From the NCBI RefSeq assembly GCF_002117005.1, contig NZ_CP021023.1:2962995-3026994 (forward strand): a DNA stretch of 64,000 nucleotides, written 5' to 3'. Made by a program: the position numbers and the translations under genes. Position 1 is the first letter of the stretch, and each line of letters opens with the position of its first letter. The notes below the pieces were generated by a model. It saw only the letters and a program-made list of their open reading frames with translations. It ran no database searches and had not been told where the DNA came from. Shown piece after piece: positions 1-64,000 of this stretch. This DNA comes from Sedimentisphaera salicampi. Its GTDB lineage: Bacteria > Planctomycetota > Phycisphaerae > Sedimentisphaerales > Sedimentisphaeraceae.

Positions 1-2528
1 ACGAAAGGCTTCGCCCAAACCACGCCGAGCAGCTTGCCGTTGAGATAAATCCTTGCGCTGCTGCAAACTTCGCCAAGCCCCAGCTTCCATTTATCCGCTT
101 GAATATCGGGCTTGTCGAATCTGATCGAGTATCTTGCTGTTCCGTGGAATCGTCTGCATTGTTTATCTTTGAAATTCGTCCAGGACATTAAAGCTTTAAT
201 CTTTTCTCCTTCCGGCAGCACAGGCCCTCCGCTTACAAACTCAACATCCCATCTGCCTTCAATCTCAAAGGGTTTGCAGGTTTTCTCGCAATATTCCCAT
301 TGTCCCGCCCCGCATTTTTGACTGTTGAAAGTTTTCAAAATTATCGATTGGTCAGGCCTTATCTGAATATAAACATTTGTTTTGCCGTTTGCTTTCTTGA
401 TTGCAGCTCTGCCGAACTTTTCTTCATAAAGCGGATCAATCAAAAGGACGGATTCGGCCTGCTTGGATAATTCAATCCAGCCATCTATATTATTATCGCT
501 TAGATTCACTAAAAAATAATTGAAGCCCTCATCCCGCGAGCGTCTTACAAATCTAATCCCCTTATCGGCAAAAGATTCTCTTGTGAGATTTGATTCACTC
601 AGCAGGCTATCGATAATGGCCGCTCGAATTTCGCCTTTGCCCGTTTTATGAACCATATTTGCCGGCGGAAGATTTGCCGGCGGAAGATTTGCCGGCGGAA
701 GATAGGAATAAGGTTTGAGGCTTGGGATTGCCTCCTTGAGGATTTTTCTAAGCTCAGCCTCACGTTTATCTTTATCCGCCAGCCCGGGGACTCTCGGAGG
801 CAGATGCTTTTGAAACATCACTTCTGCCCCTTGCTCCGCGAGCTCAAAGAGCTTTTGCATAGTTGAGAGATTTATATATAAACATTCCGGGATGATTACA
901 GCGTCGTATTGTCTGCTGTTTATTATTATTTTCCCGTTTTCGCAGGCGGCCTTCTGTAAGAACCTGTCTGACACTGCATCATAAGTCCAGCCCTTTTCCC
1001 AGAGCTTCATAGATAAGCGATAAAAGGATGAGTGCCTCAGCCATTCATCCTGATTGTGAACTCCGAAAGTTTTGTATGCCTTCCCGCCGGTATTCCAAAG
1101 ATCGTGTACGGGGAAATAAAGCAGTATGTCGCTGTCCGGCCGGCCTTCCTGAAGCGCAGCTTGGCAGCGGGCGGCATAACTGTTGTATGCGGGAAGATTG
1201 CGCCATAGCCCTCCTTGAGGTCCGAGATTAACAGATGCATAAAACTGCCACCCGGGCCATTTTGCTTCCTTGGGCGAGTAGGGGATTCCATGGAAGAAAA
1301 TATGATTTATGCCCGATAGAAAAAGAAAATCTGAAGCGGGCTTTAAGTCGTTCAGGCTTGTTTGGAAATGCTCATTGAGCCAAGTGAATGTTTCTGAAGA
1401 AGCAAGATTCCCGCCCTTTAGATGTGCGGCAGAGGAGCAGAGCTTAATCATAGGATACTGTTTGAAGTCAACTTCTCTGAAAATCTCAGTTTCAGGTATG
1501 TCCGAAGCGGCATAAAGATCGATCAGATTTGCCGGAGCCCCGTGAGCCTGATTCCTCGAAAGGCTGCCCTTTGAATTACACCACCTCGTCCATTCCTCTA
1601 TAACTTCTATATGCAGCTCTGAGAGTGTCTTGCGGTAATCGTATTTTACCCTGTTTTGGATGTCGCTGCCGGCCTCGCCGTATAAAGCCTCAATGTGCTC
1701 ACGTAGGTCGTATCCTCTGCGGCGTGTGAATTCTTCGAAGAAATCTTCTGTCCAGTCTGCCCCGTAATACTCAAATGAATCGTGAAAAAAGGAATTTGGA
1801 TAAGTGTCTAATTCGCTGAAGGCCTTGTCGAATGCTTTCAGGTAGTCCTTGATTGCATCGGTTGAATAAGGATCCAACACGTATCCCTCGCCGCCAGGTG
1901 CTGCACGCTTTACCCTCTGAACAGGCCTCTTCATAAAAACTGCATACACTTCCCAACTGCCTTCAGGGGTCTGCCATTCCAAAAACCCCTTATCTGCATT
2001 GCCGTTTATATCCAGCCTTTTCCCTTTTGCAGAAACAGCTGAAATATAAATGAGCTCTTCGCTGGGAAGCTTTTCTGAGATCTTGCCGTCTTTGGGAGTA
2101 TATCTTTTGAGAATCACGCCGCTGGAGGCTGTGTCTTTTGTTACCATCTCACCGCCGAAAGGCCAACCTGTGCCCGTTGTGAGGTCAACTTCTATGCCGT
2201 ACTGCTCACCCTTCTGCAGGGTGTATTCCAGCAGTTCCACCCATCTTGGAGAAAGGAATTCAACGAACTTATCTTCCCAGCCTTTCGCTCCGTAAATAGG
2301 GCATATCTCAACCCCGCCTATTCCTGAATCGCTGTACTCTTTCAAGAGATCTGAAATGTTATCTTCATCAACAGCGCTTCCCAGCCACCACCATCTCGCC
2401 CAGGGCTGGGCGGTGTTATCCCGCTGGTTGGCTTTGTGATCGCAGAATATCCCTGCCGGCCTGACCTCTGCAAAGATCGAAACGGTGCAGGCAGATAATA
2501 ACAATAAAGCGGCACTGATAATTTTCAT
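1..2528 (-). CDS. GH106-type alpha-L-rhamnosidase-like glycosidase (3' end cut by window edge)
   Basis: The reading frame is open from an ATG at 2528 to the left edge, so the C-terminus is missing. The ATG follows a good ribosome binding site (GGAAGGG), and the product starts with a signal peptide (MKIISAALLLLSACTVSIFA). The mature N-terminus has the run QPWARWWWLGSAV followed by GIGGVEICPIYG, the hallmark start of large GH106 rhamnosidases. Further on come GTGWPFGG and HDSFEYYGADWT, also typical of this fold. The 3' part (plus-strand positions 1-330) encodes a beta-sandwich region with ARIYLNGKLLGVVWAKPF. GH106 enzymes remove terminal alpha-L-rhamnose from pectic glycans. It is the last gene of a minus-strand run with GH28 and GH2, divergent from rhaADB, which fits release of rhamnose outside the cytoplasm. 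The family call is from motifs, not from a search. Confidence 0.85.
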   Translation of the reverse strand, partial: MKIISAALLLLSACTVSIFAEVRPAGIFCDHKANQRDNTAQPWARWWWLGSAVDEDNISDLLKEYSDSGIGGVEICPIYGAKGWEDKFVEFLSPRWVELLEYTLQKGEQYGIEVDLTTGTGWPFGGEMVTKDTASSGVILKRYTPKDGKISEKLPSEELIYISAVSAKGKRLDINGNADKGFLEWQTPEGSWEVYAVFMKRPVQRVKRAAPGGEGYVLDPYSTDAIKDYLKAFDKAFSELDTYPNSFFHDSFEYYGADWTEDFFEEFTRRRGYDLREHIEALYGEAGSDIQNRVKYDYRKTLSELHIEVIEEWTRWCNSKGSLSRNQAHGAPANLIDLYAASDIPETEIFREVDFKQYPMIKLCSSAAHLKGGNLASSETFTWLNEHFQTSLNDLKPASDFLFLSGINHIFFHGIPYSPKEAKWPGWQFYASVNLGPQGGLWRNLPAYNSYAARCQAALQEGRPDSDILLYFPVHDLWNTGGKAYKTFGVHNQDEWLRHSSFYRLSMKLWEKGWTYDAVSDRFLQKAACENGKIIINSRQYDAVIIPECLYINLSTMQKLFELAEQGAEVMFQKHLPPRVPGLADKDKREAELRKILKEAIPSLKPYSYLPPANLPPANLPPANMVHKTGKGEIRAAIIDSLLSESNLTRESFADKGIRFVRRSRDEGFNYFLVNLSDNNIDGWIELSKQAESVLLIDPLYEEKFGRAAIKKANGKTNVYIQIRPDQSIILKTFNSQKCGAGQWEYCEKTCKPFEIEGRWDVEFVSGGPVLPEGEKIKALMSWTNFKDKQCRRFHGTARYSIRFDKPDIQADKWKLGLGEVCSSARIYLNGKLLGVVWAKPF
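661..705 (-). repeat. Three tandem 15-bp units inside the GH106 gene
   Basis: The unit GCCGGCGGAAGATTT occurs at 661-675 and 676-690 and, with two changed bases, at 691-705. On the coding strand it adds three in-frame LPPAN pentapeptides just before MVHKTGKG. The length keeps the frame, so it looks like a slippage-prone linker expansion rather than damage. Confidence 0.9.
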
Positions 2529-2543
2529 AATTTCCCTTCCTGT

Positions 2544-3917
2544 TTACATACCGCTCATTGATTCGCATTTCTCAAAGACTATCTGAGACTCATCGTCTGC
2601 TTTGATTTCTACATCTTTGAATTTCCAGTCTGAAGCGTTTACTATCTTGCCCGCCTTTGTGGCTGAGATGTCGATGTTTTCGAGTATAAATTTTTTGGCA
2701 GGGGCTTTTTCGCTGCCTCTCATAGATATTGCCCGCTGGCAGTCAATTCCGTTAACATTTGAAATTCTGATGTTTTTGATGTGCGGCGTACCTTGTTTTT
2801 CAGGTACCTTTTTCATAAGTTTCTCCCAATGAGCCGGCAGTTTTTCACCCTTCTGTTCGATTTCTTTTCGCACTTCTTCGGGCACTGTATTGTAAGCAGG
2901 GTTCCAGTTGTAGTCGAGTTTGATGGCGTGTTTTACGTTTTGCATTTGAATATCATGTATATACAAATCCCGAACTGTTCCCCCGCGTCCCTGCGCAGAT
3001 TTGAAGCGGATCCCGTTGTGAGTTCCGTAAGCTTTAAGATTGTAAACTTCGATATTATAGATCCCGCCGGATGTCTCGCTCCCGCAGGTGATAAGGCCTG
3101 CTCCTCTGCGGGCTATGCAGTCTCGTATCACTACGTTATAGGTGGGGCGGTTCACCCGCAGGCCGTCTGAATCCCTGCCCGCCTTGAGGCAGAAATTATC
3201 ATCATTACAGTCTATATCGCAGTTTTGAACGAGAATATTGTTTGAAGAGTCTATATCTATCCCGTCAGAACTCGGTCCTACTTTGTTGTGGAGATTAGCC
3301 CGGATTGTGAGATTTTCCACAATCACATTACTGCTGTAGCAAATGTGCACCGTCCAGAAGCCCGGCTCCTTGAGCGTGAGGCCTTCCAATGAAACGTTTG
3401 ACGATTCGTTTATGAGCATCAAACGAGGGCGTTTGCAGTCGTAATCAACAACCCATCTGAGCCCTTTCTCTTCATATTTCCTTCGCATATTCCAATACTT
3501 ATCCCACCAAATCGAACCCGACCCGTCAACAGTCCCTTCTCCGTAGATGCGGATACCGCTCACATTGTTGGCGTTGATTAAAGCAGCAGGCCAGTCCATC
3601 TCAATCCCTGCCACGCGGGCGTAGACGTCCGGATATTCCGATTCGTCCTGCACGCCTTTAATCAGCACGTCTTTGTCGATCCTGAGATCGACGTTGTCCT
3701 TTAGAAAGATCGAGCCTGTAAGGTATGTCCCGGGCTCAAACACCACTGTCCCGCCGCCTGATTCGGCGCAGGCGTCAATAGTCTTCTGAATCTGCTCTGT
3801 GCATACGCTGTCCCCTGTCGGGTCGGCTTCGTATGAGGCTGCGTTAAATTCCTCAGCGAATGCTTCAGAACACATTACGCTCAAAGCTGAGATTACAATT
3901 AGCTCTCTTAATTTCAT
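2544..3917 (-). CDS. GH28 polygalacturonase/rhamnogalacturonase-family glycosidase, secreted
   Basis: A 457-residue protein with a signal peptide (residues 1-21) and a right-handed beta-helix. GH28 landmarks are visible: SSDGID (216-221) at the usual NTD site, DD at 239-240, and GIRFKS (302-307) at the RIK site. The site that is usually GHG reads GAG (272-274), so the conserved histidine is alanine, and NTD is SSD. The acidic residues D218, D239 and D240 are kept, so hydrolysis is still plausible. The substrate may be rhamnogalacturonan or another pectic chain rather than plain polygalacturonate. The gene lies 15 bp upstream of the GH106 gene and 37 bp downstream of the GH2 gene, all on the minus strand, so one transcript is likely. 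The assignment to GH28 is firm; the exact substrate is inference. Confidence 0.88.
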   Translation of the reverse strand: MKLRELIVISALSVMCSEAFAEEFNAASYEADPTGDSVCTEQIQKTIDACAESGGGTVVFEPGTYLTGSIFLKDNVDLRIDKDVLIKGVQDESEYPDVYARVAGIEMDWPAALINANNVSGIRIYGEGTVDGSGSIWWDKYWNMRRKYEEKGLRWVVDYDCKRPRLMLINESSNVSLEGLTLKEPGFWTVHICYSSNVIVENLTIRANLHNKVGPSSDGIDIDSSNNILVQNCDIDCNDDNFCLKAGRDSDGLRVNRPTYNVVIRDCIARRGAGLITCGSETSGGIYNIEVYNLKAYGTHNGIRFKSAQGRGGTVRDLYIHDIQMQNVKHAIKLDYNWNPAYNTVPEEVRKEIEQKGEKLPAHWEKLMKKVPEKQGTPHIKNIRISNVNGIDCQRAISMRGSEKAPAKKFILENIDISATKAGKIVNASDWKFKDVEIKADDESQIVFEKCESMSGM

Positions 3918-3954
3918 AATAACATAACTCCTTTTTAATAAAAAAATTACCGTT

Positions 3955-6900
3955 TCATTCTTTTTCTATAACACGAATCTCAGCAATCGAAGAGTATGGC
4001 TGATTCTGCACTTCCGATTTTGCTGTTATTCTCATAAAGTCTGCCTTGGCCGGCTCGGGAAGGATAACCTTCTGCAAGCTGGTGCTGTTTTCAAAGCTGC
4101 CGGAGGCCGCCTTGAGCCATTTATCGCCGTCTCTGCTCACCTCAATCAAATAATCCTTAATTCTTCCGTTTGGATGGTCTTGCCTCGGCAGATACTCGAT
4201 AGCTGAGATATTCAGCGTTTCTTTGAATTCCAGCTCAATCCAGTGCGGCTGTGCTGGCTTTTCATCACGCCACTGTGAATGCCAGAATGTCCCGCCGCTG
4301 CCGTCGAGAGCATATTCTGCGGGATCTGTTTCTGATTCGCTGTCCGCTGTAACCTCTGATGTCTTCAGTGCCGTAGGGTTTGTTGAGTACTGTAGCAGAT
4401 CAATTGATTCGAACATCTCTTCAGTGGCAGAGCCGGCATTGAGGTATTGCCCGTTCTCTTCGAATTCCCCGCCGCTCAGCGGCTCTCCTGTATAAATAAT
4501 ACTGATCTCGGCTATTGAAGCGGATATATCTCTGCCGAATCCGGACAGGGCGGTTATTTTCAGGTGCTGCGTTTTTATCGGCTCAGAGAATTTGATCTTC
4601 TGAGGATCGAATGTTGATTCAAGCGAGCCGCTCTTCAGCAGAGACCAGTCTTTCCCGTTTGAACTTGTATGGATTTGATAATCCCTGATATCCCCGATAC
4701 GCTCTCTGTGGTCCTGGCGGTTCAGTATTACAAGCCCCTCCATCTTCACAGGTTTGGCAAATGAGATGCTCAGCGGGTGAGGGTGTTTCTTTCCGCCTCT
4801 TCTCTTTGCTGTAGTCCAGTATGTACTCGGGTTTCCGTCGATTGCTTTATGGGCGCTTGTCATGCCTGAAGAGAGCGGGCAGCGCACCTTAGCTTTGAGT
4901 TTGCGCATTAGGTTATTGTCGAGATAGGTGGTTTCAAGCTGGGACATACTTACCTCCGCCGAAGGATTGAAAGATTCGCTTTTCATATAATCAATCAGGC
5001 TCTTTCTTAGCTGTGCGGCAGCTGGTCTTTCTGAGATATTTTCTTCCAGATCGGCAGAGCATACAAGCAGCCTTCCCTTTCCTGCTCTGCACTCAAAAAT
5101 GGCGGCCAGCGGGTAGTTACGGTTCCAGTCGTCTATCACACGGACAACAGGCTCTATCTCAGGCATTGCTGAGATGTTAACAGCTCTGCAGTATGGCCGG
5201 AAAACTCCCTGCCAATGCCAGTCGTAATATTCATCAGACGGGAAATCTTTCAAAGCCGGATGTTCAGGCCTGCTTAATATTCCAAGAAAACGCTCCCAGT
5301 TCGGCCCCATCAAACGATTCCAGAATATAGGCTTTCGTCCGATTGGAGGGCAGTCCCAAGCGAGCTCTGTTGTCAGCGGCATATACAAAACCTTTTTCCC
5401 GTTTGCAAGTGCCTCTCTGGCATCTTCGAAGCGGCGTTTAATTAAAACCTCCCCGTCCGGCGAAGCCTTTTGGTCTTTGGGATAAACCCAGAAATCCCAG
5501 TCATTCTCGAAATCTGTACCTCTCACTCCTGCCGTGAGTTTATAGTGCTCAGGGGCAGTGAAATTATGCAGCGATACATTTATTTTGCCTATTTGAATTG
5601 CGCTTTGGTTTCCAATGGCATTTCTCTGCCATTTCCCGTTTTTGACGATATCCCCCGCCTCGTTTTCTATCTGCCAGTAAATCTCAGCGTCTTCCAGCGG
5701 CTTATTTCCGTAATGAGACAATTGCATATCGGCTCTTAAATTCTGGCTGGTTTTGAAAACCCGCTTTTTCATAACAGCCAGAGGCACTGTGGTATTGCAG
5801 AAACGCCGCCAATTCTCGGCATTGATATAACCCTTTTCCTCCCAGAAAGGATCCAGCAGGCCTACAATTGCCGTTCCCTGCCCGAGAAAATCGTGCAGGT
5901 CTAAAAGCTGAAATCCCGATAGCCCGGGGGTTCTCAAATTAGCCTCAACTTCCTGCTTGTAGCAGGCCGCCTGAAACTTACCCGAGGCGCGGGCAAATTC
6001 ATCGTTGAGATGAAGAAGGCCTGCCTCTTTCATCAATTCTCTGAAAATCTGGTAGTTCCCAGGCTGGAGGTATCCATTAAATTTGTCAATAACATCAAAA
6101 TCCGGATACGCGCACCACTGCCCTAGCTCATGCACAACAACCGGAACATCCACTCCTTCAATAGAGCTTAGATAATCTCTGCCGAACCAAGCATCGCTCC
6201 CGCGAACACGCCTGTGGCCTATTCTGTGTACGGCGAGAAAATCCGTCCCCTCCACAGGTCCTGGATTATCAATCAGAGGCCAGCCTGTGCCGGTAGTGTA
6301 CAAACGCCTTGGATCCTTTTTGCCGTAGTGGGCAGTCCATTCAGGGAGCGATTCTTTCCAGTGTCCTTTGGGCTCGTTTGATGGAGAGAACAAAACGAAA
6401 GAAGGATGGTTGCCGTATTCACGCAGCATTCTTTCTGTTTCTTCGTACATTCGCTTTTCCATCTCTGAGCCCGGATTTATCACATTCCACATTCCGCATT
6501 CGGGCTGAAGGTAGAAGCCGGCTCGATCAGCAGCAGTAAAAGCTGCTTCCGGAGGGCAGAACGAATGAAAACGCATATGATTCAGCCCCCATTTTTTGCA
6601 TTTAGCAAACAGGTTCTCCCAGTATTCCACATCAGTTGCAGCACAGCCGGTGAGCGGGAAATCCCCTCCCGAGTGAGTGCCGCGGAAATGAGCCTTCCTT
6701 CCGTTTACAAGAAGATTGTCTTCCCCGGCTCTTATTTCTCGAAGCCCGAAGTTAACCGTATATGAATGGCTGAAAGACTGGCCTTCAAGAACAGCTTTGA
6801 TATCATAGAGCTGGGGATTGAATTCGCTCCACAGCTCAGCATTTTCCCCTAAAGGCACATCGATCTCAGCCCTTCCCGATTCGGCAGACCACGAAACCGG

Positions 6901-7710
6901 TTCTGAAATACCGTACCCTTTAATTTTTACATCCCCTTGCCCGGAAGCTCCAGTTATATTCCCTATGTCAATCTTGAGCTTAACGGATTTGTTATTTATA
7001 TCTGGCATAGCTGCAATATGGTCAATCCAAACCGGCGGCGTGCTTGTAATTGCAATATCGCCGGCAATCCCGTTCCAAGTGGTGCCCAGCGAATCCGATA
7101 CACTGTGAGCATCGGGGCGGTAGTCCATCTTCATTCTGTTGTCTATACGAATCGTCAGCTTGTATGACCCGGGCTTGAGCATTCCCAGCTCGAAGCGGTG
7201 CGGAGCTACGAGGCTGTCTTGCGAGCCGATTTTTTCGCTGCCGAGCCAAACAGTAGTCTGCCATCTTGTTCTCTCCAGCACAAGCTCGCCTCTTTTCCCG
7301 TCCCAGCTTTCAGGGATTGTGATCATTTTTTGATACCACGCAGGACCCAGATAATGTTTCCGCGGTTGAGCAAGAAACGGCACCTTCACATCCCCGCGGG
7401 CAAACTGCCTGAATTTTTCCCGCTCATACCAGTATCTGTCATAGAGCGAGATAACCCACGGCGTGTCTTTGCTTATGTCGTTGCCGTATCCCTGATTCTG
7501 AAGTATCCCGGGAAGCCTTATTTCCTCCTTAAGCTCCTTGCTGAACCATTTTTGTTTGATTCCTGCATCTTTTCGATCTAAGGCAAAATCCCATGTTCCG
7601 CTCAGCGAAATCCTCTCGCTGCTCTTAGCGGAAAGGGAATTTATCAAGCATAAAGCTAATAGAAAAGTAATTACCTTAAATATTCCTGTGTTTGCGTGAG
7701 TATTCATCAT
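3955..7710 (-). CDS. GH2-family glycosidase with two C-terminal discoidin (F5/8 type C) domains
   Basis: 1251 residues from the ATG at 7710. That ATG is preceded by GAAGGAATA, a better start than an upstream in-frame ATG at 7731. A hydrophobic signal segment (about residues 12-28) is followed by the GH2 sugar-binding sandwich (ISLSGTWDF), an immunoglobulin-like domain and a TIM barrel starting near LVNGRKAHFRG. The predicted acid/base is E446 in FSPSNEPKG and the nucleophile E528 in VVHELGQW. After a module ending near residue 905, two discoidin-like domains follow, both with a TYWTT or TFWHS type motif. The N-terminal half is paralogous to the GH2 genes at 22780 and 43417. First gene of the minus-strand pectin set and divergent from rhaA. 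Likely a beta-galactosidase or beta-glucuronidase type enzyme acting on pectic side chains; substrate unknown. Confidence 0.85.
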   Translation of the reverse strand: MMNTHANTGIFKVITFLLALCLINSLSAKSSERISLSGTWDFALDRKDAGIKQKWFSKELKEEIRLPGILQNQGYGNDISKDTPWVISLYDRYWYEREKFRQFARGDVKVPFLAQPRKHYLGPAWYQKMITIPESWDGKRGELVLERTRWQTTVWLGSEKIGSQDSLVAPHRFELGMLKPGSYKLTIRIDNRMKMDYRPDAHSVSDSLGTTWNGIAGDIAITSTPPVWIDHIAAMPDINNKSVKLKIDIGNITGASGQGDVKIKGYGISEPVSWSAESGRAEIDVPLGENAELWSEFNPQLYDIKAVLEGQSFSHSYTVNFGLREIRAGEDNLLVNGRKAHFRGTHSGGDFPLTGCAATDVEYWENLFAKCKKWGLNHMRFHSFCPPEAAFTAADRAGFYLQPECGMWNVINPGSEMEKRMYEETERMLREYGNHPSFVLFSPSNEPKGHWKESLPEWTAHYGKKDPRRLYTTGTGWPLIDNPGPVEGTDFLAVHRIGHRRVRGSDAWFGRDYLSSIEGVDVPVVVHELGQWCAYPDFDVIDKFNGYLQPGNYQIFRELMKEAGLLHLNDEFARASGKFQAACYKQEVEANLRTPGLSGFQLLDLHDFLGQGTAIVGLLDPFWEEKGYINAENWRRFCNTTVPLAVMKKRVFKTSQNLRADMQLSHYGNKPLEDAEIYWQIENEAGDIVKNGKWQRNAIGNQSAIQIGKINVSLHNFTAPEHYKLTAGVRGTDFENDWDFWVYPKDQKASPDGEVLIKRRFEDAREALANGKKVLYMPLTTELAWDCPPIGRKPIFWNRLMGPNWERFLGILSRPEHPALKDFPSDEYYDWHWQGVFRPYCRAVNISAMPEIEPVVRVIDDWNRNYPLAAIFECRAGKGRLLVCSADLEENISERPAAAQLRKSLIDYMKSESFNPSAEVSMSQLETTYLDNNLMRKLKAKVRCPLSSGMTSAHKAIDGNPSTYWTTAKRRGGKKHPHPLSISFAKPVKMEGLVILNRQDHRERIGDIRDYQIHTSSNGKDWSLLKSGSLESTFDPQKIKFSEPIKTQHLKITALSGFGRDISASIAEISIIYTGEPLSGGEFEENGQYLNAGSATEEMFESIDLLQYSTNPTALKTSEVTADSESETDPAEYALDGSGGTFWHSQWRDEKPAQPHWIELEFKETLNISAIEYLPRQDHPNGRIKDYLIEVSRDGDKWLKAASGSFENSTSLQKVILPEPAKADFMRITAKSEVQNQPYSSIAEIRVIEKE

Positions 7711-7828
7711 TATTCCTTCACTTGCCGGCACAATTAAATTATGTTAGCTCTCAATTTTCCTCGCAGAGAATTCTAAAAGTTTACCAATTTAGAGTAATAC
7801 GCAACAAAAGACGTAAAACAACCCATAG

Positions 7829-7922
7829 TTGCGACAATAGTTTGTTCTTTTGCGACAATGCATCGTGTTCCTTCCTCTTGCATACCGAATCTTGTGTCGC
7901 AAAAAGACAAAATTATGTCGCA
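7829..7922. promoter_or_regulatory. Divergent operator array: four TTGCGACA half-sites in two 21-bp-spaced pairs
   Basis: The 300-bp gap between the GH2 gene and rhaA holds TTGCGACAAT at 7829-7838 and again at 7850-7859, exactly 21 bp apart. On the opposite strand the same core appears as TGTCGCAA at 7895-7902 and TGTCGCA at 7916-7922, also 21 bp apart. The inner pair forms an inverted repeat, TTTTGCGACA (7848-7857) and TGTCGCAAAA (7895-7904). Two helical turns between direct repeats is the known arrangement for AraC-family dimers. One pair facing each divergent operon suggests joint control of the pectin set and the rha operon, perhaps by the AraC-type protein at 13545. The binding protein is inference. 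Confidence 0.75.
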
Positions 7923-8010
7923 GCAATGGGTTACGCTCCTCTCGTTGAAACGCTAAAATTAAAATCAATATTTTCAATAATGGTATTTACAGTATAAAAT
8001 AAAGGTTATT

Positions 8011-9270
8011 ATGAGCAGTAATATCGAGACTGAATACAGAATCGCCAAAGAGCAGTATGCTCATTTAGGAGTTGACACCGAAGCCGCAATTGAGACATTA
8101 AAAACCATACCTGTTTCGATGCATTGCTGGCAGGGGGATGATGTAGGCGGTTTTGAGCATACCGGTTCAGAGCTTTCCGGAGGCATTCAGACCACCGGCA
8201 ACTACCCGGGACGCGCAAAAACAATCGACCAGCTGCGCAGTGATATAGAATTCGCAATGTCTTTGATCCCGGGCAAACACAGGCTGAACCTACACGCCTT
8301 CTACCTTGACAATCTCGGCACCAAGGTGGACAGAGATGAGATTGAAGTGAAGCATTTTGAGAGCTGGGCAGACTGGGGCGAAGGCAGGATTGGCGGCATT
8401 GATTTCAACCCCACTTTTTTCGCTCACAAGATGTTTACCGGCGGGCTCACTCTCAGTCATCCGGATAAGGCAATCAGAGACTTCTGGATTGAACACGGAA
8501 GAAGATGCCGCGAGATTGCCGCATATTTTGGAAAAAGGTTTAGCTCCCCCTCAGTGAACAACTTCTGGATTCCGGACGGTTTCAAGGATATACCCGTTGA
8601 CAGAACAGCCCCGAGAGAAAGGCTTATCCGCTCGCTGGATGCCGTCTTCGAAAAGGATTTGCGTAAAGAGCTGATTCTCGATTCCGTTGAATCTAAGCTG
8701 TTCGGCATCGGTGCTGAGAGCTGCACTGTCGGCTCGCATGAGTTCTATATGGGCTATGCTATGAGCCGGGGGAAGATGATATGCCTTGATTCAGGGCACT
8801 ATCACCCAACCGAGATGATATCCGAAAAGATCTCAGCAATTTTGATGTTTTATGATAAAATGCTTCTGCATGTAAGCAGGCCGGTACGCTGGGACAGCGA
8901 CCATGTTGTAGTGTTGAACGAAGAGCTGGTTGAAATCGCTCATGAGCTTGTGCGCAGCAAAAGACTCAGCGATATACATATCGGGCTCGATTTTTTCGAT
9001 GCAAGCATAAACCGCATAGCGGCGTGGGTGATAGGCACGCGGAATATGCTCAAGGCGCTTCTCTTTGCGCTTCTTGAGCCGACAAAACAGCTCCAGCAGA
9101 TGGAGTATGAATTTGATTTCACCTCAAGGCTTGCATACAAGGAAGAGCTCAAGACAATGCCGTTCAATACTGTATGGAAGTATTACTGCGAGCAGATGGG
9201 TGTTCCTGCCGGCATAGACTGGCTTGATGAAGTAAGGAAATACGAAAAAGATGTTCTCGCCAACAGATAG
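8011..9270 (+). CDS. rhaA: L-rhamnose isomerase
   Basis: 419 residues, the usual length for RhaA. It converts L-rhamnose to L-rhamnulose in the cytoplasm, the first step of the phosphorylating rhamnose pathway. Family motifs are clear: SMHCWQGDDVGGFE (36-49), LNLHAFYLD (92-100), VESKLFGIGAES (226-237), GSHEFYMGYA (241-250) and LDSGHYHPTE (259-268). The last two regions hold the metal ligands (D260, H263, H265 and neighbours). Start ATG at 8011 is preceded by AAAGG and by an AT-rich leader with TACAGTATAAAAT as a possible -10 region. First gene of rhaA-rhaD-rhaB; the next ATG is 15 bp after its stop. Preceded by the TTGCGACA array. Confidence 0.97.
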   Translation: MSSNIETEYRIAKEQYAHLGVDTEAAIETLKTIPVSMHCWQGDDVGGFEHTGSELSGGIQTTGNYPGRAKTIDQLRSDIEFAMSLIPGKHRLNLHAFYLDNLGTKVDRDEIEVKHFESWADWGEGRIGGIDFNPTFFAHKMFTGGLTLSHPDKAIRDFWIEHGRRCREIAAYFGKRFSSPSVNNFWIPDGFKDIPVDRTAPRERLIRSLDAVFEKDLRKELILDSVESKLFGIGAESCTVGSHEFYMGYAMSRGKMICLDSGHYHPTEMISEKISAILMFYDKMLLHVSRPVRWDSDHVVVLNEELVEIAHELVRSKRLSDIHIGLDFFDASINRIAAWVIGTRNMLKALLFALLEPTKQLQQMEYEFDFTSRLAYKEELKTMPFNTVWKYYCEQMGVPAGIDWLDEVRKYEKDVLANR

Positions 9271-9285
9271 ATCGATGAGGCCAAT

Positions 9286-10104
9286 ATGATTCTTGAAAAC
9301 TTTCTCACTGAGATCAAGAAAACAACTGCCGATTTGTGGCATAAAGGATGGACTGAAGCCAACGGCGGGAATATCAGTGTCCGCGTTGATAAAGCCGTGC
9401 TCGAAGAGATAGACCCTGCCGCAGGTCAGTGGGTGGAGCTTCCCAAAAAGTGCCCTAAGATTGCAGGTGAAATTTTCTACGCCACAGGTACAGGCAAACA
9501 CCTCCGCAATGTTGAGCTTTCCCCTTCAGCCAACGGCGGCTTCATAGAAATTTCGCCTGATGGAGGCGCATATCGTACTTTGTGGGGATTTCAGGGCGGC
9601 TCAAAGCCCACCTCAGAGCTGCCGTCTCATCTCTTTACACATAATGAGGTTACAACAGACCAGCCCGGCAGTCCCCGAGTTCTGATTCACTGCCATACAC
9701 CTAATCTCATCGCCCTTTCTTATGCAATCAAGCTCGATTCAAACATTCTCAGCAAGCTGCTGTGGGTAATGCAGACTGAATGTCTTGTTGTGTTTCCCGA
9801 GGGCGTATCTTTCCTGCCGTGGCACGTACCGGGCACTAATCAAATAGGCGAGGAATCTGCGAAACTGCTCAAAAAGCGGCCGGTTCTTCTATGGGAGTAT
9901 CACGGCCTGCTTGTGATTGGAAGCAGCCTTGATGAGACCTTCGGCAGGATACACGTAGCCGAGAAGACGGTTGATATATTCTTTAAGGCGCGTTTATGTT
10001 CAGCAAAGCTGAACTATCTAAGCGATGAACAGCTTGAAAAGCTGCGTTCGCAGTTTGATTGCCGGATAGACCCTGAGATAATGAAAACTAAGCTCCCTTT
10101 TTGA
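9286..10104 (+). CDS. rhaD: Rhamnulose-1-phosphate aldolase
   Basis: 272-residue class II aldolase of the RhaD/FucA type. It splits L-rhamnulose 1-phosphate into dihydroxyacetone phosphate and L-lactaldehyde. The zinc site is visible: H135 and H137 in LIHCHTPN and H206 in EYHGLLV. The catalytic glutamate is E111 in PTSELPSH. The spacing matches the well-studied E. coli enzyme with a constant offset of six residues. The N-terminal ANGGNISVR (25-33) is the phosphate-binding loop of the family. It sits between rhaA and rhaB with 15-bp and 12-bp gaps, so translation is probably coupled. Confidence 0.97.
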   Translation: MILENFLTEIKKTTADLWHKGWTEANGGNISVRVDKAVLEEIDPAAGQWVELPKKCPKIAGEIFYATGTGKHLRNVELSPSANGGFIEISPDGGAYRTLWGFQGGSKPTSELPSHLFTHNEVTTDQPGSPRVLIHCHTPNLIALSYAIKLDSNILSKLLWVMQTECLVVFPEGVSFLPWHVPGTNQIGEESAKLLKKRPVLLWEYHGLLVIGSSLDETFGRIHVAEKTVDIFFKARLCSAKLNYLSDEQLEKLRSQFDCRIDPEIMKTKLPF

Positions 10105-10116
10105 TTAGAGGTTGTT

Positions 10117-11634
10117 ATGCAGGAAGTAATAGCGGTGCTGGATGTCGGCAAGACGAATAAAAAAATCGTTTTATTTGATAAGCGCCTTAATACTTTATCG
10201 GTAACCAAAAAGGCGTTTCCCGCTGTTGAGCAAAACGGCCTGCTTATTGAAACTCCCGATCAGGTTTTGAGTTGGCTGCTTGATTCCTTAAAGCTGTATT
10301 CACAGAAATACCATATTGCAGCAATTTCCATAGCAGCTCACGGAGCAGAGGCTGCGTTTCTGGATGAAAACGGGGATTTCACCGTTCCACCTCTAAGCTA
10401 CACCAACTCCTCGAGCCCGGGCATTATCGAAAACTTTTACCAGAGATTCGGCTCACGTGAACAGCTTCATATTTCCACTGCAACCCCCGAAGTGGGGGAT
10501 ATGGTAAATTTGGGCAAACTGGTGCATTTCGCTCAGCAGAAATTCCCCGAGCAGTTCAAAAGAACCAAACGCATCCTGCCATACCCCCAATACTTTGTTT
10601 ACAAGCTCACAGGAAAGGCGGTTGCAGAGCCCACTATGCTCGGATGCCATACGTATCTGCTCGACGCTCAAACAAGAGGATATTCTTCAGTGGTTGATGG
10701 GCTGGGCATTCGGGAAATGCTCCCGGAAAAAATTTCAAAATCATGGGATTCTCCGGGCAAGCTGCTTGAGGGGATCTCCCGTGAATATTCATTGCCCGAA
10801 AGCTGCGTTGTAACTTCTGGCATTCACGATTCCAACTCGAGCCTGCTGCCCTACATCTCCAGCAGTGAAGATGATTTTGTGCTCAATTCAACCGGCACAT
10901 GGTGTGTTGCGATGCGTCCCTCGCACAAGGTGGAACTTAGCGAAGACCAGATCGGAAAAATGATTTTTTACAACTTTGACGTGTTCAGCAATCCTGTCAA
11001 AACGAGCATATTTATGGGCGGGAAGGAATATCAATCATACGAAATGCTCTTCGAAAAGTTTAGCAATCAAAACAGCGGCTCACAGCCTGATGATGACGTT
11101 TATTTGAAGGTGCTTGAAGACGGTGATAAATTCATCCTGCCCTCAATCGTGCCGGGTACGGGAATTTTCGGAGAAAGCAAGGGGAGCGTTGTAGAGGCCG
11201 GAAGGGCGATAAACTATGAAAACCTTGCAGCAGACAACTGTCCGGACTTCTTCAAAGACCGCAAAACAGCGGAAGCAGTCTTAGCGTTGTCTATAGCGAT
11301 TCAGTCTTCCATTGCAATCAGGCATACCGGCTTTGCAGAAGGCGATAAGATATATGTGGAAGGCGGTTTTGCTGAAAACATTTCGTACCTCACTTTGCTC
11401 CAAAGGCTTTTGCCCAGCAGTGAGGTTTACACTACCTCGATGCCGCAGGCCTCATCAACAGGCGCAGCGATACTTGCCCTTGCAGCTATTGAAGGCATAG
11501 CTCCAGACGAGCTTGACATCAATATCAATTTCCAAACGAGGAGAGTGCCGCAGGATGATAAGCTTTATCTGGAAGGCTACCTGCAGAAATATCTCAGGCT
11601 TTTGGAAAATTCCCAGCAGGGGGGAGCTGAATAA
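10117..11634 (+). CDS. rhaB: Rhamnulokinase (FGGY carbohydrate kinase)
   Basis: 505 residues. An FGGY-type sugar kinase with the N-terminal phosphate motif VLDVGKTNKK (8-17), a second actin-like domain with LNSTGTWCVAM and the C-terminal YVEGGFAEN plus ASSTGAAILA nucleotide-binding region. Its place between the rhamnulose-1-phosphate aldolase and the permease makes L-rhamnulose the expected substrate, giving rhamnulose 1-phosphate for RhaD. Sequence alone would allow other deoxy-ketoses (FGGY kinases vary), so the substrate rests on context. The start ATG follows GAGGTTGTT. Confidence 0.93.
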   Translation: MQEVIAVLDVGKTNKKIVLFDKRLNTLSVTKKAFPAVEQNGLLIETPDQVLSWLLDSLKLYSQKYHIAAISIAAHGAEAAFLDENGDFTVPPLSYTNSSSPGIIENFYQRFGSREQLHISTATPEVGDMVNLGKLVHFAQQKFPEQFKRTKRILPYPQYFVYKLTGKAVAEPTMLGCHTYLLDAQTRGYSSVVDGLGIREMLPEKISKSWDSPGKLLEGISREYSLPESCVVTSGIHDSNSSLLPYISSSEDDFVLNSTGTWCVAMRPSHKVELSEDQIGKMIFYNFDVFSNPVKTSIFMGGKEYQSYEMLFEKFSNQNSGSQPDDDVYLKVLEDGDKFILPSIVPGTGIFGESKGSVVEAGRAINYENLAADNCPDFFKDRKTAEAVLALSIAIQSSIAIRHTGFAEGDKIYVEGGFAENISYLTLLQRLLPSSEVYTTSMPQASSTGAAILALAAIEGIAPDELDININFQTRRVPQDDKLYLEGYLQKYLRLLENSQQGGAE

Positions 11635-11752
11635 TGATGGAAGCATAAGCTTGTTATTCCCCGTCTTCGGCAGGACAGCCGGTGCTGTTGATAAAACCCA
11701 AAGCTGATAATTGCAAATGCAAACTGAATATAAAGCGTTTAGGAGAAGATAA

Positions 11753-13210
11753 GTGGAACAGAAAGATTTAGATAATGTAACCGAGGCTGCTCAAACGCCG
11801 GTTCCATCCAACGAATACGAAAGAGAACCTGTGCCCAAAAGTTCCCTGCTCAAATTCAGGGATTTTATCGGGATGTACGCAGGCGAGCATTGCGCAGGCA
11901 CCGAGATTATGCTCGGGCCGCTTTTTGTAGCGGCGGGTGTGAGTGCGGGCGATCTTGTTTTGGGGCTGATTGTGGGGAATTTGCTCGCAGTTTTGAGCTG
12001 GATCTTCCTGTGCGCTCTTATCGCCACAAGATCCAGGCTAACCCTGTACTACCAGCTCGAGAAGATATGCGGCAGAAAGCTCGTTACGATTTACAATCTC
12101 GCTAACGGAATAATGTTCTGCTTTCTCGCTGGTGCAATGATTACAGTATCAGCCACAGCTATTGGTGTGTGGTTCAAGTTTCCAATGCCCGGGCTAAACG
12201 ATATATATCCAAACAGTGCCGGCTGGGTGGCTGCTGTGCTTGCAGTTGGGATTTTGATCTCCCTCGTGGCTGCTTTCGGATATAAGCAGGTTGCCAAATT
12301 TGCAAACATCTCAGCCCCTTGGATGGTGCTGGTGTTTGCTGCATTCGGGATTATCGGCATAAAGCAGTTCATCAATGTAACCGGGGCAGAAATAAGCTCC
12401 TTTGCTGATTTCTGGCAACTTGCTGAAACCCGTATCTGGAAGGGCGGTGAGCCTCTGCCCGGACAGGTTAAGTTTACATTCTGGCATGTAACATTTTTCG
12501 CATGGTTCTGCAATATGGCTATGCACATTGGTATGAGCGATTTGTCCGTACTCAGATACGCCAAAAAGCCATGGTACGCAGCGGCCTCAGCTTCGGGTAT
12601 GTATATCGGGCACTTTATGGCATGGATATCCGCCTCCGCCCTCTACGCATATCAGCTCCACCTCGACCCTTCAAATACTGATGTTCTCCCGGGCCCGATG
12701 GCATACAGGGCAGCAGGGCTTGCGGGCATTATATGCGTGATTATAGCAGGCTGGACAACAGCAAATCCCACAATCTATCGCGCAGGCCTTGCTTTTCAGG
12801 CTGTAATGCCGAAGGCTTCGCGTTTCAAGGTTACTTTTGCCACAGGCCTGCTCGCAACAGCAGCAGGTTTGTTTCCTGCAATCGCTATGAAACTGCTTGA
12901 TTTCGTTGCTCTCTACGGCTTGATACTGATGCCTATGGGCGCGGTTATATTTGTTGATTTCTGGTGGATGAAAAAGCTCGGGCTGAAGAGGAATTTTGCC
13001 CAGCTGTGCAGGAAAAGCTTCAATATGGCCGCCGGCATAACGTGGTTTGCCGCAGTTGCAATCTGCCTTGTTCTGGTGAAATTTGCAAATATTCAGATAT
13101 TCTTCGTTGGCCTCCCGGGCTGGTTTATTGCTGCGGGATTGTATATCCTATTAAGCAAAGTGTATCAAAGAAACGCATATATCCCTTCAACCTCAAAGGA
13201 GGCTGAGTAA
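11753..13210 (+). CDS. NCS1-type (purine-cytosine-permease-like) transporter, probable rhamnose importer
   Basis: 485 residues starting at a GTG codon with AGGAGAAG 7 bp upstream. About twelve hydrophobic segments are visible between residues 40 and 475, with the family-like N-terminal motif GEHCAGTEIMLGP. The cytoplasmic N-terminus is rich in charged residues. The protein resembles the nucleobase:cation symporter 1 superfamily rather than RhaT, ABC or MFS sugar carriers. Its position directly after rhaADB strongly suggests that it imports rhamnose or a rhamnose-containing product. Nothing in the operon concerns nucleobases. Substrate is inference. Its stop overlaps the ATG of the next small gene by one base. 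Confidence 0.82.
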   Translation: MEQKDLDNVTEAAQTPVPSNEYEREPVPKSSLLKFRDFIGMYAGEHCAGTEIMLGPLFVAAGVSAGDLVLGLIVGNLLAVLSWIFLCALIATRSRLTLYYQLEKICGRKLVTIYNLANGIMFCFLAGAMITVSATAIGVWFKFPMPGLNDIYPNSAGWVAAVLAVGILISLVAAFGYKQVAKFANISAPWMVLVFAAFGIIGIKQFINVTGAEISSFADFWQLAETRIWKGGEPLPGQVKFTFWHVTFFAWFCNMAMHIGMSDLSVLRYAKKPWYAAASASGMYIGHFMAWISASALYAYQLHLDPSNTDVLPGPMAYRAAGLAGIICVIIAGWTTANPTIYRAGLAFQAVMPKASRFKVTFATGLLATAAGLFPAIAMKLLDFVALYGLILMPMGAVIFVDFWWMKKLGLKRNFAQLCRKSFNMAAGITWFAAVAICLVLVKFANIQIFFVGLPGWFIAAGLYILLSKVYQRNAYIPSTSKEAE

Positions 13211-13380
13211 TGACTGTAATACTAAAGATTATATCTTTCAGCTCGCTTTTTATGCTGATTGTTCCGGCTGTTATGTTCTTTGCCGGGAGGATCGAACTTG
13301 AGCAGATGAAAACGGTTATGTTCATTGCAACAGTGCTTTGGTTTTTAACTGCTTCACCTTGGATGTGGAAAGAGGATTAG
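13210..13380 (+). CDS. 56-residue membrane protein, partner of the permease
   Basis: The ATG at 13210 shares its A with the TAA of the permease gene (TAATG), and the frame closes with TAG at 13380. The product starts MTVILKIISFSSLFMLIVP and ends WFLTASPWMWKED. It has two hydrophobic helices (about residues 5-25 and 35-50) separated by a short charged loop (GRIELEQMK). Translational coupling to the transporter and the length suggest a small accessory subunit of the permease. I know no named family for it. Confidence 0.75.
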   Translation: MTVILKIISFSSLFMLIVPAVMFFAGRIELEQMKTVMFIATVLWFLTASPWMWKED

Positions 13381-13544
13381 ATAGAAGCCCTGAGTCTGCT
13401 GCTGTTGATATGCTGAGCTGCTGAACAGGTTGTTCGTGCCTGATTGCGCCTTGCTAAAGCCTATTGTATGCTTGACCATAATCTGTTTTTGGGTATATAA
13501 GACATGTGCATTTAACCTGAACAATAAGCAAGGAGCACAGTTAG

Positions 13545-14510
13545 ATGGGTTCGATAGAGAATCAGTATCATTACCTCCCTATTAATGATAAGTCCATAAG
13601 CTGGGATATTTATCTTACCGGCATAGGTGAGGCAACTATATCGGCTGGCTCGGCGTATCCTCCCTGCGGCCATCCAGACCTCTATAATTTCAATTGGGAG
13701 TCTGGCAGGGTACTTCCTGAGTATCAGATTGTCTTTATCTCTCAGGGCAGGGGAGTTTTTGAGTCTTCAGCTGCAGGTCAAGCCGAGGTGGTGCCCGGGA
13801 CAATGCTGATTTTGTTTCCGGAGGTGTGGCATAGGTACAGGCCGCTGAGAGACACAGGCTGGAAGGAGAACTGGATCAGCATCAACGGTGAATACCTATA
13901 CAAGCTTGCAAACCGCAATTATATCTCCCCGGGGAATTCCGTTCTGCATTTAGAAACCTCTGATGAGATTGTGAAAATCTATGAGAGGATGTGGGAAGTT
14001 CTCGCCGGCCAGCAGATGCAGAATTCCTACAGATTATCCGCCATGGCCATGGAGATACTGTCTTTCAGCATAGACCATAAGGATGAGTTTTCACCGGCGG
14101 ATGAATTCATCAGGACAGTTGGAGGGGATAAGAATGTGTTCAAAGACCGGCTCCTCTCAGAAGCAATGCACTACATCTGGAGCCATAGCCACAGGAATAT
14201 GTCCGTGGATGATGTGGCAGCTAATCTTCCCGTAACACGCAGGACTCTTGAAAGAAAATTCGATTCCCTGCTGGGAACTTCTATAGGCAAACAGATCAAT
14301 TACTGCCGTGTGGAGCGTGCAAAGAAAATGCTCAGAAGCACCACACTTCCTGTATCTCATATTGCTCTGGCTGCCGGCTTTTCAGGGGCGGATAGGATGT
14401 GCAAGGTGTTCCATAAATATCTCAGCCAAACACCTGGCGAATTCCGAATCGCCGCCCGCTCCCCCGGAACTCACCGGCAAAATGATTCACAGCAAAACAA
14501 GTACAGCTGA
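13545..14510 (+). CDS. AraC/XylS-family transcriptional regulator with cupin sensor domain
   Basis: 321 residues. The N-terminal half (about 20-170) is a sugar-binding cupin-like domain with the SQGRGVFES and PGTMLILFPEVWHRYRP segments typical of AraC_binding proteins. The C-terminal half (about 205-307) has both helix-turn-helix units: MSVDDVAANLPVTRRTLERKF and LPVSHIALAAGFSGADRMCKVF, followed by the family ending QTPGEFR. ATG at 13545 after AAGGAGCAC. It follows the rhamnose operon by 165 bp and probably has its own promoter (TTGACC then TATATAAG near 13470-13502). It is the best local candidate for a rhamnose-responsive activator acting on the 21-bp repeats near 7.8 kb and perhaps elsewhere in this window; this link is inference. 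Confidence 0.92.
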   Translation: MGSIENQYHYLPINDKSISWDIYLTGIGEATISAGSAYPPCGHPDLYNFNWESGRVLPEYQIVFISQGRGVFESSAAGQAEVVPGTMLILFPEVWHRYRPLRDTGWKENWISINGEYLYKLANRNYISPGNSVLHLETSDEIVKIYERMWEVLAGQQMQNSYRLSAMAMEILSFSIDHKDEFSPADEFIRTVGGDKNVFKDRLLSEAMHYIWSHSHRNMSVDDVAANLPVTRRTLERKFDSLLGTSIGKQINYCRVERAKKMLRSTTLPVSHIALAAGFSGADRMCKVFHKYLSQTPGEFRIAARSPGTHRQNDSQQNKYS

Positions 14511-14604
14511 AGATATTGATCCCATCTTACTCAGTGATATAGTATAAAGTGTTTAGGCAGTTTTTCTCTGCGAAGCCTTATATTTGCTGAGCGCTACGCT
14601 TTGA

Positions 14605-16935
14605 TTACCAGTACGCAGAGTCAACGGGCATACCTGAATTTATCAGCACAGAAATGCTTTCCATCCCCTCAGGACTCAGATTAAGCTCAACATCTCCCGG
14701 CCTTTCCCCGCCGCGGATGTAGTACAGCATTTTGCCGTTAAACGTCTTCTTGGTCATTTTACCGTAGCGGCTTATATCGCCCTGATTCCCGTTTTCAATG
14801 CCTATAATCTCAGCGGGGCCTTCAATTGAGGCCTCGATTTCAATCTCAGCATCTTCTACAGGATAACCATCCTCGTCAACAACGTATATTTCCACGTGTA
14901 CCACGTTTCTTCCATCAAGGACAAGCTTTTTCTCTACTATATTGGGAACTATCCTTGCAGGCTCTCCGGGGATATTGTAAACAGCCTGAGCCACATCAAC
15001 CCTAGCCCTTTTTCCTATAGCCCGGAAATCTTCGCCTTCAGGATTTCTTATCATTATCCGTTTTGATTCGGGCACTTCAAAATTCCCGAGGCTCTTTTCC
15101 CCTTGGAAAAGCTCAACATTCTCGCAGTTCGAATAGCTCACGATATGCCCTTCGTCGTTTTGGTAAAGGTGAACAAACGGATCTTCTTCCCAATACGCCT
15201 TTTGTCTGTAGTAGGCAGGTTTTGCAAAGCCTGCAAGGTCGAGCAGGCCGCAGCGGGCTCCTCGTGAATGAGTTCCGTTGTTCTCGTTATACCATTTTCC
15301 TGCCTCGCCGAGGTAGTCAATCCCTGTCCAGAGGAATTGAGAGGAGATATATTCGTTATTTTTAACAGCCAGCCAAGGCTGAAGCCCTTTGCCGTTCTCG
15401 CTGCCAGTGAAGATCTTATACGGATACCTCTTATGCACGTCTTCGTAAAGCTTTTCCTTATAGTTGAAGCCGATAACATCAAGATAATCCATAAACACGT
15501 TCGCCTCCGGCCCTGCGCAGGCCGCTGTAACAGGGCGGGTAAGGTCGTGGTCTTTAACTATTTCTCTGAGCTTTATGGCTTCAGGGATTAAATCCATCTC
15601 TCCCGGAGGGAAGGGGTCGTTGGGGTAGTCGATTTCATTTCCTATGCTCCAGAGGATTATTGAAGGGTGGTTTCTGTCTCTAAGGAGCATATCGGTAAGG
15701 TCTTTCTCTGCCCATTCTTCGTAATGTTCGTGGTAGCCCTCGCGTTCGTATTTGGTCTGATTCCAGCCGTCAACCCATTTGCGCTTGCCTTCATACCACT
15801 CATCAAAGGCCTCGTTCATCACGAGAAACCCCATCTCATCGCACAGGTCGTAGAGGTGCGGGTCGTGGGGGTTGTGGCTCATCCGAATAGCGTTGCAGCC
15901 GCCGTCTTTGAGCTTTTGAAGCCTCCTTCGCCAAACCGGCTTGGGAACCGCTGTGCCCAAAGCTCCTGCTCCGTCGTGCAGGCAGACGCCTTTTATAAGC
16001 ATCGGTTCGCCGTTGAGAAAGAAGCCTTCATTGCTGTCGAAGCGGAAATCTCTAACACCGAAGGGCGTGTAATATTCATCCACCACCTCTTCTCCGCGGG
16101 TTACGATTGTTTTTAAGGCATACATCTTCGGATATTTAGTGTTCCAGAGCTCGGGGGATTTCAGCCTCAAATTCAGATTTAATGTTTTCTCGCCCGGCTC
16201 AAAATCAACAAAACGTTTTTCTCTAGCGCGTACGTCGTCCCGTTTATCTATAATCTGGTTTTCAACACCAACCTTCTGCGTTTCCTCTGAGCTGTTTACC
16301 AGCTTCACCTCCGCCTTAACATCTGCATATTTATCAGTTATCTCAGGTGTTGTTACATAAGTCCCCCAGAGCTTGGTATGCACCTTGTCTGTCTTAACGA
16401 GGTAAACATCTCGGTTTATCCCTGTTCCCGTGTACCACCGGCAGTCTGCGTAGTCGCTGTGGTCTATTCTGACGGCGATTACATTCGTATTCTCCCGCCC
16501 GAATTGGAGGTAGTCTGTGATGTCGTATGCGAACGAAATAAAGCCGTTCGGTCTTTCGCCCAGCAGTTTTCCGTTGCACCAGACCTTGCTGTTGCAGTAA
16601 GCACCGTTGAAAAGTATCTTAAAGCTCTCGTTCTGCCATTGGCGCGAAAGCTCAAAGCTCTTGCGATACCAGCAGACCCCGCCCGGCAGATAAGCCTGGC
16701 AGCTCGGATTTTCTTTGCTGAATTCCTTTTCAACGCCCATATCGTGCGGAAGTTGAACGTCCCGCCAGTCTGAATCGTCTAAATTATTCTGATAATACCG
16801 GCTGCTGTCGTTCTCTTTGAATTTCCAGCCGTCGTTGAAGAGCCTGAACCTCTCATCAGGCTGAAAGCTTGTTATCTCAAAGCCGAAAACGGCTGAATAA
16901 GTAAGCAGAAATGCTAAGAATACGGTTTTCTTCAT
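14605..16935 (-). CDS. GH2 beta-galactosidase-like enzyme, secreted
   Basis: 776 residues with a signal peptide (residues 1-18). The GH2 order is complete: sandwich domain (WRDVQLPHD at 57-65, FNGAYCNSKVWCNG at 109-122), immunoglobulin-like domain, and TIM barrel from GFFLNGEPMLIKG. Acid/base is E434 in WSIGNEIDYP and nucleophile E513 in FTGSEN. The conserved RMSHNPHDP is at 351-359. A short beta-sandwich domain (about 690-776) ends the protein. It is typical of LacZ-like beta-galactosidases and distinct from the three larger GH2 paralogues in this window. It is the last gene of a minus-strand run behind prmC and coaB (23-bp gap), an unusual place for a catabolic enzyme. Confidence 0.88.
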   Translation of the reverse strand: MKKTVFLAFLLTYSAVFGFEITSFQPDERFRLFNDGWKFKENDSSRYYQNNLDDSDWRDVQLPHDMGVEKEFSKENPSCQAYLPGGVCWYRKSFELSRQWQNESFKILFNGAYCNSKVWCNGKLLGERPNGFISFAYDITDYLQFGRENTNVIAVRIDHSDYADCRWYTGTGINRDVYLVKTDKVHTKLWGTYVTTPEITDKYADVKAEVKLVNSSEETQKVGVENQIIDKRDDVRAREKRFVDFEPGEKTLNLNLRLKSPELWNTKYPKMYALKTIVTRGEEVVDEYYTPFGVRDFRFDSNEGFFLNGEPMLIKGVCLHDGAGALGTAVPKPVWRRRLQKLKDGGCNAIRMSHNPHDPHLYDLCDEMGFLVMNEAFDEWYEGKRKWVDGWNQTKYEREGYHEHYEEWAEKDLTDMLLRDRNHPSIILWSIGNEIDYPNDPFPPGEMDLIPEAIKLREIVKDHDLTRPVTAACAGPEANVFMDYLDVIGFNYKEKLYEDVHKRYPYKIFTGSENGKGLQPWLAVKNNEYISSQFLWTGIDYLGEAGKWYNENNGTHSRGARCGLLDLAGFAKPAYYRQKAYWEEDPFVHLYQNDEGHIVSYSNCENVELFQGEKSLGNFEVPESKRIMIRNPEGEDFRAIGKRARVDVAQAVYNIPGEPARIVPNIVEKKLVLDGRNVVHVEIYVVDEDGYPVEDAEIEIEASIEGPAEIIGIENGNQGDISRYGKMTKKTFNGKMLYYIRGGERPGDVELNLSPEGMESISVLINSGMPVDSAYW

Positions 16936-16958
16936 TTTGATTCTCCGAGTCTAAAAAT

Positions 16959-17600
16959 TTAAGTGCTTTCACCAGTTTTTTCAGAGTGAATTCTATCCGC
17001 CATTCGAATTATTTCAACAGCAGTTTCGCTTTTGTGTCTCTCAGGCCTGTTGAGCCATTCCCCGCCGGACTGTTTTATGTAAATATGCGAGCATTCCTGC
17101 GATATTGCAGAGGGTGAATTTGCAACGATTATATCCATTTTTTTCCGCTGCATCTTTTCATCTGCCTTTTCCAGCAGGCTCTCGTCTTCAAGGGCAAATC
17201 CCACAATTATCTGTCCGTTTTTGTTATCCCCTGCCCACTGCAGGATATCGGGCGTTTTATGGAAAGTCAGTTCAATTTCTTCGCTGGACTTTTTGATTTT
17301 CTTTTCAGCATACCTCTCGGGACGGTAGTCTGATACTGCCGCCGCCATTATAAGGCAGTCGCAAGAGGCAAACTCATTCTTAACCGCTTCGAACATCTCT
17401 TCAGCGCTTACAATGCTGATAAGCTCTGCTCCTTTGGGGTGAGCTATGGATGTAGGGGCGGATATCAGCTTTACGCTGTGTCCGCGTTCTACAGCTGCAG
17501 CAGCTGCTGCATAGCCCATCTTCCCTGTGCTGGCGTTTGTTATATACCTCACAGGGTCTATATACTCCCTCGTTCCTCCCGCAGTTACAAGTACCCGCAT
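16959..17600 (-). CDS. coaB: Phosphopantothenate-cysteine ligase, stand-alone CoaB
   Basis: 213 residues from the ATG at 17600, preceded by CGGAG; an in-frame extension to 17666 would overlap prmC and lacks family similarity. MRVLVTAGGTREYIDPVRYI with NASTGKMGYA is the CoaB nucleotide-binding start. AAAVSDYRP, then KIKK and FALEDE are the usual later motifs. It joins cysteine to 4'-phosphopantothenate in coenzyme A synthesis. The CoaC decarboxylase half, normally fused in front, is absent, so this is the split form. It sits 25 bp after prmC. Confidence 0.9.
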   Translation of the reverse strand: MRVLVTAGGTREYIDPVRYITNASTGKMGYAAAAAAVERGHSVKLISAPTSIAHPKGAELISIVSAEEMFEAVKNEFASCDCLIMAAAVSDYRPERYAEKKIKKSSEEIELTFHKTPDILQWAGDNKNGQIIVGFALEDESLLEKADEKMQRKKMDIIVANSPSAISQECSHIYIKQSGGEWLNRPERHKSETAVEIIRMADRIHSEKTGEST

Positions 17601-17625
17601 TTTTATGCTCCGCAGTAAAATGGCA

Positions 17626-18477
17626 TTACTGTTTATATATCCTGGCAATGCGGGGATTTCCCGCAAAGTCGTTTTCTATGCTGATATTATAGCCCTTCTG
17701 CTCAAAAATCGGCTTTATCTTTTCTCCCTGAGTGCCGCCTATCTCAAGCAGAATAAGCGAATCGGGAAGTATGAATTTTTCTGCTTCCTCCGAGATTATT
17801 CTGTAGTAGTCCAGTCCCTCTTCGCCTGCGAGCAGAGCCTCCGACGGCTCAAAATCTCTTATAGACCTGCTGAGCTGCTGATATTCACTTTCAGACACGT
17901 AAGGCGGATTGGAGATGATTAGATCGTATTTTTCTCCCTCTTCCAGCCCTGCAAACATATCAGACTGTTTTATCTTTGCCCTTTCAGCGAGTTTGAGGCG
18001 TTGCAAATTATCTCCAGCGCAGCTGAGAGCTCCATCGCTTTTATCAGCGCACACACCGCTGCATTTATCGCAGTTTTTGAGGATTGCCGCTGTGATGCAC
18101 CCGCTCCCGCAGCCAAGATCAAGAAATCTCGCACCTTCGCCGCGCTGCCTTAGAAACTCGATCCCACGTTCTGTGAGGTCTTCTGTTTCAGGCCTCGGGA
18201 TGAGGCATTTGCCGTTTAGGGTTATTTCAAGGCTGTAGAAAGTGGTTTTGCCTATGATGTATTCCACCGGCATCCCCTCAGCGGCCTTTCGTATCTTGGC
18301 TCTAAGCTCTGAGAGTTTGTCTTGAGCCACAGGACGTGTTATATAAAGCTCTATCCTCTCTCTGCCCAGCACTTCAGAAATAAGCATCTCTGATTTGAGG
18401 CGCGGATTATCAGCTCCAGCCTTGCCGAGATAATCGGTTACCCAGTCCAAGAGTTTAGTGGTCGTCCATTCGGTCAT
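17626..18477 (-). CDS. prmC: Release factor glutamine N5-methyltransferase
   Basis: 283 residues. The N-terminal helical domain (1-90) is followed by an SAM-binding Rossmann domain with FLDLGCGSGC (118-127). The catalytic NPPY motif is at 190-193 (ISNPPYVSESE), and IPRPETE (93-99) is the family signature. It methylates the GGQ glutamine of peptide release factors. First gene of the minus-strand run prmC-coaB-GH2. Length and motifs are ordinary. Confidence 0.95.
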   Translation of the reverse strand: MTEWTTTKLLDWVTDYLGKAGADNPRLKSEMLISEVLGRERIELYITRPVAQDKLSELRAKIRKAAEGMPVEYIIGKTTFYSLEITLNGKCLIPRPETEDLTERGIEFLRQRGEGARFLDLGCGSGCITAAILKNCDKCSGVCADKSDGALSCAGDNLQRLKLAERAKIKQSDMFAGLEEGEKYDLIISNPPYVSESEYQQLSRSIRDFEPSEALLAGEEGLDYYRIISEEAEKFILPDSLILLEIGGTQGEKIKPIFEQKGYNISIENDFAGNPRIARIYKQ

Positions 18478-18900
18478 TAAAATACCTGCTTTGTGTGCAT
18501 TTTGCTGTTTAAGAACAATAAATCTATCTTACACTCAGCCACTGTTTTTGCAACTAAACGCTTGTATTTCAGCAGGGAATATGGTTCAAGTTTTTGGATG
18601 AAATCCACGTAAACGCAGGCAGAGCGAACATGGGAATGGAATTCGGAGAAGCAAAAACTGTATGCTTGAGAAAATATAACGCCGGAAAAGCTTGTAATAC
18701 AGGCGAAACTTATTAGATTTGCTGAAAGGCCTTTATGGCCGAAAAAATCAGAGAATTAGCACAAGCGGTCTCTACTCCTGCATATATTGTTCTCTTGCGA
18801 AACGGCAAACCAAATCTCCTGCGCAGGTTCACTTTCGAGGACTTCAAATCCCGTCTTTCATAAAAGAACACTTAATTTTACGCTCTTTGTTCCTTCTTTT
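18478..18900. other. Non-coding stretch, no recognised gene
   Basis: Between prmC (minus) and the conserved element at 18901 I find no convincing gene, tRNA or terminator. A short GGCC-TTTAT-GGCC hairpin lies near 18727-18739. The base composition becomes AT-rich towards the 19-kb operon. The promoter of prmC should lie at its left end. Confidence 0.6.
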
Positions 18901-18984
18901 GCACAAATTTGCGGAATTTTTATACAAATATGCGTTGGTTTTGGTGTGTTTTATAGTATTTACATAGTAAGACGAAAGCTGATT
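18901..18984 (+). promoter_or_regulatory. Conserved upstream element A: TGCG direct repeat at 21 bp
   Basis: GCACAAATTTGCGG begins the element, with TGCG at 18910-18913 and again at 18931-18934, exactly 21 bp apart, separated by an AT tract with TTTTTATAC. The following 50 bp (TATAGTATTTACATAGTAAG, then GACGAAAGCTGATT) are also nearly the same as at 27430-27513. It lies 131 bp before the start of the 791-residue protein. The layout suits an operator followed by a promoter. The regulator is unknown; AraC-type binding is inferred from the spacing. See elements B (27430) and C (43499). Confidence 0.7.
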
Positions 18985-19114
18985 CAAGGTTAATTTATTT
19001 TATATGTAGATATCTATCCCAAAAAAGGGTTTGTATAATATTCAAGTGATTTAAAGCTGTCTGCAATAAAATAATCATTTGATATTTATCTTTTTTATGA
19101 AAGGACTCCGCACG

Positions 19115-21490
19115 ATGCTTATCCAAAAAATAAAATTTTTATGTTTAGTTATTATTTTATTTATTCTTTCTCATTCAGCTATTGGTGGAAACACGGGTGT
19201 TTATAAAGCCGACTTAGACCAGGATATTGCTGCGGACCGCTGGATTGAAATAGATCTTTACTGGTTTGACTACGATGATATGGAAGCCAGCGCTGAACAG
19301 TTCTGGGACCGTTACTACCCAATGTTCGAAAATATTGAAAACTGGAAGGGCGTGATTCTTAATGTCGGCTGGCTTATGGATACTGTATATGAGTGGCAGG
19401 GCAGCCTCAATAAAAAAATCGCCTTGCCCAAAGATATGGAGCACTGGCCGTTTATTAAGGATGAAGGACAGCTCACCGGCAATACTGAGCAGCGCAAGGA
19501 ACTTTGGAAACATCGTTTTGAGACACTGGACGGTTATAATGTTGTAAATTATGCTCCTTGGACCTACGGCGACTTGAAAAAACTTGTAACTATACTGAAA
19601 AAGGTTGGCCGAGACAAATATGGTCTTGAAGATATAAGGATTGGAATGCTTGCCCTTGGCTGGCGCAGCATTTATCATGGGGAGTTATCTGCTTTCTCTA
19701 AGACACATGAAAATGCTTATCTGAAACGCGGTATTAAGTGGGGAGTCCCCAATCTTATAGCGAAACTAAAAGAAGATCCGAGGGAATATGGAGCTTATCC
19801 TGACGGAATTCCCGAGGGTACTCCTTTAGTTGAATTTTTCGGCAAACAGTGGGGAGACCTCTCAAAAACAGTAGGACTCGATGCAATTGTGCTTCGTGAC
19901 AGCATCATGGGTGTCGGCATTTATGTAAGAAACGGCCCTTATGGCCGAACCCCGCCAGAAGAGCCAAAAAAAGTGTCTCAGTGGAGCCAGGCAACAGCTG
20001 ATCTGGTAAGACACACAAAACAGTCTAACCCTGAGGCCCTTGTCATCGGATACTCTTCTGCCGCAAGCGCTGTAGGAGACTGGCGGGTAAACTGTTTTGA
20101 CTTGGAAACTATAGCGAAAGAAGGTTACCTTGATGCATGGATAGACCAGAGCTGGGCAGGTGCATGGAATGAGGTAGGGCAAAGACCTCCGGAGTGGGCA
20201 AGTTTGTGGAACGCGCAGCGCCTTGGCTGGACTTATCAGCTTGGATACATTCTCGGCCACGCAGCCGTTTTAGCTGAAAGTGATGTTCGTCATTATTTCC
20301 TCACAGAAACGTTTGATGCATGGGAGTCTTGGGATATTATACACACCGCCGCTGACAGGCTTCGATGGGGCATCTGGGCGTATTCTCACGCTGCAGTAAA
20401 AACACCAAGCGGTTTGAAAATGCCCGCTGGAAGTTATATCTCTTGGTGCAATCAGGGGAAAAGGCTTCTCTCGGAGGAAGATGTTGATTTCATTGTAAAA
20501 CATACAAATGCAGCTTTGATTGATGCTCGAAATACGAAAGAAGTTTACGGGCCTACTCTGGTTTACAACAGAAGCGCCATGGAATGGCAGAATGAAAATT
20601 CACCGAATATAAAGATAAAAGAATGGATCGACGAACAGGCCGGCGCTGTTATGAAATGGTCGGTGCCAATTATGTCAATCACTAGGCTCGAATATCTCAA
20701 GGATGTCGAAAGTGATATGTTTATCGTCCAAACCCCTGTTCACATGGAAGACACCGAGAAGGAAAACCTAATTGAGCTTATCAAATCTGGCAAGCCCACA
20801 GCGATTTTTGGAAGCCCTGCAGGCGGTCTTGATAAAGATGTCGCAGAAATTATAGGTATCAAAACCAACTATAATACTACCGGCAAGCTTGAATTTATCG
20901 CTACTTTAAACGGGCAGGTAAAAGGAATCTTTGAAGGCCTTCCCAATACTTTTCCGCTGTATCATTATTTTACAAAGAACAAACTTACCAAACCGATTCA
21001 GACTCTGTACTGGGTTAAGCAGGAAAACCCAGCACTGGTGCTCAACAATTTAAAGGGAAAGAGCCTGCTTTTCTGGGATCCTCCGGAGTTTGCAACAAAT
21101 ATTCCATACGGTAACGCCGGCTCACTGGACCAGGACCTTGGAAGCCCTATACCATATTGCCTCACTGCAAGGGCAATAAATAAAATGAGCAAAGAAGCAG
21201 ATCTGTGTTATGTTGATCAGATAAAACCATACAGACCAATGCAGCTGTCCTGCTGGAAGACCAAAGACGGGCACTATCGCATCTTAGCCGGCAATCTTGA
21301 AGAGGGGATAAACCATAAATCTGACAAATGGGTGCACAATACTCTCAATATCCCCGAAAGTTTTGAATTACCGGATGTATTTACTGCTCAGGAGTTTTGG
21401 CAGGATTCAAAGTACGTGATAGGCGATAATAAGCTGAGGGTAGTACTGGATCAGGCTGAGACAAAGCTCTACATTTTGGAAAATGAGTAA
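19115..21490 (+). CDS. Secreted protein of unknown family, possible TIM-barrel glycosidase
   Basis: 791 residues from the ATG at 19115 (AAAGGA 10 bp upstream), with a signal peptide ending near SHSAIGG. I do not recognise the family. What can be seen: an N-terminal region with alternating hydrophobic strands and acidic/aromatic motifs (LYWFDYDD, GVILNVGWLMDTVYEW, IVLRDSIMG, DAWIDQSWAGAWNEVG, FLTETFDAWESWD). These resemble the strand ends of a glycoside hydrolase barrel. Then comes a flavodoxin-like stretch (MFIVQTPVHMEDTEKENLI and AIFGSPAGG), reminiscent of the middle domain of GH42-type enzymes. A C-terminal beta-rich region follows. It is the first gene of an operon with a URO-D-like protein, a GH2 enzyme and a sugar porter, so action on a glycan is likely. 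Catalytic residues cannot be assigned. Confidence 0.6.
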   Translation: MLIQKIKFLCLVIILFILSHSAIGGNTGVYKADLDQDIAADRWIEIDLYWFDYDDMEASAEQFWDRYYPMFENIENWKGVILNVGWLMDTVYEWQGSLNKKIALPKDMEHWPFIKDEGQLTGNTEQRKELWKHRFETLDGYNVVNYAPWTYGDLKKLVTILKKVGRDKYGLEDIRIGMLALGWRSIYHGELSAFSKTHENAYLKRGIKWGVPNLIAKLKEDPREYGAYPDGIPEGTPLVEFFGKQWGDLSKTVGLDAIVLRDSIMGVGIYVRNGPYGRTPPEEPKKVSQWSQATADLVRHTKQSNPEALVIGYSSAASAVGDWRVNCFDLETIAKEGYLDAWIDQSWAGAWNEVGQRPPEWASLWNAQRLGWTYQLGYILGHAAVLAESDVRHYFLTETFDAWESWDIIHTAADRLRWGIWAYSHAAVKTPSGLKMPAGSYISWCNQGKRLLSEEDVDFIVKHTNAALIDARNTKEVYGPTLVYNRSAMEWQNENSPNIKIKEWIDEQAGAVMKWSVPIMSITRLEYLKDVESDMFIVQTPVHMEDTEKENLIELIKSGKPTAIFGSPAGGLDKDVAEIIGIKTNYNTTGKLEFIATLNGQVKGIFEGLPNTFPLYHYFTKNKLTKPIQTLYWVKQENPALVLNNLKGKSLLFWDPPEFATNIPYGNAGSLDQDLGSPIPYCLTARAINKMSKEADLCYVDQIKPYRPMQLSCWKTKDGHYRILAGNLEEGINHKSDKWVHNTLNIPESFELPDVFTAQEFWQDSKYVIGDNKLRVVLDQAETKLYILENE

Positions 21491-21554
21491 GGCTCTTTTA
21501 GCCGAATTTAGGTTTAGACTAATAATAACATAGGTTAGCAAGAAAAGAACTGCA

Positions 21555-22643
21555 ATGGAAAATTATAGTAATAAAATCACTTTGACCACAAAAAATGATT
21601 TTGAAAAGGCGATGGAAAGGGTTTACGCTTGGTATAACAATGAAATTATAGACCGAGTGCCTGTTCAGTTTTCAGCAGCAAATGCTCAGTACAATGTTGA
21701 ATCAAAAGATAACCACACTCCGCAGGAGTGGAAAGAGATTTGGTTTGACACCGAAAGAGTGGTTGATTCTTTTATTGATTCTATAGAGGGCAGCCAATTT
21801 CTCGGTGAAACATTTCCGATTTACTGGCCTAACCTCGGGCCAGATATCTATGCGGCATTTTATGGCGGCGAGCTGACATACGGCGAAGTTACTTCCTGGT
21901 CCCATCCCATAGTTGAGGATTGGAGCGAGATAATAGGGCTCAAACTGGACAAGAGCAATAAGTATTTTAAGAAAATTGAAGAAATGACTCAGTGTGCTGT
22001 CGAAAAGTGCCACGGGAGGTATCTTGTGGGATACACTGATCTTCATCCTTCTATGGATTGTGTGTTGGCATGGAGGGGCATGGAGCAGTTGTGTTACGAT
22101 ATGATTGATACTCCAGATAAAGTAAGTGAGCTTTTGGAGATTGCATCTAGAGACTTCTACGACATCTTCGATCATTTTGATAAAATGCTTAAATCCCAAG
22201 GACATATTTCTGTTACTTGGCTTGGCCTCCCGAGTTATGGCAAATTCCATGTACCCAGCTGTGATTTTGCAACTATGATGTCGCCGGCACAGTTTGATAA
22301 ATTTGTGATGCCTTATCTTCTGGAGCAGATAAAACACATGGACCATAATGTATTTCATGTTGATGGAAGCGGAGTGGCAAGGCATATTGATAAGATACTG
22401 GATATGCCTGAAATTAACGGGATTCAATGGGTACAGGGAGTCGGAGAAGATGAACCCATAATGCAATGGTTAGATTTTATCAAAAAAATTCAGGCCGCAG
22501 GCAAGGGTGTTATGGTAGATCTCAAACTTCACGAACTGGATGAATTTATTGAAAAAATGTCTCCGAAAGGCATCTTCTTGTGTATTGGAGAAAGTGAGCC
22601 GGAAGTTCAGAAATCAATTATCAAAAAGCTGGAAAAATGGTAA
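21555..22643 (+). CDS. Uroporphyrinogen-decarboxylase (URO-D)-like protein, possible methyltransferase
   Basis: 362 residues, no signal peptide. Matches the URO-D/MtaA fold pattern: RVPVQFS near the N-terminus, MSPAQFDKFVMPYL (242-255), HVDGSGVARHI (268-278) and FLCIGESEPEV (341-351). H268 and C343 lie where zinc ligands sit in the cobalamin-dependent methyltransferase branch (MtaA, CmuA). It is not HemE: the N-terminal substrate arginines of true decarboxylases are not apparent, and no heme gene is nearby. It lies 64 bp after the unknown secreted protein and before a GH2 gene. A role in demethylating or modifying a sugar or related compound is a guess from context. No corrinoid protein is seen in the window. 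Confidence 0.75.
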   Translation: MENYSNKITLTTKNDFEKAMERVYAWYNNEIIDRVPVQFSAANAQYNVESKDNHTPQEWKEIWFDTERVVDSFIDSIEGSQFLGETFPIYWPNLGPDIYAAFYGGELTYGEVTSWSHPIVEDWSEIIGLKLDKSNKYFKKIEEMTQCAVEKCHGRYLVGYTDLHPSMDCVLAWRGMEQLCYDMIDTPDKVSELLEIASRDFYDIFDHFDKMLKSQGHISVTWLGLPSYGKFHVPSCDFATMMSPAQFDKFVMPYLLEQIKHMDHNVFHVDGSGVARHIDKILDMPEINGIQWVQGVGEDEPIMQWLDFIKKIQAAGKGVMVDLKLHELDEFIEKMSPKGIFLCIGESEPEVQKSIIKKLEKW

Positions 22644-22779
22644 AGCTGAATCCCTACATATTTCAACGGTAAGGGATACAGTTAGATGTCTATGGTGTAA
22701 TTACTCTGCCTGTTAAAATGGCTTATCAGTGCAGAGGGGTAAAAGGTATAAAATAATTTCTCTATTAAGGATTTGTTCT

Positions 22780-25743
22780 ATGATACTCAATAAGTCGCCA
22801 AATAATTTCAAGTCGTGCCTTTTTTTTACGTTTACTTTCTTAATTTTGCTTCAGGTGAGTTTTGGGGCAGAAAAAAAACAAATTGACCTCAGCGGCGAAT
22901 GGTCTTTTAAAATAGACCGCGAAAACGTGGGTGTTAGTGAAAAATGGTTCAAAAATGATTTGCCTGATGAAATCAATTTGCCGGGCAGTATGCAGGAGCA
23001 GGGCTACGGCAATAATGTAACTGCGAAGACTGGATGGATCGCTGATTCAAGCGGCGTTGGGCCGATGACTGATGCTGAGATGGGCTATGATCAAGTGGAA
23101 GCTAAATCAAAATATCCAAGCTGGTTTACTCACCCTATGTATGCTGAATATCGTCAGACTGATAACCTGAGGTATCCTTACTGGCTTCAGCCTGAAAAAC
23201 ATTATGTAGGGCCGGCTTGGTATCAGAAAGAGATTAACATTCCAGAGCAGTGGCAAGGCAGGAGAGTTACATTGACATTGGAAAGATGCCACTGGAAAAG
23301 TGATGTCTGGATTGATGGTGTAAAAGTAGGAACAAATGATTCTTTGGTAAGCTCTCATGTTTATGATCTGAAAGATTTTGTCTCCCCCGGAAAACATAAG
23401 CTCACCATCAGAATCGATAATTCAATGATTTACAAAGTTGGATATAATTCTCACATCGTTTCTGATCATACACAAAGCGCATGGAACGGTATTATCGGAA
23501 ATATTTTTCTCAAAGCAGAGCCGCTGGTATGGCTGGAAGATGTGCAGGTGTATCCCAATGTCAAAAATAAGACTGCCAGAGTGCAATTCAAAATGAACAA
23601 TGAGACTTACAACGATGTTGAAATGGCTGTTACGATAAATGCACGAAGCTTCAATTCTGATAAAATGCACAAACCTGAACCTGTTACAACAAATATAAAT
23701 GCAAGAGAAGGTGAGACTATCGTTAATATGGTTTATCCGATGTCTGGTGAAGTTCAATTGTGGAATGAATTTAACCCCGCTCTTTACAAACTAAGCATTG
23801 AAGCTGTTCCTTCCGATGACAGGATAAGAAGCTGCAGAAAAGAAGTTTCATTCGGGATGCGTCAAGTAGGAACAGAGGGCACAAGAATCGAGATCAACGG
23901 CCGGAAAATATTTTTGCGGGGAATTGAAGAATGTTGCATTTTCCCAAAAACAGGTTATCCGCCGACAGATGTTGAATCCTGGCGAAGGATTATGAAAATC
24001 AGCAAAAAATGGGGCATGAATCATCTCCGTTTTCATTCGTGGTGCCCGCCTGATGCGGCATTTCAGGCAGCTGATCTTGAAGGGGTTTATGTTGAGGTTT
24101 CGTTTTTCTGGACAAGATTCGAAGATGAATCGGTTTACCGTTTCCTTCGAAGGGAAGCCCGCCGTGCTATGAGTCAGTATGGCAATCATCCCTCCTTCAT
24201 ACTTCTATCGCCCGGCCAGGAATGCTGGATGGCGGGCAAGGATATGCTGGAGATGTTCAGAGATTGGAAAAGAGATGACAGAAGGCTTTACAGCGGGCCG
24301 GGGAATTCTAATTGGCTGATAAAGCCTCGGATAAAAGAAGAATATCAATACTATGCTGCCCGACATTATGACGGCCATAGGACTCGTTATCAGGCCGGTT
24401 GGCCCCCAACACCAGACGGCACATATTTCACATCAATGCCTCCTCAGACCGTTGTTGACTATGAGAAGGCAGTACAGGCTTTTGGAAGCAAACCTTTGAT
24501 CACCTACGAAGTTGTCCAGCGGTGCAGTTATCCAGACTTGGATGATGCTGACAAATACACTGGTTCGTTTGATGCTGCTTATCTGGATATCGCCAGAGAT
24601 CAGCTCAAAGAAAGGGGGATGCTTAAGCAGGCAGATGATTTTGTCGCTGCTTCAGGTAAGTGGCAGGTAAAGCAGTTCAAGGAAGAAATTGAAGCGGCAC
24701 TGAGGACAAAAGGGGTTGCAGGATTTCAGCTTTTAGGCATTCAGGATTTTCCCGGGCAGGGAGCGGCATTAGTTGGCGTTATTGATGCCTTCTGGGACAA
24801 CAAGGGATATGTAAGTGAAAAAGACTTCCGTCAGTTCTGTGATGTTACTGTTCCGCTTGCACGCATGGAAAAAAGGGTATGGGAAAGGAGCGAAACTTTC
24901 AAAGCCGGAATTGAGATAGCTAACTTCGCAAGAGAAAAATATGAAAATATGAGCATTATTTGCAAGGTCAAATCAGATGAAGGAAAAGAATTGCAAGCTG
25001 AAAGGCTTGCAAAGATGGATATACCGATTGGAAACGGCTTTAATGCAGGTGATTTTGAAGTGAGCTTGGCGGATTATACCCCGGGCAAATATGTCCTTGA
25101 AGTGCAGCTGGCTAATACCGATTACAAAAATACATGGGATTTCTGGGTTTATCCTGATGATGTGAATATGCCATCAGCTGGTGATATAATGATAACAAAA
25201 GACTTTGATGAAAATACAATTAACCATCTTGAAGCAGGGAAAAAAGTGCTTCTGCTTCCTGAACGGAACAAAGTAGCCGGCGGGATGCCTCAGTGTTTCT
25301 CAAGTATTTACTGGAACTGCCCTTGGACAGGCGGGGGTGAATCCCAGACTATGGGAATATTGTGTAATCCAGAGCATAAGCTCTTCGAGAGTTTTCCTAC
25401 AGACTCTCATTCAAATTGGCAGTGGTATGAGCTGCTGATTGACGCAAGGCCCATGATCCTTGACCAGTGGGGCATGGAAAATAACTGGCCTAAAGATTAT
25501 CGTCCTCTAGTTCAGTTGGTTAATGACTGGAATACGAACAAGAAGTTATCTGTGCTTTCTGAGTGTAAAATCGGTAACGGCAAGCTTGTTATCTGTTCGA
25601 TGGATATTGAAAATGACCTTGAGAACAGGATTGTCGCAAGGCAGTTCAGGTATAGTTTGCTGAATTACATGAAAAGCAGTGAATTCGACCCGCAGACCAA
25701 GGTCGGTAAGCAGCAGATCGATGGGCTGTTCAAAAGCGATTGA
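22780..25743 (+). CDS. GH2-family glycosidase with altered acid/base motif
   Basis: 987 residues from the ATG at 22780 (AAGGA 8 bp upstream), with a signal peptide ending at VSFGA. Domain order matches the 3955-7710 gene: IDLSGEWSF sandwich, immunoglobulin-like domain, TIM barrel (INGRKIFLRGIEECC), and a C-terminal module with WNCPWTGGG and NWQWYELL, but no discoidin domains. The putative acid/base is E481 in LLSPGQECWM, where the almost invariant Asn before Glu is Gln. The nucleophile is E577 in ITYEVVQ. An insertion near WIADSS (about residues 85-130) is shared in kind with the other two paralogues. It lies between the URO-D-like gene and the MFS gene. Substrate unknown; activity may differ from classical GH2. 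Confidence 0.82.
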   Translation: MILNKSPNNFKSCLFFTFTFLILLQVSFGAEKKQIDLSGEWSFKIDRENVGVSEKWFKNDLPDEINLPGSMQEQGYGNNVTAKTGWIADSSGVGPMTDAEMGYDQVEAKSKYPSWFTHPMYAEYRQTDNLRYPYWLQPEKHYVGPAWYQKEINIPEQWQGRRVTLTLERCHWKSDVWIDGVKVGTNDSLVSSHVYDLKDFVSPGKHKLTIRIDNSMIYKVGYNSHIVSDHTQSAWNGIIGNIFLKAEPLVWLEDVQVYPNVKNKTARVQFKMNNETYNDVEMAVTINARSFNSDKMHKPEPVTTNINAREGETIVNMVYPMSGEVQLWNEFNPALYKLSIEAVPSDDRIRSCRKEVSFGMRQVGTEGTRIEINGRKIFLRGIEECCIFPKTGYPPTDVESWRRIMKISKKWGMNHLRFHSWCPPDAAFQAADLEGVYVEVSFFWTRFEDESVYRFLRREARRAMSQYGNHPSFILLSPGQECWMAGKDMLEMFRDWKRDDRRLYSGPGNSNWLIKPRIKEEYQYYAARHYDGHRTRYQAGWPPTPDGTYFTSMPPQTVVDYEKAVQAFGSKPLITYEVVQRCSYPDLDDADKYTGSFDAAYLDIARDQLKERGMLKQADDFVAASGKWQVKQFKEEIEAALRTKGVAGFQLLGIQDFPGQGAALVGVIDAFWDNKGYVSEKDFRQFCDVTVPLARMEKRVWERSETFKAGIEIANFAREKYENMSIICKVKSDEGKELQAERLAKMDIPIGNGFNAGDFEVSLADYTPGKYVLEVQLANTDYKNTWDFWVYPDDVNMPSAGDIMITKDFDENTINHLEAGKKVLLLPERNKVAGGMPQCFSSIYWNCPWTGGGESQTMGILCNPEHKLFESFPTDSHSNWQWYELLIDARPMILDQWGMENNWPKDYRPLVQLVNDWNTNKKLSVLSECKIGNGKLVICSMDIENDLENRIVARQFRYSLLNYMKSSEFDPQTKVGKQQIDGLFKSD

Positions 25744-25865
25744 TAACACGTCCATATAATTATGGTTCAAATTTATTAAATAAAATGCTGCTGGCTGGTA
25801 CAGAAAAATGTATTCAGGGTGCTTCCCGGGCCTTGCATTACTAAAAAATGAAATAAGGAGAAAAA

Positions 25866-27269
25866 ATGGGCGAAGAGAAAAATTCTAATCTCAGTAAGAG
25901 TTATCTTCTGGGCATATCGCTTGCAGCGGCTCTGGGCGGGCTGCTTTTCGGTTACGATCTTGTTGTAATCGGGGGAGCTAAGGAATTTTACGAATTAACC
26001 TTCGGTCTCAGCAGTCCGGTTATTAAGGGCTGGGCAGTTAGCAGCTGCATAGTAGGCTGCATAGTTGGTGCGTTTTTTGTCGGCAAGCCTGCTGATTTGT
26101 TCGGCAGAAAGATGATGCTTTCCATCGCTGCAATCCTTTTCTTGATTTCAGCAGTTGGTTCTGGATATGCACCTTCATTCTTACAATTTATAATATACCG
26201 AATAATCGGAGGTATTGGCATGGGGATGGCTTCCACAATCTCTCCAATGTATATCTCTGAGCTCTCGCCTGAATCTATACGAGGTAGGTTTGTTTCCCTG
26301 CAGCAGCTCAACATCGTTATTGGCATTCTTCTTGCCCAGCTGGTAAATTATCTCATTCTGAAATCACATCCAATCCCGGAAGACGTAAGCGGGGCGGCTT
26401 TGCTTGACACATGGAACGGGCAAACCGGCTGGCGTTTGATGTTTCTTGCTGAAGGGTTCTGGGCGCTCCTGTTTTTCTTTTGCATGCTCTTTGTGCCCCA
26501 CAGTCCAAGGTGGCTTTGTAAGGTTGAGAGAGAAGAGGAAGCAGGAAATGTTCTCAGGCGAATCGGGGGTGAGGATTATTCCAAAATGTATCTCGCTGAT
26601 ATCAAAGATTCACTTAAAGGCGGGCATCATATAAATGAGTTTGCCGAAATCCTTAAACCTAAAGTAGCAAAGATTGTTGTTGTGGGGATTTTTATTGCGA
26701 TTTTTTCACAGTGGTGCGGGATTAATGTAATTTTCAACTATGCCCATGATATTTTCAAAGCAGCCGGCTATAATGTCAGCGGCGTGCTCTTTAATCTGCT
26801 TATTGTAGGTATAACGAATTTCCTGTTTACAATTGTAGCGATGGTTTCGATAGACAAGCTTGGAAGAAAGAAGCTTATACTTGCAGGTGCAGTAACTCTC
26901 GGAGTATCCTATACACTCCTTGGGGTTTGTTTTAATATCGGCAGCCAAGGGATCCATGTGCTTGGTCTAGTGCTGCTTTCAATAGCATTTTTCGCCTCAA
27001 GTATCGGCCCAGTAACTTGGGTTCTTCTTTCAGAAATATTTCCAAACAAAATTCGAGGGCTTGCAACTTCAATTGCAGTTTTTGCTATGTGGATAGCTAA
27101 TTTCCTGCTTGCTCTGACATTCCCAAGCTTGATTTCAAGCCTTGATTTTGACAAAACCTTCTGGCTTTATGCATCAATTTGTTTTCTGGGAGCAGTTTTT
27201 ATAAAGCTGTGTGTACCTGAGACTAAAGGGAAGACCCTTGAGCAGATTGAAAGGGAGATTACTGGATAA
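25866..27269 (+). CDS. MFS sugar porter (SP family, XylE-like)
   Basis: 467 residues with twelve hydrophobic segments. Sugar-porter signatures are complete: GGLLFGYDLVVIGG (20-33), DLFGRK, MYISELSPESIRGR and the C-terminal PETKGKTLEQIE. It should import a monosaccharide or short oligosaccharide by proton symport across the inner membrane. ATG at 25866 after ATAAGGAG. It closes the operon with the unknown secreted protein, the URO-D-like protein and the GH2 enzyme, so it probably carries their product. No terminator is obvious after it; the next conserved element starts 160 bp later. Confidence 0.92.
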   Translation: MGEEKNSNLSKSYLLGISLAAALGGLLFGYDLVVIGGAKEFYELTFGLSSPVIKGWAVSSCIVGCIVGAFFVGKPADLFGRKMMLSIAAILFLISAVGSGYAPSFLQFIIYRIIGGIGMGMASTISPMYISELSPESIRGRFVSLQQLNIVIGILLAQLVNYLILKSHPIPEDVSGAALLDTWNGQTGWRLMFLAEGFWALLFFFCMLFVPHSPRWLCKVEREEEAGNVLRRIGGEDYSKMYLADIKDSLKGGHHINEFAEILKPKVAKIVVVGIFIAIFSQWCGINVIFNYAHDIFKAAGYNVSGVLFNLLIVGITNFLFTIVAMVSIDKLGRKKLILAGAVTLGVSYTLLGVCFNIGSQGIHVLGLVLLSIAFFASSIGPVTWVLLSEIFPNKIRGLATSIAVFAMWIANFLLALTFPSLISSLDFDKTFWLYASICFLGAVFIKLCVPETKGKTLEQIEREITG

Positions 27270-27429
27270 ACAAAAAGGGCGGTGCAAAGCAATTATGCAA
27301 AAAAGGAAAGGCTTAAACAGATATTTAGTAAGTATCCCTGCTGGCAGAGAAGTTGAATTTTTAATTTCTAATCCAAAACTGAGAAGATGTAATATATTAG
27401 ACAGGATCAAAGGGATGATTCTACAAATT

Positions 27430-27513
27430 GCGCAAATTTGCGGAATTTTTATACGAATCTGCGTTGGTTTTTGTGTAACTTATAGTATATATATAGTAAG
27501 ACGGAAGCTGATT
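27430..27513 (+). promoter_or_regulatory. Conserved upstream element B: TGCG direct repeat at 21 bp
   Basis: Nearly identical to element A at 18901. TGCG occurs at 27439-27442 and 27460-27463 (21 bp apart). The left half is a perfect 12-bp palindrome, CGCAAATTTGCG (27431-27442). The shared part runs on through TATAGTATATATATAGTAAG to GCTGATT. It lies 120 bp before the first LamG gene and probably drives the 27.6-37.3 kb operon. The rest of the 364-bp gap (27270-27632) shows no gene. Confidence 0.7.
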
Positions 27514-27632
27514 TAAAGGCTCTTAGGCTTTTTGTGCTTTTGATGTATATTTGCTTTGGTGTTTAAAAGCAGGAGCTTTGTTTAATTGGTGTTCAATTAA
27601 GTGTTTTTTATTCTTTTAAAAGAGGTGTTACA

Positions 27633-29243
27633 ATGAAAAAAATGTTAATTGTGTTAATGTGTTTTGGCTGCATCTATGCGGCTAAAGGGGCAGATTTGCT
27701 GGAGAACTGGCAATTTGATGATGGCCTCGAAGACTGGGAGCATACTTCCAATAACAGATGGCATCATCATCTTGAAACAGAAGGCGATCTGAATTATTTT
27801 CGATTTGGCTGGACAAATGGCCTCAAAATCTGGCAGAATATGGGAACTTTTGAGGAAGACACGATCTACCGCATGAGGGTAAGAGCCAAGAACTGGGACG
27901 GCAAATGCGAGGCATTGAAGCTTGGGTTCAAAGACCAGACAACCGGCATAATGGTGGTTGATGACGAAAAGTGGTTTGAGTATGGCGGTGATAACAAATG
28001 GCCGGACCCTAATGCTGTATATCCTTGGGAAGATTTTGGCACAGAGCTTGATACTTCAAATCATCCTGAGATCGTAGGCAATTCTATGCTCACAGTTATT
28101 ACCTTGAGCGATTATGAAGACCCGTGGGGGCAGTGGTGCTGGCTCGCTCTGGATTATGTGAGCGTTGTTCCCGATAAGCCGAAGGTTATGGTTCAGCCGC
28201 TTGATGATATAGCTGCGCCGGACGCTGAATTCAGTGTTGGTGTAGCGAGCTATTCACAAGTCCATTATCAATGGTATATTTCTGATGATGATATCGTCGG
28301 AGATGATACTCCCGTAGGTACAGACTCAGAAACGCTTGTTCTAACTGATGTTCCCTCGAGTGATGCGGGGAAAAAAGTTTACTGTACAGTAACTAATGAA
28401 GAAACTGCGGCTTCTGATACTTCCGAGATGGCCCTTCTGGGCGTGAAAACAAAGATGGCCCACTGGAAATTTGAAGACAATCTTAATGATGATACACCCA
28501 ACGGATACGACGGAACTTTATACGCCCCTTACTCTCCTGCATTTACATCTAACGGATTAGACGGCAGCGCAATTGAATTCACCCAGACCGAGCCCAACAG
28601 AGTAGTGATTGAGGGAAGCGAAGACGATTTCAACAACTATCAGGGCGGCCTAACAGTAAGCGCATGGGTAAATACTTCCTATACTGACGATTGGCAGATA
28701 ATAGCAGCGAAGGATGATAGAGACATTGACTGGAGCGGCTGGTATCTGGGCATCAATGATTCTCAGCAGGCAACTTTCTCCTTCAGAGGAAATAGTGCTT
28801 CAACAGGAAGCACGGATTTAGCAGATGGGCAGTGGCATATGGTAACAGCGGCATACAACCCTGAAACGATGGAACAGAAACTTTACGTTGACGGACTTCA
28901 AGACGCTGAAACAGTGGTTCTTGAAGATGCTCCAGCTAAAAATCCTCAGGGCGAAGTGCCTGTAGTTATTGGTGCAGAGAATATGTATTCCGATGGCCCG
29001 AGGCTTCCGTTTTATGGGTTAATGGACGATGTAAGAATATACAACTATGCCAAAGGACCGTATGAAGTGGTTGATATCTATAATGATGTTACCGAGCCAG
29101 ACAGGATATTCTGCATTGAAGATGATATACCTGCTCTCGATACAACCGGTCCAGACGGCCAGCCGGACTGCAAGGTTGATATACTTGATTTTGCAGCATT
29201 AAGCGCAGATTGGATGTCTTCAGGACTGTATCCGGTTGACTGA
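27633..29243 (+). CDS. Secreted LamG-domain protein with Ig-like domain and dockerin-like tail
   Basis: 536 residues. Signal peptide (1-20, MKKMLIVLMCFGCIYAAKGA), an N-terminal carbohydrate-binding-like domain (LENWQFDDGLEDWE, about 22-185), an immunoglobulin-like domain (about 190-270), and a LamG/concanavalin-like domain (about 275-485; MAHWKFEDNLNDDTPNGYDG, GQWHMVTAAY, LYVDG). The C-terminal 45 residues (GPDGQPDCKVDILDFAALSADW) match the planctomycete dockerin-like calcium-binding tail. No catalytic motif is seen. Likely a cell-surface or extracellular glycan-binding or scaffold-attached protein. Start follows AGAGGTG. First of three related genes. Exact partner unknown. Confidence 0.8.
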   Translation: MKKMLIVLMCFGCIYAAKGADLLENWQFDDGLEDWEHTSNNRWHHHLETEGDLNYFRFGWTNGLKIWQNMGTFEEDTIYRMRVRAKNWDGKCEALKLGFKDQTTGIMVVDDEKWFEYGGDNKWPDPNAVYPWEDFGTELDTSNHPEIVGNSMLTVITLSDYEDPWGQWCWLALDYVSVVPDKPKVMVQPLDDIAAPDAEFSVGVASYSQVHYQWYISDDDIVGDDTPVGTDSETLVLTDVPSSDAGKKVYCTVTNEETAASDTSEMALLGVKTKMAHWKFEDNLNDDTPNGYDGTLYAPYSPAFTSNGLDGSAIEFTQTEPNRVVIEGSEDDFNNYQGGLTVSAWVNTSYTDDWQIIAAKDDRDIDWSGWYLGINDSQQATFSFRGNSASTGSTDLADGQWHMVTAAYNPETMEQKLYVDGLQDAETVVLEDAPAKNPQGEVPVVIGAENMYSDGPRLPFYGLMDDVRIYNYAKGPYEVVDIYNDVTEPDRIFCIEDDIPALDTTGPDGQPDCKVDILDFAALSADWMSSGLYPVD

Positions 29244-29287
29244 GTTTGTGAAGTTAGAATATAAAAATAATATTGAGGTGTAAGATT

Positions 29288-30916
29288 ATGAAATCTCTTA
29301 TAACAATAATCATAGCTATAACAGTTTTAACAGCTCCTGTTCCTGCAGTGGAATTGGATTTAGTTAATAATAATTTTGACCAAGGGGAAGAAATACGCGG
29401 AGAGCTGATTTTTCCTGACGGTTGGACAGGCTTTAACTCAGTTAATAGGGTTCATTATTGTCCGAACGGAAATACATGGAAGCCGGGGTATGAAACAGTT
29501 GTAAGCAATTTGATGTACGGCTGGAATGATGGATGCGGCATAACCCAGAATGAAACTGTTTCAGGCGTAACTCTTCCTACAATTCAGCCGGACAAAGTTT
29601 ACACTATGATAGCCAGAGTAAAGATGGATGAGGATTCTTCCGATGCCGGAGTTGGACTGCAGCTTAGGGATCAGGATGAAAACTCTGTAATTGTTGAGCA
29701 AGACTTCTTCAACACTGGAACTGACTGGGTTATATATGAGCTGTCTTTTGATGCTGCAGATGTAGATTATATGCATACCGCAGGGCATAAATTGGCTCCT
29801 GCTGTAAGAAACCATGGCGGTAATAACTGGCAGATGGTAGATTACGTTAAGCTCTTTGAAGGCGAAGCAGTATGGATTGCTCAGCAGCCTCAGGATGTGC
29901 TGGCAGAAGAGGGCGGAGATGCTGTATTTTCAGTTTCGCTCAACGAGCCTGTAAGCCCGGTTACTTATGAATGGTACTCATCCCCTGATAAAACTGTGGG
30001 CGATAATGACGTATTCATAGAGTCTGGAAGCTCAGAGCTTACCTTATCAAATGTTCAGATCTCAGATGCCGGAGAATACTACTACTGCGTAGTGAGCGGC
30101 AGCGATTTTTCAATCACCTCTGATACGGCTATGCTTGAAGTTCCAAGGCTTATGGCTAACTGGAAGCTCGACAGCAATCTTGAGGATTCAAGTCCAAACG
30201 GATGGGACGGCACCGCCGCAACTACTAATTTCGTTTCAGGCGGAGGCATTGACGGAGACTGCTGCCAGTTTACCAACGACCTTAATGAATCTATCGAAAT
30301 CCCGGGAAGCAGCGATGCTTTCAATAACTATAATTTAGGGCTAACTGTCAGTTTCTGGCAAAAATATGACAGCCCAAACACTGATTGGGAAACGGTTATT
30401 TCAAAGAGCACTGGAAATTCAAACGGCTGGGAATTTGCAACCCATAAAGATTACCACGCTCCTCTATTCGGGTTCAGGGCAACGGGCGCGCTTAACTCTG
30501 AAATAGATATTGCGGACGGTCAGTGGCACCACGTCGTAGGTACATTTGACGGCGAGGACACCGTGAGGCTCTATGTTGACGGAGAGCTCGACCTCGAAAA
30601 TACTGGTGATTTGGAAGTTACAGATAACATCACAAATGTGATGATTGGCCAGCGTAATGAAAGCGGTAAAGAAAACGAACTGGGCGGATATCTTGATGAG
30701 ATCAAGGTTTATAACTATGATATAGGTGCTGAAGGCGCCCTCGATCTCTACAATGAGTATGCAGCTTCGCCAAAGACGCTCTGCATTTTAGATTATGCTC
30801 AGCAGTACGATGTTACCGGGCCCGAAGGTGAGCCGGACTGCTTAGTTGACCAAAACGATTTATATGTACTCCTCATAAACTGGCTTGAGGATAACACATA
30901 TCCTCAGGTAGATTAG
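29288..30916 (+). CDS. Secreted LamG-domain protein, paralogue of the preceding gene
   Basis: 542 residues from the ATG at 29288 (GAGGTG 7 bp upstream; a TTG five codons earlier overlaps that site and is unlikely). Signal peptide ending at VPAVE, N-terminal binding-like domain, Ig-like domain (WIAQQPQDVLAEEGG), LamG domain (MANWKLDSNLEDSSPNGWDG, GQWHHVVGTFDG, LYVDGELD), and dockerin-like end (TGPEGEPDCLVDQNDLYVLL). Same layout as the 27633 gene, so a tandem duplicate that has diverged. Followed by a strong terminator at 30933. Confidence 0.8.
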   Translation: MKSLITIIIAITVLTAPVPAVELDLVNNNFDQGEEIRGELIFPDGWTGFNSVNRVHYCPNGNTWKPGYETVVSNLMYGWNDGCGITQNETVSGVTLPTIQPDKVYTMIARVKMDEDSSDAGVGLQLRDQDENSVIVEQDFFNTGTDWVIYELSFDAADVDYMHTAGHKLAPAVRNHGGNNWQMVDYVKLFEGEAVWIAQQPQDVLAEEGGDAVFSVSLNEPVSPVTYEWYSSPDKTVGDNDVFIESGSSELTLSNVQISDAGEYYYCVVSGSDFSITSDTAMLEVPRLMANWKLDSNLEDSSPNGWDGTAATTNFVSGGGIDGDCCQFTNDLNESIEIPGSSDAFNNYNLGLTVSFWQKYDSPNTDWETVISKSTGNSNGWEFATHKDYHAPLFGFRATGALNSEIDIADGQWHHVVGTFDGEDTVRLYVDGELDLENTGDLEVTDNITNVMIGQRNESGKENELGGYLDEIKVYNYDIGAEGALDLYNEYAASPKTLCILDYAQQYDVTGPEGEPDCLVDQNDLYVLLINWLEDNTYPQVD

Positions 30917-30932
30917 TTTTCAGTTTATTTAA

Positions 30933-30953
30933 GGCCCCGCTTTATGCGGGGCC
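30933..30953 (+). terminator. Rho-independent terminator
   Basis: GGCCCCGC (30933-30940), loop TTTAT, GCGGGGCC (30946-30953), followed by ATTTT. The 8-bp GC stem is perfect. It sits 17 bp after the second LamG gene and may separate or attenuate expression of the third LamG gene, sulfatase and GH59. Confidence 0.9.
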
Positions 30954-31021
30954 ATTTTCCCCGAAATTCTGCACGCAATGTTTATATAGATTTATGCACA
31001 TCTTCACTGAAAGAATTGACT

Positions 31022-32824
31022 ATGTTGAAAAAACTTCTTCTTTTTATTGGCATATTTGCAGTTTCATTTTTTGCCGTTTCGCAGGCTTCAACCCCTTGGC
31101 TCCACTGGAAACTCGACCAGAATTCAGGGAAAGCAGCTTTTGATTCCAGCGGAAACCGCCGAGAAGCAAATCTCTACGGACAAACCTTCAAGGATAATTC
31201 TTCGGAAGGTATCGTGGGTTCTTCCCTTCTTTTCGATGGGAGTTCAGAGTCTGCTTCTTATCATTTTTCTTCATCCGAGTTTGAGGAATATACAATTTGT
31301 TTCTGGGTGAAAGCCGCAAGCTTATCCCAAAAGCAATACTGTGCTCCGCTTAACACTTACGGGGCTTCCTCTAACGGTTTTCAGATAGATGTAGATGGAA
31401 GCAGCCCGGGGAACTACCGCTATATCAGCGGCAGCGGCGAAATAATAATGGGCTCAGCTCAAAAGCAATGGGTACACCTTGCCGTATCAGGAACTGAGAG
31501 CGAAACAAAAGTTTACTATAACGGAACTTTTGCCGGTTCAAAGACCCTGAGCGATAATATTTTCAACCAAATAGCTATAGGTGTAAACAGGAACGGCAGC
31601 AGATTTTTCAATGGTTATATTGATGATGTGCAGGTGTATGACAGGAAACTCAGCAACAGCGAAATACATTACATCTATGCAAATCCCGGAGAAGTAGTTT
31701 CGCCTGAGCCTGCTGTATATAACATCCGCCCCGAAGATGGAGAGGTTGGCTTTCCTTCTGGTGCAAATCTCACATGGGACACTGCCGGCTGTTATCTGTT
31801 TGAACCGAAATTCGATATTTACTTCGGGCAGACTGCACAGTCTCTTGAGAAGATTCGAGGCAGTTATGAAAGCAAGTCTTTGGATTACCCTCTCTCCGCC
31901 GGGAATCGTTATTACTGGCGGATTGATATTATTGATGATAATGACAGCGTCCATCAGGGCAGTTTGAGAAGTTTCGTAACATTCAGCAGCAGTCTTGAAC
32001 TGCTCAATTTAGGATTAAACAGCTTCTCTCAGTCCGGCGAACTGTACAGCACTCAGGACAGTTCGGTTTTGAATAATGAAGTTTATATTCCCCAAGCCCC
32101 ACAGCTTGAGGATGGAGTAAGCGGGAAGGCCTTTAGCTTTACAAAGGACAACAGAAACGAGCTTTCTTGCAGCCTTGGCCAGAAATCTTTTGCCAAAGGC
32201 GAAAACTGGTCATTAAATATGTTCCTGAAAATCGATTCTGAAAATGATTCATGGACAAGGATGGTTGGCCTCGGCACACAGACCCAGCACGGACTTTACA
32301 TCCTTGAAGATTACAAACTGGGTTTTATATATGATATGGATTATATCGTAAAGACCAGTTCAAGATTGGTGCCTGAGAGATGGTATATGCTCACTTTGAT
32401 TAAAGACGGAGAAAAAATAAAGCTGTATATCAACGGCAGATTAGAATCTGATGAGCCTTATGAAAACCTGAAAAATGAGGATTATGATTTTCTGCCATAT
32501 TATTCTCAGTTTACACAGTTTCAAGGGGCTGTTGATGAATTCAAAATTTTCGCAGGTGCAATAACGGATTCTAAAATCGAGCAGGAGTTGGAAATTCTTG
32601 CAGGGAATACCGAGATCAGCTCAAATTTTACTCCGGACAGAAACATATTAAGTATTTTCGCCTCCGAGTGGCTCAGTGAGCTTTCTCACGACCAAGCCAT
32701 TCCTTCTGGAGATTTGAATTTATATTCAGATCTTTGCTGCTATGCAAGTGATTATAACTGGGATAATAGGGTTGATATTTTAGATTATTCTGTTTTCGCC
32801 TTCAACAAACGCTTTTTGAAATAA
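31022..32824 (+). CDS. Secreted protein with two LamG domains and dockerin-like tail
   Basis: 600 residues from the ATG at 31022 (signal peptide MLKKLLLFIGIFAVSFFAVSQ cleaved near ASTPW). A LamG domain comes first (LHWKLDQNSGKAAFDSSGNR, WVHLAVSG, YYNGTFAG), then a fibronectin/Ig-like segment (RPEDGEVGFPSGANLTWDT). A second LamG domain follows (MLTLIKDGEKIKLYING), and a C-terminal dockerin-like region (DLNLYSDLC and YNWDNRVDILDYSVF). Upstream in-frame codons from 30944 run through the terminator region and are unlikely to be translated. Likely glycan-binding. It lies 10 bp before the sulfatase. Confidence 0.78.
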   Translation: MLKKLLLFIGIFAVSFFAVSQASTPWLHWKLDQNSGKAAFDSSGNRREANLYGQTFKDNSSEGIVGSSLLFDGSSESASYHFSSSEFEEYTICFWVKAASLSQKQYCAPLNTYGASSNGFQIDVDGSSPGNYRYISGSGEIIMGSAQKQWVHLAVSGTESETKVYYNGTFAGSKTLSDNIFNQIAIGVNRNGSRFFNGYIDDVQVYDRKLSNSEIHYIYANPGEVVSPEPAVYNIRPEDGEVGFPSGANLTWDTAGCYLFEPKFDIYFGQTAQSLEKIRGSYESKSLDYPLSAGNRYYWRIDIIDDNDSVHQGSLRSFVTFSSSLELLNLGLNSFSQSGELYSTQDSSVLNNEVYIPQAPQLEDGVSGKAFSFTKDNRNELSCSLGQKSFAKGENWSLNMFLKIDSENDSWTRMVGLGTQTQHGLYILEDYKLGFIYDMDYIVKTSSRLVPERWYMLTLIKDGEKIKLYINGRLESDEPYENLKNEDYDFLPYYSQFTQFQGAVDEFKIFAGAITDSKIEQELEILAGNTEISSNFTPDRNILSIFASEWLSELSHDQAIPSGDLNLYSDLCCYASDYNWDNRVDILDYSVFAFNKRFLK

Positions 32825-32834
32825 AGGAAAATTA

Positions 32835-34301
32835 ATGAAACGAAGAGAGTTCTTTAAGTGTATCGGTGCTTTCGGTGCAGTATGTCTTTCTCCCCAGCTT
32901 TCATTGAGTGAAATCGCTGCGGAAGGTCTTTCAAAGCCCAATATCGTATTAATGCATATTGACGACCTTGGCTGGGCGGATGTAGACTATAAAGCCCCCC
33001 ATGATTATTATGAAACTCCCAACATAGATGCGTTAAAACAATCTGGGATGGAATTCAATAACGGCTATGCCGCAGCTGCTTTATGCTCTCCTACAAGAGC
33101 GGCTCTTATGACAGGCAGGTATCCGGCGAGGACGGGAGTAACAAATTTCATCAGCAGGCCGAATGTTACCGAAAACCCCGAGGGCTACATCAGCTCTGCT
33201 TCGATGGAGTATAAAACGCCTAAAAGATACCAGTTTCTTGAGCTGGAAGAGGTAACTATTGCTGAAATTCTCGCACCGGCTGGTTATGATACTTACCACC
33301 TCGGCAAATGGCATTTAGGTACTTCAGAGCCTTACACTCCTGATAAGCAGGGCTTTGAAGTTCAAATGATGGGCGAATGCCACAGGGATTATTTTGATCC
33401 ATACGATTGCGACTCTCTGCCTGACAGGAAGGAAGGGGAGTACCTGACAGACAGGCTCACAGACGAAGCCGAAGCCCTGATGCGTACTTCCAGAGATAAA
33501 GGCAAACCATTCTTTCTCCATTTAGCTCATCACGCTGTTCATACCCCCATACGGGCAAGACAGGACTATATAGATTATTTCAAGGCAAAGCCCAAGCCCT
33601 CAGGCTGGGAACACCTTGACCATGTATATGCTGCTATGATTAAAAGCGTTGATGATTCGGTTGGTGATATTATCTCTAAAATTGATGAACTGGGGATTTC
33701 AGAGAATACTTTTGTGGTGTTTACATCAGACAACGGCGGCCACCAGCCCGTATCAGACAATACCCCATTGAGAGAAGGCAAAAGATGGCCCTATGAGGGA
33801 GGGATACGGGAGCCTTGGATATTCAAATGGGACGGCGTTATACAGCGCGGCTCGGTTTGCGAATATCCAATATGCAGCATAGATGTGCTGCCTACATTAT
33901 GCGATTTAGCGGGCGCTGATCTGCCTTCGGGAGTTGATATTGACGGGGTAAACATCACCCCGCTGCTCAAACAGCAGCAGCAACTGCCGCAAAGAGATTT
34001 GTTCTGGTATTTCCCGCATTACATCTCTGACTACACAGGCGAAATTGCTCCGTTTGCTGTTATCCGCAGCGGAAAGTGGAAGATGATCAGGTGGTATGAT
34101 TCCCACAAGCCCAGCGAGCTTTATAATCTTGACGCTGATCTTTCTGAAACTAACAACTGCGCTGGACTATATCCGGAAAAGGTGTTAGATTTCGAGCTGC
34201 GGATCGAGAGGTGGATTATTGAAGTAGATGCAAAAAGGCCGCTCAAAAATGAGAATTACGACGACGGCCGCCCAGGTAAAGAAAACGTATTCATCGGTTA
34301 A
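32835..34301 (+). CDS. Type I (formylglycine) sulfatase, Tat-exported
   Basis: 488 residues. N-terminal KRREFFK with a hydrophobic stretch resembles a twin-arginine signal. The metal site starts with LMHIDDLGWAD (39-49), and the formylglycine motif is C84-S-P-T-R followed by ALMTGRYPARTG. KWHLG (about 158-162), HHAVHTP and FTSDNGGH are further sulfatase motifs. It removes sulfate esters from a glycan in the periplasm or outside. A maturing enzyme (anaerobic sulfatase-maturating radical SAM protein) must lie elsewhere. Between a LamG gene (10 bp) and GH59 (22 bp), so the target of this operon probably carries sulfate on galactose or a related sugar; that target is inference. Confidence 0.93.
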   Translation: MKRREFFKCIGAFGAVCLSPQLSLSEIAAEGLSKPNIVLMHIDDLGWADVDYKAPHDYYETPNIDALKQSGMEFNNGYAAAALCSPTRAALMTGRYPARTGVTNFISRPNVTENPEGYISSASMEYKTPKRYQFLELEEVTIAEILAPAGYDTYHLGKWHLGTSEPYTPDKQGFEVQMMGECHRDYFDPYDCDSLPDRKEGEYLTDRLTDEAEALMRTSRDKGKPFFLHLAHHAVHTPIRARQDYIDYFKAKPKPSGWEHLDHVYAAMIKSVDDSVGDIISKIDELGISENTFVVFTSDNGGHQPVSDNTPLREGKRWPYEGGIREPWIFKWDGVIQRGSVCEYPICSIDVLPTLCDLAGADLPSGVDIDGVNITPLLKQQQQLPQRDLFWYFPHYISDYTGEIAPFAVIRSGKWKMIRWYDSHKPSELYNLDADLSETNNCAGLYPEKVLDFELRIERWIIEVDAKRPLKNENYDDGRPGKENVFIG

Positions 34302-34323
34302 AATAAATTAAGGCTTTATATAA

Positions 34324-37263
34324 ATGAAATATTTTGTGTTCACTAAATCTTCTGTTGCAAGTTTCTTCATTTGCGCTCTTTTGCTTACAGCTCTAATCGG
34401 TTCTGTCTCAGCTTCTACTCAGATTACTCTTGATTCTTCAGATGCCGGCAGGAGATACGACGGAATCGGGGTTGTATCAGCAGGCGGAAACGCAAGGCTT
34501 TTTGACGATTACCAAGAGCCGTATAAGAGTGATGTCCTTGATCTGCTCTTTAAGCCAAAATTCGGCGCATCTCTGCAGGTATTCAAAGCCGAAATCGGCG
34601 GGAGCACAAGCTCAACATCAGGCGCAGAGCCTTCTCATGCAATTACCCGAGATGAGCTTGATTCACCAGTATCCAGAGGCTATGAGCTGTGGCTTATGAG
34701 GCAGGCTAGAAACAGAAATCCTGAGATAATGCTCGGCTGTCTGCCGTGGGCATATCCATACTGGCTCGATGGCGAGGAATGTATAAGCTGCTTTTGCTGC
34801 CCAACTCAGGACACCGCTGACTATTATGTCTCGTTTTTAGACCTTGCCGCAGATGAATGGGGACTGAGCTTTGATTTTGTAGGTGCGCCTCAGAATGAAA
34901 AAAATATGGAATACCCCAAAGACCTGGACTGGATTGCCAACACCCTTAAGCCAACTTTGGTTGAGGCCGGTTACGACTTACCGATTATCGCTCCTGACGG
35001 AGGTTACCACGCTCTGGATGTTTTTAACCATTTGGATGACGACCCAGCTTACGATGAAGTTATAGATTATGTGGGCGTTCACCGGCCGATACAGAAGGAC
35101 AGAATGCCGAGCGAATCTATAATAAATTCCGGCAAAACCCTCTGGGACAGCGAGGATTCCGCCGGCAACGGCACATGGCACGGCGCCAGAGGCATAGTGA
35201 GCAGAATGAATCAGATTTACATCGATGGGCGGATTACTCAGATGCTAATATGGCCGCCTCTGGATGGGGCTTACGAGGGAGTTCACTGCACTAATACAGG
35301 TTTGATAAAAACCCAAACCCCGTGGTGCGGCTATTATGAGATTTCACCATCAATATGGGCAATAGCACATTACACCCAGTTTACAGAACTGGGCTGGGAA
35401 TATATGAATGATGCGTGCGGCAAGCTCTCCGGTGAAGGCAATTATGCGGCTTTGAAATCGCCGGATGCGGAAGATTTTACAGTTGTAGTTTATTCAGAAA
35501 ACTCAGAGCAGCTTGATTTTGATATATCCGGATTCAGCGCCGATAAGCTCAGCGTTTGGAGAACGCAAAAACGAAATTCATTTGTTCGTATGAATGATAT
35601 TGCTGTATCTTCAGGGAACTTCTCGATTGCCTGCGAGCCTGATTCAATTTATACGATTTCCACTACATCAGGACAAACTAAAGGCTCTCCGTCAAATCCA
35701 ATACCTGAATATGAAGATTTCCCTTTCCCCTATTCTGAAGATTTCGAACAGTATGCTGAGGGGGAAACCCCTGATTATCTTGCCGATATGCAGGGTACAT
35801 TCGAAACAGCTCCCTCAAAAGCAGGCAGAAACGGTATTTCACTTCAGCAGATACTCCCTGCAATGGGCGATTACACATGGATATACACTGGAGAAGAGCC
35901 CCCTGCTGCAATGACGCTTTTCGGTGAAATGCAGTGGAGCAACTACGAGTTTTCCTCGGATGTCTTTGTAGAGCAGGAATTTGTGCATATTTCCGTTCGG
36001 AAGGGCGATACACAGAAACACGCAGGCTATGCGCTTGTATTGAATAAAAACGGGAAATGGAAACTTAGTTTCGACAATGTTTTAGAAAAGGACAGCGTAT
36101 TAGTAAGCGGAACAGTTCCCGACTTTAACGGCGATATCTGGCACAATCTCAAAATTCGTGTGGCTGAAAACAAATTAGCCGGTTATCTTGATGGCCGCAA
36201 ACTCTTTACTATTGAGGATGATTCAAGAGATAAAGGCCAGCCTTGTTTAGGCTCCAGTTTCGATATGAATCAATTTGATAATATACAAATCAAAAATACC
36301 GGCAGATGGAAACTAATAGACAATACATCTGAAGATATCAGCTGGAATGGTTGGTATACCTACAGCAATGAAGATTTTATTAGCGGAAATTCTCATTACA
36401 CCCGTGATGGAGGAGCTGTCTCAACATTTACTTTCAACGGCAGGGCAGCAAAGATTTATGGCTCTTTAAGGGAGGATGCAGGTTTTTTTGAAGTCTATAT
36501 CAATGAAGAAAAAGATGCTTTAGTCGACTGTTTCAGTGAGGAAAGACAGCTCAGCACACTGCTTTACGAAACGCCTGAGATGTCTTCAGGAGAACATACC
36601 GTTAGAATTTTGACTACCGGCGAGAAGAATACACAGAGCAGCGGAAATGCTGTGGTTATTGATGCTTTTGCTTTTACGAATGAGCCGCCTTGTACTGAAA
36701 ACGAACCTGTAAATTTGAGCTTGAACTCTAACGCAGCAGCTTCAAGCGAATGGGGCGATTATTACAGTGCTGACTTGGCAGCCGATGGCGATGCGAATAC
36801 AAGATGGAACAGTAAACAGGGCGATGTGAACGGTTCTTGGCTTGAGCTTTCATTCTTTGAGCCCTTTGTAGTTTCATCCGTCCGATTAAAAGAATTCCGT
36901 GATAGGGTGCTTTCGCACAAAATTCAATATTTTGATGGTATATGGAAAGACCTTGCGGAAGGCGATTATATAGGAGATCTTAAAATTCACATTTTTGAGC
37001 CGGTTAAGACTCATAAAATCCGTCTGCTTATCACTGAAGCACAAACTGTTCCGAGTATTTGTGAATTTGAAGTTTTTCCGCCTCTGAGTGATTTCAACAG
37101 AGATGGCAAAGTGAATCGTATGGATATTTACACTTTCTCCCAAAACTGGCTTGCCTATGATTGCTTTAACGCCTGCGAGTGCGGCTATTGCGATCTCCGA
37201 CACGATAACAGGGTTGATATGTTAGACTTCTGTTTCCTTTCTTCAGATTTTCAAATAAGATAA
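34324..37263 (+). CDS. GH59 galactocerebrosidase-like beta-galactosidase with binding domains and dockerin
   Basis: 979 residues with a signal peptide (1-30). The N-terminal half closely follows the GALC/GH59 pattern: RYDGIGVVSAGGNARLF (44-60), LFKPKFGASLQVFKAEIGG (75-93), GYELWLMRQARNRNP and LPWAYPYWLDG. The predicted acid/base is E192 in GAPQNEKN and the nucleophile E277 in LWDSED. After about residue 470 come a LamG/concanavalin-like lectin domain (typical for GH59), a further sandwich domain, a discoidin domain (NLSLNSNAAASSEWGDY), and a C-terminal dockerin (DFNRDGKVNRMDIYTFSQNW and HDNRVDMLDFCFL). Bacterial GH59 enzymes are rare; here the neighbours point to a sulfated galactan or arabinogalactan-like substrate rather than a lipid. 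Confidence 0.9.
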   Translation: MKYFVFTKSSVASFFICALLLTALIGSVSASTQITLDSSDAGRRYDGIGVVSAGGNARLFDDYQEPYKSDVLDLLFKPKFGASLQVFKAEIGGSTSSTSGAEPSHAITRDELDSPVSRGYELWLMRQARNRNPEIMLGCLPWAYPYWLDGEECISCFCCPTQDTADYYVSFLDLAADEWGLSFDFVGAPQNEKNMEYPKDLDWIANTLKPTLVEAGYDLPIIAPDGGYHALDVFNHLDDDPAYDEVIDYVGVHRPIQKDRMPSESIINSGKTLWDSEDSAGNGTWHGARGIVSRMNQIYIDGRITQMLIWPPLDGAYEGVHCTNTGLIKTQTPWCGYYEISPSIWAIAHYTQFTELGWEYMNDACGKLSGEGNYAALKSPDAEDFTVVVYSENSEQLDFDISGFSADKLSVWRTQKRNSFVRMNDIAVSSGNFSIACEPDSIYTISTTSGQTKGSPSNPIPEYEDFPFPYSEDFEQYAEGETPDYLADMQGTFETAPSKAGRNGISLQQILPAMGDYTWIYTGEEPPAAMTLFGEMQWSNYEFSSDVFVEQEFVHISVRKGDTQKHAGYALVLNKNGKWKLSFDNVLEKDSVLVSGTVPDFNGDIWHNLKIRVAENKLAGYLDGRKLFTIEDDSRDKGQPCLGSSFDMNQFDNIQIKNTGRWKLIDNTSEDISWNGWYTYSNEDFISGNSHYTRDGGAVSTFTFNGRAAKIYGSLREDAGFFEVYINEEKDALVDCFSEERQLSTLLYETPEMSSGEHTVRILTTGEKNTQSSGNAVVIDAFAFTNEPPCTENEPVNLSLNSNAAASSEWGDYYSADLAADGDANTRWNSKQGDVNGSWLELSFFEPFVVSSVRLKEFRDRVLSHKIQYFDGIWKDLAEGDYIGDLKIHIFEPVKTHKIRLLITEAQTVPSICEFEVFPPLSDFNRDGKVNRMDIYTFSQNWLAYDCFNACECGYCDLRHDNRVDMLDFCFLSSDFQIR

Positions 37264-37540
37264 TTCCGTATAGAATCCACTCTGCGCAGTAATTTTCATT
37301 CCTATTATACCATTCTTTACCCCTCTTCGGGTTTTTAGATGCTCACTTAAATCCCCTGCCAAGTTGACAGTTGCAAAATGAGCTGGTAAATGATATGTGT
37401 TTCTGAAATTAGTTAAGTTATTGTCATTGAATATCTTGTGGAAATATCGAAGTAGCTTTGGAATTGTGGCATATTTGTTGCTTTTTCGCTTGCAGGTATT
37501 TATGAATAATAACTTATAAATTAATAGGAGTTTAATACAG

Positions 37541-37831
37541 ATGAAGCTTAAACCACTATCAGACAATGTTTTACTTAAAAGAGTAGAAGAGTCTGCGGTA
37601 ACTGCCGGCGGTATTGTACTGCCTGATTCTGCAAAGGAGAAGTCCAGCAGAGGCGAGGTTATTTCAACCGGCCCCGGCAAGCTCAATGATGATGGGACAA
37701 CCTCAGAGATGAAGGTAAAGAAGGGTGACGTAGTGATCTTTGAAAGCTATGCCCCGAGAGAGGTAAAACTGGACGGAGAAGAGTATTTAATTGTAGATCA
37801 GTCGAGTATTATTGCGGTTATAGAAGACTGA
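37541..37831 (+). CDS. groES: Co-chaperonin GroES
   Basis: 96 residues, the standard length. KPLSDNVLLKRVEE at the start, TAGGIVLPDSAKEKSSRGEV (the mobile loop region) and the ending GEEYLIVDQSSIIAVIED are typical. It caps the GroEL cavity during protein folding. ATG follows TAGGAG. The 277-bp gap before it holds no CIRCE repeat (TTAGCACTC-N9-GAGTGCTAA), so HrcA control is not visible. Confidence 0.98.
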   Translation: MKLKPLSDNVLLKRVEESAVTAGGIVLPDSAKEKSSRGEVISTGPGKLNDDGTTSEMKVKKGDVVIFESYAPREVKLDGEEYLIVDQSSIIAVIED

Positions 37832-37882
37832 ATCGTAAGCAGAAATTTGATTTTAAAGGCTTTATAGCTGGAGGATTAATAA

Positions 37883-39511
<1,629 letters not shown>

Positions 39512-39523
39512 TAAGCAAAATTG

Positions 39524-39558
39524 GCGGGGCGGATAATTATGCCCCGCTTTCTTTTTTC
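39524..39558 (+). terminator. Rho-independent terminator of groESL
   Basis: GCGGGGC (39524-39530) and GCCCCGC (39541-39547) form a perfect 7-bp stem with a 10-base loop, followed by TTTCTTTTTT. It lies 13 bp after the groEL stop. Confidence 0.92.
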
Positions 39559-39632
39559 CTTGAGAAATACGCGAAACTGCGTTAAGCTTTGGAGAATTAT
39601 AAGAGTATTTAGCGGAGGAAGGGAGACAAGAA

Positions 39633-39917
39633 TTGAGATCAGACTTTAAATTTTATTCAGATATGATAGGTAATGCCACTAAGAAGGTAGCAGGGATATT
39701 CCTTGCAGTTGGCTTAGCTCTTCTTGGTTTCAGCATACTTCTGTTTGTATTCAAAATGGTATTTATTTTCATTGCTGCCGCTGTATTTATCGCTGCGGGG
39801 ATATGGTGTGTTGGAACAGCCATAAAGATTTTTATGAGCGTAGGCGGCTCTAAATACAGAGATTCGGAGCAAACCGAGTATCGCGAAAACGTTCGGATCC
39901 ATTATCATAACAGGTAA
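39633..39917 (+). CDS. Small membrane protein, unknown
   Basis: 94 residues from a TTG start preceded by GGAGGAAGGGAG; the next in-frame ATG (39663) has no binding site. One long hydrophobic region (about 17-62) probably forms two transmembrane helices (AGIFLAVGLALLGFSILLF and FIFIAAAVFIAAGIWCV). A polar tail rich in Arg, Glu and Tyr follows. No family recognised. Independent of groESL because a terminator lies between them. Confidence 0.6.
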   Translation: MRSDFKFYSDMIGNATKKVAGIFLAVGLALLGFSILLFVFKMVFIFIAAAVFIAAGIWCVGTAIKIFMSVGGSKYRDSEQTEYRENVRIHYHNR

Positions 39918-40061
39918 AATCAGCAGTTAATTATCCCAGCAAGCGCCTTCAAAGCTCTCAGCCCGCCTCTAACTTTCTGTCATCTGCCCTAAGCTTTGAA
40001 ACCTGCATTATTTCCCCCGTTGGAATCGGAGTATCACGGAGAAGTATAAAAATTAGACAGG

Positions 40062-40099
40062 ATTAAACTGCCGAGCGCGTAGGCCAGCAGCAGTTTAAT
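40062..40099. terminator. Inverted repeat, possible terminator of the minus-strand GH2 gene
   Basis: ATTAAACTGC (40062-40071) and GCAGTTTAAT (40090-40099) form a perfect 10-bp stem with an 18-base loop. It lies between a plus-strand gene ending at 39917 and a minus-strand gene ending at 40175, as expected for a bidirectional terminator. No clear T-run, so moderate confidence. Confidence 0.5.
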
Positions 40100-40174
40100 C
40101 GCTTCTTATTTTACAGGACAATTCTTTGCATTGTTTTCCTAATTGCCGATCATCTTAATCACAATTCTTTAACG

Positions 40175-43100
40175 TTAATCTTCAATAATTGGCTCAATCT
40201 CCGCAACAGCAACTGATGCATCACTGCTATTAGTACTCAGCTTTTTAAATTTCAAAAAGCGCCCCTTACGAGGGCTGGAGAAATGAATCGTCTCTCTTTT
40301 TTCTGATCCATCAAAGCTGCCGGAATGAAGGGCATCGCTCCATGTTTTACCATCCATGCTGACGGAGATTTCATAATCCTTAACCCGAACATGAGCCGCA
40401 TCCTGCCGCGGCAGATAGGTCATACCGTTAATCACTTCTTTTTCCCCAAGGTCGATGATAATCTCCTGCGGCATTTTTTTGTTGTTTTTCCAAGGAGAAT
40501 GCCAGAATGTCTTTTCGTTACCATCAATTGCTTTCAATACCTCATAGCCGGCAGCGGAATCGGATGCGGTTGTCCCGTCGATCATTTTTAATCGTAACGG
40601 ATCCATAAACAGCTCTGACAGGGAGTCGATATCAATCGTTTTGGCTGGTTTGAAGGATTTGCTCTTCATGTAATTAACCAGACTTTTTCTAAGTTGGCGG
40701 GCTGCAGGGCGATTTTTCAGGTCATTGAGAATATCGATCGAGCAGACCATTAGCTTGCCCCGCCCGACTTCTGCTTCCATTAGCAAACCGAGACGGCGCG
40801 GATTAGTCCAATCATCAATAGGCTCAACGATCGCTTTATAATTCTTCGGTAATGAATTAATGACAAGCGGTTTGGAGTTTTCAAGCAGATCATACCATTG
40901 CCAATTTGTATAGTTCTGGGTTGGAAAATCCGCGAGTGCAGGATGCTGGTTATCGCAGTAAATACCCACCGTATGAACTGAACTGCTGCTGAACATAATT
41001 CGTGTCCAGAAGATCGGAGTAAAGCTGCCTTTTGTATTTCCTGCGACGCTTTCGGGACGAGGAACAAGAAGAACAGTCTTTCCTTTATTTAATTTTTGAA
41101 TGGTCTCGTCGTTCCATAACTGGCTTACGATGATTTCATTCGATTTCATTTCTGCCGGTTTTTCGTTGGGATACACCCACATATCCCATGAATTCTCATT
41201 ATCAAGCCCTTCAAGCTTCACGCTTAAATTAACTTGAGAGGCTTCTGTGATTGAGGAAAGAGGCTCTTTTATATTGCCAGCAGTGGTTACATAACCTGTC
41301 GGCAGGTCAATTGGGCCAAAACTGCCTTTGCCGATTATTTTGCCTTTTTTATCGGTCAGGTTCCATTTAACAATTTTTTCTTCCAAATCTTTGGGGCCGT
41401 AATGGGAGATCATAACTTGAGCTTCAAGATCCTGATCGCTTTCCCATACAAAGCTGTCGAATCGGGCCAGCGGCGTAGTTACATTACAGAACTTGTTATA
41501 CTCTTCTGTTGTTACATAGCCTTTGCTTTCCCAGAATTCATCAAAAGAACCAACGGGTGCATAACCCTGACCGGGAAAATCCCGCAGATCGAGCATCTGA
41601 ACACCTCCATATCCAGGTGTTCGCAAAGCTGCTTCCCATGTTGACTTATACAACAGTGTCTGGAACTTCCCTGAAGCCATATAATAATCTTCATAGCGGT
41701 TCAGGGTGCCCCTGTCCCGCATAAAATCTTCGTAGATATCAAGGTAATATGGGTGCAGGCTGCCCTTGTATTTTTTGCGTACATCGAAATTGGGTAAGGT
41801 TGCCCACTGCCCGTCTTCGTGTGTGATAATCGGAATATCACTGTTGTTAATAATGTTGCTGTAATCAAAATCGGTGTCTGATGCACGAACTGAATGGAGT
41901 TTTTTGTCATAAAATTTACCCTGCCCAGTAATAGCGAATTCAGCTTCCTTGCCAAAAATTTTTCTCACATTATCGGTCAGCATCGTTCCATGCGTGCCTT
42001 TTTTATAGTGCCGCAGAAGCTTATCAGCCATGTTCGAGCCTTTTTCCTGCCTCAGTTCATTACCGATGGCCATAAACGCGCAAGAGGGATGATTCCCGTA
42101 TGCCGAAAGCAGCAAGGCTCCCTCTTCGAAAAGCCAATCGTCGGTGGTCTGGTCATTACCAAGACCAACCCACATTGCCATTTCTGATTGAAGCAAAATC
42201 CCTACATCATCGGCGGCCTCAAAGGCGGCCTCGGGCGGACACCATGAATGGTAACGGACATGGTTTAGCCCGCAGGATTTTGCCATTTTATATATTTCGA
42301 CCCAGCTTTCTTTGTCCATCGGCGGGTAGCCTGTGTTCGGAAATATACAGCAGTCCAGTGTGCCGCGTAAAAACAGATTCCGGCCGTTTATCTTTAACTG
42401 ATTGCCGTCTGCATAAATGCGGCGAAGTCCAAATGTTGTCTCATAGCCATCTTCATTCATTTCTCCTGTCGGTATGGTTTGCAGTTGACAACTTAACGTA
42501 TAGACAGCAGGCGTAAACTCATCCCACAAAACGGCGTTTTTGCCCATCGCATAAATTTTTTCGACGTCAATATTCTTTCCGGCTGGTATCCTTGCAGTGA
42601 ACGTTTTGGAGGGAGCCTGATGGCCTTCGCCGTAATTTGTTTTAGCCTGATAATTTACACGAACCTGAACAGCTTTATCAGAGGAATTATTCAAATCAAA
42701 AACGACTTTAGCGGCTGGGTTTTCAGTGTCAATTGTATCAACGGACACTTGATCGATGTGTACCAAGGGACGCGACTCAAGATACATATCTCCGATGATC
42801 CCGTTCCAGTTGCTCTGCGTGTGGTCTGATATGTTATGGCCGCCCGCACCAACATTGATATCTTTGATGCGATTGTCCACCCGAACGGTTATACGATGTT
42901 TGCCGGGAGTGAGATAATCGGAGAGATTGTACTGGTGGGGTGCTGAAATTGAGTTTTGCATTCCTACACGTTTGTTGTCCACCCAAAGCTGCGTTTCCCA
43001 GTGAACGCGTTCCAGGTGCAGAAGGATTGTTGTGTTTTTCCATTCATTAGGGATTTCGACGTCTTTTTGATACCACGCTGCTCCGACATAAACGCGGTCA

Positions 43101-43417
43101 GGCGTCCACCACATCGACTGGCGATAGAGCCCGTTTTTAACGACATAAGGCTCGAATTGCTCGATTTTGTTGACACGTCTGGTATAGCTGCCGTCAACGG
43201 TCCATTTGGTATCAACACTCGGAATCTCACCGAATCCCTGCTCTTGGAGCGAACCGGGTAGTTGCAGTTTGCCGCTGAGCTGCTTCGAAAACCACTTTTC
43301 TGATACTCCAGCATCATTCGCGTCTAATGAAAAACGCCACTGACCGGATAAATCAATATTTTGGGCGCTTACACATATAGCAGCTATAAAAATTGCTGCG
43401 GTTTGAAAGTACTTCAT
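40175..43417 (-). CDS. GH2-family glycosidase with C-terminal discoidin domain
   Basis: 1080 residues, signal peptide 1-18 (MKYFQTAAIFIAAICVSA), start after GAGAGG. Same architecture as the GH2 genes at 3955 and 22780: IDLSGQWRFS sandwich, Ig-like domain, TIM barrel (INGRNLFLRGTLDCC). Acid/base is E454 in MAIGNELRQ and nucleophile E534 in ITHEDGQW. Then the shared module with NWQWYDLLENSKP, and one discoidin domain (about 945-1080; DGNEKTFWHSPWKNN, YLPRQD). Probably secreted and active on beta-linked galactose or uronic acid side chains. Stands alone on the minus strand. Its promoter carries the 21-bp TGCG repeat (element C), linking it to the 19-kb and 27-kb operons. Confidence 0.86.
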   Translation of the reverse strand: MKYFQTAAIFIAAICVSAQNIDLSGQWRFSLDANDAGVSEKWFSKQLSGKLQLPGSLQEQGFGEIPSVDTKWTVDGSYTRRVNKIEQFEPYVVKNGLYRQSMWWTPDRVYVGAAWYQKDVEIPNEWKNTTILLHLERVHWETQLWVDNKRVGMQNSISAPHQYNLSDYLTPGKHRITVRVDNRIKDINVGAGGHNISDHTQSNWNGIIGDMYLESRPLVHIDQVSVDTIDTENPAAKVVFDLNNSSDKAVQVRVNYQAKTNYGEGHQAPSKTFTARIPAGKNIDVEKIYAMGKNAVLWDEFTPAVYTLSCQLQTIPTGEMNEDGYETTFGLRRIYADGNQLKINGRNLFLRGTLDCCIFPNTGYPPMDKESWVEIYKMAKSCGLNHVRYHSWCPPEAAFEAADDVGILLQSEMAMWVGLGNDQTTDDWLFEEGALLLSAYGNHPSCAFMAIGNELRQEKGSNMADKLLRHYKKGTHGTMLTDNVRKIFGKEAEFAITGQGKFYDKKLHSVRASDTDFDYSNIINNSDIPIITHEDGQWATLPNFDVRKKYKGSLHPYYLDIYEDFMRDRGTLNRYEDYYMASGKFQTLLYKSTWEAALRTPGYGGVQMLDLRDFPGQGYAPVGSFDEFWESKGYVTTEEYNKFCNVTTPLARFDSFVWESDQDLEAQVMISHYGPKDLEEKIVKWNLTDKKGKIIGKGSFGPIDLPTGYVTTAGNIKEPLSSITEASQVNLSVKLEGLDNENSWDMWVYPNEKPAEMKSNEIIVSQLWNDETIQKLNKGKTVLLVPRPESVAGNTKGSFTPIFWTRIMFSSSSVHTVGIYCDNQHPALADFPTQNYTNWQWYDLLENSKPLVINSLPKNYKAIVEPIDDWTNPRRLGLLMEAEVGRGKLMVCSIDILNDLKNRPAARQLRKSLVNYMKSKSFKPAKTIDIDSLSELFMDPLRLKMIDGTTASDSAAGYEVLKAIDGNEKTFWHSPWKNNKKMPQEIIIDLGEKEVINGMTYLPRQDAAHVRVKDYEISVSMDGKTWSDALHSGSFDGSEKRETIHFSSPRKGRFLKFKKLSTNSSDASVAVAEIEPIIED

Positions 43418-43498
43418 AAAAACCTCTCTTCACTGATATTCATCTTGTAAATTTCAAAATTCATAAAAGTAGATTGTACCAATAAAATATGGGGCGGC

Positions 43499-43534
43499 TA
43501 CGCATAATTGTATAAAAAAATCGCAAATATGTGC
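43499..43534 (-). promoter_or_regulatory. Conserved upstream element C: TGCG direct repeat at 21 bp
   Basis: Read on the minus strand the site is GCACATATTTGCG, an AT tract with TTTTTATAC, then ATGCGTA. TGCG copies lie at 43522-43525 and 43501-43504 (minus strand), again 21 bp apart. It matches elements A and B over about 35 bp, but not in the downstream part. It lies 82 bp upstream of the GH2 start at 43417, so it is placed as an operator for that gene. Confidence 0.72.
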
Positions 43535-43610
43535 AGACAAGAGATGATAAAAGCGGCTTGGGAGTAAGCCGGTAGTGACAATACTTTCTGTAAATTCGGG
43601 TAGATTATTC

Positions 43611-43825
43611 TGTGCTTAGGGTGAGCAAAGCGAAGGCCTATAGGCAGTTCGTGAAATGTGCGTTCCACGCTTCTTTGCGGATTATGCTGCGGGAATTGCA
43701 GACCGGGCAGCGTACATACTTAGGCGAAATAACTGCAGAAAATATGGTCTTGCCCCGAAAAAATCTGTACTTATGTGTTGAACTCCTCGAATACCAAAGC
43801 TATGATATAAGAATGAAGTTGACAT
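43611..43825 (-). pseudogene. Remnant of an ISL3-type transposase N-terminus
   Basis: A minus-strand ATG at 43825 with AAGGAG before it opens MSTSFLYHSFGIRG, which is the characteristic N-terminus of ISL3-family transposases. The frame then breaks. In another frame VRCPVCNSRSIIRKEAW supplies the zinc-finger-like CPVC motif, and in a third LPIGLRFAHPKH follows, like the usual VPIG stretch. At least two frameshifts and the loss of everything downstream show a dead fragment. No terminal inverted repeats could be assigned. The remaining parts of the 574-bp gap hold only element C and AT-rich sequence. Confidence 0.65.
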
Positions 43826-43991
43826 GGTGCTAACTCCTTGAAATAAATGGTTTATTTTTTCCATTTATGACAGCGCCATGTCTTTCTTTTTGCAATAAAG
43901 TATGCGTTTTTCGGAAGAACCAAAAAAATATTTTCATTTGAACGCCCATTTCCTCATACTTTAATAAATATGTGTTCGGGATATCTGTTAA

Positions 43992-44516
43992 ATGAATGAA
44001 GACTCTCAAAGAACGGAAGAATTTGTAAGGCTGCTCTCTTCAAACCGCGGCAGACTGTACGCTTATATTATGAGCTTTGTAGCAAATCACAATGATGCTG
44101 ATGACATACTTCAGGAAACCACCACTACCATGTGGCGAAAGTTCGAGCAATTTGAGCTGGGCTCTGATTTTCTTGCTTGGGCAGCAACTATTGCCTATTA
44201 TAAAATCCTCGAACACAGAAAAAGGGCAGCAAAGGAATCACGGCTTCAGTTTTGTGATGAGCTCTTCGAGCAGATTAACTTAAGCTCTCTCAAATCTTGC
44301 AGAGATGCAGATGCCTACACTGCCCAGCTTCAGGAAAGTATCCAGACTCTGTCCGAGAAGGATAAAGAATTATTGAGGCAGAGATACTGGGACCAGCTGA
44401 GTGTGAATGAAATCTCAAAGAGGACAGGCAAAACCGTGAGGGCTATATACTACAACCTCGGCAGGATTCACAGCCTGCTTGCCAAGAGGGTTAAGAGGGG
44501 GGTAAACTGGCAGTGA
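43992..44516 (+). CDS. ECF-type RNA polymerase sigma factor
   Basis: 174 residues. Sigma region 2 is visible as LYAYIMSFVANHNDADDILQETTTTMWRKFEQF (in two parts) and region 4 as LSEKDKELLRQRYWDQLSVNEISKRTGKTVRAIYYNL. No region 1 or 3, so it is an extracytoplasmic-function sigma factor of the planctomycete/verrucomicrobial type. Its stop overlaps the GTG start of the FecR-like gene (GTGA), so the two are translated together and probably act as a sigma/anti-sigma pair. Its targets are unknown, but the GH128 gene in the same run is a candidate. Confidence 0.93.
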   Translation: MNEDSQRTEEFVRLLSSNRGRLYAYIMSFVANHNDADDILQETTTTMWRKFEQFELGSDFLAWAATIAYYKILEHRKRAAKESRLQFCDELFEQINLSSLKSCRDADAYTAQLQESIQTLSEKDKELLRQRYWDQLSVNEISKRTGKTVRAIYYNLGRIHSLLAKRVKRGVNWQ

Positions 44517-46126
44517 ACAATCAGATTTACAAAGAGCTTAGAGCATTAACGATAAAGATATTAGAGCAGAACGCCTCTGAAAGAGAATTCAGACGCTTAG
44601 AAGAGATACTTAAAGACGACCCTGCTGCTCAGCGACATTATACAGAGCTCTTGAAAGTTAATACTGCTCTGGAGGATGCGGAGGCCAAGGGGGTTGAAAG
44701 TCATTTTGAAGCTGTTGCGCAAGTCGAGCAGGGCAGAGCAAGGGCGTTTGATAAAAGCAGCGTTGTTTTCCGAAGCAAGATGAAAGGTTCAAAAAGAAGC
44801 TTTGACTTTTCAATTCCGGAATCCAAGAAGAATGAATTTCTCAGAAGGCTTCATCTAACCGCAGCGTGGTTTGCTGCCGGTGCAGCGGTAGTTTTGCTGG
44901 TACTGCTGATAAATTCCCGTCCTGAGCATAACAGTTATCAGGTGGCTGCTGTTGATAAGCTTACTGGTGAAAACATTGGGCTGCGTGAAGGCGGGAAGAT
45001 TTTTAACACAGATCCTTCCGTGAAGCTTTCTGATGGTCAGGCAGCACAGCTTTACACTGCTTATGGAGCTAAGGTTCTGGTGGAGGGGCCTGCTGAGTTT
45101 TCTATGTCTGATTCAGAGCAGCTTGAGCTTGCCTCAGGCAGGGTATTCTGCAGCGTTCCGCAAAATGCGCTCGGTTTCAGAATAAACAGCGAGAAACTCC
45201 GCATAACAGACCTCGGCACCCAATTCGGCCTTGAAATAGCTTCGAACGGTATGAATCATCTTCAGGTTTACAAGGGGAAAGCCTCGATTATCTCAGGCAA
45301 AGAGGGGCAGAGCGTGGAGAGCCGCATCCTCGAGGACGGAGGAGCGGTAAGAGTGAGCGCAGAGGGACGAATTGAGAACGCCGAATTCAGCAGTCATCAT
45401 TTCGCAAGGGAACTCAGCAGCTCAAGCGGTATTCTTTGGCGAGGGCAGAATTTTTCTCTCGCTTCTGTAATAGGCGGGGCAAACGGCCTCGAAGCCGGCA
45501 GGAAAAATATGGCCCTTACGTTCAAAAATTGGAAGCTCCAGCACAACAGCGAATACGGGCACTTGCAGTATTGGGACGGCTTCTCAATGTGGAACAGGAT
45601 AGACCATATTCCATATATCGATTCAGTCTTTTCGACAAGGAGCAACGGCGCCAGCACCCTTTCAACCACCGGACTGAAATATAATTTTCCGCCTTCCAGG
45701 GGCGATATGTTTGTGGGCTTTTCCAACGGTATGGTGAATTGGCGAAGACCCGTCCTTGACGGGATCGATTATTCTAAAGTTGATCAGGAAGTTCTCACTT
45801 TCTGTGCGAATCTGGGAATAACATTCGATATGAACCAGATAAGGCAGAGAATCGAAGGTGTTGAAATTGTCGAATTCAAAACGAGAGTGGGGATCAATGA
45901 TACTGGTATAAAAGGCCTTGCAGATATTTGGGTGCTTATCGACGGCGAGCCGGTTAGAAGAATTGAAAAAATGAAATACAGCGACCCATCCGTGGTTATC
46001 TCAGTGCCTCTAAGTCCGTCCAGCCGCTTCCTCTCGTTAGCCCTCTCCGATGGCGGCGACGAAAATGCAAACGGAGGAGACTGGGCTGTATTCGTATCTC
46101 CTGAATTAGTGCTCACGGAAAAATAA
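44513..46126 (+). CDS. FecR-domain membrane protein, probable anti-sigma regulator
   Basis: 537 residues from a GTG at 44513 (AGAGGGGGG upstream). The cytoplasmic N-terminus (1-110) has the short helical motif seen in FecR-like anti-sigma proteins. One transmembrane helix spans about 115-134 (TAAWFAAGAAVVLLVLLINS). The FecR domain follows (about 150-290; KVLVEGPAEFSM, ITDLGTQFGLEI, VYKGKASI). The C-terminal half (300-537) is a beta-rich extracytoplasmic domain without a recognised family. Likely senses a signal outside the membrane and controls the sigma factor encoded just before it. Confidence 0.85.
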   Translation: MNNQIYKELRALTIKILEQNASEREFRRLEEILKDDPAAQRHYTELLKVNTALEDAEAKGVESHFEAVAQVEQGRARAFDKSSVVFRSKMKGSKRSFDFSIPESKKNEFLRRLHLTAAWFAAGAAVVLLVLLINSRPEHNSYQVAAVDKLTGENIGLREGGKIFNTDPSVKLSDGQAAQLYTAYGAKVLVEGPAEFSMSDSEQLELASGRVFCSVPQNALGFRINSEKLRITDLGTQFGLEIASNGMNHLQVYKGKASIISGKEGQSVESRILEDGGAVRVSAEGRIENAEFSSHHFARELSSSSGILWRGQNFSLASVIGGANGLEAGRKNMALTFKNWKLQHNSEYGHLQYWDGFSMWNRIDHIPYIDSVFSTRSNGASTLSTTGLKYNFPPSRGDMFVGFSNGMVNWRRPVLDGIDYSKVDQEVLTFCANLGITFDMNQIRQRIEGVEIVEFKTRVGINDTGIKGLADIWVLIDGEPVRRIEKMKYSDPSVVISVPLSPSSRFLSLALSDGGDENANGGDWAVFVSPELVLTEK

Positions 46127-46140
46127 TACTCAATTGAAGG

Positions 46141-46992
46141 GTGAACATTATGTTAGACAGAAGAGATTTCCTCATTTCCAGCGCGGCGTTTTCGGCCTGC
46201 GGCCTGAGTGTTTTTGCAGAAGAGCAGGATGGGAAAAAGAAAATAATAACCCCAAAAAAGGGAATCGGCCTTGCTACAAAGCCGGGCAGCGGATGGCTCG
46301 ATAAAATAAAACAGCTCAATGTAAGCTGGCATTACAACTGGGGACTCAAAACTCCTGAGAAAGAGCCCAAATGTATATATCACGTTCCAATGATTTGGGG
46401 GAAATGGGGCGTTGATAAGGCGGCCGAGTATCTCAAAGGCATCAGCAATTCCGGCGCAGCGCAGGAAGTGCTCACATTCAACGAACCGGACAAGAAGAAG
46501 CAGGCGAATATGTCTGTTGAGAAGGCGATAGAGCTCTGGCCGATGCTTGAAAACTGCGGCCTCCGGCTTGGAAGCCCCGCCTGCGTTCATCCGGATACTG
46601 AGTGGATGCTGGAATTTATGGAGCAGGCTGAGAAGAAGAACCTTCGCGTTGATTTTGTTACTGTCCACGACTATGGCGGAGGGAATGCCGAAGGGTTTGT
46701 AAACAAACTAAACGAGGTGCATAAGCTTTACGGAAAGCCCCTCTGGATCACTGAATTTGCCGTTGGAGACTGGAAGGCAAAAAGCGTGCAGGAGAACAGG
46801 CATTCTCCAGCAAAGGTGCTCAGGTTTATGAAGGAAGTGCTTCCTGAGCTTGAGAAGCTCGATTTCCTCGAAAGATATGCATGGTTTCCTGCAAGCAGAA
46901 AAAGCAAACATCTTGGAACATCCGCTCTTTTCAAGGAAGATGGAAGCCTTACAAATCTCGGACGGTTCTATTCAAGATTTGGGGTGAAATAG
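46141..46992 (+). CDS. GH128-type glycosidase (endo-beta-1,3-glucanase-like)
   Basis: 283 residues with a possible twin-arginine signal (DRRDFLISSAAF). A compact TIM barrel of the Glyco_hydro_cc/GH128 type. VSWHYNWGL (58-66), the acid/base E112 in LTFNEPD, HDYGG (173-177), nucleophile E202 in LWITEFAVGDW and ERYAWFP near the end all fit. These enzymes cut beta-1,3-glucans such as laminarin or curdlan. The gene follows the FecR-like gene by 14 bp and is probably cotranscribed. Convergent with the minus-strand ABC gene 18 bp away. Confidence 0.85.
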   Translation: MNIMLDRRDFLISSAAFSACGLSVFAEEQDGKKKIITPKKGIGLATKPGSGWLDKIKQLNVSWHYNWGLKTPEKEPKCIYHVPMIWGKWGVDKAAEYLKGISNSGAAQEVLTFNEPDKKKQANMSVEKAIELWPMLENCGLRLGSPACVHPDTEWMLEFMEQAEKKNLRVDFVTVHDYGGGNAEGFVNKLNEVHKLYGKPLWITEFAVGDWKAKSVQENRHSPAKVLRFMKEVLPELEKLDFLERYAWFPASRKSKHLGTSALFKEDGSLTNLGRFYSRFGVK

Positions 46993-47010
46993 CGGTTTGC
47001 AGAGGGTTCA

Positions 47011-47796
47011 CTAAAGGCTCGCATTTGCAAGGTATCTGCTGCCGATTTTCACAACTTCTACCCGGCAGGCGAATGCTTCAGATAATACCGAATCCTTCAG
47101 AACCTCTTCAGGGCAGCCAGTGATTACTTCCCTCCCGCTCTTTAGCACTGTAACGCTGTCTAAGCTGTCCGGAAGCTCTTCAAGGTGATGGGTAACGGTC
47201 ATTATCGCCCGTTTCCCGTTATTAAGCCTTTTGATGAAATCGAGAATCAGGGCACGATTGAATATATCGAGCCCGCTGGCAGGTTCGTCAAGAAGCAGGA
47301 GCTTCGGCTCTCCAGCTACCGCTCTCAAAAGAAGAGTCTTCATCATCTCTCCTGTTGAGAGCGTGGCGAGCCTGCGGGATTTGAAATGCTGCATTTCGTA
47401 TTCCGCAAGCAGCTCTTCTGCCTTCTGAGATGCCCTCCTGTCCTCGCTCTTCAGCCAGAGGGCAGGCATTATTGTGCCGGTAACGCCGGTTTTGATGAGT
47501 TCGAAAACGGTAAGGTTCTTGGAAAATTCCGGCGTCCTCGAAAGGCTCAAAAGCCCGATTTCCTTTCGAACTTCGGGAATGTTTATTTCTCCGTATCTCT
47601 CGCCGCAGAACCAGATGCTCCCTTCGCTTGCCCAGTCGTAGCCGGAAATAAGCGAGAGCAGGGAAGACTTGCCCGAACCGTTTGCCCCGATAAGCCCGCA
47701 GCACTCACCGCAGGATATCGAGAGGCTGATACCGTCCAATATACGTTTGCCGTATTTATCGAGGCACACGTTTTCCAGACGAATTATTTCGCTCAT
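47011..47796 (-). CDS. ABC transporter ATP-binding protein without a permease partner
   Basis: 261 residues. Walker A GANGSGKSS (38-46), signature LSTGEMMK, Walker B LLLLDEP, and the switch histidine in TVTHH are all intact. Domain layout resembles single-domain ATPases such as the YlmA/ModF-like group. No membrane subunit lies next to it. It is the last gene of the minus-strand run and starts 19 bp after yidC. It may act with a distant permease or in a non-transport role; substrate unknown. Confidence 0.85.
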   Translation of the reverse strand: MSEIIRLENVCLDKYGKRILDGISLSISCGECCGLIGANGSGKSSLLSLISGYDWASEGSIWFCGERYGEINIPEVRKEIGLLSLSRTPEFSKNLTVFELIKTGVTGTIMPALWLKSEDRRASQKAEELLAEYEMQHFKSRRLATLSTGEMMKTLLLRAVAGEPKLLLLDEPASGLDIFNRALILDFIKRLNNGKRAIMTVTHHLEELPDSLDSVTVLKSGREVITGCPEEVLKDSVLSEAFACRVEVVKIGSRYLANASL

Positions 47797-47815
47797 CTTT
47801 CAATACACCCGCTGT

Positions 47816-49777
47816 TTAGTACTGCTTGGGCTTTGGCTTGCGTTTCTTGCCGCCTTTTCTGTTCGCCGGCACTACAACCCGCTTATCGTTATCTTCCTGA
47901 TCTTTGATATGCTTGCGGATTACCTTCTGCTCGAGAACTCCGCCGAACGAACTGGCCATAATATAGAGATTCAGCCCCGAGGGAGCTTTGTAAAGGAATA
48001 CGAGCATCAGGATAGGCATCATAATACGCATTATTTTCTGCTGCTGAGCAACTTCCGGGCTGGTGGCTCCGGGCTGCGCTGCGCTCATAAGCTTTTGCTG
48101 CATAAAAAGAGCAACCGAAAGCAGCAGAGGCAGCAGGTTAAAAGAGCCGATTTCTATGCCTATAAACGGTATTGTGAACGGATCGAAGGCGATGAGAGCA
48201 TCCGGTGCCGAGAGGTCTGTTATCCAGAACGGCAGGAAGCCTGCGCCTCTCAAATCAACGCTTGAGTATATCGCAGAATACAGCGAAACCCAGATCGGCA
48301 TCTGTATCAGCATTGGAACAAATCCCAGCATAGGCGATGCCCCCTGGTCCTTATAGAGCTGCATTACATGCTGATTCATCTCCTTAGGAGTGTCTTTGTA
48401 TTTCTTCTTTATCTCTTCAACCTGCGGGCCGAGCTTGCTCATCTTCATCATTGAAACCTGCCCCTTTTTGGTGAGAGGGTGCAGAATCAGTCTCACAAGG
48501 AACACGAGGATGATGATTATAATTCCGTAGTTCGGGATAAATCCGTAGCAGAAGTTCATAAATGCGAGAATAGCGAACGTGATAGGGCGGAACAGGTTTC
48601 CGCAGCAGGCACGGAAATCAATCGCATGGATAAAATGAAGCTTCTTATATATCGGCTCATTTTCAAATATGCTCTTTTCTTTCGGCCCGAGATATGTGAT
48701 CATCTTGATGATCTGCTTGCTGTTCTTGCTGCCTGCAGGCTGAAGGGTGATATCATCGAATTTGAGCAAATAGGCAAGGCTTTCTGTTCCGTTGGTGTTC
48801 GGCTGGTCGCCTTCTGATTTACCTTTAATAAGCTTGCTGTCGTAATACCTTGCCCTGCCTGGGAGTACGCGGCAGTCTTTGCAGATCGGCTTTAGTATGC
48901 AGGTGAAGTATTTATTCCCGTTCGCTATCCAGTTGAATTTACCTGCGCCTTTCGGGGCCTTTATCTGAACGTCTTCGAGCTCTTTCTCAATGCCGGTGTT
49001 CATATAGTCTATTTCGGCCTTGCGGGCAGTTTTAAGCTCAATCTTGCTGGATTTGATCTTGTCGCCTTCTTCGCCTTCATAAAATGCGCTTACTATGCTC
49101 CTGCCGTCCATACGAACGCCTTCTCTGATAAATCCTACCGGTCCATGAACCTGAAATATCGGCTTTAATACCTGATCAGAAAGGTTTTGAAGCGTAAAAT
49201 AAACCTCAAAATGCTGTTTTTCCGGCATCAGAAGGTAAGTTTTCTTGATCTTGAGCACTTCTCCGAAGCCCTCGCTCGAAAGCACTGCCGTGAAGCTGAT
49301 GCTCTCGCTGCCCTTATCGTTTCTTCGAACCTGCCCGGCCTTCCAGTTGAGCTTCCCCAGCGGGAATCTGCCCGGGATTCCCTTAAACCATAGGTAGGTG
49401 TTTTTAAGAGAATATGCCTTTCCCGCTTCAAGCCTTGATACAGGAGCAAGGGCGAGGAAAGGGTCTTCTTCGCTTCCCCGCTTGTAGTAGCCGTTCAACC
49501 GTGCATACTTGATAGATGCACCTTCGTTGGTCAGCTGAAGCTCGAACTGATAAGGCGAGTCTTTCTGAACAGAGCCGAGAATATAATCCCTCTGCTCTTC
49601 TCCTGAGGCGGAAAGTTTTGTGAAGTCGATCTCGGGGCTGCCGTTCTCGCCGGCGTTTTGAGCTTCATTCTCTGCACAAAAGGCTGCTGAGGCAGTGAAA
49701 ATCACCGCAGCAAGGAAAAGCGAAAATTTGCGCAGAGCGTTGCCTGCTGAATGTATATTGTGAGTTTTGTTATTCAT
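47816..49777 (-). CDS. yidC: Membrane protein insertase YidC
   Basis: 653 residues, long form. N-terminal hydrophobic anchor (about 17-35), large periplasmic beta-domain (about 45-390), and the conserved insertase core from FRPITFAILAFMNF on. The core holds the functional arginine in FLVRLILHPLTKK, the coiled cytoplasmic loop (LGPQVEEIKKKYKDTPKEMN) and the later transmembrane helices (PMLIQMPIWVSLYSA). The tail is basic (RKGGKKRKPKPK), as expected near ribosomes. Its ATG overlaps the stop of the metallophosphoesterase gene by one base. Confidence 0.96.
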   Translation of the reverse strand: MNNKTHNIHSAGNALRKFSLFLAAVIFTASAAFCAENEAQNAGENGSPEIDFTKLSASGEEQRDYILGSVQKDSPYQFELQLTNEGASIKYARLNGYYKRGSEEDPFLALAPVSRLEAGKAYSLKNTYLWFKGIPGRFPLGKLNWKAGQVRRNDKGSESISFTAVLSSEGFGEVLKIKKTYLLMPEKQHFEVYFTLQNLSDQVLKPIFQVHGPVGFIREGVRMDGRSIVSAFYEGEEGDKIKSSKIELKTARKAEIDYMNTGIEKELEDVQIKAPKGAGKFNWIANGNKYFTCILKPICKDCRVLPGRARYYDSKLIKGKSEGDQPNTNGTESLAYLLKFDDITLQPAGSKNSKQIIKMITYLGPKEKSIFENEPIYKKLHFIHAIDFRACCGNLFRPITFAILAFMNFCYGFIPNYGIIIIILVFLVRLILHPLTKKGQVSMMKMSKLGPQVEEIKKKYKDTPKEMNQHVMQLYKDQGASPMLGFVPMLIQMPIWVSLYSAIYSSVDLRGAGFLPFWITDLSAPDALIAFDPFTIPFIGIEIGSFNLLPLLLSVALFMQQKLMSAAQPGATSPEVAQQQKIMRIMMPILMLVFLYKAPSGLNLYIMASSFGGVLEQKVIRKHIKDQEDNDKRVVVPANRKGGKKRKPKPKQY

Positions 49778-50553
49778 TATCTTCCTTCAATAAGTCTATC
49801 GGCTTCGAAGTTGTCGAGCATTGGGATGCTGTAAATCTTTTCAGAAATCTTGCTGATATCGTATTCCAGCCGCACAAAATAAACCTTGTTATCCTGCACG
49901 TAAGCGTAGCTTGCCCTCTTGTCTCTGTCTCTTGGCTGTCCCACTGAACCAACATTTATGATTGCTCTTTCCTCGGGTTCGATTGGGTAGTAGTCCCCGA
50001 GCTCATCGGGTGTATAGAAGTCCGGATCTTCCAGAAACACGCCCGGAAGGTGAGTATGCCCGATGAAGCAGATGTTTTTTACGTTATCGAAAAGCGAGGT
50101 AACCTTTGCCGGCGAGGTGAATATATCATCGGGGAAAACGTATTCATTTATCGGCCTTCTCGGAGATGCGTGAACCATATCCACGTTAATTATCTGACCT
50201 TCCGATTCCAGCTCGAAGCTGTATCTCATCGGCAGTCCTGCAAGGAAGCTCCATCTCTTCTCTGCCAGCTTTATATCTTCTTCCGTGCAAAGCTGTTCGC
50301 GAGTCCAGTATGCTGCGAGTTCAGCTCCGTAGTTGAAATTCGTAGGTTCGTAAAGCACTGCATAATCGTGGTTTCCCATTATGCAGGTGTCTGTATTCTC
50401 TATGATAAGATCGAGACACTCAAACGGATAAGGCCCGTAGCCCAGAACATCTCCAAGGCAGATAATCTTCTTTATGCCTCGCTTATTTATGTCTTCGAGT
50501 ACCGTATTTAATGCATCAATGTTTGAGTGAATATCGCTTATAATTGCAAACAT
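49777..50553 (-). CDS. Calcineurin-like metallophosphoesterase
   Basis: 258 residues. Metal-binding motifs are in the standard order: SDIHSN (6-11), GDVLGYGP (34-41), GNHDYA, and later GHTHLPG and NVGSVGQPRD. This is the YfcE/MJ0936-like type of cytosolic phosphodiesterase, active on small phosphodiesters or nucleotides. Substrate not known. It lies between the GcvT-like gene (12-bp gap) and yidC, sharing a base with the yidC start. Confidence 0.9.
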   Translation of the reverse strand: MFAIISDIHSNIDALNTVLEDINKRGIKKIICLGDVLGYGPYPFECLDLIIENTDTCIMGNHDYAVLYEPTNFNYGAELAAYWTREQLCTEEDIKLAEKRWSFLAGLPMRYSFELESEGQIINVDMVHASPRRPINEYVFPDDIFTSPAKVTSLFDNVKNICFIGHTHLPGVFLEDPDFYTPDELGDYYPIEPEERAIINVGSVGQPRDRDKRASYAYVQDNKVYFVRLEYDISKISEKIYSIPMLDNFEADRLIEGR

Positions 50554-50565
50554 AGCTATTTCCGA

Positions 50566-51258
50566 TTATTCTTCAAAGGTTTCCATAAATTTGACCGCCG
50601 CTTTTTCAAGGCATCCGGCCGAGCCGGGGATTATGTCTGCTTTCTTGTGATACTTTTCTATAGGGCTTGCTGCCATACGGGCAAGCGAATTGCTGCAAAT
50701 CACCTCTAACCCGTCCGAGCCGATCCAGCTTGAACGCATTACAGTGAAGTTCATCATCATTGCAGATATCACATCCGCCTCTTCACGCTCAAGATCCAGG
50801 CTTATCGGCGCAAGGCTCGAGAAGGCCTGATATGCCTTAGGCCCGTAGAGGCCGAACATCGCTGTATTCTCCGTAATATCGCTTACAGCAGCTCCGCTGC
50901 CGGAAGCTTCATCTTTAAGAAGATTCAAAACGCTCTGATTATTTGCCGGATGGCTTATAACAAGCGTTTTCCCGCCCGCAGTCAATATTCGAACCACTCC
51001 GCACGAGAGCTTGCAGAACCTGCACTCGCCGCTGTTAAGTTTTTCGCCTGCGAGCTTATCAGCGAACTGATTGAAGCCTTGGCCTGTAATCTCGAATCTG
51101 CCGAACGGAGTAAGGTCGAACGCGATATTCGATTTGAACAAGGCATTTTCGCAAGAGGGGAAGTCCGGGAAATCTGAAGGCATATTCCATCCGTAGTATT
51201 CGGAGAAAACTGCACCGAATCTCTCGTAAAGCTCTGTAAGAGGGCTGATTTTAAGCAT
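50566..51258 (-). CDS. GcvT/YgfZ-like folate-binding protein, short
   Basis: 230 residues. Resembles the N-terminal part of the aminomethyltransferase GcvT (RFGAVFSEYYGWNMPSDF, FDLTPFGRFEITGQGFNQF, FGLYGPKAYQAF, MRSSWIGSDGLEVI). It is much shorter than GcvT (about 360) and lacks the C-terminal barrel. No KGCYxGQE motif of YgfZ is seen. It could be an iron-sulfur maturation factor of the YgfZ group or a diverged folate enzyme. Between rimO (141 bp away) and the phosphoesterase. Confidence 0.7.
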   Translation of the reverse strand: MLKISPLTELYERFGAVFSEYYGWNMPSDFPDFPSCENALFKSNIAFDLTPFGRFEITGQGFNQFADKLAGEKLNSGECRFCKLSCGVVRILTAGGKTLVISHPANNQSVLNLLKDEASGSGAAVSDITENTAMFGLYGPKAYQAFSSLAPISLDLEREEADVISAMMMNFTVMRSSWIGSDGLEVICSNSLARMAASPIEKYHKKADIIPGSAGCLEKAAVKFMETFEE

Positions 51259-51398
51259 AATCTATAATTTTTGATTTTGATTTAATAAATTTTAAGGCTG
51301 CACCGAAATGCAAAACATAAACAACCCCAGATTATGGTTTATTTGGCTTGCGAATCAACACTGTTTATAAATTTTTCGCCTGCCTGATGAGAATTATT

Positions 51399-52727
51399 TC
51401 ACACCAGCCGGCATATAAGGTCGTAATCGCTTGTTTCCGCAACTTCAGCTTTTACAAATTTTCCCGGCTCAATCTGCTCTCCGGGCAAAGCGCATACGCT
51501 GTCTATCTCCGGTGCCTGCCCGTAATACCTTGCCTGCGTATAGTCTTCGCAGAAGCCCTCGGTCAGCAGAGTAAGCTTTTTTCCCAGCATATTGCGGTTT
51601 TTGCCGAAGGCGATTTCCTGCTGGGCTCTCATAATCTCATCCACCCTCCTGTTTTTCACCTCTTCGGAGATTTGACCATCCATCTTACCTGCGGGCGTAT
51701 CTTTTTCGGGGCAGAATGCAAACGCCCCGAGGGCATCAAATTCTGCCCATTTCACAAATTCCAAAAGCCTTTTATGTTTTTCTGCAGTCTCCCCCGGATA
51801 CCCTGATATAACCGTTGTTCTGATTACAGGCTCATCGAGCTTTGCCCTTATCTTTTCAATAAGTGCTGCGGTTTGTTCCTGCGAATCTGTTCTGCGCATC
51901 GATTTGAGCAGCTCGTTGTCTATGTGCTGAATAGGCATATCGATATAGTTCACTATTTTTTTATGCGAGGCAATAGTGTCTAAAAGCCTCTCGCTCACAG
52001 AGGCCGGATAGAGATACAGGATCCTTATCCAGTCTAAATCTGTTTTTACAAGCTCCTCAAGCAGTTCGCAGAGCCCCTCCTCAAGGCCGAAATCTTTCCC
52101 GTAGCCAGTGGTATCTTGAGCGATTAGGTTCACCTCTCTCGTTCCGCTCTCGCAGAGCATCTCCGCCTCGCGGATTATCTCATCTTTCGGCTTGCTTCTG
52201 AAAGGGCCTCTTATTGCCGGTATCGTGCAGAAAGAGCAGCCCCTCCCGCAGCCCTCGCTTATACGCAGATACGCGCTTCCCGGGCTTGTTGTGAGCAGAC
52301 GCACGCTGTCGTTGGAGACGAATTTATTCCCGGAGGCGGTTTCAATCTTTCGGCTCCCCTTCGATTTCGCAGTTTTTAAGAGTATTTCGGCCGCCTTGTC
52401 CCTCTCGCAGAGGCTGATAAGGCAGTCTATCTGGGGCAGGGCATCTGCAAGCTCTCTGCCCATCCGCTCTACAAGGCAGCCCGCCGCTGCTACGAAGCGA
52501 ACCTTGCCTTCTTTCTTAAGCTGAATTCCCCGCCTGAGCTCCTCGATGGCCTCCTCCTTGGCAGGCTCGATAAATCCGCACGTGTTCACCAGATAGAAAT
52601 CTGTGTTCTCAGAGGAGCTGTCTAAGATAAAGCCCCGCTCCGCCAAACCAGCGAGCATCGCCTCCGAGTCAACCGTATTTTTAGGGCAGCCCAGAGATAC
52701 AAATGTTATTGTGTAATTCTTTGCCAT
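51399..52727 (-). CDS. rimO: Ribosomal protein S12 methylthiotransferase
   Basis: 442 residues. N-terminal methylthiotransferase domain with the second-cluster cysteines C14 (LGCPKN), C50 (NTCGF) and C84 (AAGCLVER). The radical SAM motif C160-x3-C164-x2-C167 (EGCGRGCSFC) and the C-terminal TRAM domain follow. It adds a methylthio group to the conserved aspartate of S12. The exact spacing and LGCPKNTVDSE separate it from MiaB. First gene of the minus-strand run. Confidence 0.95.
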   Translation of the reverse strand: MAKNYTITFVSLGCPKNTVDSEAMLAGLAERGFILDSSSENTDFYLVNTCGFIEPAKEEAIEELRRGIQLKKEGKVRFVAAAGCLVERMGRELADALPQIDCLISLCERDKAAEILLKTAKSKGSRKIETASGNKFVSNDSVRLLTTSPGSAYLRISEGCGRGCSFCTIPAIRGPFRSKPKDEIIREAEMLCESGTREVNLIAQDTTGYGKDFGLEEGLCELLEELVKTDLDWIRILYLYPASVSERLLDTIASHKKIVNYIDMPIQHIDNELLKSMRRTDSQEQTAALIEKIRAKLDEPVIRTTVISGYPGETAEKHKRLLEFVKWAEFDALGAFAFCPEKDTPAGKMDGQISEEVKNRRVDEIMRAQQEIAFGKNRNMLGKKLTLLTEGFCEDYTQARYYGQAPEIDSVCALPGEQIEPGKFVKAEVAETSDYDLICRLV

Positions 52728-52888
52728 ATTCCAGTAGTCTTAATTATTTTCAGATAAAACGCCCATTATATCGATTCCACCAATCTTTTAAACGGGCGAA
52801 TGAAAATGGTTAAGAAGAAAGAATATTCTTGAAAATTTATAATATCATTATACAATTTTTGTTAGTAATCAATTTGTAAGGGCAAATT

Positions 52889-54082
52889 ATGTCGAAAAAG
52901 TTACTGAATGATTTAAATAACTACAAGCAAGGGAAGCTTAAGGATTGGATAGATAACTTTTCTGGAGAACCTCGAATAGCTTGGTATCCTTCTGCTGGTG
53001 TTGATTTTAGAGATGTGCTGTATTTTAATGAGAAATTCTCAATGTTCCAGCCTCCTCGAAAGCCTGAACCTCCTCAGCCTGATATTTTCATTCATACTGA
53101 TTACTACCCTTGGACAACTTCAGATTTTTTAGACACGACTTTAATACACAGGGATGAATATACTGAAATAACTGTAGCTCATTTAGAATATCTGAGCAAT
53201 TTAAACATACCTTTACCGGCTGAACTTGTTCGCTTCACAGAAAATAAACCAGTAACGGGTATTGTAATTTATATGGAGTTGAATATTAGGTCTGATGTTT
53301 TAGGCGAATTTCAGGTTCCGTTAATTTATGCGTTTGTTGAAAATGCGGGTTTCTGTTCAAAAAAAATATTAAAATTGAATGGGCAAATCACCCATATCTA
53401 TCTTAAGAATTGGGGTTGCGGTTTAGGCGGAGGACATTCAGGCGGCCGTTGGGTTTTGAATATATTGGAAAAAGTGGGTTGCGAGCTTTTGGTTACAGAT
53501 TTTGATCTGGATTCGAACAAAGGTTGTTCGGAAGGACTTATAGCAGACAGCCACGTTTATAATATCTATCCAGAGCTGAGTGGAAACGAAAGTGTTTCAA
53601 ATCTTGAGCCCATTAGAGTGCATGGTGGATTCAAAGGATATACATGGTCGTTAGTAAGAGAAAGGGAAAATATGAAAAAAGTTATTTTAATTTCATGTTC
53701 AAACCAGAAATTATCTCATAAGGCTCCAGCTAAAGAGCTTTATACAAGTTCACTTTTTAAGAAAAGCTTTAATTATGCAGAATCATTGAAACCTGATAAA
53801 ATTTTTATTTTGTCAGCAAAATACGGGCTTCTTTCACCTGAGCAGGAAATCAATCCATATGATAAAACTCTGAACAATGTGGATGCTTCTAAAAGGAGGA
53901 AATGGGCTGGAAAGGTTGTGAGTCAATTGATTAAAGAAACGGATTTGCAAAATGACCAATTCGTTCTTTTGTGCGGCAACCGATATAGAGAGTACATAAC
54001 AGGTTCTTTAGCTAACAAAGAAATACCTTTGGAAGGCATGCGAATAGGGGAGCAATTAAGATGGCTGACAGAGAATCTGTAA
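52889..54082 (+). CDS. Two-part protein with C-terminal DUF6884 (YaaA-like) domain
   Basis: 397 residues, starting after AAGGGC. The N-terminal part (1-255) is not recognised; it has RIAWYPSAGVDFRDVLYF (29-46), PDIFIHTDYYPW and GCGLGGGHSGGRW. The C-terminal part (262-397) has VILISCSNQKL (265-275), FILSAKYGLLSPEQEINPYD and LLCGNRYREYI, matching DUF6884. That domain occurs in gene sets linked to modified or defended DNA, and is distantly like the DNA-binding YaaA. An internal ATG at 53672 (residue 262) has AAAGGG just before it, so the DUF6884 part might also be made alone. Base composition is more AT-rich than rimO or rex. It overlaps the next gene by 22 bp. Confidence 0.7.
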   Translation: MSKKLLNDLNNYKQGKLKDWIDNFSGEPRIAWYPSAGVDFRDVLYFNEKFSMFQPPRKPEPPQPDIFIHTDYYPWTTSDFLDTTLIHRDEYTEITVAHLEYLSNLNIPLPAELVRFTENKPVTGIVIYMELNIRSDVLGEFQVPLIYAFVENAGFCSKKILKLNGQITHIYLKNWGCGLGGGHSGGRWVLNILEKVGCELLVTDFDLDSNKGCSEGLIADSHVYNIYPELSGNESVSNLEPIRVHGGFKGYTWSLVRERENMKKVILISCSNQKLSHKAPAKELYTSSLFKKSFNYAESLKPDKIFILSAKYGLLSPEQEINPYDKTLNNVDASKRRKWAGKVVSQLIKETDLQNDQFVLLCGNRYREYITGSLANKEIPLEGMRIGEQLRWLTENL

Positions 54083-54714
54083 TTAAGATTTGTGGTTGTT
54101 TACATGATTTTTTTAATAAGCTGCCAAGATTTCGTTTTCCGTTCGACAAGCAATCATTACCTTTGAATGGGATATATGTTTTGTTTGAGAAAGGAGAAAG
54201 AGGGCATTGTCTAGATAGGATTGTCAGGGTTGGCTCGCACACAGGTCAGAATAATCTGCGTGAAAGAATGCGTGAGCATTTTATTCGTGAGAATAAAGAC
54301 CGCAGCATTTTTAGAAAAAATATCGGGAGAGCTTTGCTTAATACCAGAAATGATCCGTATCTTAGTCAGTGGAATTATGACCTTACTTCTAAAAAGAATA
54401 GAGTTAGATACGAGCATGAAATAGATTGGAAGTTTCAGCAATCTGTCGAAAGCGAAGTTAGCGAAATAATTAAGGATACTTTTTCATTTTCTGTTATTCA
54501 TATTGATAATAGAGAGGCAAGAATGAAATATGAGAAGAAAATGATTGCAACTATTGGAAAATGCAGTAAATGCGAAGCTTCTGATAATTGGTTTGGCAAG
54601 AACTCTCCTGAAAATAGGATAAGACAGAGCGGTTTGTGGCTCAAGCAAGGATTAAGGCAAGCACCATTTTCGTTGGATGAATTTTCTCAGTTTATACAAA
54701 AGGTTAAAGTATAG
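54061..54714 (+). CDS. GIY-YIG-like nuclease domain protein
   Basis: 217 residues overlapping the DUF6884 gene by 22 bp. NGIYVLFEKGE (36-46) gives the GIY element and IVRVGSHT (54-61) the second strand where YIG normally stands. Arginines R67 and R69 in LRERMREHF fit the catalytic arginine, and E158 in KYEKKMIATI the metal-binding glutamate. The end has SPENRIRQSGLW, a motif seen at the C-terminus of some GIY-YIG proteins. The family cuts DNA in restriction, homing and repair. Coupling to DUF6884 suggests a two-gene module; target unknown. AT-rich. Confidence 0.72.
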   Translation: MADRESVIKICGCLHDFFNKLPRFRFPFDKQSLPLNGIYVLFEKGERGHCLDRIVRVGSHTGQNNLRERMREHFIRENKDRSIFRKNIGRALLNTRNDPYLSQWNYDLTSKKNRVRYEHEIDWKFQQSVESEVSEIIKDTFSFSVIHIDNREARMKYEKKMIATIGKCSKCEASDNWFGKNSPENRIRQSGLWLKQGLRQAPFSLDEFSQFIQKVKV

Positions 54715-54805
54715 CCTGCAGCTTTAAGTAAATGATCAACTTAGAGAATGTTGCTGTGATTTAAGCAGAGCAAATGTTGTTAAATAAAATGAAAGATGTT
54801 GTATT

Positions 54806-55561
54806 ATGAAGTTTTTATTAAGTTTGATTTTTTGTGTTTTTTTGGTAAGTCATTTAGAAGCTATTCTGATTGAAGATGATAACAGGTCTGTTTATTCAAG
54901 AAGCTATATGCACTACAGTACAATAATAGATCGAGAGTCAAAAAACAGCGACAATCCAGACGTTCCGGGCTCTGATTATGACAAAACAGTTTCTTCGTTA
55001 GTTTCTGCTCACAGTTATGTTGGAATTTATGGAGGGTCTGCAAGTTCTTCTGCGGGGCAGCAATCTTCTATTTTAAATAATGATATTTATATAGATGAAA
55101 TTAATGCTTCAGGCACTGTTTCAGGTGAGGCTGAAAATTTGAGGGTTGGAGCAACAATTTTGTCAAGCGCTACGTCTCTCTTTGAAGTAACTTTCAGTTT
55201 TGAGGGAATAAGGAGCTATACTATGGATCTTACTATGAGTGCCTCTGACGGTGTTTGGCAGGATGGTCTTGGCGAAGCTGGTGCCAATTGCTCAATGCAG
55301 CTTATTAAAGGAACAGAAACCATTTTAGATTACCAAATTGCAAATGATACAAAACAAGTAAGCTTAGAAGGAGAGCTTCCAGAGAGTACTTACACTATTG
55401 TTGTTAGAGGACATACCTACGATAGAGTTGATACTACATATGGGAATCAGGTTACAAATACAGAGGCTAGCTATGATCTTAACATGCAAATTGTACCTGA
55501 ACCAGCCAGTGTTTTTCTCTTAGGCTTGGGCGGCTTATATTTTAGAAGAAAGTTTGTATAG
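54806..55561 (+). CDS. PEP-CTERM-anchored secreted protein, unknown function
   Basis: 251 residues. Signal peptide (MKFLLSLIFCVFLVSHLEA) and a C-terminal sorting signal starting at VPEPAS (230-235), followed by a short hydrophobic helix and RRKF. Such tails are processed by exosortase/EpsH systems, which are not in this window. The middle is beta-rich and low in charged residues, with no recognised domain. AT-rich like the two genes before it, 91 bp after the GIY-YIG gene, and probably has its own ribosome binding site (GAAAGATG). Confidence 0.82.
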   Translation: MKFLLSLIFCVFLVSHLEAILIEDDNRSVYSRSYMHYSTIIDRESKNSDNPDVPGSDYDKTVSSLVSAHSYVGIYGGSASSSAGQQSSILNNDIYIDEINASGTVSGEAENLRVGATILSSATSLFEVTFSFEGIRSYTMDLTMSASDGVWQDGLGEAGANCSMQLIKGTETILDYQIANDTKQVSLEGELPESTYTIVVRGHTYDRVDTTYGNQVTNTEASYDLNMQIVPEPASVFLLGLGGLYFRRKFV

Positions 55562-56278
55562 CAGCAGTATATTTTATCAGGGGGTATGCGGGTAAACACA
55601 CGGCTGCTGGTGAACACACAGGTAACGCCCATTGCTTTGGCCTATCTGTAATGAATATCTATTATCCACTTATTTCGTCCGCCGAAGGCGGACTACATGC
55701 GTGGCTCGGTTTAAATATTTCGTATCGTGAAATCGCTGCGTAATACTAACGACAATCAGAGCCGCACGTGGAGTCCGCCGCAGGCAGAGAGCCTGTCCGC
55801 CGGAGGCGAAGAGCAAGCGGATAGATTCGTGGCTCGTGGCTTGTGGCGAGCAATAAAATCATTAGTGAAAAATTAGTGCTGATTAGCGGCTGAAAAATTT
55901 CGCATTAAAAAACCTTAGTGAATCTTAGAGCTGCTAGTGGCTTATAAATCTCAGAGGAGATTAGCGGCTGCCTCTCATATAAAAATCCCGTCAAAAAATC
56001 TCTGTGCAATCTCTGGATTATATATCTTACCTCTGCGGTGGATGTTTTTTTTATACCGAACCTATCTGCAATCTTCCTGATATATCACCGCTCTGATAAG
56101 TCCATCAGAGATGTTTTTAAATCAGAATCGGTTATTTCCCAAAATTCTTTCTAAATCCATAGAAGCAATTTTGGTTAGCAAAAAAAATTTTAAAAAAGTG
56201 GTTGAAATTGGCTTTGTCTATGATAAAATATGCTCGATAAAAAAATATCGATATTAAAATATCTTTGAAAGAGTATGT
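55562..56278. repeat. Gene-free stretch with GC hairpins and short decayed repeats
   Basis: No gene is visible in 717 bp. GTCCGCC-GAA-GGCGGAC forms a perfect hairpin at 55677-55693. GTCCGCCG recurs at 55773-55780 and 55795-55802, each next to an AGGC or GGAGGC arm. Phrases such as TCGTGGCTCGTGGCTTGTGG (55827-55846) and GATTAGCGGCTG (twice, 55880-55970) look like decayed tandem repeats. GGTAAACACAC (55591) and GGTGAACACAC (55609) are another near-repeat. The right end (from about 56200) is the AT-rich rex promoter region. Confidence 0.6.
56234..56263. promoter_or_regulatory. Overlapping palindromes just upstream of rex
   Basis: TCGATA-AAAAAA-TATCGA (56234-56251), ATATCGATAT (56245-56254) and GATATT-AA-AATATC (56250-56263) overlap 16-45 bp before the rex start. 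They may be the operator of the rex-hydrogenase operon. They do not match the usual Rex box (TTGTGA-N6-TCACAA), so the binding protein is uncertain. Confidence 0.45.
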
Positions 56279-56950
56279 ATGATTATGAAAGTTTCATCAG
56301 TTTCACTGCCCACAATCAAGAGGCTGCCCTCATATCTGCATATTCTCAGGCAGTCGCTTGAGGAAGGGCACGAAAATATAAGCAGCGCGTATATAGCACG
56401 CGCATTGCATCTTGAGGCTATTCAGGTTCGCAAAGACCTCTCAGCCACCGGCATTTCCGGCCAGTCCGGAGTGGGCTTTAATATCGCCGGCCTGATAAAA
56501 CACCTCGAAGACTTTCTCGGCTGGAACAACAGCAGAGACGCCTTTCTCGTAGGCTGCGGCAATCTCGGGGTGGCTCTTATGGGTTATGAAGGGTTCCGTG
56601 AGCGCGGGCTTAATATAGTTGCAGGCTTTGATGTTGATAAAAATAAAATCGGCAAGGAGATCAGCGGCAAGAAGATTTTCAGCCTTGAAAAATTCCCCGA
56701 TCTTCTGGAAAGGCTGCATATCAAAATCGGCGTACTTACTGTCCCGCAGAACAGGGCTCAGCAGGTGGCGGCGTATATGGTGGAGTCGGGTATTGAGGCA
56801 ATCTGGAACTTCACCTCCATTCGCCTTGATATACCCGAGCACATAATCGTTGAGCGGGTTGAGCTTGAATGTTCGCTTGCGGTTCTCTCCAGCAGGCTCA
56901 GAGAGAAGAACGAAGAATCAGCAGAGGATTTCAGCGGCGTAAAAGTATGA
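56279..56950 (+). CDS. rex: Redox-sensing transcriptional repressor Rex
   Basis: 223 residues. N-terminal winged helix (about 1-80) with the Rex-specific SSAYIARALHLEAIQVRKDLSATG region (in parts). A Rossmann domain with FLVGCGNLGVALMGY (89-103) binds NADH or NAD+. The C-terminal swap helix contains the family-typical NFTSIRLDIPE. Rex releases DNA when NADH is high and so induces fermentative hydrogen genes. Two ATG codons (56279 and 56285) are possible. Its stop overlaps the next start (ATGA), so it heads the hydrogenase operon. Confidence 0.95.
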   Translation: MIMKVSSVSLPTIKRLPSYLHILRQSLEEGHENISSAYIARALHLEAIQVRKDLSATGISGQSGVGFNIAGLIKHLEDFLGWNNSRDAFLVGCGNLGVALMGYEGFRERGLNIVAGFDVDKNKIGKEISGKKIFSLEKFPDLLERLHIKIGVLTVPQNRAQQVAAYMVESGIEAIWNFTSIRLDIPEHIIVERVELECSLAVLSSRLREKNEESAEDFSGVKV

Positions 56951-57210
56951 AAGAAAGTGTGAAAATTAGGCTTTGCCTCGGCAGCTCCTGCTTTACACGC
57001 GGGAATAATAAGGCCTTGGAGCTCATTAAAGAGTATATCTCTGAAAACAGCCTTGAAGAGAGTGTTGAGCTTTCAGGGAGCCTTTGCGAGGGCAAATGCA
57101 GCAGCGGCCCTCATATAACTATCGATGAAAAAGAGTATGATGAAATTAAGCCGGAATCAGTTTTAGACCTTATCAGAATTCATCTGAGAGAAAAGGGCAT
57201 CATACACTGA
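56947..57210 (+). CDS. Small thioredoxin-like [2Fe-2S] protein
   Basis: 87 residues from the ATG at 56947, which overlaps the rex stop. Cysteines in LCLGSSC and LCEGKC give the C-x4-C and C-x3-C pattern of NuoE/HydC-type thioredoxin-like [2Fe-2S] proteins. IDEKEYDEIKPESV follows the pattern of these folds. Such small ferredoxins commonly lie at the front of [FeFe]-hydrogenase operons. Probable electron carrier or sensor partner for the hydrogenase-like protein 25 bp downstream. Confidence 0.85.
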   Translation: MKESVKIRLCLGSSCFTRGNNKALELIKEYISENSLEESVELSGSLCEGKCSSGPHITIDEKEYDEIKPESVLDLIRIHLREKGIIH

Positions 57211-57234
57211 CCACCGGCTTTGAAAGGGTATAGT

Positions 57235-58980
57235 ATGGATTTTATGGAACCGGTTTACACTCAGGCAGCGGAATGCCAGGACTGCTATAAGTGCCTGCGC
57301 CGATGCCCTGTAAAATCGATACAAATACAGGACGGCCATGCAAGGATAATGAACGAAAGCTGCATTATGTGCGGTACTTGCGTTCGAACTTGCCCGGCCG
57401 GCGCAAAGAAAATACGAAACGACCTCCAGAGAGCCCGCCTTCTCCTGAACAGCAGGGATAAAGTATATATGTCCATAGCTCCAAGCTGGAGAGCAGAGTT
57501 TGAAGGCAGCGAGGATAAGCTCATAGCAGCGGTTAAGAAGCTCGGCTTTGCCGGCGTTTCAGAAACTGCCCTTGGAGCGCAGGAGGTTTCTGCAAACACT
57601 GCGAAAATACTCGCCGAAGGCAAGCCGGGCGTTTATATCTCAAGTGCCTGCCCCACGGTGGTAGAGTATGTGCTGAAATATATGCCTAAGCTTGCAGGCA
57701 GCATTACAGGGCTTCTCTCGCCTCTGCTTGCACACTGCAAGATGCTCCGCAAGGAATACGGGGATGATATCGGAATCGTCTTTGCAGGCCCGTGCATCGG
57801 AAAGAAGAAGGAATCAGACACATCAGAAGGCCTGCTGGATGTTGCGATAACGTTCCAAGACCTGAAGCAATGGCTCAATGATGAGGATATCGATCAGGGC
57901 AGCCTCCAGCCTGAGAATGGCGAGGATGTATTTGTTCCGCAGAGGGCGGCTGAAGGCAGCCTGTACCCCGTTGACGGCGGGATGATTGCAGGAATCAAGG
58001 CCAACTGCGATGTTACCGATGCAGGTTATATGACCTTCTCCGGAATGGATAACATTATGCAGGTTCTTGAAGGGCTCGAGAATTTTAAGCCCGATAAGCC
58101 TGTATTCCTCGAACTGCTCGCCTGCGACGGCGGATGCGTGAACGGCCCGGCTGCCCAGAGCGAAAAGAGCAGCGCATTAAAACGGCTTGATGTTTTGTCA
58201 GGCAGTGAATATGAAAAGGAAAATATCCCGAGAAAGCCGGGCCTGGATATAACAGCCAGCTTCACTCCCGAGCCGAAGGAAGAAAAAAAATACCCCGAGC
58301 ATAAAATCAGAGAAGCCCTTGAGCGGGTGGGTAAATACCGCCCTGAGGATGAGCTCAACTGCAGCGGCTGCGGATATGATTCCTGCAGGCAGTTTGCCGA
58401 GGCGCTGCTTGAAGGCAGGGCAGAGGAGAGTATGTGCGTAAGCTATATGCGTCAGCTCGCCCATAAGAAGGCCGATATGCTCATCAAAACAATGCCCGGC
58501 GGGGTAGTGATTGTGGATGAAAAGCTTGAAGTGGTAGAGTCAAACAGGCGTTTCGCCTCTATGCTTGGAAGCGATGCGGAAAACCTCTATGAGCAGGTGC
58601 CCGGGCTGGAGAAGGCAAAAATCGAGAAGCTCCTGCCAAATGCTGATATGTTCCGCAGGGTTATTGAAAGCCTTGAGCAGGTTCTAGAGAAAGATGTAAA
58701 GATAAATAATGCGGTTCTGCATATCACCGTTTTCACAATCGAGCAGGGAAGGCTCGCAGGAGCGTTCCTTCAGGATATTACTGCTCCGGCAGTTGCCAAA
58801 GAGCAGATTATAAACAAGGCGAGAAACGTTATTGAAAAGAACCTTCAAACAGTGCAGCAGATTGCATATCTGCTCGGTGAGAATGCGTCTGATTCTGAGG
58901 TTATTCTCAATTCTATCGTAGAATCCTTCCAGACCGGCAGCGAAGAAAGCCAGAGGGGCAAAGATGCTCACAAAGAATAA
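57235..58980 (+). CDS. Sensory-type [FeFe]-hydrogenase-like protein with PAS domain
   Basis: 581 residues from the ATG at 57235 (AAAGGG upstream). Two [4Fe-4S] motifs (C14-C24, C43-C53) precede a hydrogenase domain. All four H-cluster cysteines are kept: C139 (SSACP), C187 (AGPCIGKKKE), C297 and C301 (ACDGGC). But the residue before C139, which in catalytic enzymes is the proton-transfer cysteine, is A138. A further cluster motif (CSGCGYDSC, about 358) and a PAS domain (about 400-500; PGGVVIVDEKLEVVESNRRF) follow, then a coiled C-terminus. This is the HydS/group C layout: an H2 sensor rather than a main enzyme. It overlaps the phosphatase gene by 17 bp, suggesting a signalling pair. Confidence 0.88.
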   Translation: MDFMEPVYTQAAECQDCYKCLRRCPVKSIQIQDGHARIMNESCIMCGTCVRTCPAGAKKIRNDLQRARLLLNSRDKVYMSIAPSWRAEFEGSEDKLIAAVKKLGFAGVSETALGAQEVSANTAKILAEGKPGVYISSACPTVVEYVLKYMPKLAGSITGLLSPLLAHCKMLRKEYGDDIGIVFAGPCIGKKKESDTSEGLLDVAITFQDLKQWLNDEDIDQGSLQPENGEDVFVPQRAAEGSLYPVDGGMIAGIKANCDVTDAGYMTFSGMDNIMQVLEGLENFKPDKPVFLELLACDGGCVNGPAAQSEKSSALKRLDVLSGSEYEKENIPRKPGLDITASFTPEPKEEKKYPEHKIREALERVGKYRPEDELNCSGCGYDSCRQFAEALLEGRAEESMCVSYMRQLAHKKADMLIKTMPGGVVIVDEKLEVVESNRRFASMLGSDAENLYEQVPGLEKAKIEKLLPNADMFRRVIESLEQVLEKDVKINNAVLHITVFTIEQGRLAGAFLQDITAPAVAKEQIINKARNVIEKNLQTVQQIAYLLGENASDSEVILNSIVESFQTGSEESQRGKDAHKE

Positions 58981-60154
58981 TTTTTTCGTTGAGGTTGGCT
59001 CTTTTCAGAAGAGCAAGGAAGGTATGGGCTCGCCCGGCGATGTCTTCTATTCCAGCAGGACAGAAGACGGCCAGAGAACTATCTGCATTCTCGCAGATGG
59101 GCTCGGAAGCGGGATTAAGGCAAACGTACTTGCCACCCTTACATCAACTATGGCAATGAACTACATCAAATCCGATATTGATGTTAAGCGGGCATCAGAG
59201 ATTATTATGGCCACTCTGCCTGTATGCAGCTTCCGTAAAGTGGGGTATTCCACCTTTACAATTGTTGATGTGAATTCCGAAGGGCGCGTGCGGATTATAG
59301 AATACGACAACCCCTGCTGTCTTCTTCTCAGAAACGGCAGCAAGGTAGAGCTGGAAAGAAGCAGTCATAAAATAGATGCAGGCTCTGCTGGAGAGCGAGA
59401 GCTAAAATACGCAAGCTTCAATGCTGTAAAAGGCGATAAGCTCTTTTTCTGCAGCGACGGGGTTACCCAGTCCGGAATGGGAACTCAGGCTATGCCTCTT
59501 GGCTGGACTTCTCAGGGAGCTGAGGAATATATAACCACCCAGCTTAGCAGATATGAATCTGTTTCTGCAAGGAAGCTTGCCCGCAGGATAGTTGAAAGGG
59601 CATTAAAGAACGACGGCAATAAAGCCAAGGATGATATAAGCGCAGCGGTTATCTCCTTCAGGCATCCTCGAAGAACACTTGTGATAACGGGGCCTCCGTA
59701 TAATCAGAGCAACGATGGTCTGCTGGCATCGAAGTTTGAAGAGTTCAGCGGCAGAAAGCTTATCTGCGGGGGAACAACTGCGAGGATTATCGCAAGGCAG
59801 ACGGGCAGGGATGTGAAGATTGACCTTAGCTGGACAGACCCGTATATCCCTCCGGCATCCAAGATGGAAGGTGCAGAGCTGGTTACCGAGGGCACAGTAA
59901 CTCTCAGCAGAGCGCTGGAGCTGCTCAAAAGCAAAGGAGAGATAGAGCCACCCGCGAAGAATCCTGCTGAGAAACTCGTGGAATACCTCCTCGAGAGCGA
60001 CAGCATACATTTTATCGTGGGAACCAAGATTAACGAAGCCCATCAAGACCCGAATCTGCCGGCGTCTTTGGATATTAGAAGGAATATGCTTAGAGAGATC
60101 GTTGATACTCTCAACAACAAGCATTTGAAAAGCTCTACCATGGAGCTGATATAA
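58964..60154 (+). CDS. PP2C/SpoIIE-family serine phosphatase with extra C-terminal domain
   Basis: 396 residues, start after AGAGGGG. Phosphatase motifs: GSPGDVFYSS, LADGLGSGIKAN, FFCSDGVTQSG and KDDISAAVI. The C-terminal part (about 228-396; LVITGPPYNQSNDG, LICGGTTARIIARQTG) is a separate domain of unknown function, which often accompanies this phosphatase in hydrogenase operons. It probably passes on the state of the upstream PAS-hydrogenase by dephosphorylating a partner. No kinase or anti-sigma partner is visible in the window. Confidence 0.88.
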   Translation: MLTKNNFFVEVGSFQKSKEGMGSPGDVFYSSRTEDGQRTICILADGLGSGIKANVLATLTSTMAMNYIKSDIDVKRASEIIMATLPVCSFRKVGYSTFTIVDVNSEGRVRIIEYDNPCCLLLRNGSKVELERSSHKIDAGSAGERELKYASFNAVKGDKLFFCSDGVTQSGMGTQAMPLGWTSQGAEEYITTQLSRYESVSARKLARRIVERALKNDGNKAKDDISAAVISFRHPRRTLVITGPPYNQSNDGLLASKFEEFSGRKLICGGTTARIIARQTGRDVKIDLSWTDPYIPPASKMEGAELVTEGTVTLSRALELLKSKGEIEPPAKNPAEKLVEYLLESDSIHFIVGTKINEAHQDPNLPASLDIRRNMLREIVDTLNNKHLKSSTMELI

Positions 60155-60199
60155 GAGTAAAAGCAGTAGTTAAGTGATAATTGTATAAAGGAAATATTG

Positions 60200-60694
60200 A
60201 TGTCTTGTGAAGCCTGTAAAAAGCAGAAGTTTGAGAAGGTTTGCCGGATACTTGAAGAACATCAGGCAGACAAATCCAATCTCATACCAATACTCCACGC
60301 TGTGCAGAGGGAGTACAGGTATCTGCCGGAAGAAATTTTAACCTATATCGCAACAAGCCTGAATATGCCGCCGGCAAAGGTATACGGAGTGGCGAGCTTT
60401 TACGCACACTTCGCACTTGAGCCTAAAGGTAAGTATGTAATCCATATATGCGACGGAACGGCCTGCCATGTTAAGGGATCGATAGCAATCCTTGAGGCAA
60501 TGCAGCAGAAGCTCGGCCTTGATAAGGAAAAATGCACTACCGACGATCAGCTCTTTACCGTGGAAACTGTAAGCTGTCTCGGTGCTTGCGGGATGGCTCC
60601 GGTGATTACCATAAACGAAGATGTTCACGGGCTTGTAACGCCGGAGAAGGCGGAAAATCTTATCGAAGAAATTCTTGAAAAGGAGAAGGCCTGA
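60200..60694 (+). CDS. hydC: HydC, NuoE-like [2Fe-2S] subunit of trimeric [FeFe]-hydrogenase
   Basis: 164 residues from the ATG at 60200 (AAAGGAAAT upstream). The NuoE/HydC pattern is complete: HAVQREYRYLPEE, VYGVASFYAHF, then CDGTACHVKGS and VSCLGACGMAP with the four [2Fe-2S] cysteines. It is the small subunit of the HydABC complex that couples NADH and ferredoxin to H2. Its stop overlaps the HydB start by one base (TGATG). Confidence 0.93.
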   Translation: MSCEACKKQKFEKVCRILEEHQADKSNLIPILHAVQREYRYLPEEILTYIATSLNMPPAKVYGVASFYAHFALEPKGKYVIHICDGTACHVKGSIAILEAMQQKLGLDKEKCTTDDQLFTVETVSCLGACGMAPVITINEDVHGLVTPEKAENLIEEILEKEKA

Positions 60695-62589
60695 TGATTG
60701 CGGCAACCGTAAATTTAGAATTAATAAAAGAAAACTACCTCAAGGCTCTTGGGAAAACCCAGAGACAGATTGTTGTCTGCGCTGGTACCGCCTGCGTGGC
60801 TAACGGGTCTTTGAAGGTATTTGAAGCTGTTAAAGAGCAGGTGGAGAAGAAAGATTTAGATGTTTCTGTAAAGCTGGAATCTGATAAGGATGCGGATGTG
60901 GTTATGGCCAAGACAGGCTGCCGCGGATTCTGTCAGGTAGGGCCTCTGGTAACGGTGCGTCCGCAGGAGTATCATTATGTTCGGGTTAAGCCAGAAGACG
61001 CTGCTGAAATAGTTGAATCCTCAGTGGCTGATGATAAGCCTGTTGAGAGACTGCTGTACTCCGATCCGGCTACTGGAAATACATGCAGAACCACCAAGGA
61101 CATTCCCTTCTATACGCGTCAGAACCGTACAGTTCTCGATGAATGCGGCAAGATTGATGCCTGCAATATAGAGGAATATATCTCTCACAACGGCTACTTC
61201 GCAGCGAGAAAAGCATTTACAGAAATGCAGCCTCAGCAGATATGCGATCAAGTTCTCGAATCAGGACTGCGAGGCAGAGGCGGGGGCGGATTCCCCACAG
61301 GCAAGAAATGGGCACTCACTCTCCCCCAGCCCGGTGAGAAGAAATATGTAATCTGCAACGGCGACGAAGGCGATCCCGGGGCATTTATGGATAGAAGCCT
61401 TATGGAAGGCAATCCTCACCGCGTGCTTGAAGGGATGATGATTGCAGCAAGGGCTATCGGTGCCGATGAAGCCTATGTTTATGTGCGTGCTGAGTATCCT
61501 CTTGCCGTGAGCAGGGTAAGCGAGGCGGTTAGAGATGCCGAGCAGCTTGGGATACTGGGCGAAGATGTATTTGGAACAGGCAGCAGCTTGAAGATAAAGG
61601 TGCTTGAGGGAGCAGGGGCATTTGTCTGCGGCGAGGAAACAGCCCTGATTGCTTCTATTGAAGGCCGCAGGGGTATGCCGAATCCCAAGCCTCCATTCCC
61701 CGCCCAGAGCGGGCTCTGGGGCAGGCCGACCTGCATCAACAATGTGGAAACGCTTGCAACTGTTCCGCTGATAATCCAGCACGGGGCAGAGTATTTCAAA
61801 TCTATGGGGACTGAAAACTCCGCTGGAACAAAAACTTTCGCTCTCACAGGCCACGTTGCAAATACAGGCCTTATCGAAGTTCCCTTCGGCCTTACGCTTA
61901 GAGAGATCGTGTTCGGTATCGGCGGGGGCGTAACAGACGATGACGGGAGCATACTTAAAGACGGCTTCAAGGCTGTACAGTGCGGCGGGCCATCCGGCGG
62001 CTGCCTAACCGAAGAACACCTCGACCTGCCCATAGACTACGACAACCTGCGAAATATAGGCGCAATGGTAGGCTCGGGCGGTCTTGTAGTGATGAACAGG
62101 AAAACCTGTATGGTGCAGATTGCGCATTTCTTTATGCAGTTCACGCAGAACGAATCCTGCGGGAAGTGTGTGCCGTGCCGCGAGGGAACAAAACAGATGC
62201 TCAGGCTCCTTGAGGATATTATCGAGGGAAGGGCAGCACTTGAAACGATTGATCTGCTCGAAAGGGTGGCAAGTGCGGTTTCGAAAGGCTCTCTTTGCGG
62301 ACTTGGGAAAACCGCCCCTAACCCTGTACTAACAACACTAAAATACTTCCGCGATGAATATATTGCCCATGTTGTTCACGGCAAATGTCCAGCAGGGCAG
62401 TGCAAGGCATACGCAATGCCGGAGATTGATCCGGAGAAATGTATCGGATGCGGGCTCTGCAAGAAGAAATGTCCGGTGGATGCGATAGAGGGCGAGAAGA
62501 AACAGCCCCACGTTATCGATCAGGATAAGTGCATCAAATGCGGAGCGTGCGCAGAAGCTTGTAAATTTAACGCAGTAATTGGGATGTAG
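60694..62589 (+). CDS. hydB: HydB, NuoF-like NADH/FMN subunit of trimeric [FeFe]-hydrogenase
   Basis: 631 residues. N-terminal thioredoxin-like [2Fe-2S] domain (VVCAGTACVANGS, TGCRGFCQVGP). The NuoF core has the FMN/NADH loops LRGRGGGGFPTGKKW, CNGDEGDPGAFMDR and GAGAFVCGEETALI. SCGKCVPCREGT binds a [4Fe-4S] cluster. The C-terminus adds two ferredoxin clusters (CIGCGLCKKKCPVDA, CIKCGACAEACKFNA). This is the electron-bifurcation or confurcation centre in HydABC enzymes. Four bases separate it from hydA. Confidence 0.95.
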   Translation: MIAATVNLELIKENYLKALGKTQRQIVVCAGTACVANGSLKVFEAVKEQVEKKDLDVSVKLESDKDADVVMAKTGCRGFCQVGPLVTVRPQEYHYVRVKPEDAAEIVESSVADDKPVERLLYSDPATGNTCRTTKDIPFYTRQNRTVLDECGKIDACNIEEYISHNGYFAARKAFTEMQPQQICDQVLESGLRGRGGGGFPTGKKWALTLPQPGEKKYVICNGDEGDPGAFMDRSLMEGNPHRVLEGMMIAARAIGADEAYVYVRAEYPLAVSRVSEAVRDAEQLGILGEDVFGTGSSLKIKVLEGAGAFVCGEETALIASIEGRRGMPNPKPPFPAQSGLWGRPTCINNVETLATVPLIIQHGAEYFKSMGTENSAGTKTFALTGHVANTGLIEVPFGLTLREIVFGIGGGVTDDDGSILKDGFKAVQCGGPSGGCLTEEHLDLPIDYDNLRNIGAMVGSGGLVVMNRKTCMVQIAHFFMQFTQNESCGKCVPCREGTKQMLRLLEDIIEGRAALETIDLLERVASAVSKGSLCGLGKTAPNPVLTTLKYFRDEYIAHVVHGKCPAGQCKAYAMPEIDPEKCIGCGLCKKKCPVDAIEGEKKQPHVIDQDKCIKCGACAEACKFNAVIGM

Positions 62590-62593
62590 AAAT

Positions 62594-64000
62594 ATGGCTG
62601 ATAAGAAATACTTAACAATAGACAATCGCAGGGTTGAAATCAAAAACGAAAGAAACCTGCTTGAAATAATACGCAGAATCGGCATAGACCTGCCGACCTT
62701 CTGCTACCACTCAGAACTGAGCATTTACGGTGCTTGCAGGCTCTGCGTGGTTGAGATTGAAGGGATGGGTATAGTAACCTCGTGCAGTACAACGCCGCAG
62801 GAAGGTATGGTGGTTAGCACGAACACCAATGAGCTGCGCGAGATGAGGAAGGTGTATCTCAAGCTACTGCTTGCAAATCACCATCAAACCTGCACCACCT
62901 GCTCAAAGTCCGGTGCGTGCAGACTGCAAGACCTCTCAAACAGGCTTGGAATCAGGGAGATTCCGTTCTCTGATGAGTATAAGCCAAAGCCGATTGATTC
63001 AAGCAGCCCCTCGCTAATTCGTGATCCGAATAAATGCGTCCTCTGCGGCGACTGCGTTCGTGCGTGCGAGGAGATCCAGAGCGTAGGTGCGATTGATTTT
63101 GTAAATCGCGGAGCGGATACGATTGTCTCTCCTGCGTTTCTCAAAAACCTTGATGCAGTAGAATGCGTTTACTGCGGCATGTGTGCAGGCGTATGCCCCA
63201 CAGGCTCTATAACTCCAAAATTCGAAACAGAGAAGGTTTGGAATGCGCTGAACGACAAGAAGAAAACTGTAGCAGTTCAGATAGCGCCGGCAATCAGAGT
63301 GGCGATAGGCGAGATGTTCGGCCTTGAGCCCGGCGAGGTTTCAACGGGAAGGCTCGTAGCTGCTCTTAAGCTGCTCGGTTTTGATCAGGTTTACGATACT
63401 TCCTTTGCCGCAGATCTTACCGTGCTGGAGGAATCAACCGAATTTATCGAGCGAAAGAGCAAAGGCGAAAAGCTCCCGCTGTTTACCTCCTGCTGCCCGG
63501 CATGGGTTAAGTTTGCAGAGCAGTTCTACCCAGACCTTCTGGGCAATCTCTCCTCCTGCAGGAGCCCTCAGCAGATGTTTGGCTCTGTAGCACGCAAAAC
63601 CCTGCCCGAGGAGCTCAGTGTAAACAATGAAGACTTGTACCTTGTTTCAATTATGCCCTGCACGGCCAAAAAATTCGAAGCCCAGAGGGATGAATTCCAA
63701 ACAGAGGGCCACAGAGATGTGGATGTAGTGCTTACTACGCAGGAACTGGGGATGATGATCAAGGAAGCGGGAATCGATTTCACCGGCCTTACTCCCGAAT
63801 CTCTCGATATGCCTATGGGCTTCAAAACCGGCGCTGGAGTTATCTTCGGTGTTACCGGAGGCGTGAGCGAGGCAGTGCTGAGATTTGCCGCTGAAAAGCT
63901 TACGGGAAAAAAGGTTTCCGAAACAGACTACAATCAGGTGCGCGGCAACGATGATATCCGCGAAACCGAGATTGAAATCGGAGATGTTAAGCTCAAGCTC
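62594..64000 (+). CDS. hydA: HydA, catalytic [FeFe]-hydrogenase subunit (cut by right window edge)
   Basis: The frame opens at ATG 62594 and runs off the right edge after 469 codons. Cluster-binding motifs appear in order. [2Fe-2S] C37, C48, C51, C64; His-Cys [4Fe-4S] H96, C100, C103, C109; two ferredoxin clusters (CVLCGDCVRACE and CVYCGMCAGVCP). The H-cluster motifs L1 TSCCPAW (298-304, proton-transfer and ligand cysteines both present) and L2 MPCTAKKFE (354-362) are intact. L3 lies beyond the edge. It reduces protons to H2, drawing electrons through HydB and HydC. Group A3 bifurcating type by context. Confidence 0.96.
   Translation, partial: MADKKYLTIDNRRVEIKNERNLLEIIRRIGIDLPTFCYHSELSIYGACRLCVVEIEGMGIVTSCSTTPQEGMVVSTNTNELREMRKVYLKLLLANHHQTCTTCSKSGACRLQDLSNRLGIREIPFSDEYKPKPIDSSSPSLIRDPNKCVLCGDCVRACEEIQSVGAIDFVNRGADTIVSPAFLKNLDAVECVYCGMCAGVCPTGSITPKFETEKVWNALNDKKKTVAVQIAPAIRVAIGEMFGLEPGEVSTGRLVAALKLLGFDQVYDTSFAADLTVLEESTEFIERKSKGEKLPLFTSCCPAWVKFAEQFYPDLLGNLSSCRSPQQMFGSVARKTLPEELSVNNEDLYLVSIMPCTAKKFEAQRDEFQTEGHRDVDVVLTTQELGMMIKEAGIDFTGLTPESLDMPMGFKTGAGVIFGVTGGVSEAVLRFAAEKLTGKKVSETDYNQVRGNDDIRETEIEIGDVKLKL

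Follow-up and report, generated by a model that had tools for sequence, protein, structure and literature searches.

A conserved 36-bp direct repeat points to a regulon of seven dispersed glycan operons and its likely XylR-type regulator in Sedimentisphaera salicampi

We describe a 36-bp direct-repeat element that, in our judgement, is quite likely the operator of an AraC-type activator in Sedimentisphaera salicampi. The regulator is most likely a XylR-type protein encoded at C1:2650726-2651892 of the source genome (G000), which would switch on seven operons. The regulon is new, its operator and regulator are of a known kind, and the gene set and its regulator apparently have not been described before. 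Three copies of the element lie in the window, by which we mean the whole 64,000-nucleotide stretch analysed (NZ_CP021023.1, positions 2,962,995 to 3,026,994), together with the following features.

18899..18934, + strand: putative operator 1, half-sites TTGCACAAATTTGCG (18899-18913) and TTATACAAATATGCG (18920-18934), spacer gaattt; E 4.3e-12
18952..18962, + strand: -10-like region of operator 1, TATAGT (18952-18957) or, at the consensus offset of 22, TATTTA (18957-18962); ambiguous
19115..27269, + strand: predicted operon 1, co-linear in the congeneric genome G001
19115-21490, + strand: uncharacterised secreted 791-aa protein, operon 1
21555-22643, + strand: 362-aa protein with a weak URO-D match, operon 1
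22729-25743, + strand: GH2-C, operon 1
25866-27269, + strand: XylE-like sugar porter of the MFS, operon 1
27428..27463, + strand: putative operator 2, half-sites TTGCGCAAATTTGCG (27428-27442) and TTATACGAATCTGCG (27449-27463); E 4.1e-11; 89-bp promoter duplicate of operator 1
27481..27491, + strand: -10-like region of operator 2, TATAGT (27481-27486) or, at offset 22, TATATA (27486-27491)
27633..37263, + strand: predicted operon 2, co-linear in G001
27633-29243, 29273-30916 and 30944-32824, + strand: three LamG-domain proteins, operon 2
32835-34301, + strand: sulfatase, operon 2
34324-37263, + strand: GH59, operon 2
43501..43536, - strand: putative operator 3, half-sites CTGCACATATTTGCG (43536-43522) and TTATACAATTATGCG (43515-43501); E 3.2e-10
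43473..43478, - strand: -10 box TACAAT, 22 bp past operator 3
40175..43417, - strand: GH2-B behind operator 3, a secreted, beta-galactosidase-like protein of 1080 aa with an F5/8-type-C domain

The initial annotation had reported three TGCG-N17-TGCG elements with a TTTTTATAC tract inside, and all three are present, their first TGCG lying at 18910 (+), 27439 (+) and 43525 (-), positions by which we name the sites below. These elements are real and far above chance. The bare TGCG-N17-TGCG pattern occurs 12 times in the window, six times per strand, and therefore says little by itself; combined with the TTTTTATAC tract it has five exact matches in the whole 3,192,293-bp genome. Two of the five, at C1:2084576 and C1:2647220, fall beyond the window; they precede a sulfatase and a GH2 gene, and neither took part in making the search pattern. 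A reversed-pattern control matched the genome once at up to two mismatches. The 21 bp originally given as the length of the element is the period of the repeat. Site alignment revealed a conserved unit of 36 bp, a direct repeat formed by the 15-bp half-site TTGCRCAAATTTGCG, N6 and the half-site TTATACAAATNTGCG, in which the TTTTTATAC tract comprises the end of the spacer and the front of the second half-site. The elements had also been placed 82-131 bp upstream of the genes, which is wrong for two of them, as their 3' ends lie 181, 170 and 84 bp from the ATG. Over 89 bp, sites 18910 and 27439 are about 88% identical, and they thus represent one duplicated promoter rather than two independent observations; the similarity of site 43525 to them is limited to 36 bp, the element itself. 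The duplicated segment (window 18899-18987 and 27428-27516) stands before two neighbouring operons, and includes a conserved stretch 3' of the -10, 'agtaagac(g)aaagctgatt'.

The similarity between the two half-sites is that of a direct repeat (mean 9.8/15) rather than of an inverted repeat (5.1/15), and the inverted-repeat symmetry of a LacI-type palindromic operator is not kept across the 15 sites. A LacI-like reading would confine the operator to the left half-site, as a palindrome CGCAAATTTGCG under a repressor, and assign the right half to the promoter. The left half-site is indeed a perfect 12-bp palindrome in three of the 15 sites; however, the palindrome is broken (6/12) in five others that retain the 21-bp repeat, the right half is as well conserved as the left and is non-palindromic, and a fixed -10 spacing with no -35 box fits an activator, all of which makes such a repressor site very unlikely. 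Across the 15 sites, the mean -10 score peaks solely at offset 22 (3.12, versus a maximum of 0.81 in 2000 shuffles). The best TATAAT-like match falls 22 or 23 bp past the second half-site in 10 of the 15 and at other offsets in the remaining five; at sites 18910 and 27439 the -10 is ambiguous between offsets 17 and 22, and the G001 ortholog of operator 1 has TATAAA at offset 22. No TTGACA-like hexamer was found at 17-bp spacing in the 15 sites. The downstream half-site at -35, the fixed -10 distance and the poor -35 correspond to the class II layout of the AraC family, and the anatomy of the element is that of an AraC-family activator site overlapping -35. At araBAD of E. coli, the AraC half-sites I1-I2 form a direct repeat 21 bp apart, the second of which overlaps -35, and the element has both the 21-bp direct repeat and the -35 overlap in common with them. 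In contrast, E. coli AraC carries a cupin sensor, whereas the candidate regulator here has a LacI-like one.

The element might alternatively constitute a promoter of another class, for example one served by the ECF sigma factor of the divergent gene at 43992, or no more than a duplicated piece of promoter to which no regulator belongs. An ECF sigma/FecR pair does adjoin site 43525, and sites 18910 and 27439 do form an 89-bp duplication. Nevertheless, a sigma70-type -10 lies at a fixed distance past a 36-bp repeat longer than a -35/-10 pair allows, site 43525 has nothing but the element in common with the other two window sites, and the element is more conserved than its flank in several ortholog pairs; we therefore regard this explanation as extremely improbable. 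A sigma-54 promoter reading of the element was rejected. The region divergent from GH2-B (43992-46992) encodes the ECF sigma factor, a FecR/NPCBM protein and a glycosyl hydrolase catalytic-core protein.

A sequence-only model built from six sites was scanned against the whole genome and 59 relatives. The genome yielded seven sites with E from 4e-12 to 5.4e-7, values that are partly circular for the six sites used in the model but not for the seventh (C1:23365) or the congener, neither of which was in it, and the next match followed at E 0.23. The score gap is clean, and no site is scattered regardless of genes: all seven are intergenic, lying upstream of and pointing at glycan, sulfatase, transport or URO-D genes, which make up the following predicted target sets.

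Set 1: the 791-aa protein, the 362-aa protein, GH2 and MFS
Set 2: three LamG proteins, a sulfatase and GH59
Set 3: GH2-B
Set 4: GH2-A and the XylR-type regulator
Set 5: a sulfatase
Set 6: GH2-D, behind GH10/GH127 genes
Set 7: a URO-D/MtaA-like protein and an SSF transporter

Among the 59 relatives, strong sites occur only in the congeneric genome G001, which has eight: seven precede orthologs of the seven targets of the source genome, and the additional one precedes a sulfatase pair. For several ortholog pairs, conservation is higher in the element than in its flank (33/36 identical versus 20/39 for operator 1, 31/36 versus 14/39, and 30/36 versus 13/39); in the sulfatase and GH2-B pairs the flank is conserved about as well as the element. 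The GH2-B ortholog is 91% identical over the 458 aa read. An unlinked regulon for GH2, GH59, sulfatase and the uncharacterised protein had been proposed from the window, and the seven sites upstream of such genes, all kept in G001, bear this proposal out. The regulon reading is thus supported by the confinement of the sites to promoters of related genes and by their conservation across two species, and the initial annotation, having recognised a real regulatory element, is right in its main conclusion.

The 791-aa protein (19115-21490) has no Pfam match. In a set of 298 genomes from the class, it has a single homolog beyond the genus (about 48% identical, in G137), which has no similar element nearby. 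The URO-D match of the 362-aa protein is weak (E 0.001, below the cut-off); together with the MtaA/CmuA-like target at C1:22010-23284, this protein may represent a second URO-D-like protein in the regulon. Predicted structures of the two proteins were too poor for searching (mean pLDDT 36 for the 791-aa and 46 for the 362-aa protein). Additionally, a lone Cpn60 chaperonin gene (37886-39511) lies between two glycan operons and has a 61% homolog elsewhere in the congener. An ABC-transporter gene that is intact in the window genome looks split in G001 by a 540-aa ORF (L081 4832-7593), which recurs elsewhere in that genome (L084) and is probably a transposase.

The candidate regulator carries a LacI/GalR-like domain (Peripla_BP_3) fused to an AraC HTH (HTH_18) according to Pfam, and matches E. 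coli XylR (4fe4/4fe7) over its full length (residues 6-383, E 4e-43). Its gene lies outside the window and follows GH2-A, a gene with the element in its promoter, at a distance of 111 bp; a 91% identical protein occupies the same place in G001. Since the regulator gene stands directly behind an element-bearing GH2 gene, the regulator is probably autoactivated. In a tree of 64 proteins, the regulator forms one clade (support 100/99) with homologs from G001, G052 and G025, the latter two genomes representing other families than the source genome. These two also gave the top motif scores among 14 homolog loci (28.9 in G025 and 16.8 in G052). In G025, the best model match of the genome lies 118 bp behind the regulator homolog, and in G052 the homolog is accompanied by a GH2-A ortholog (55% over 1075 aa), SSF genes (72-84%) and two elements. 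In G043, a genome of the same order, a homolog more remote from the regulator precedes an element, a URO-D gene (62%) and an MFS gene (40%). Compared with the genus sites, the elements of G052 and G043 carry several base changes (CGATT, GGCG) and have far lower scores. These two loci indicate that in other genomes the regulator stands together with regulon members that are unlinked here. The G044 homolog, likewise about 43% identical to the regulator but outside the clade, showed no such element. Most GH2-A orthologs in other families have neither regulator nor element nearby, so that the GH2 enzyme alone is no predictor of the operator.

The own genome encodes 17 HTH_18 proteins, 12 XylR-like and five other, and for several of them no operator was found. 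The true regulator could consequently be one of the eleven other XylR-like paralogs or an orphan AraC protein, with the neighbourhood of C1:2650726 being coincidental. We consider this unlikely: three of the paralogs have distinct conserved repeats of their own, the candidate alone carries the element in its own operon, and the same pairing recurs with its clade mates in two other families. The three paralogs (L034, L036 and L037) carry 21-bp-period repeats, AACACCATTATGCG, CCATTTTGCGTTA and ACCACTTTGCG, beside their own genes; these have CCA-type half-sites unlike the element, are conserved in G001, and represent further regulons readable from sequence.

The initial annotation had further placed the element in one regulatory family with the rha array of the window, and this was borne out only at the level of a shared AraC-type architecture of 21-bp period. 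The rha promoter (window 7829-7922) contains two divergent TGCGACA-N14-TGCGACA pairs of period 21 with the half-site TTGCGACA, and the AraC gene of the window (13545-14510) encodes a cupin-type sensor domain; hence the rha repeats have the period and the TGCG in common with the element but differ in half-site and type of regulator. This AraC protein might nonetheless control both rha and the element operons, as no other AraC gene lies closer to site 18910, and TGCG repeats of 21-bp period occur in the rha promoter as well. Such an arrangement is, however, very improbable. In the rha half-site the TGCG stands at the start, the rha promoter is absent from the matches of the element-model scan, and nothing in the genome links the window AraC gene to other members of the regulon. 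G001 has rhaA, aldolase, kinase, the AraC gene (82%) and the TGCGACA pair at one locus, some 1 Mb away from its ortholog of site 18910. Furthermore, in G000 and G001 the TGCGACA pair matches rha promoters only, and not the 36-bp element. The different half-site and the linkage to rhaA and AraC in both species, in the congener away from the element sites, point to a different regulator and regulon, and the rha array is best read as a second, separate AraC-type operator belonging with the window AraC gene.

We also scanned the 300-bp flanks of XylR-like genes for 15-bp direct repeats with periods of 15 to 45. At least 10 matches were found at period 21 in 23 of 39 XylR-like loci, and at any other period in at most 15. 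An alignment-based search for relatives of the regulator returned 80 loci, and a search with the single regulator sequence returned none. In 77 further loci from named genomes, period 21 reached at least 11 matches in 24 (other periods: mean 4.2, maximum 8) and at least 12 matches in 14 (mean 1.4, maximum 5); since the 24 include a few simple tandem repeats that do not represent operators, and the loci are interrelated, the other periods serve as a control and do not give a strict probability. The half-site recurring beside XylR-like genes is about CCANTTTGCG. In the E. coli xylA-xylF region, the period-21 repeat (11/15) is among the best, tied with four other periods. We lean towards the view that LacI-AraC fusions of Planctomycetota and neighbouring phyla use half-sites NCCANTTTGCG (here CAAATTTGCG) placed 21 bp apart next to their own genes, with clade-specific changes. 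If true, the regulons of many uncharacterised glycan regulators would be readable from sequence alone, and the window would be one resolved example.

In the mechanism that we propose, two activator monomers would bind head to tail to the two 15-bp half-sites, 21 bp apart and on one face of the helix. The downstream half-site would overlap the -35 region, the -10 box following 22 bp away, and, as no -35 box is visible, RNA polymerase would rely on the activator being bound. We infer both the head-to-tail dimer binding and activation with the downstream half-site at -35 from analogy with the AraC/XylR family. The regulator would bind a sugar freed from a beta-galactoside glycan, probably a sulfated one, and turn on the seven unlinked operons, supplying four GH2 galactosidase-like enzymes, GH59, sulfatases, LamG proteins, MFS and SSF transporters and URO-D-like proteins. 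To name a sulfated or pectic beta-galactoside glycan as the substrate is to guess, though not without grounds, because GH59 is a galactosidase family and GH2-A matches the model of the exo-beta-1,4-galactosidase BT4151, albeit below its cut-off. BT4151 acts on the galactan side chains of rhamnogalacturonan I (PMC8002723). Xylose seems a less likely inducer, because the targets are mainly galactosidase and sulfatase genes.

The candidate shares its LacI-like and AraC domains with E. coli XylR over the full length. A Vibrio homolog, XylRA, has been proven to activate a marine polysaccharide locus with xylan genes by binding two direct repeats (PMC12125979), the same operator form as the element, to which binding by the candidate is predicted. 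XylR and XylRA differ in having an AT-rich half-site, compared with CAAATTTGCG here, and in controlling xylose genes, compared with a dispersed galactosidase and sulfatase regulon here. In another phylum, the carrageenan degradation genes of Zobellia galactanivorans are described as one complex regulon (PMC5698469), and glycan genes are thus likewise joined in one regulon; we found no evidence of a substrate or regulator in common with the element regulon.

Planctomycetota are very rich in glycan enzymes and sulfatases that do not lie in clear gene clusters. Our literature search found no described operator or regulon for the scattered glycan enzymes and sulfatases of this phylum. The conserved operator identified here joins seven scattered operons, including proteins without a known domain, into one predicted pathway and points to its likely regulator. 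The 21-bp repeat rule may also help to match genes to regulators in related bacteria.
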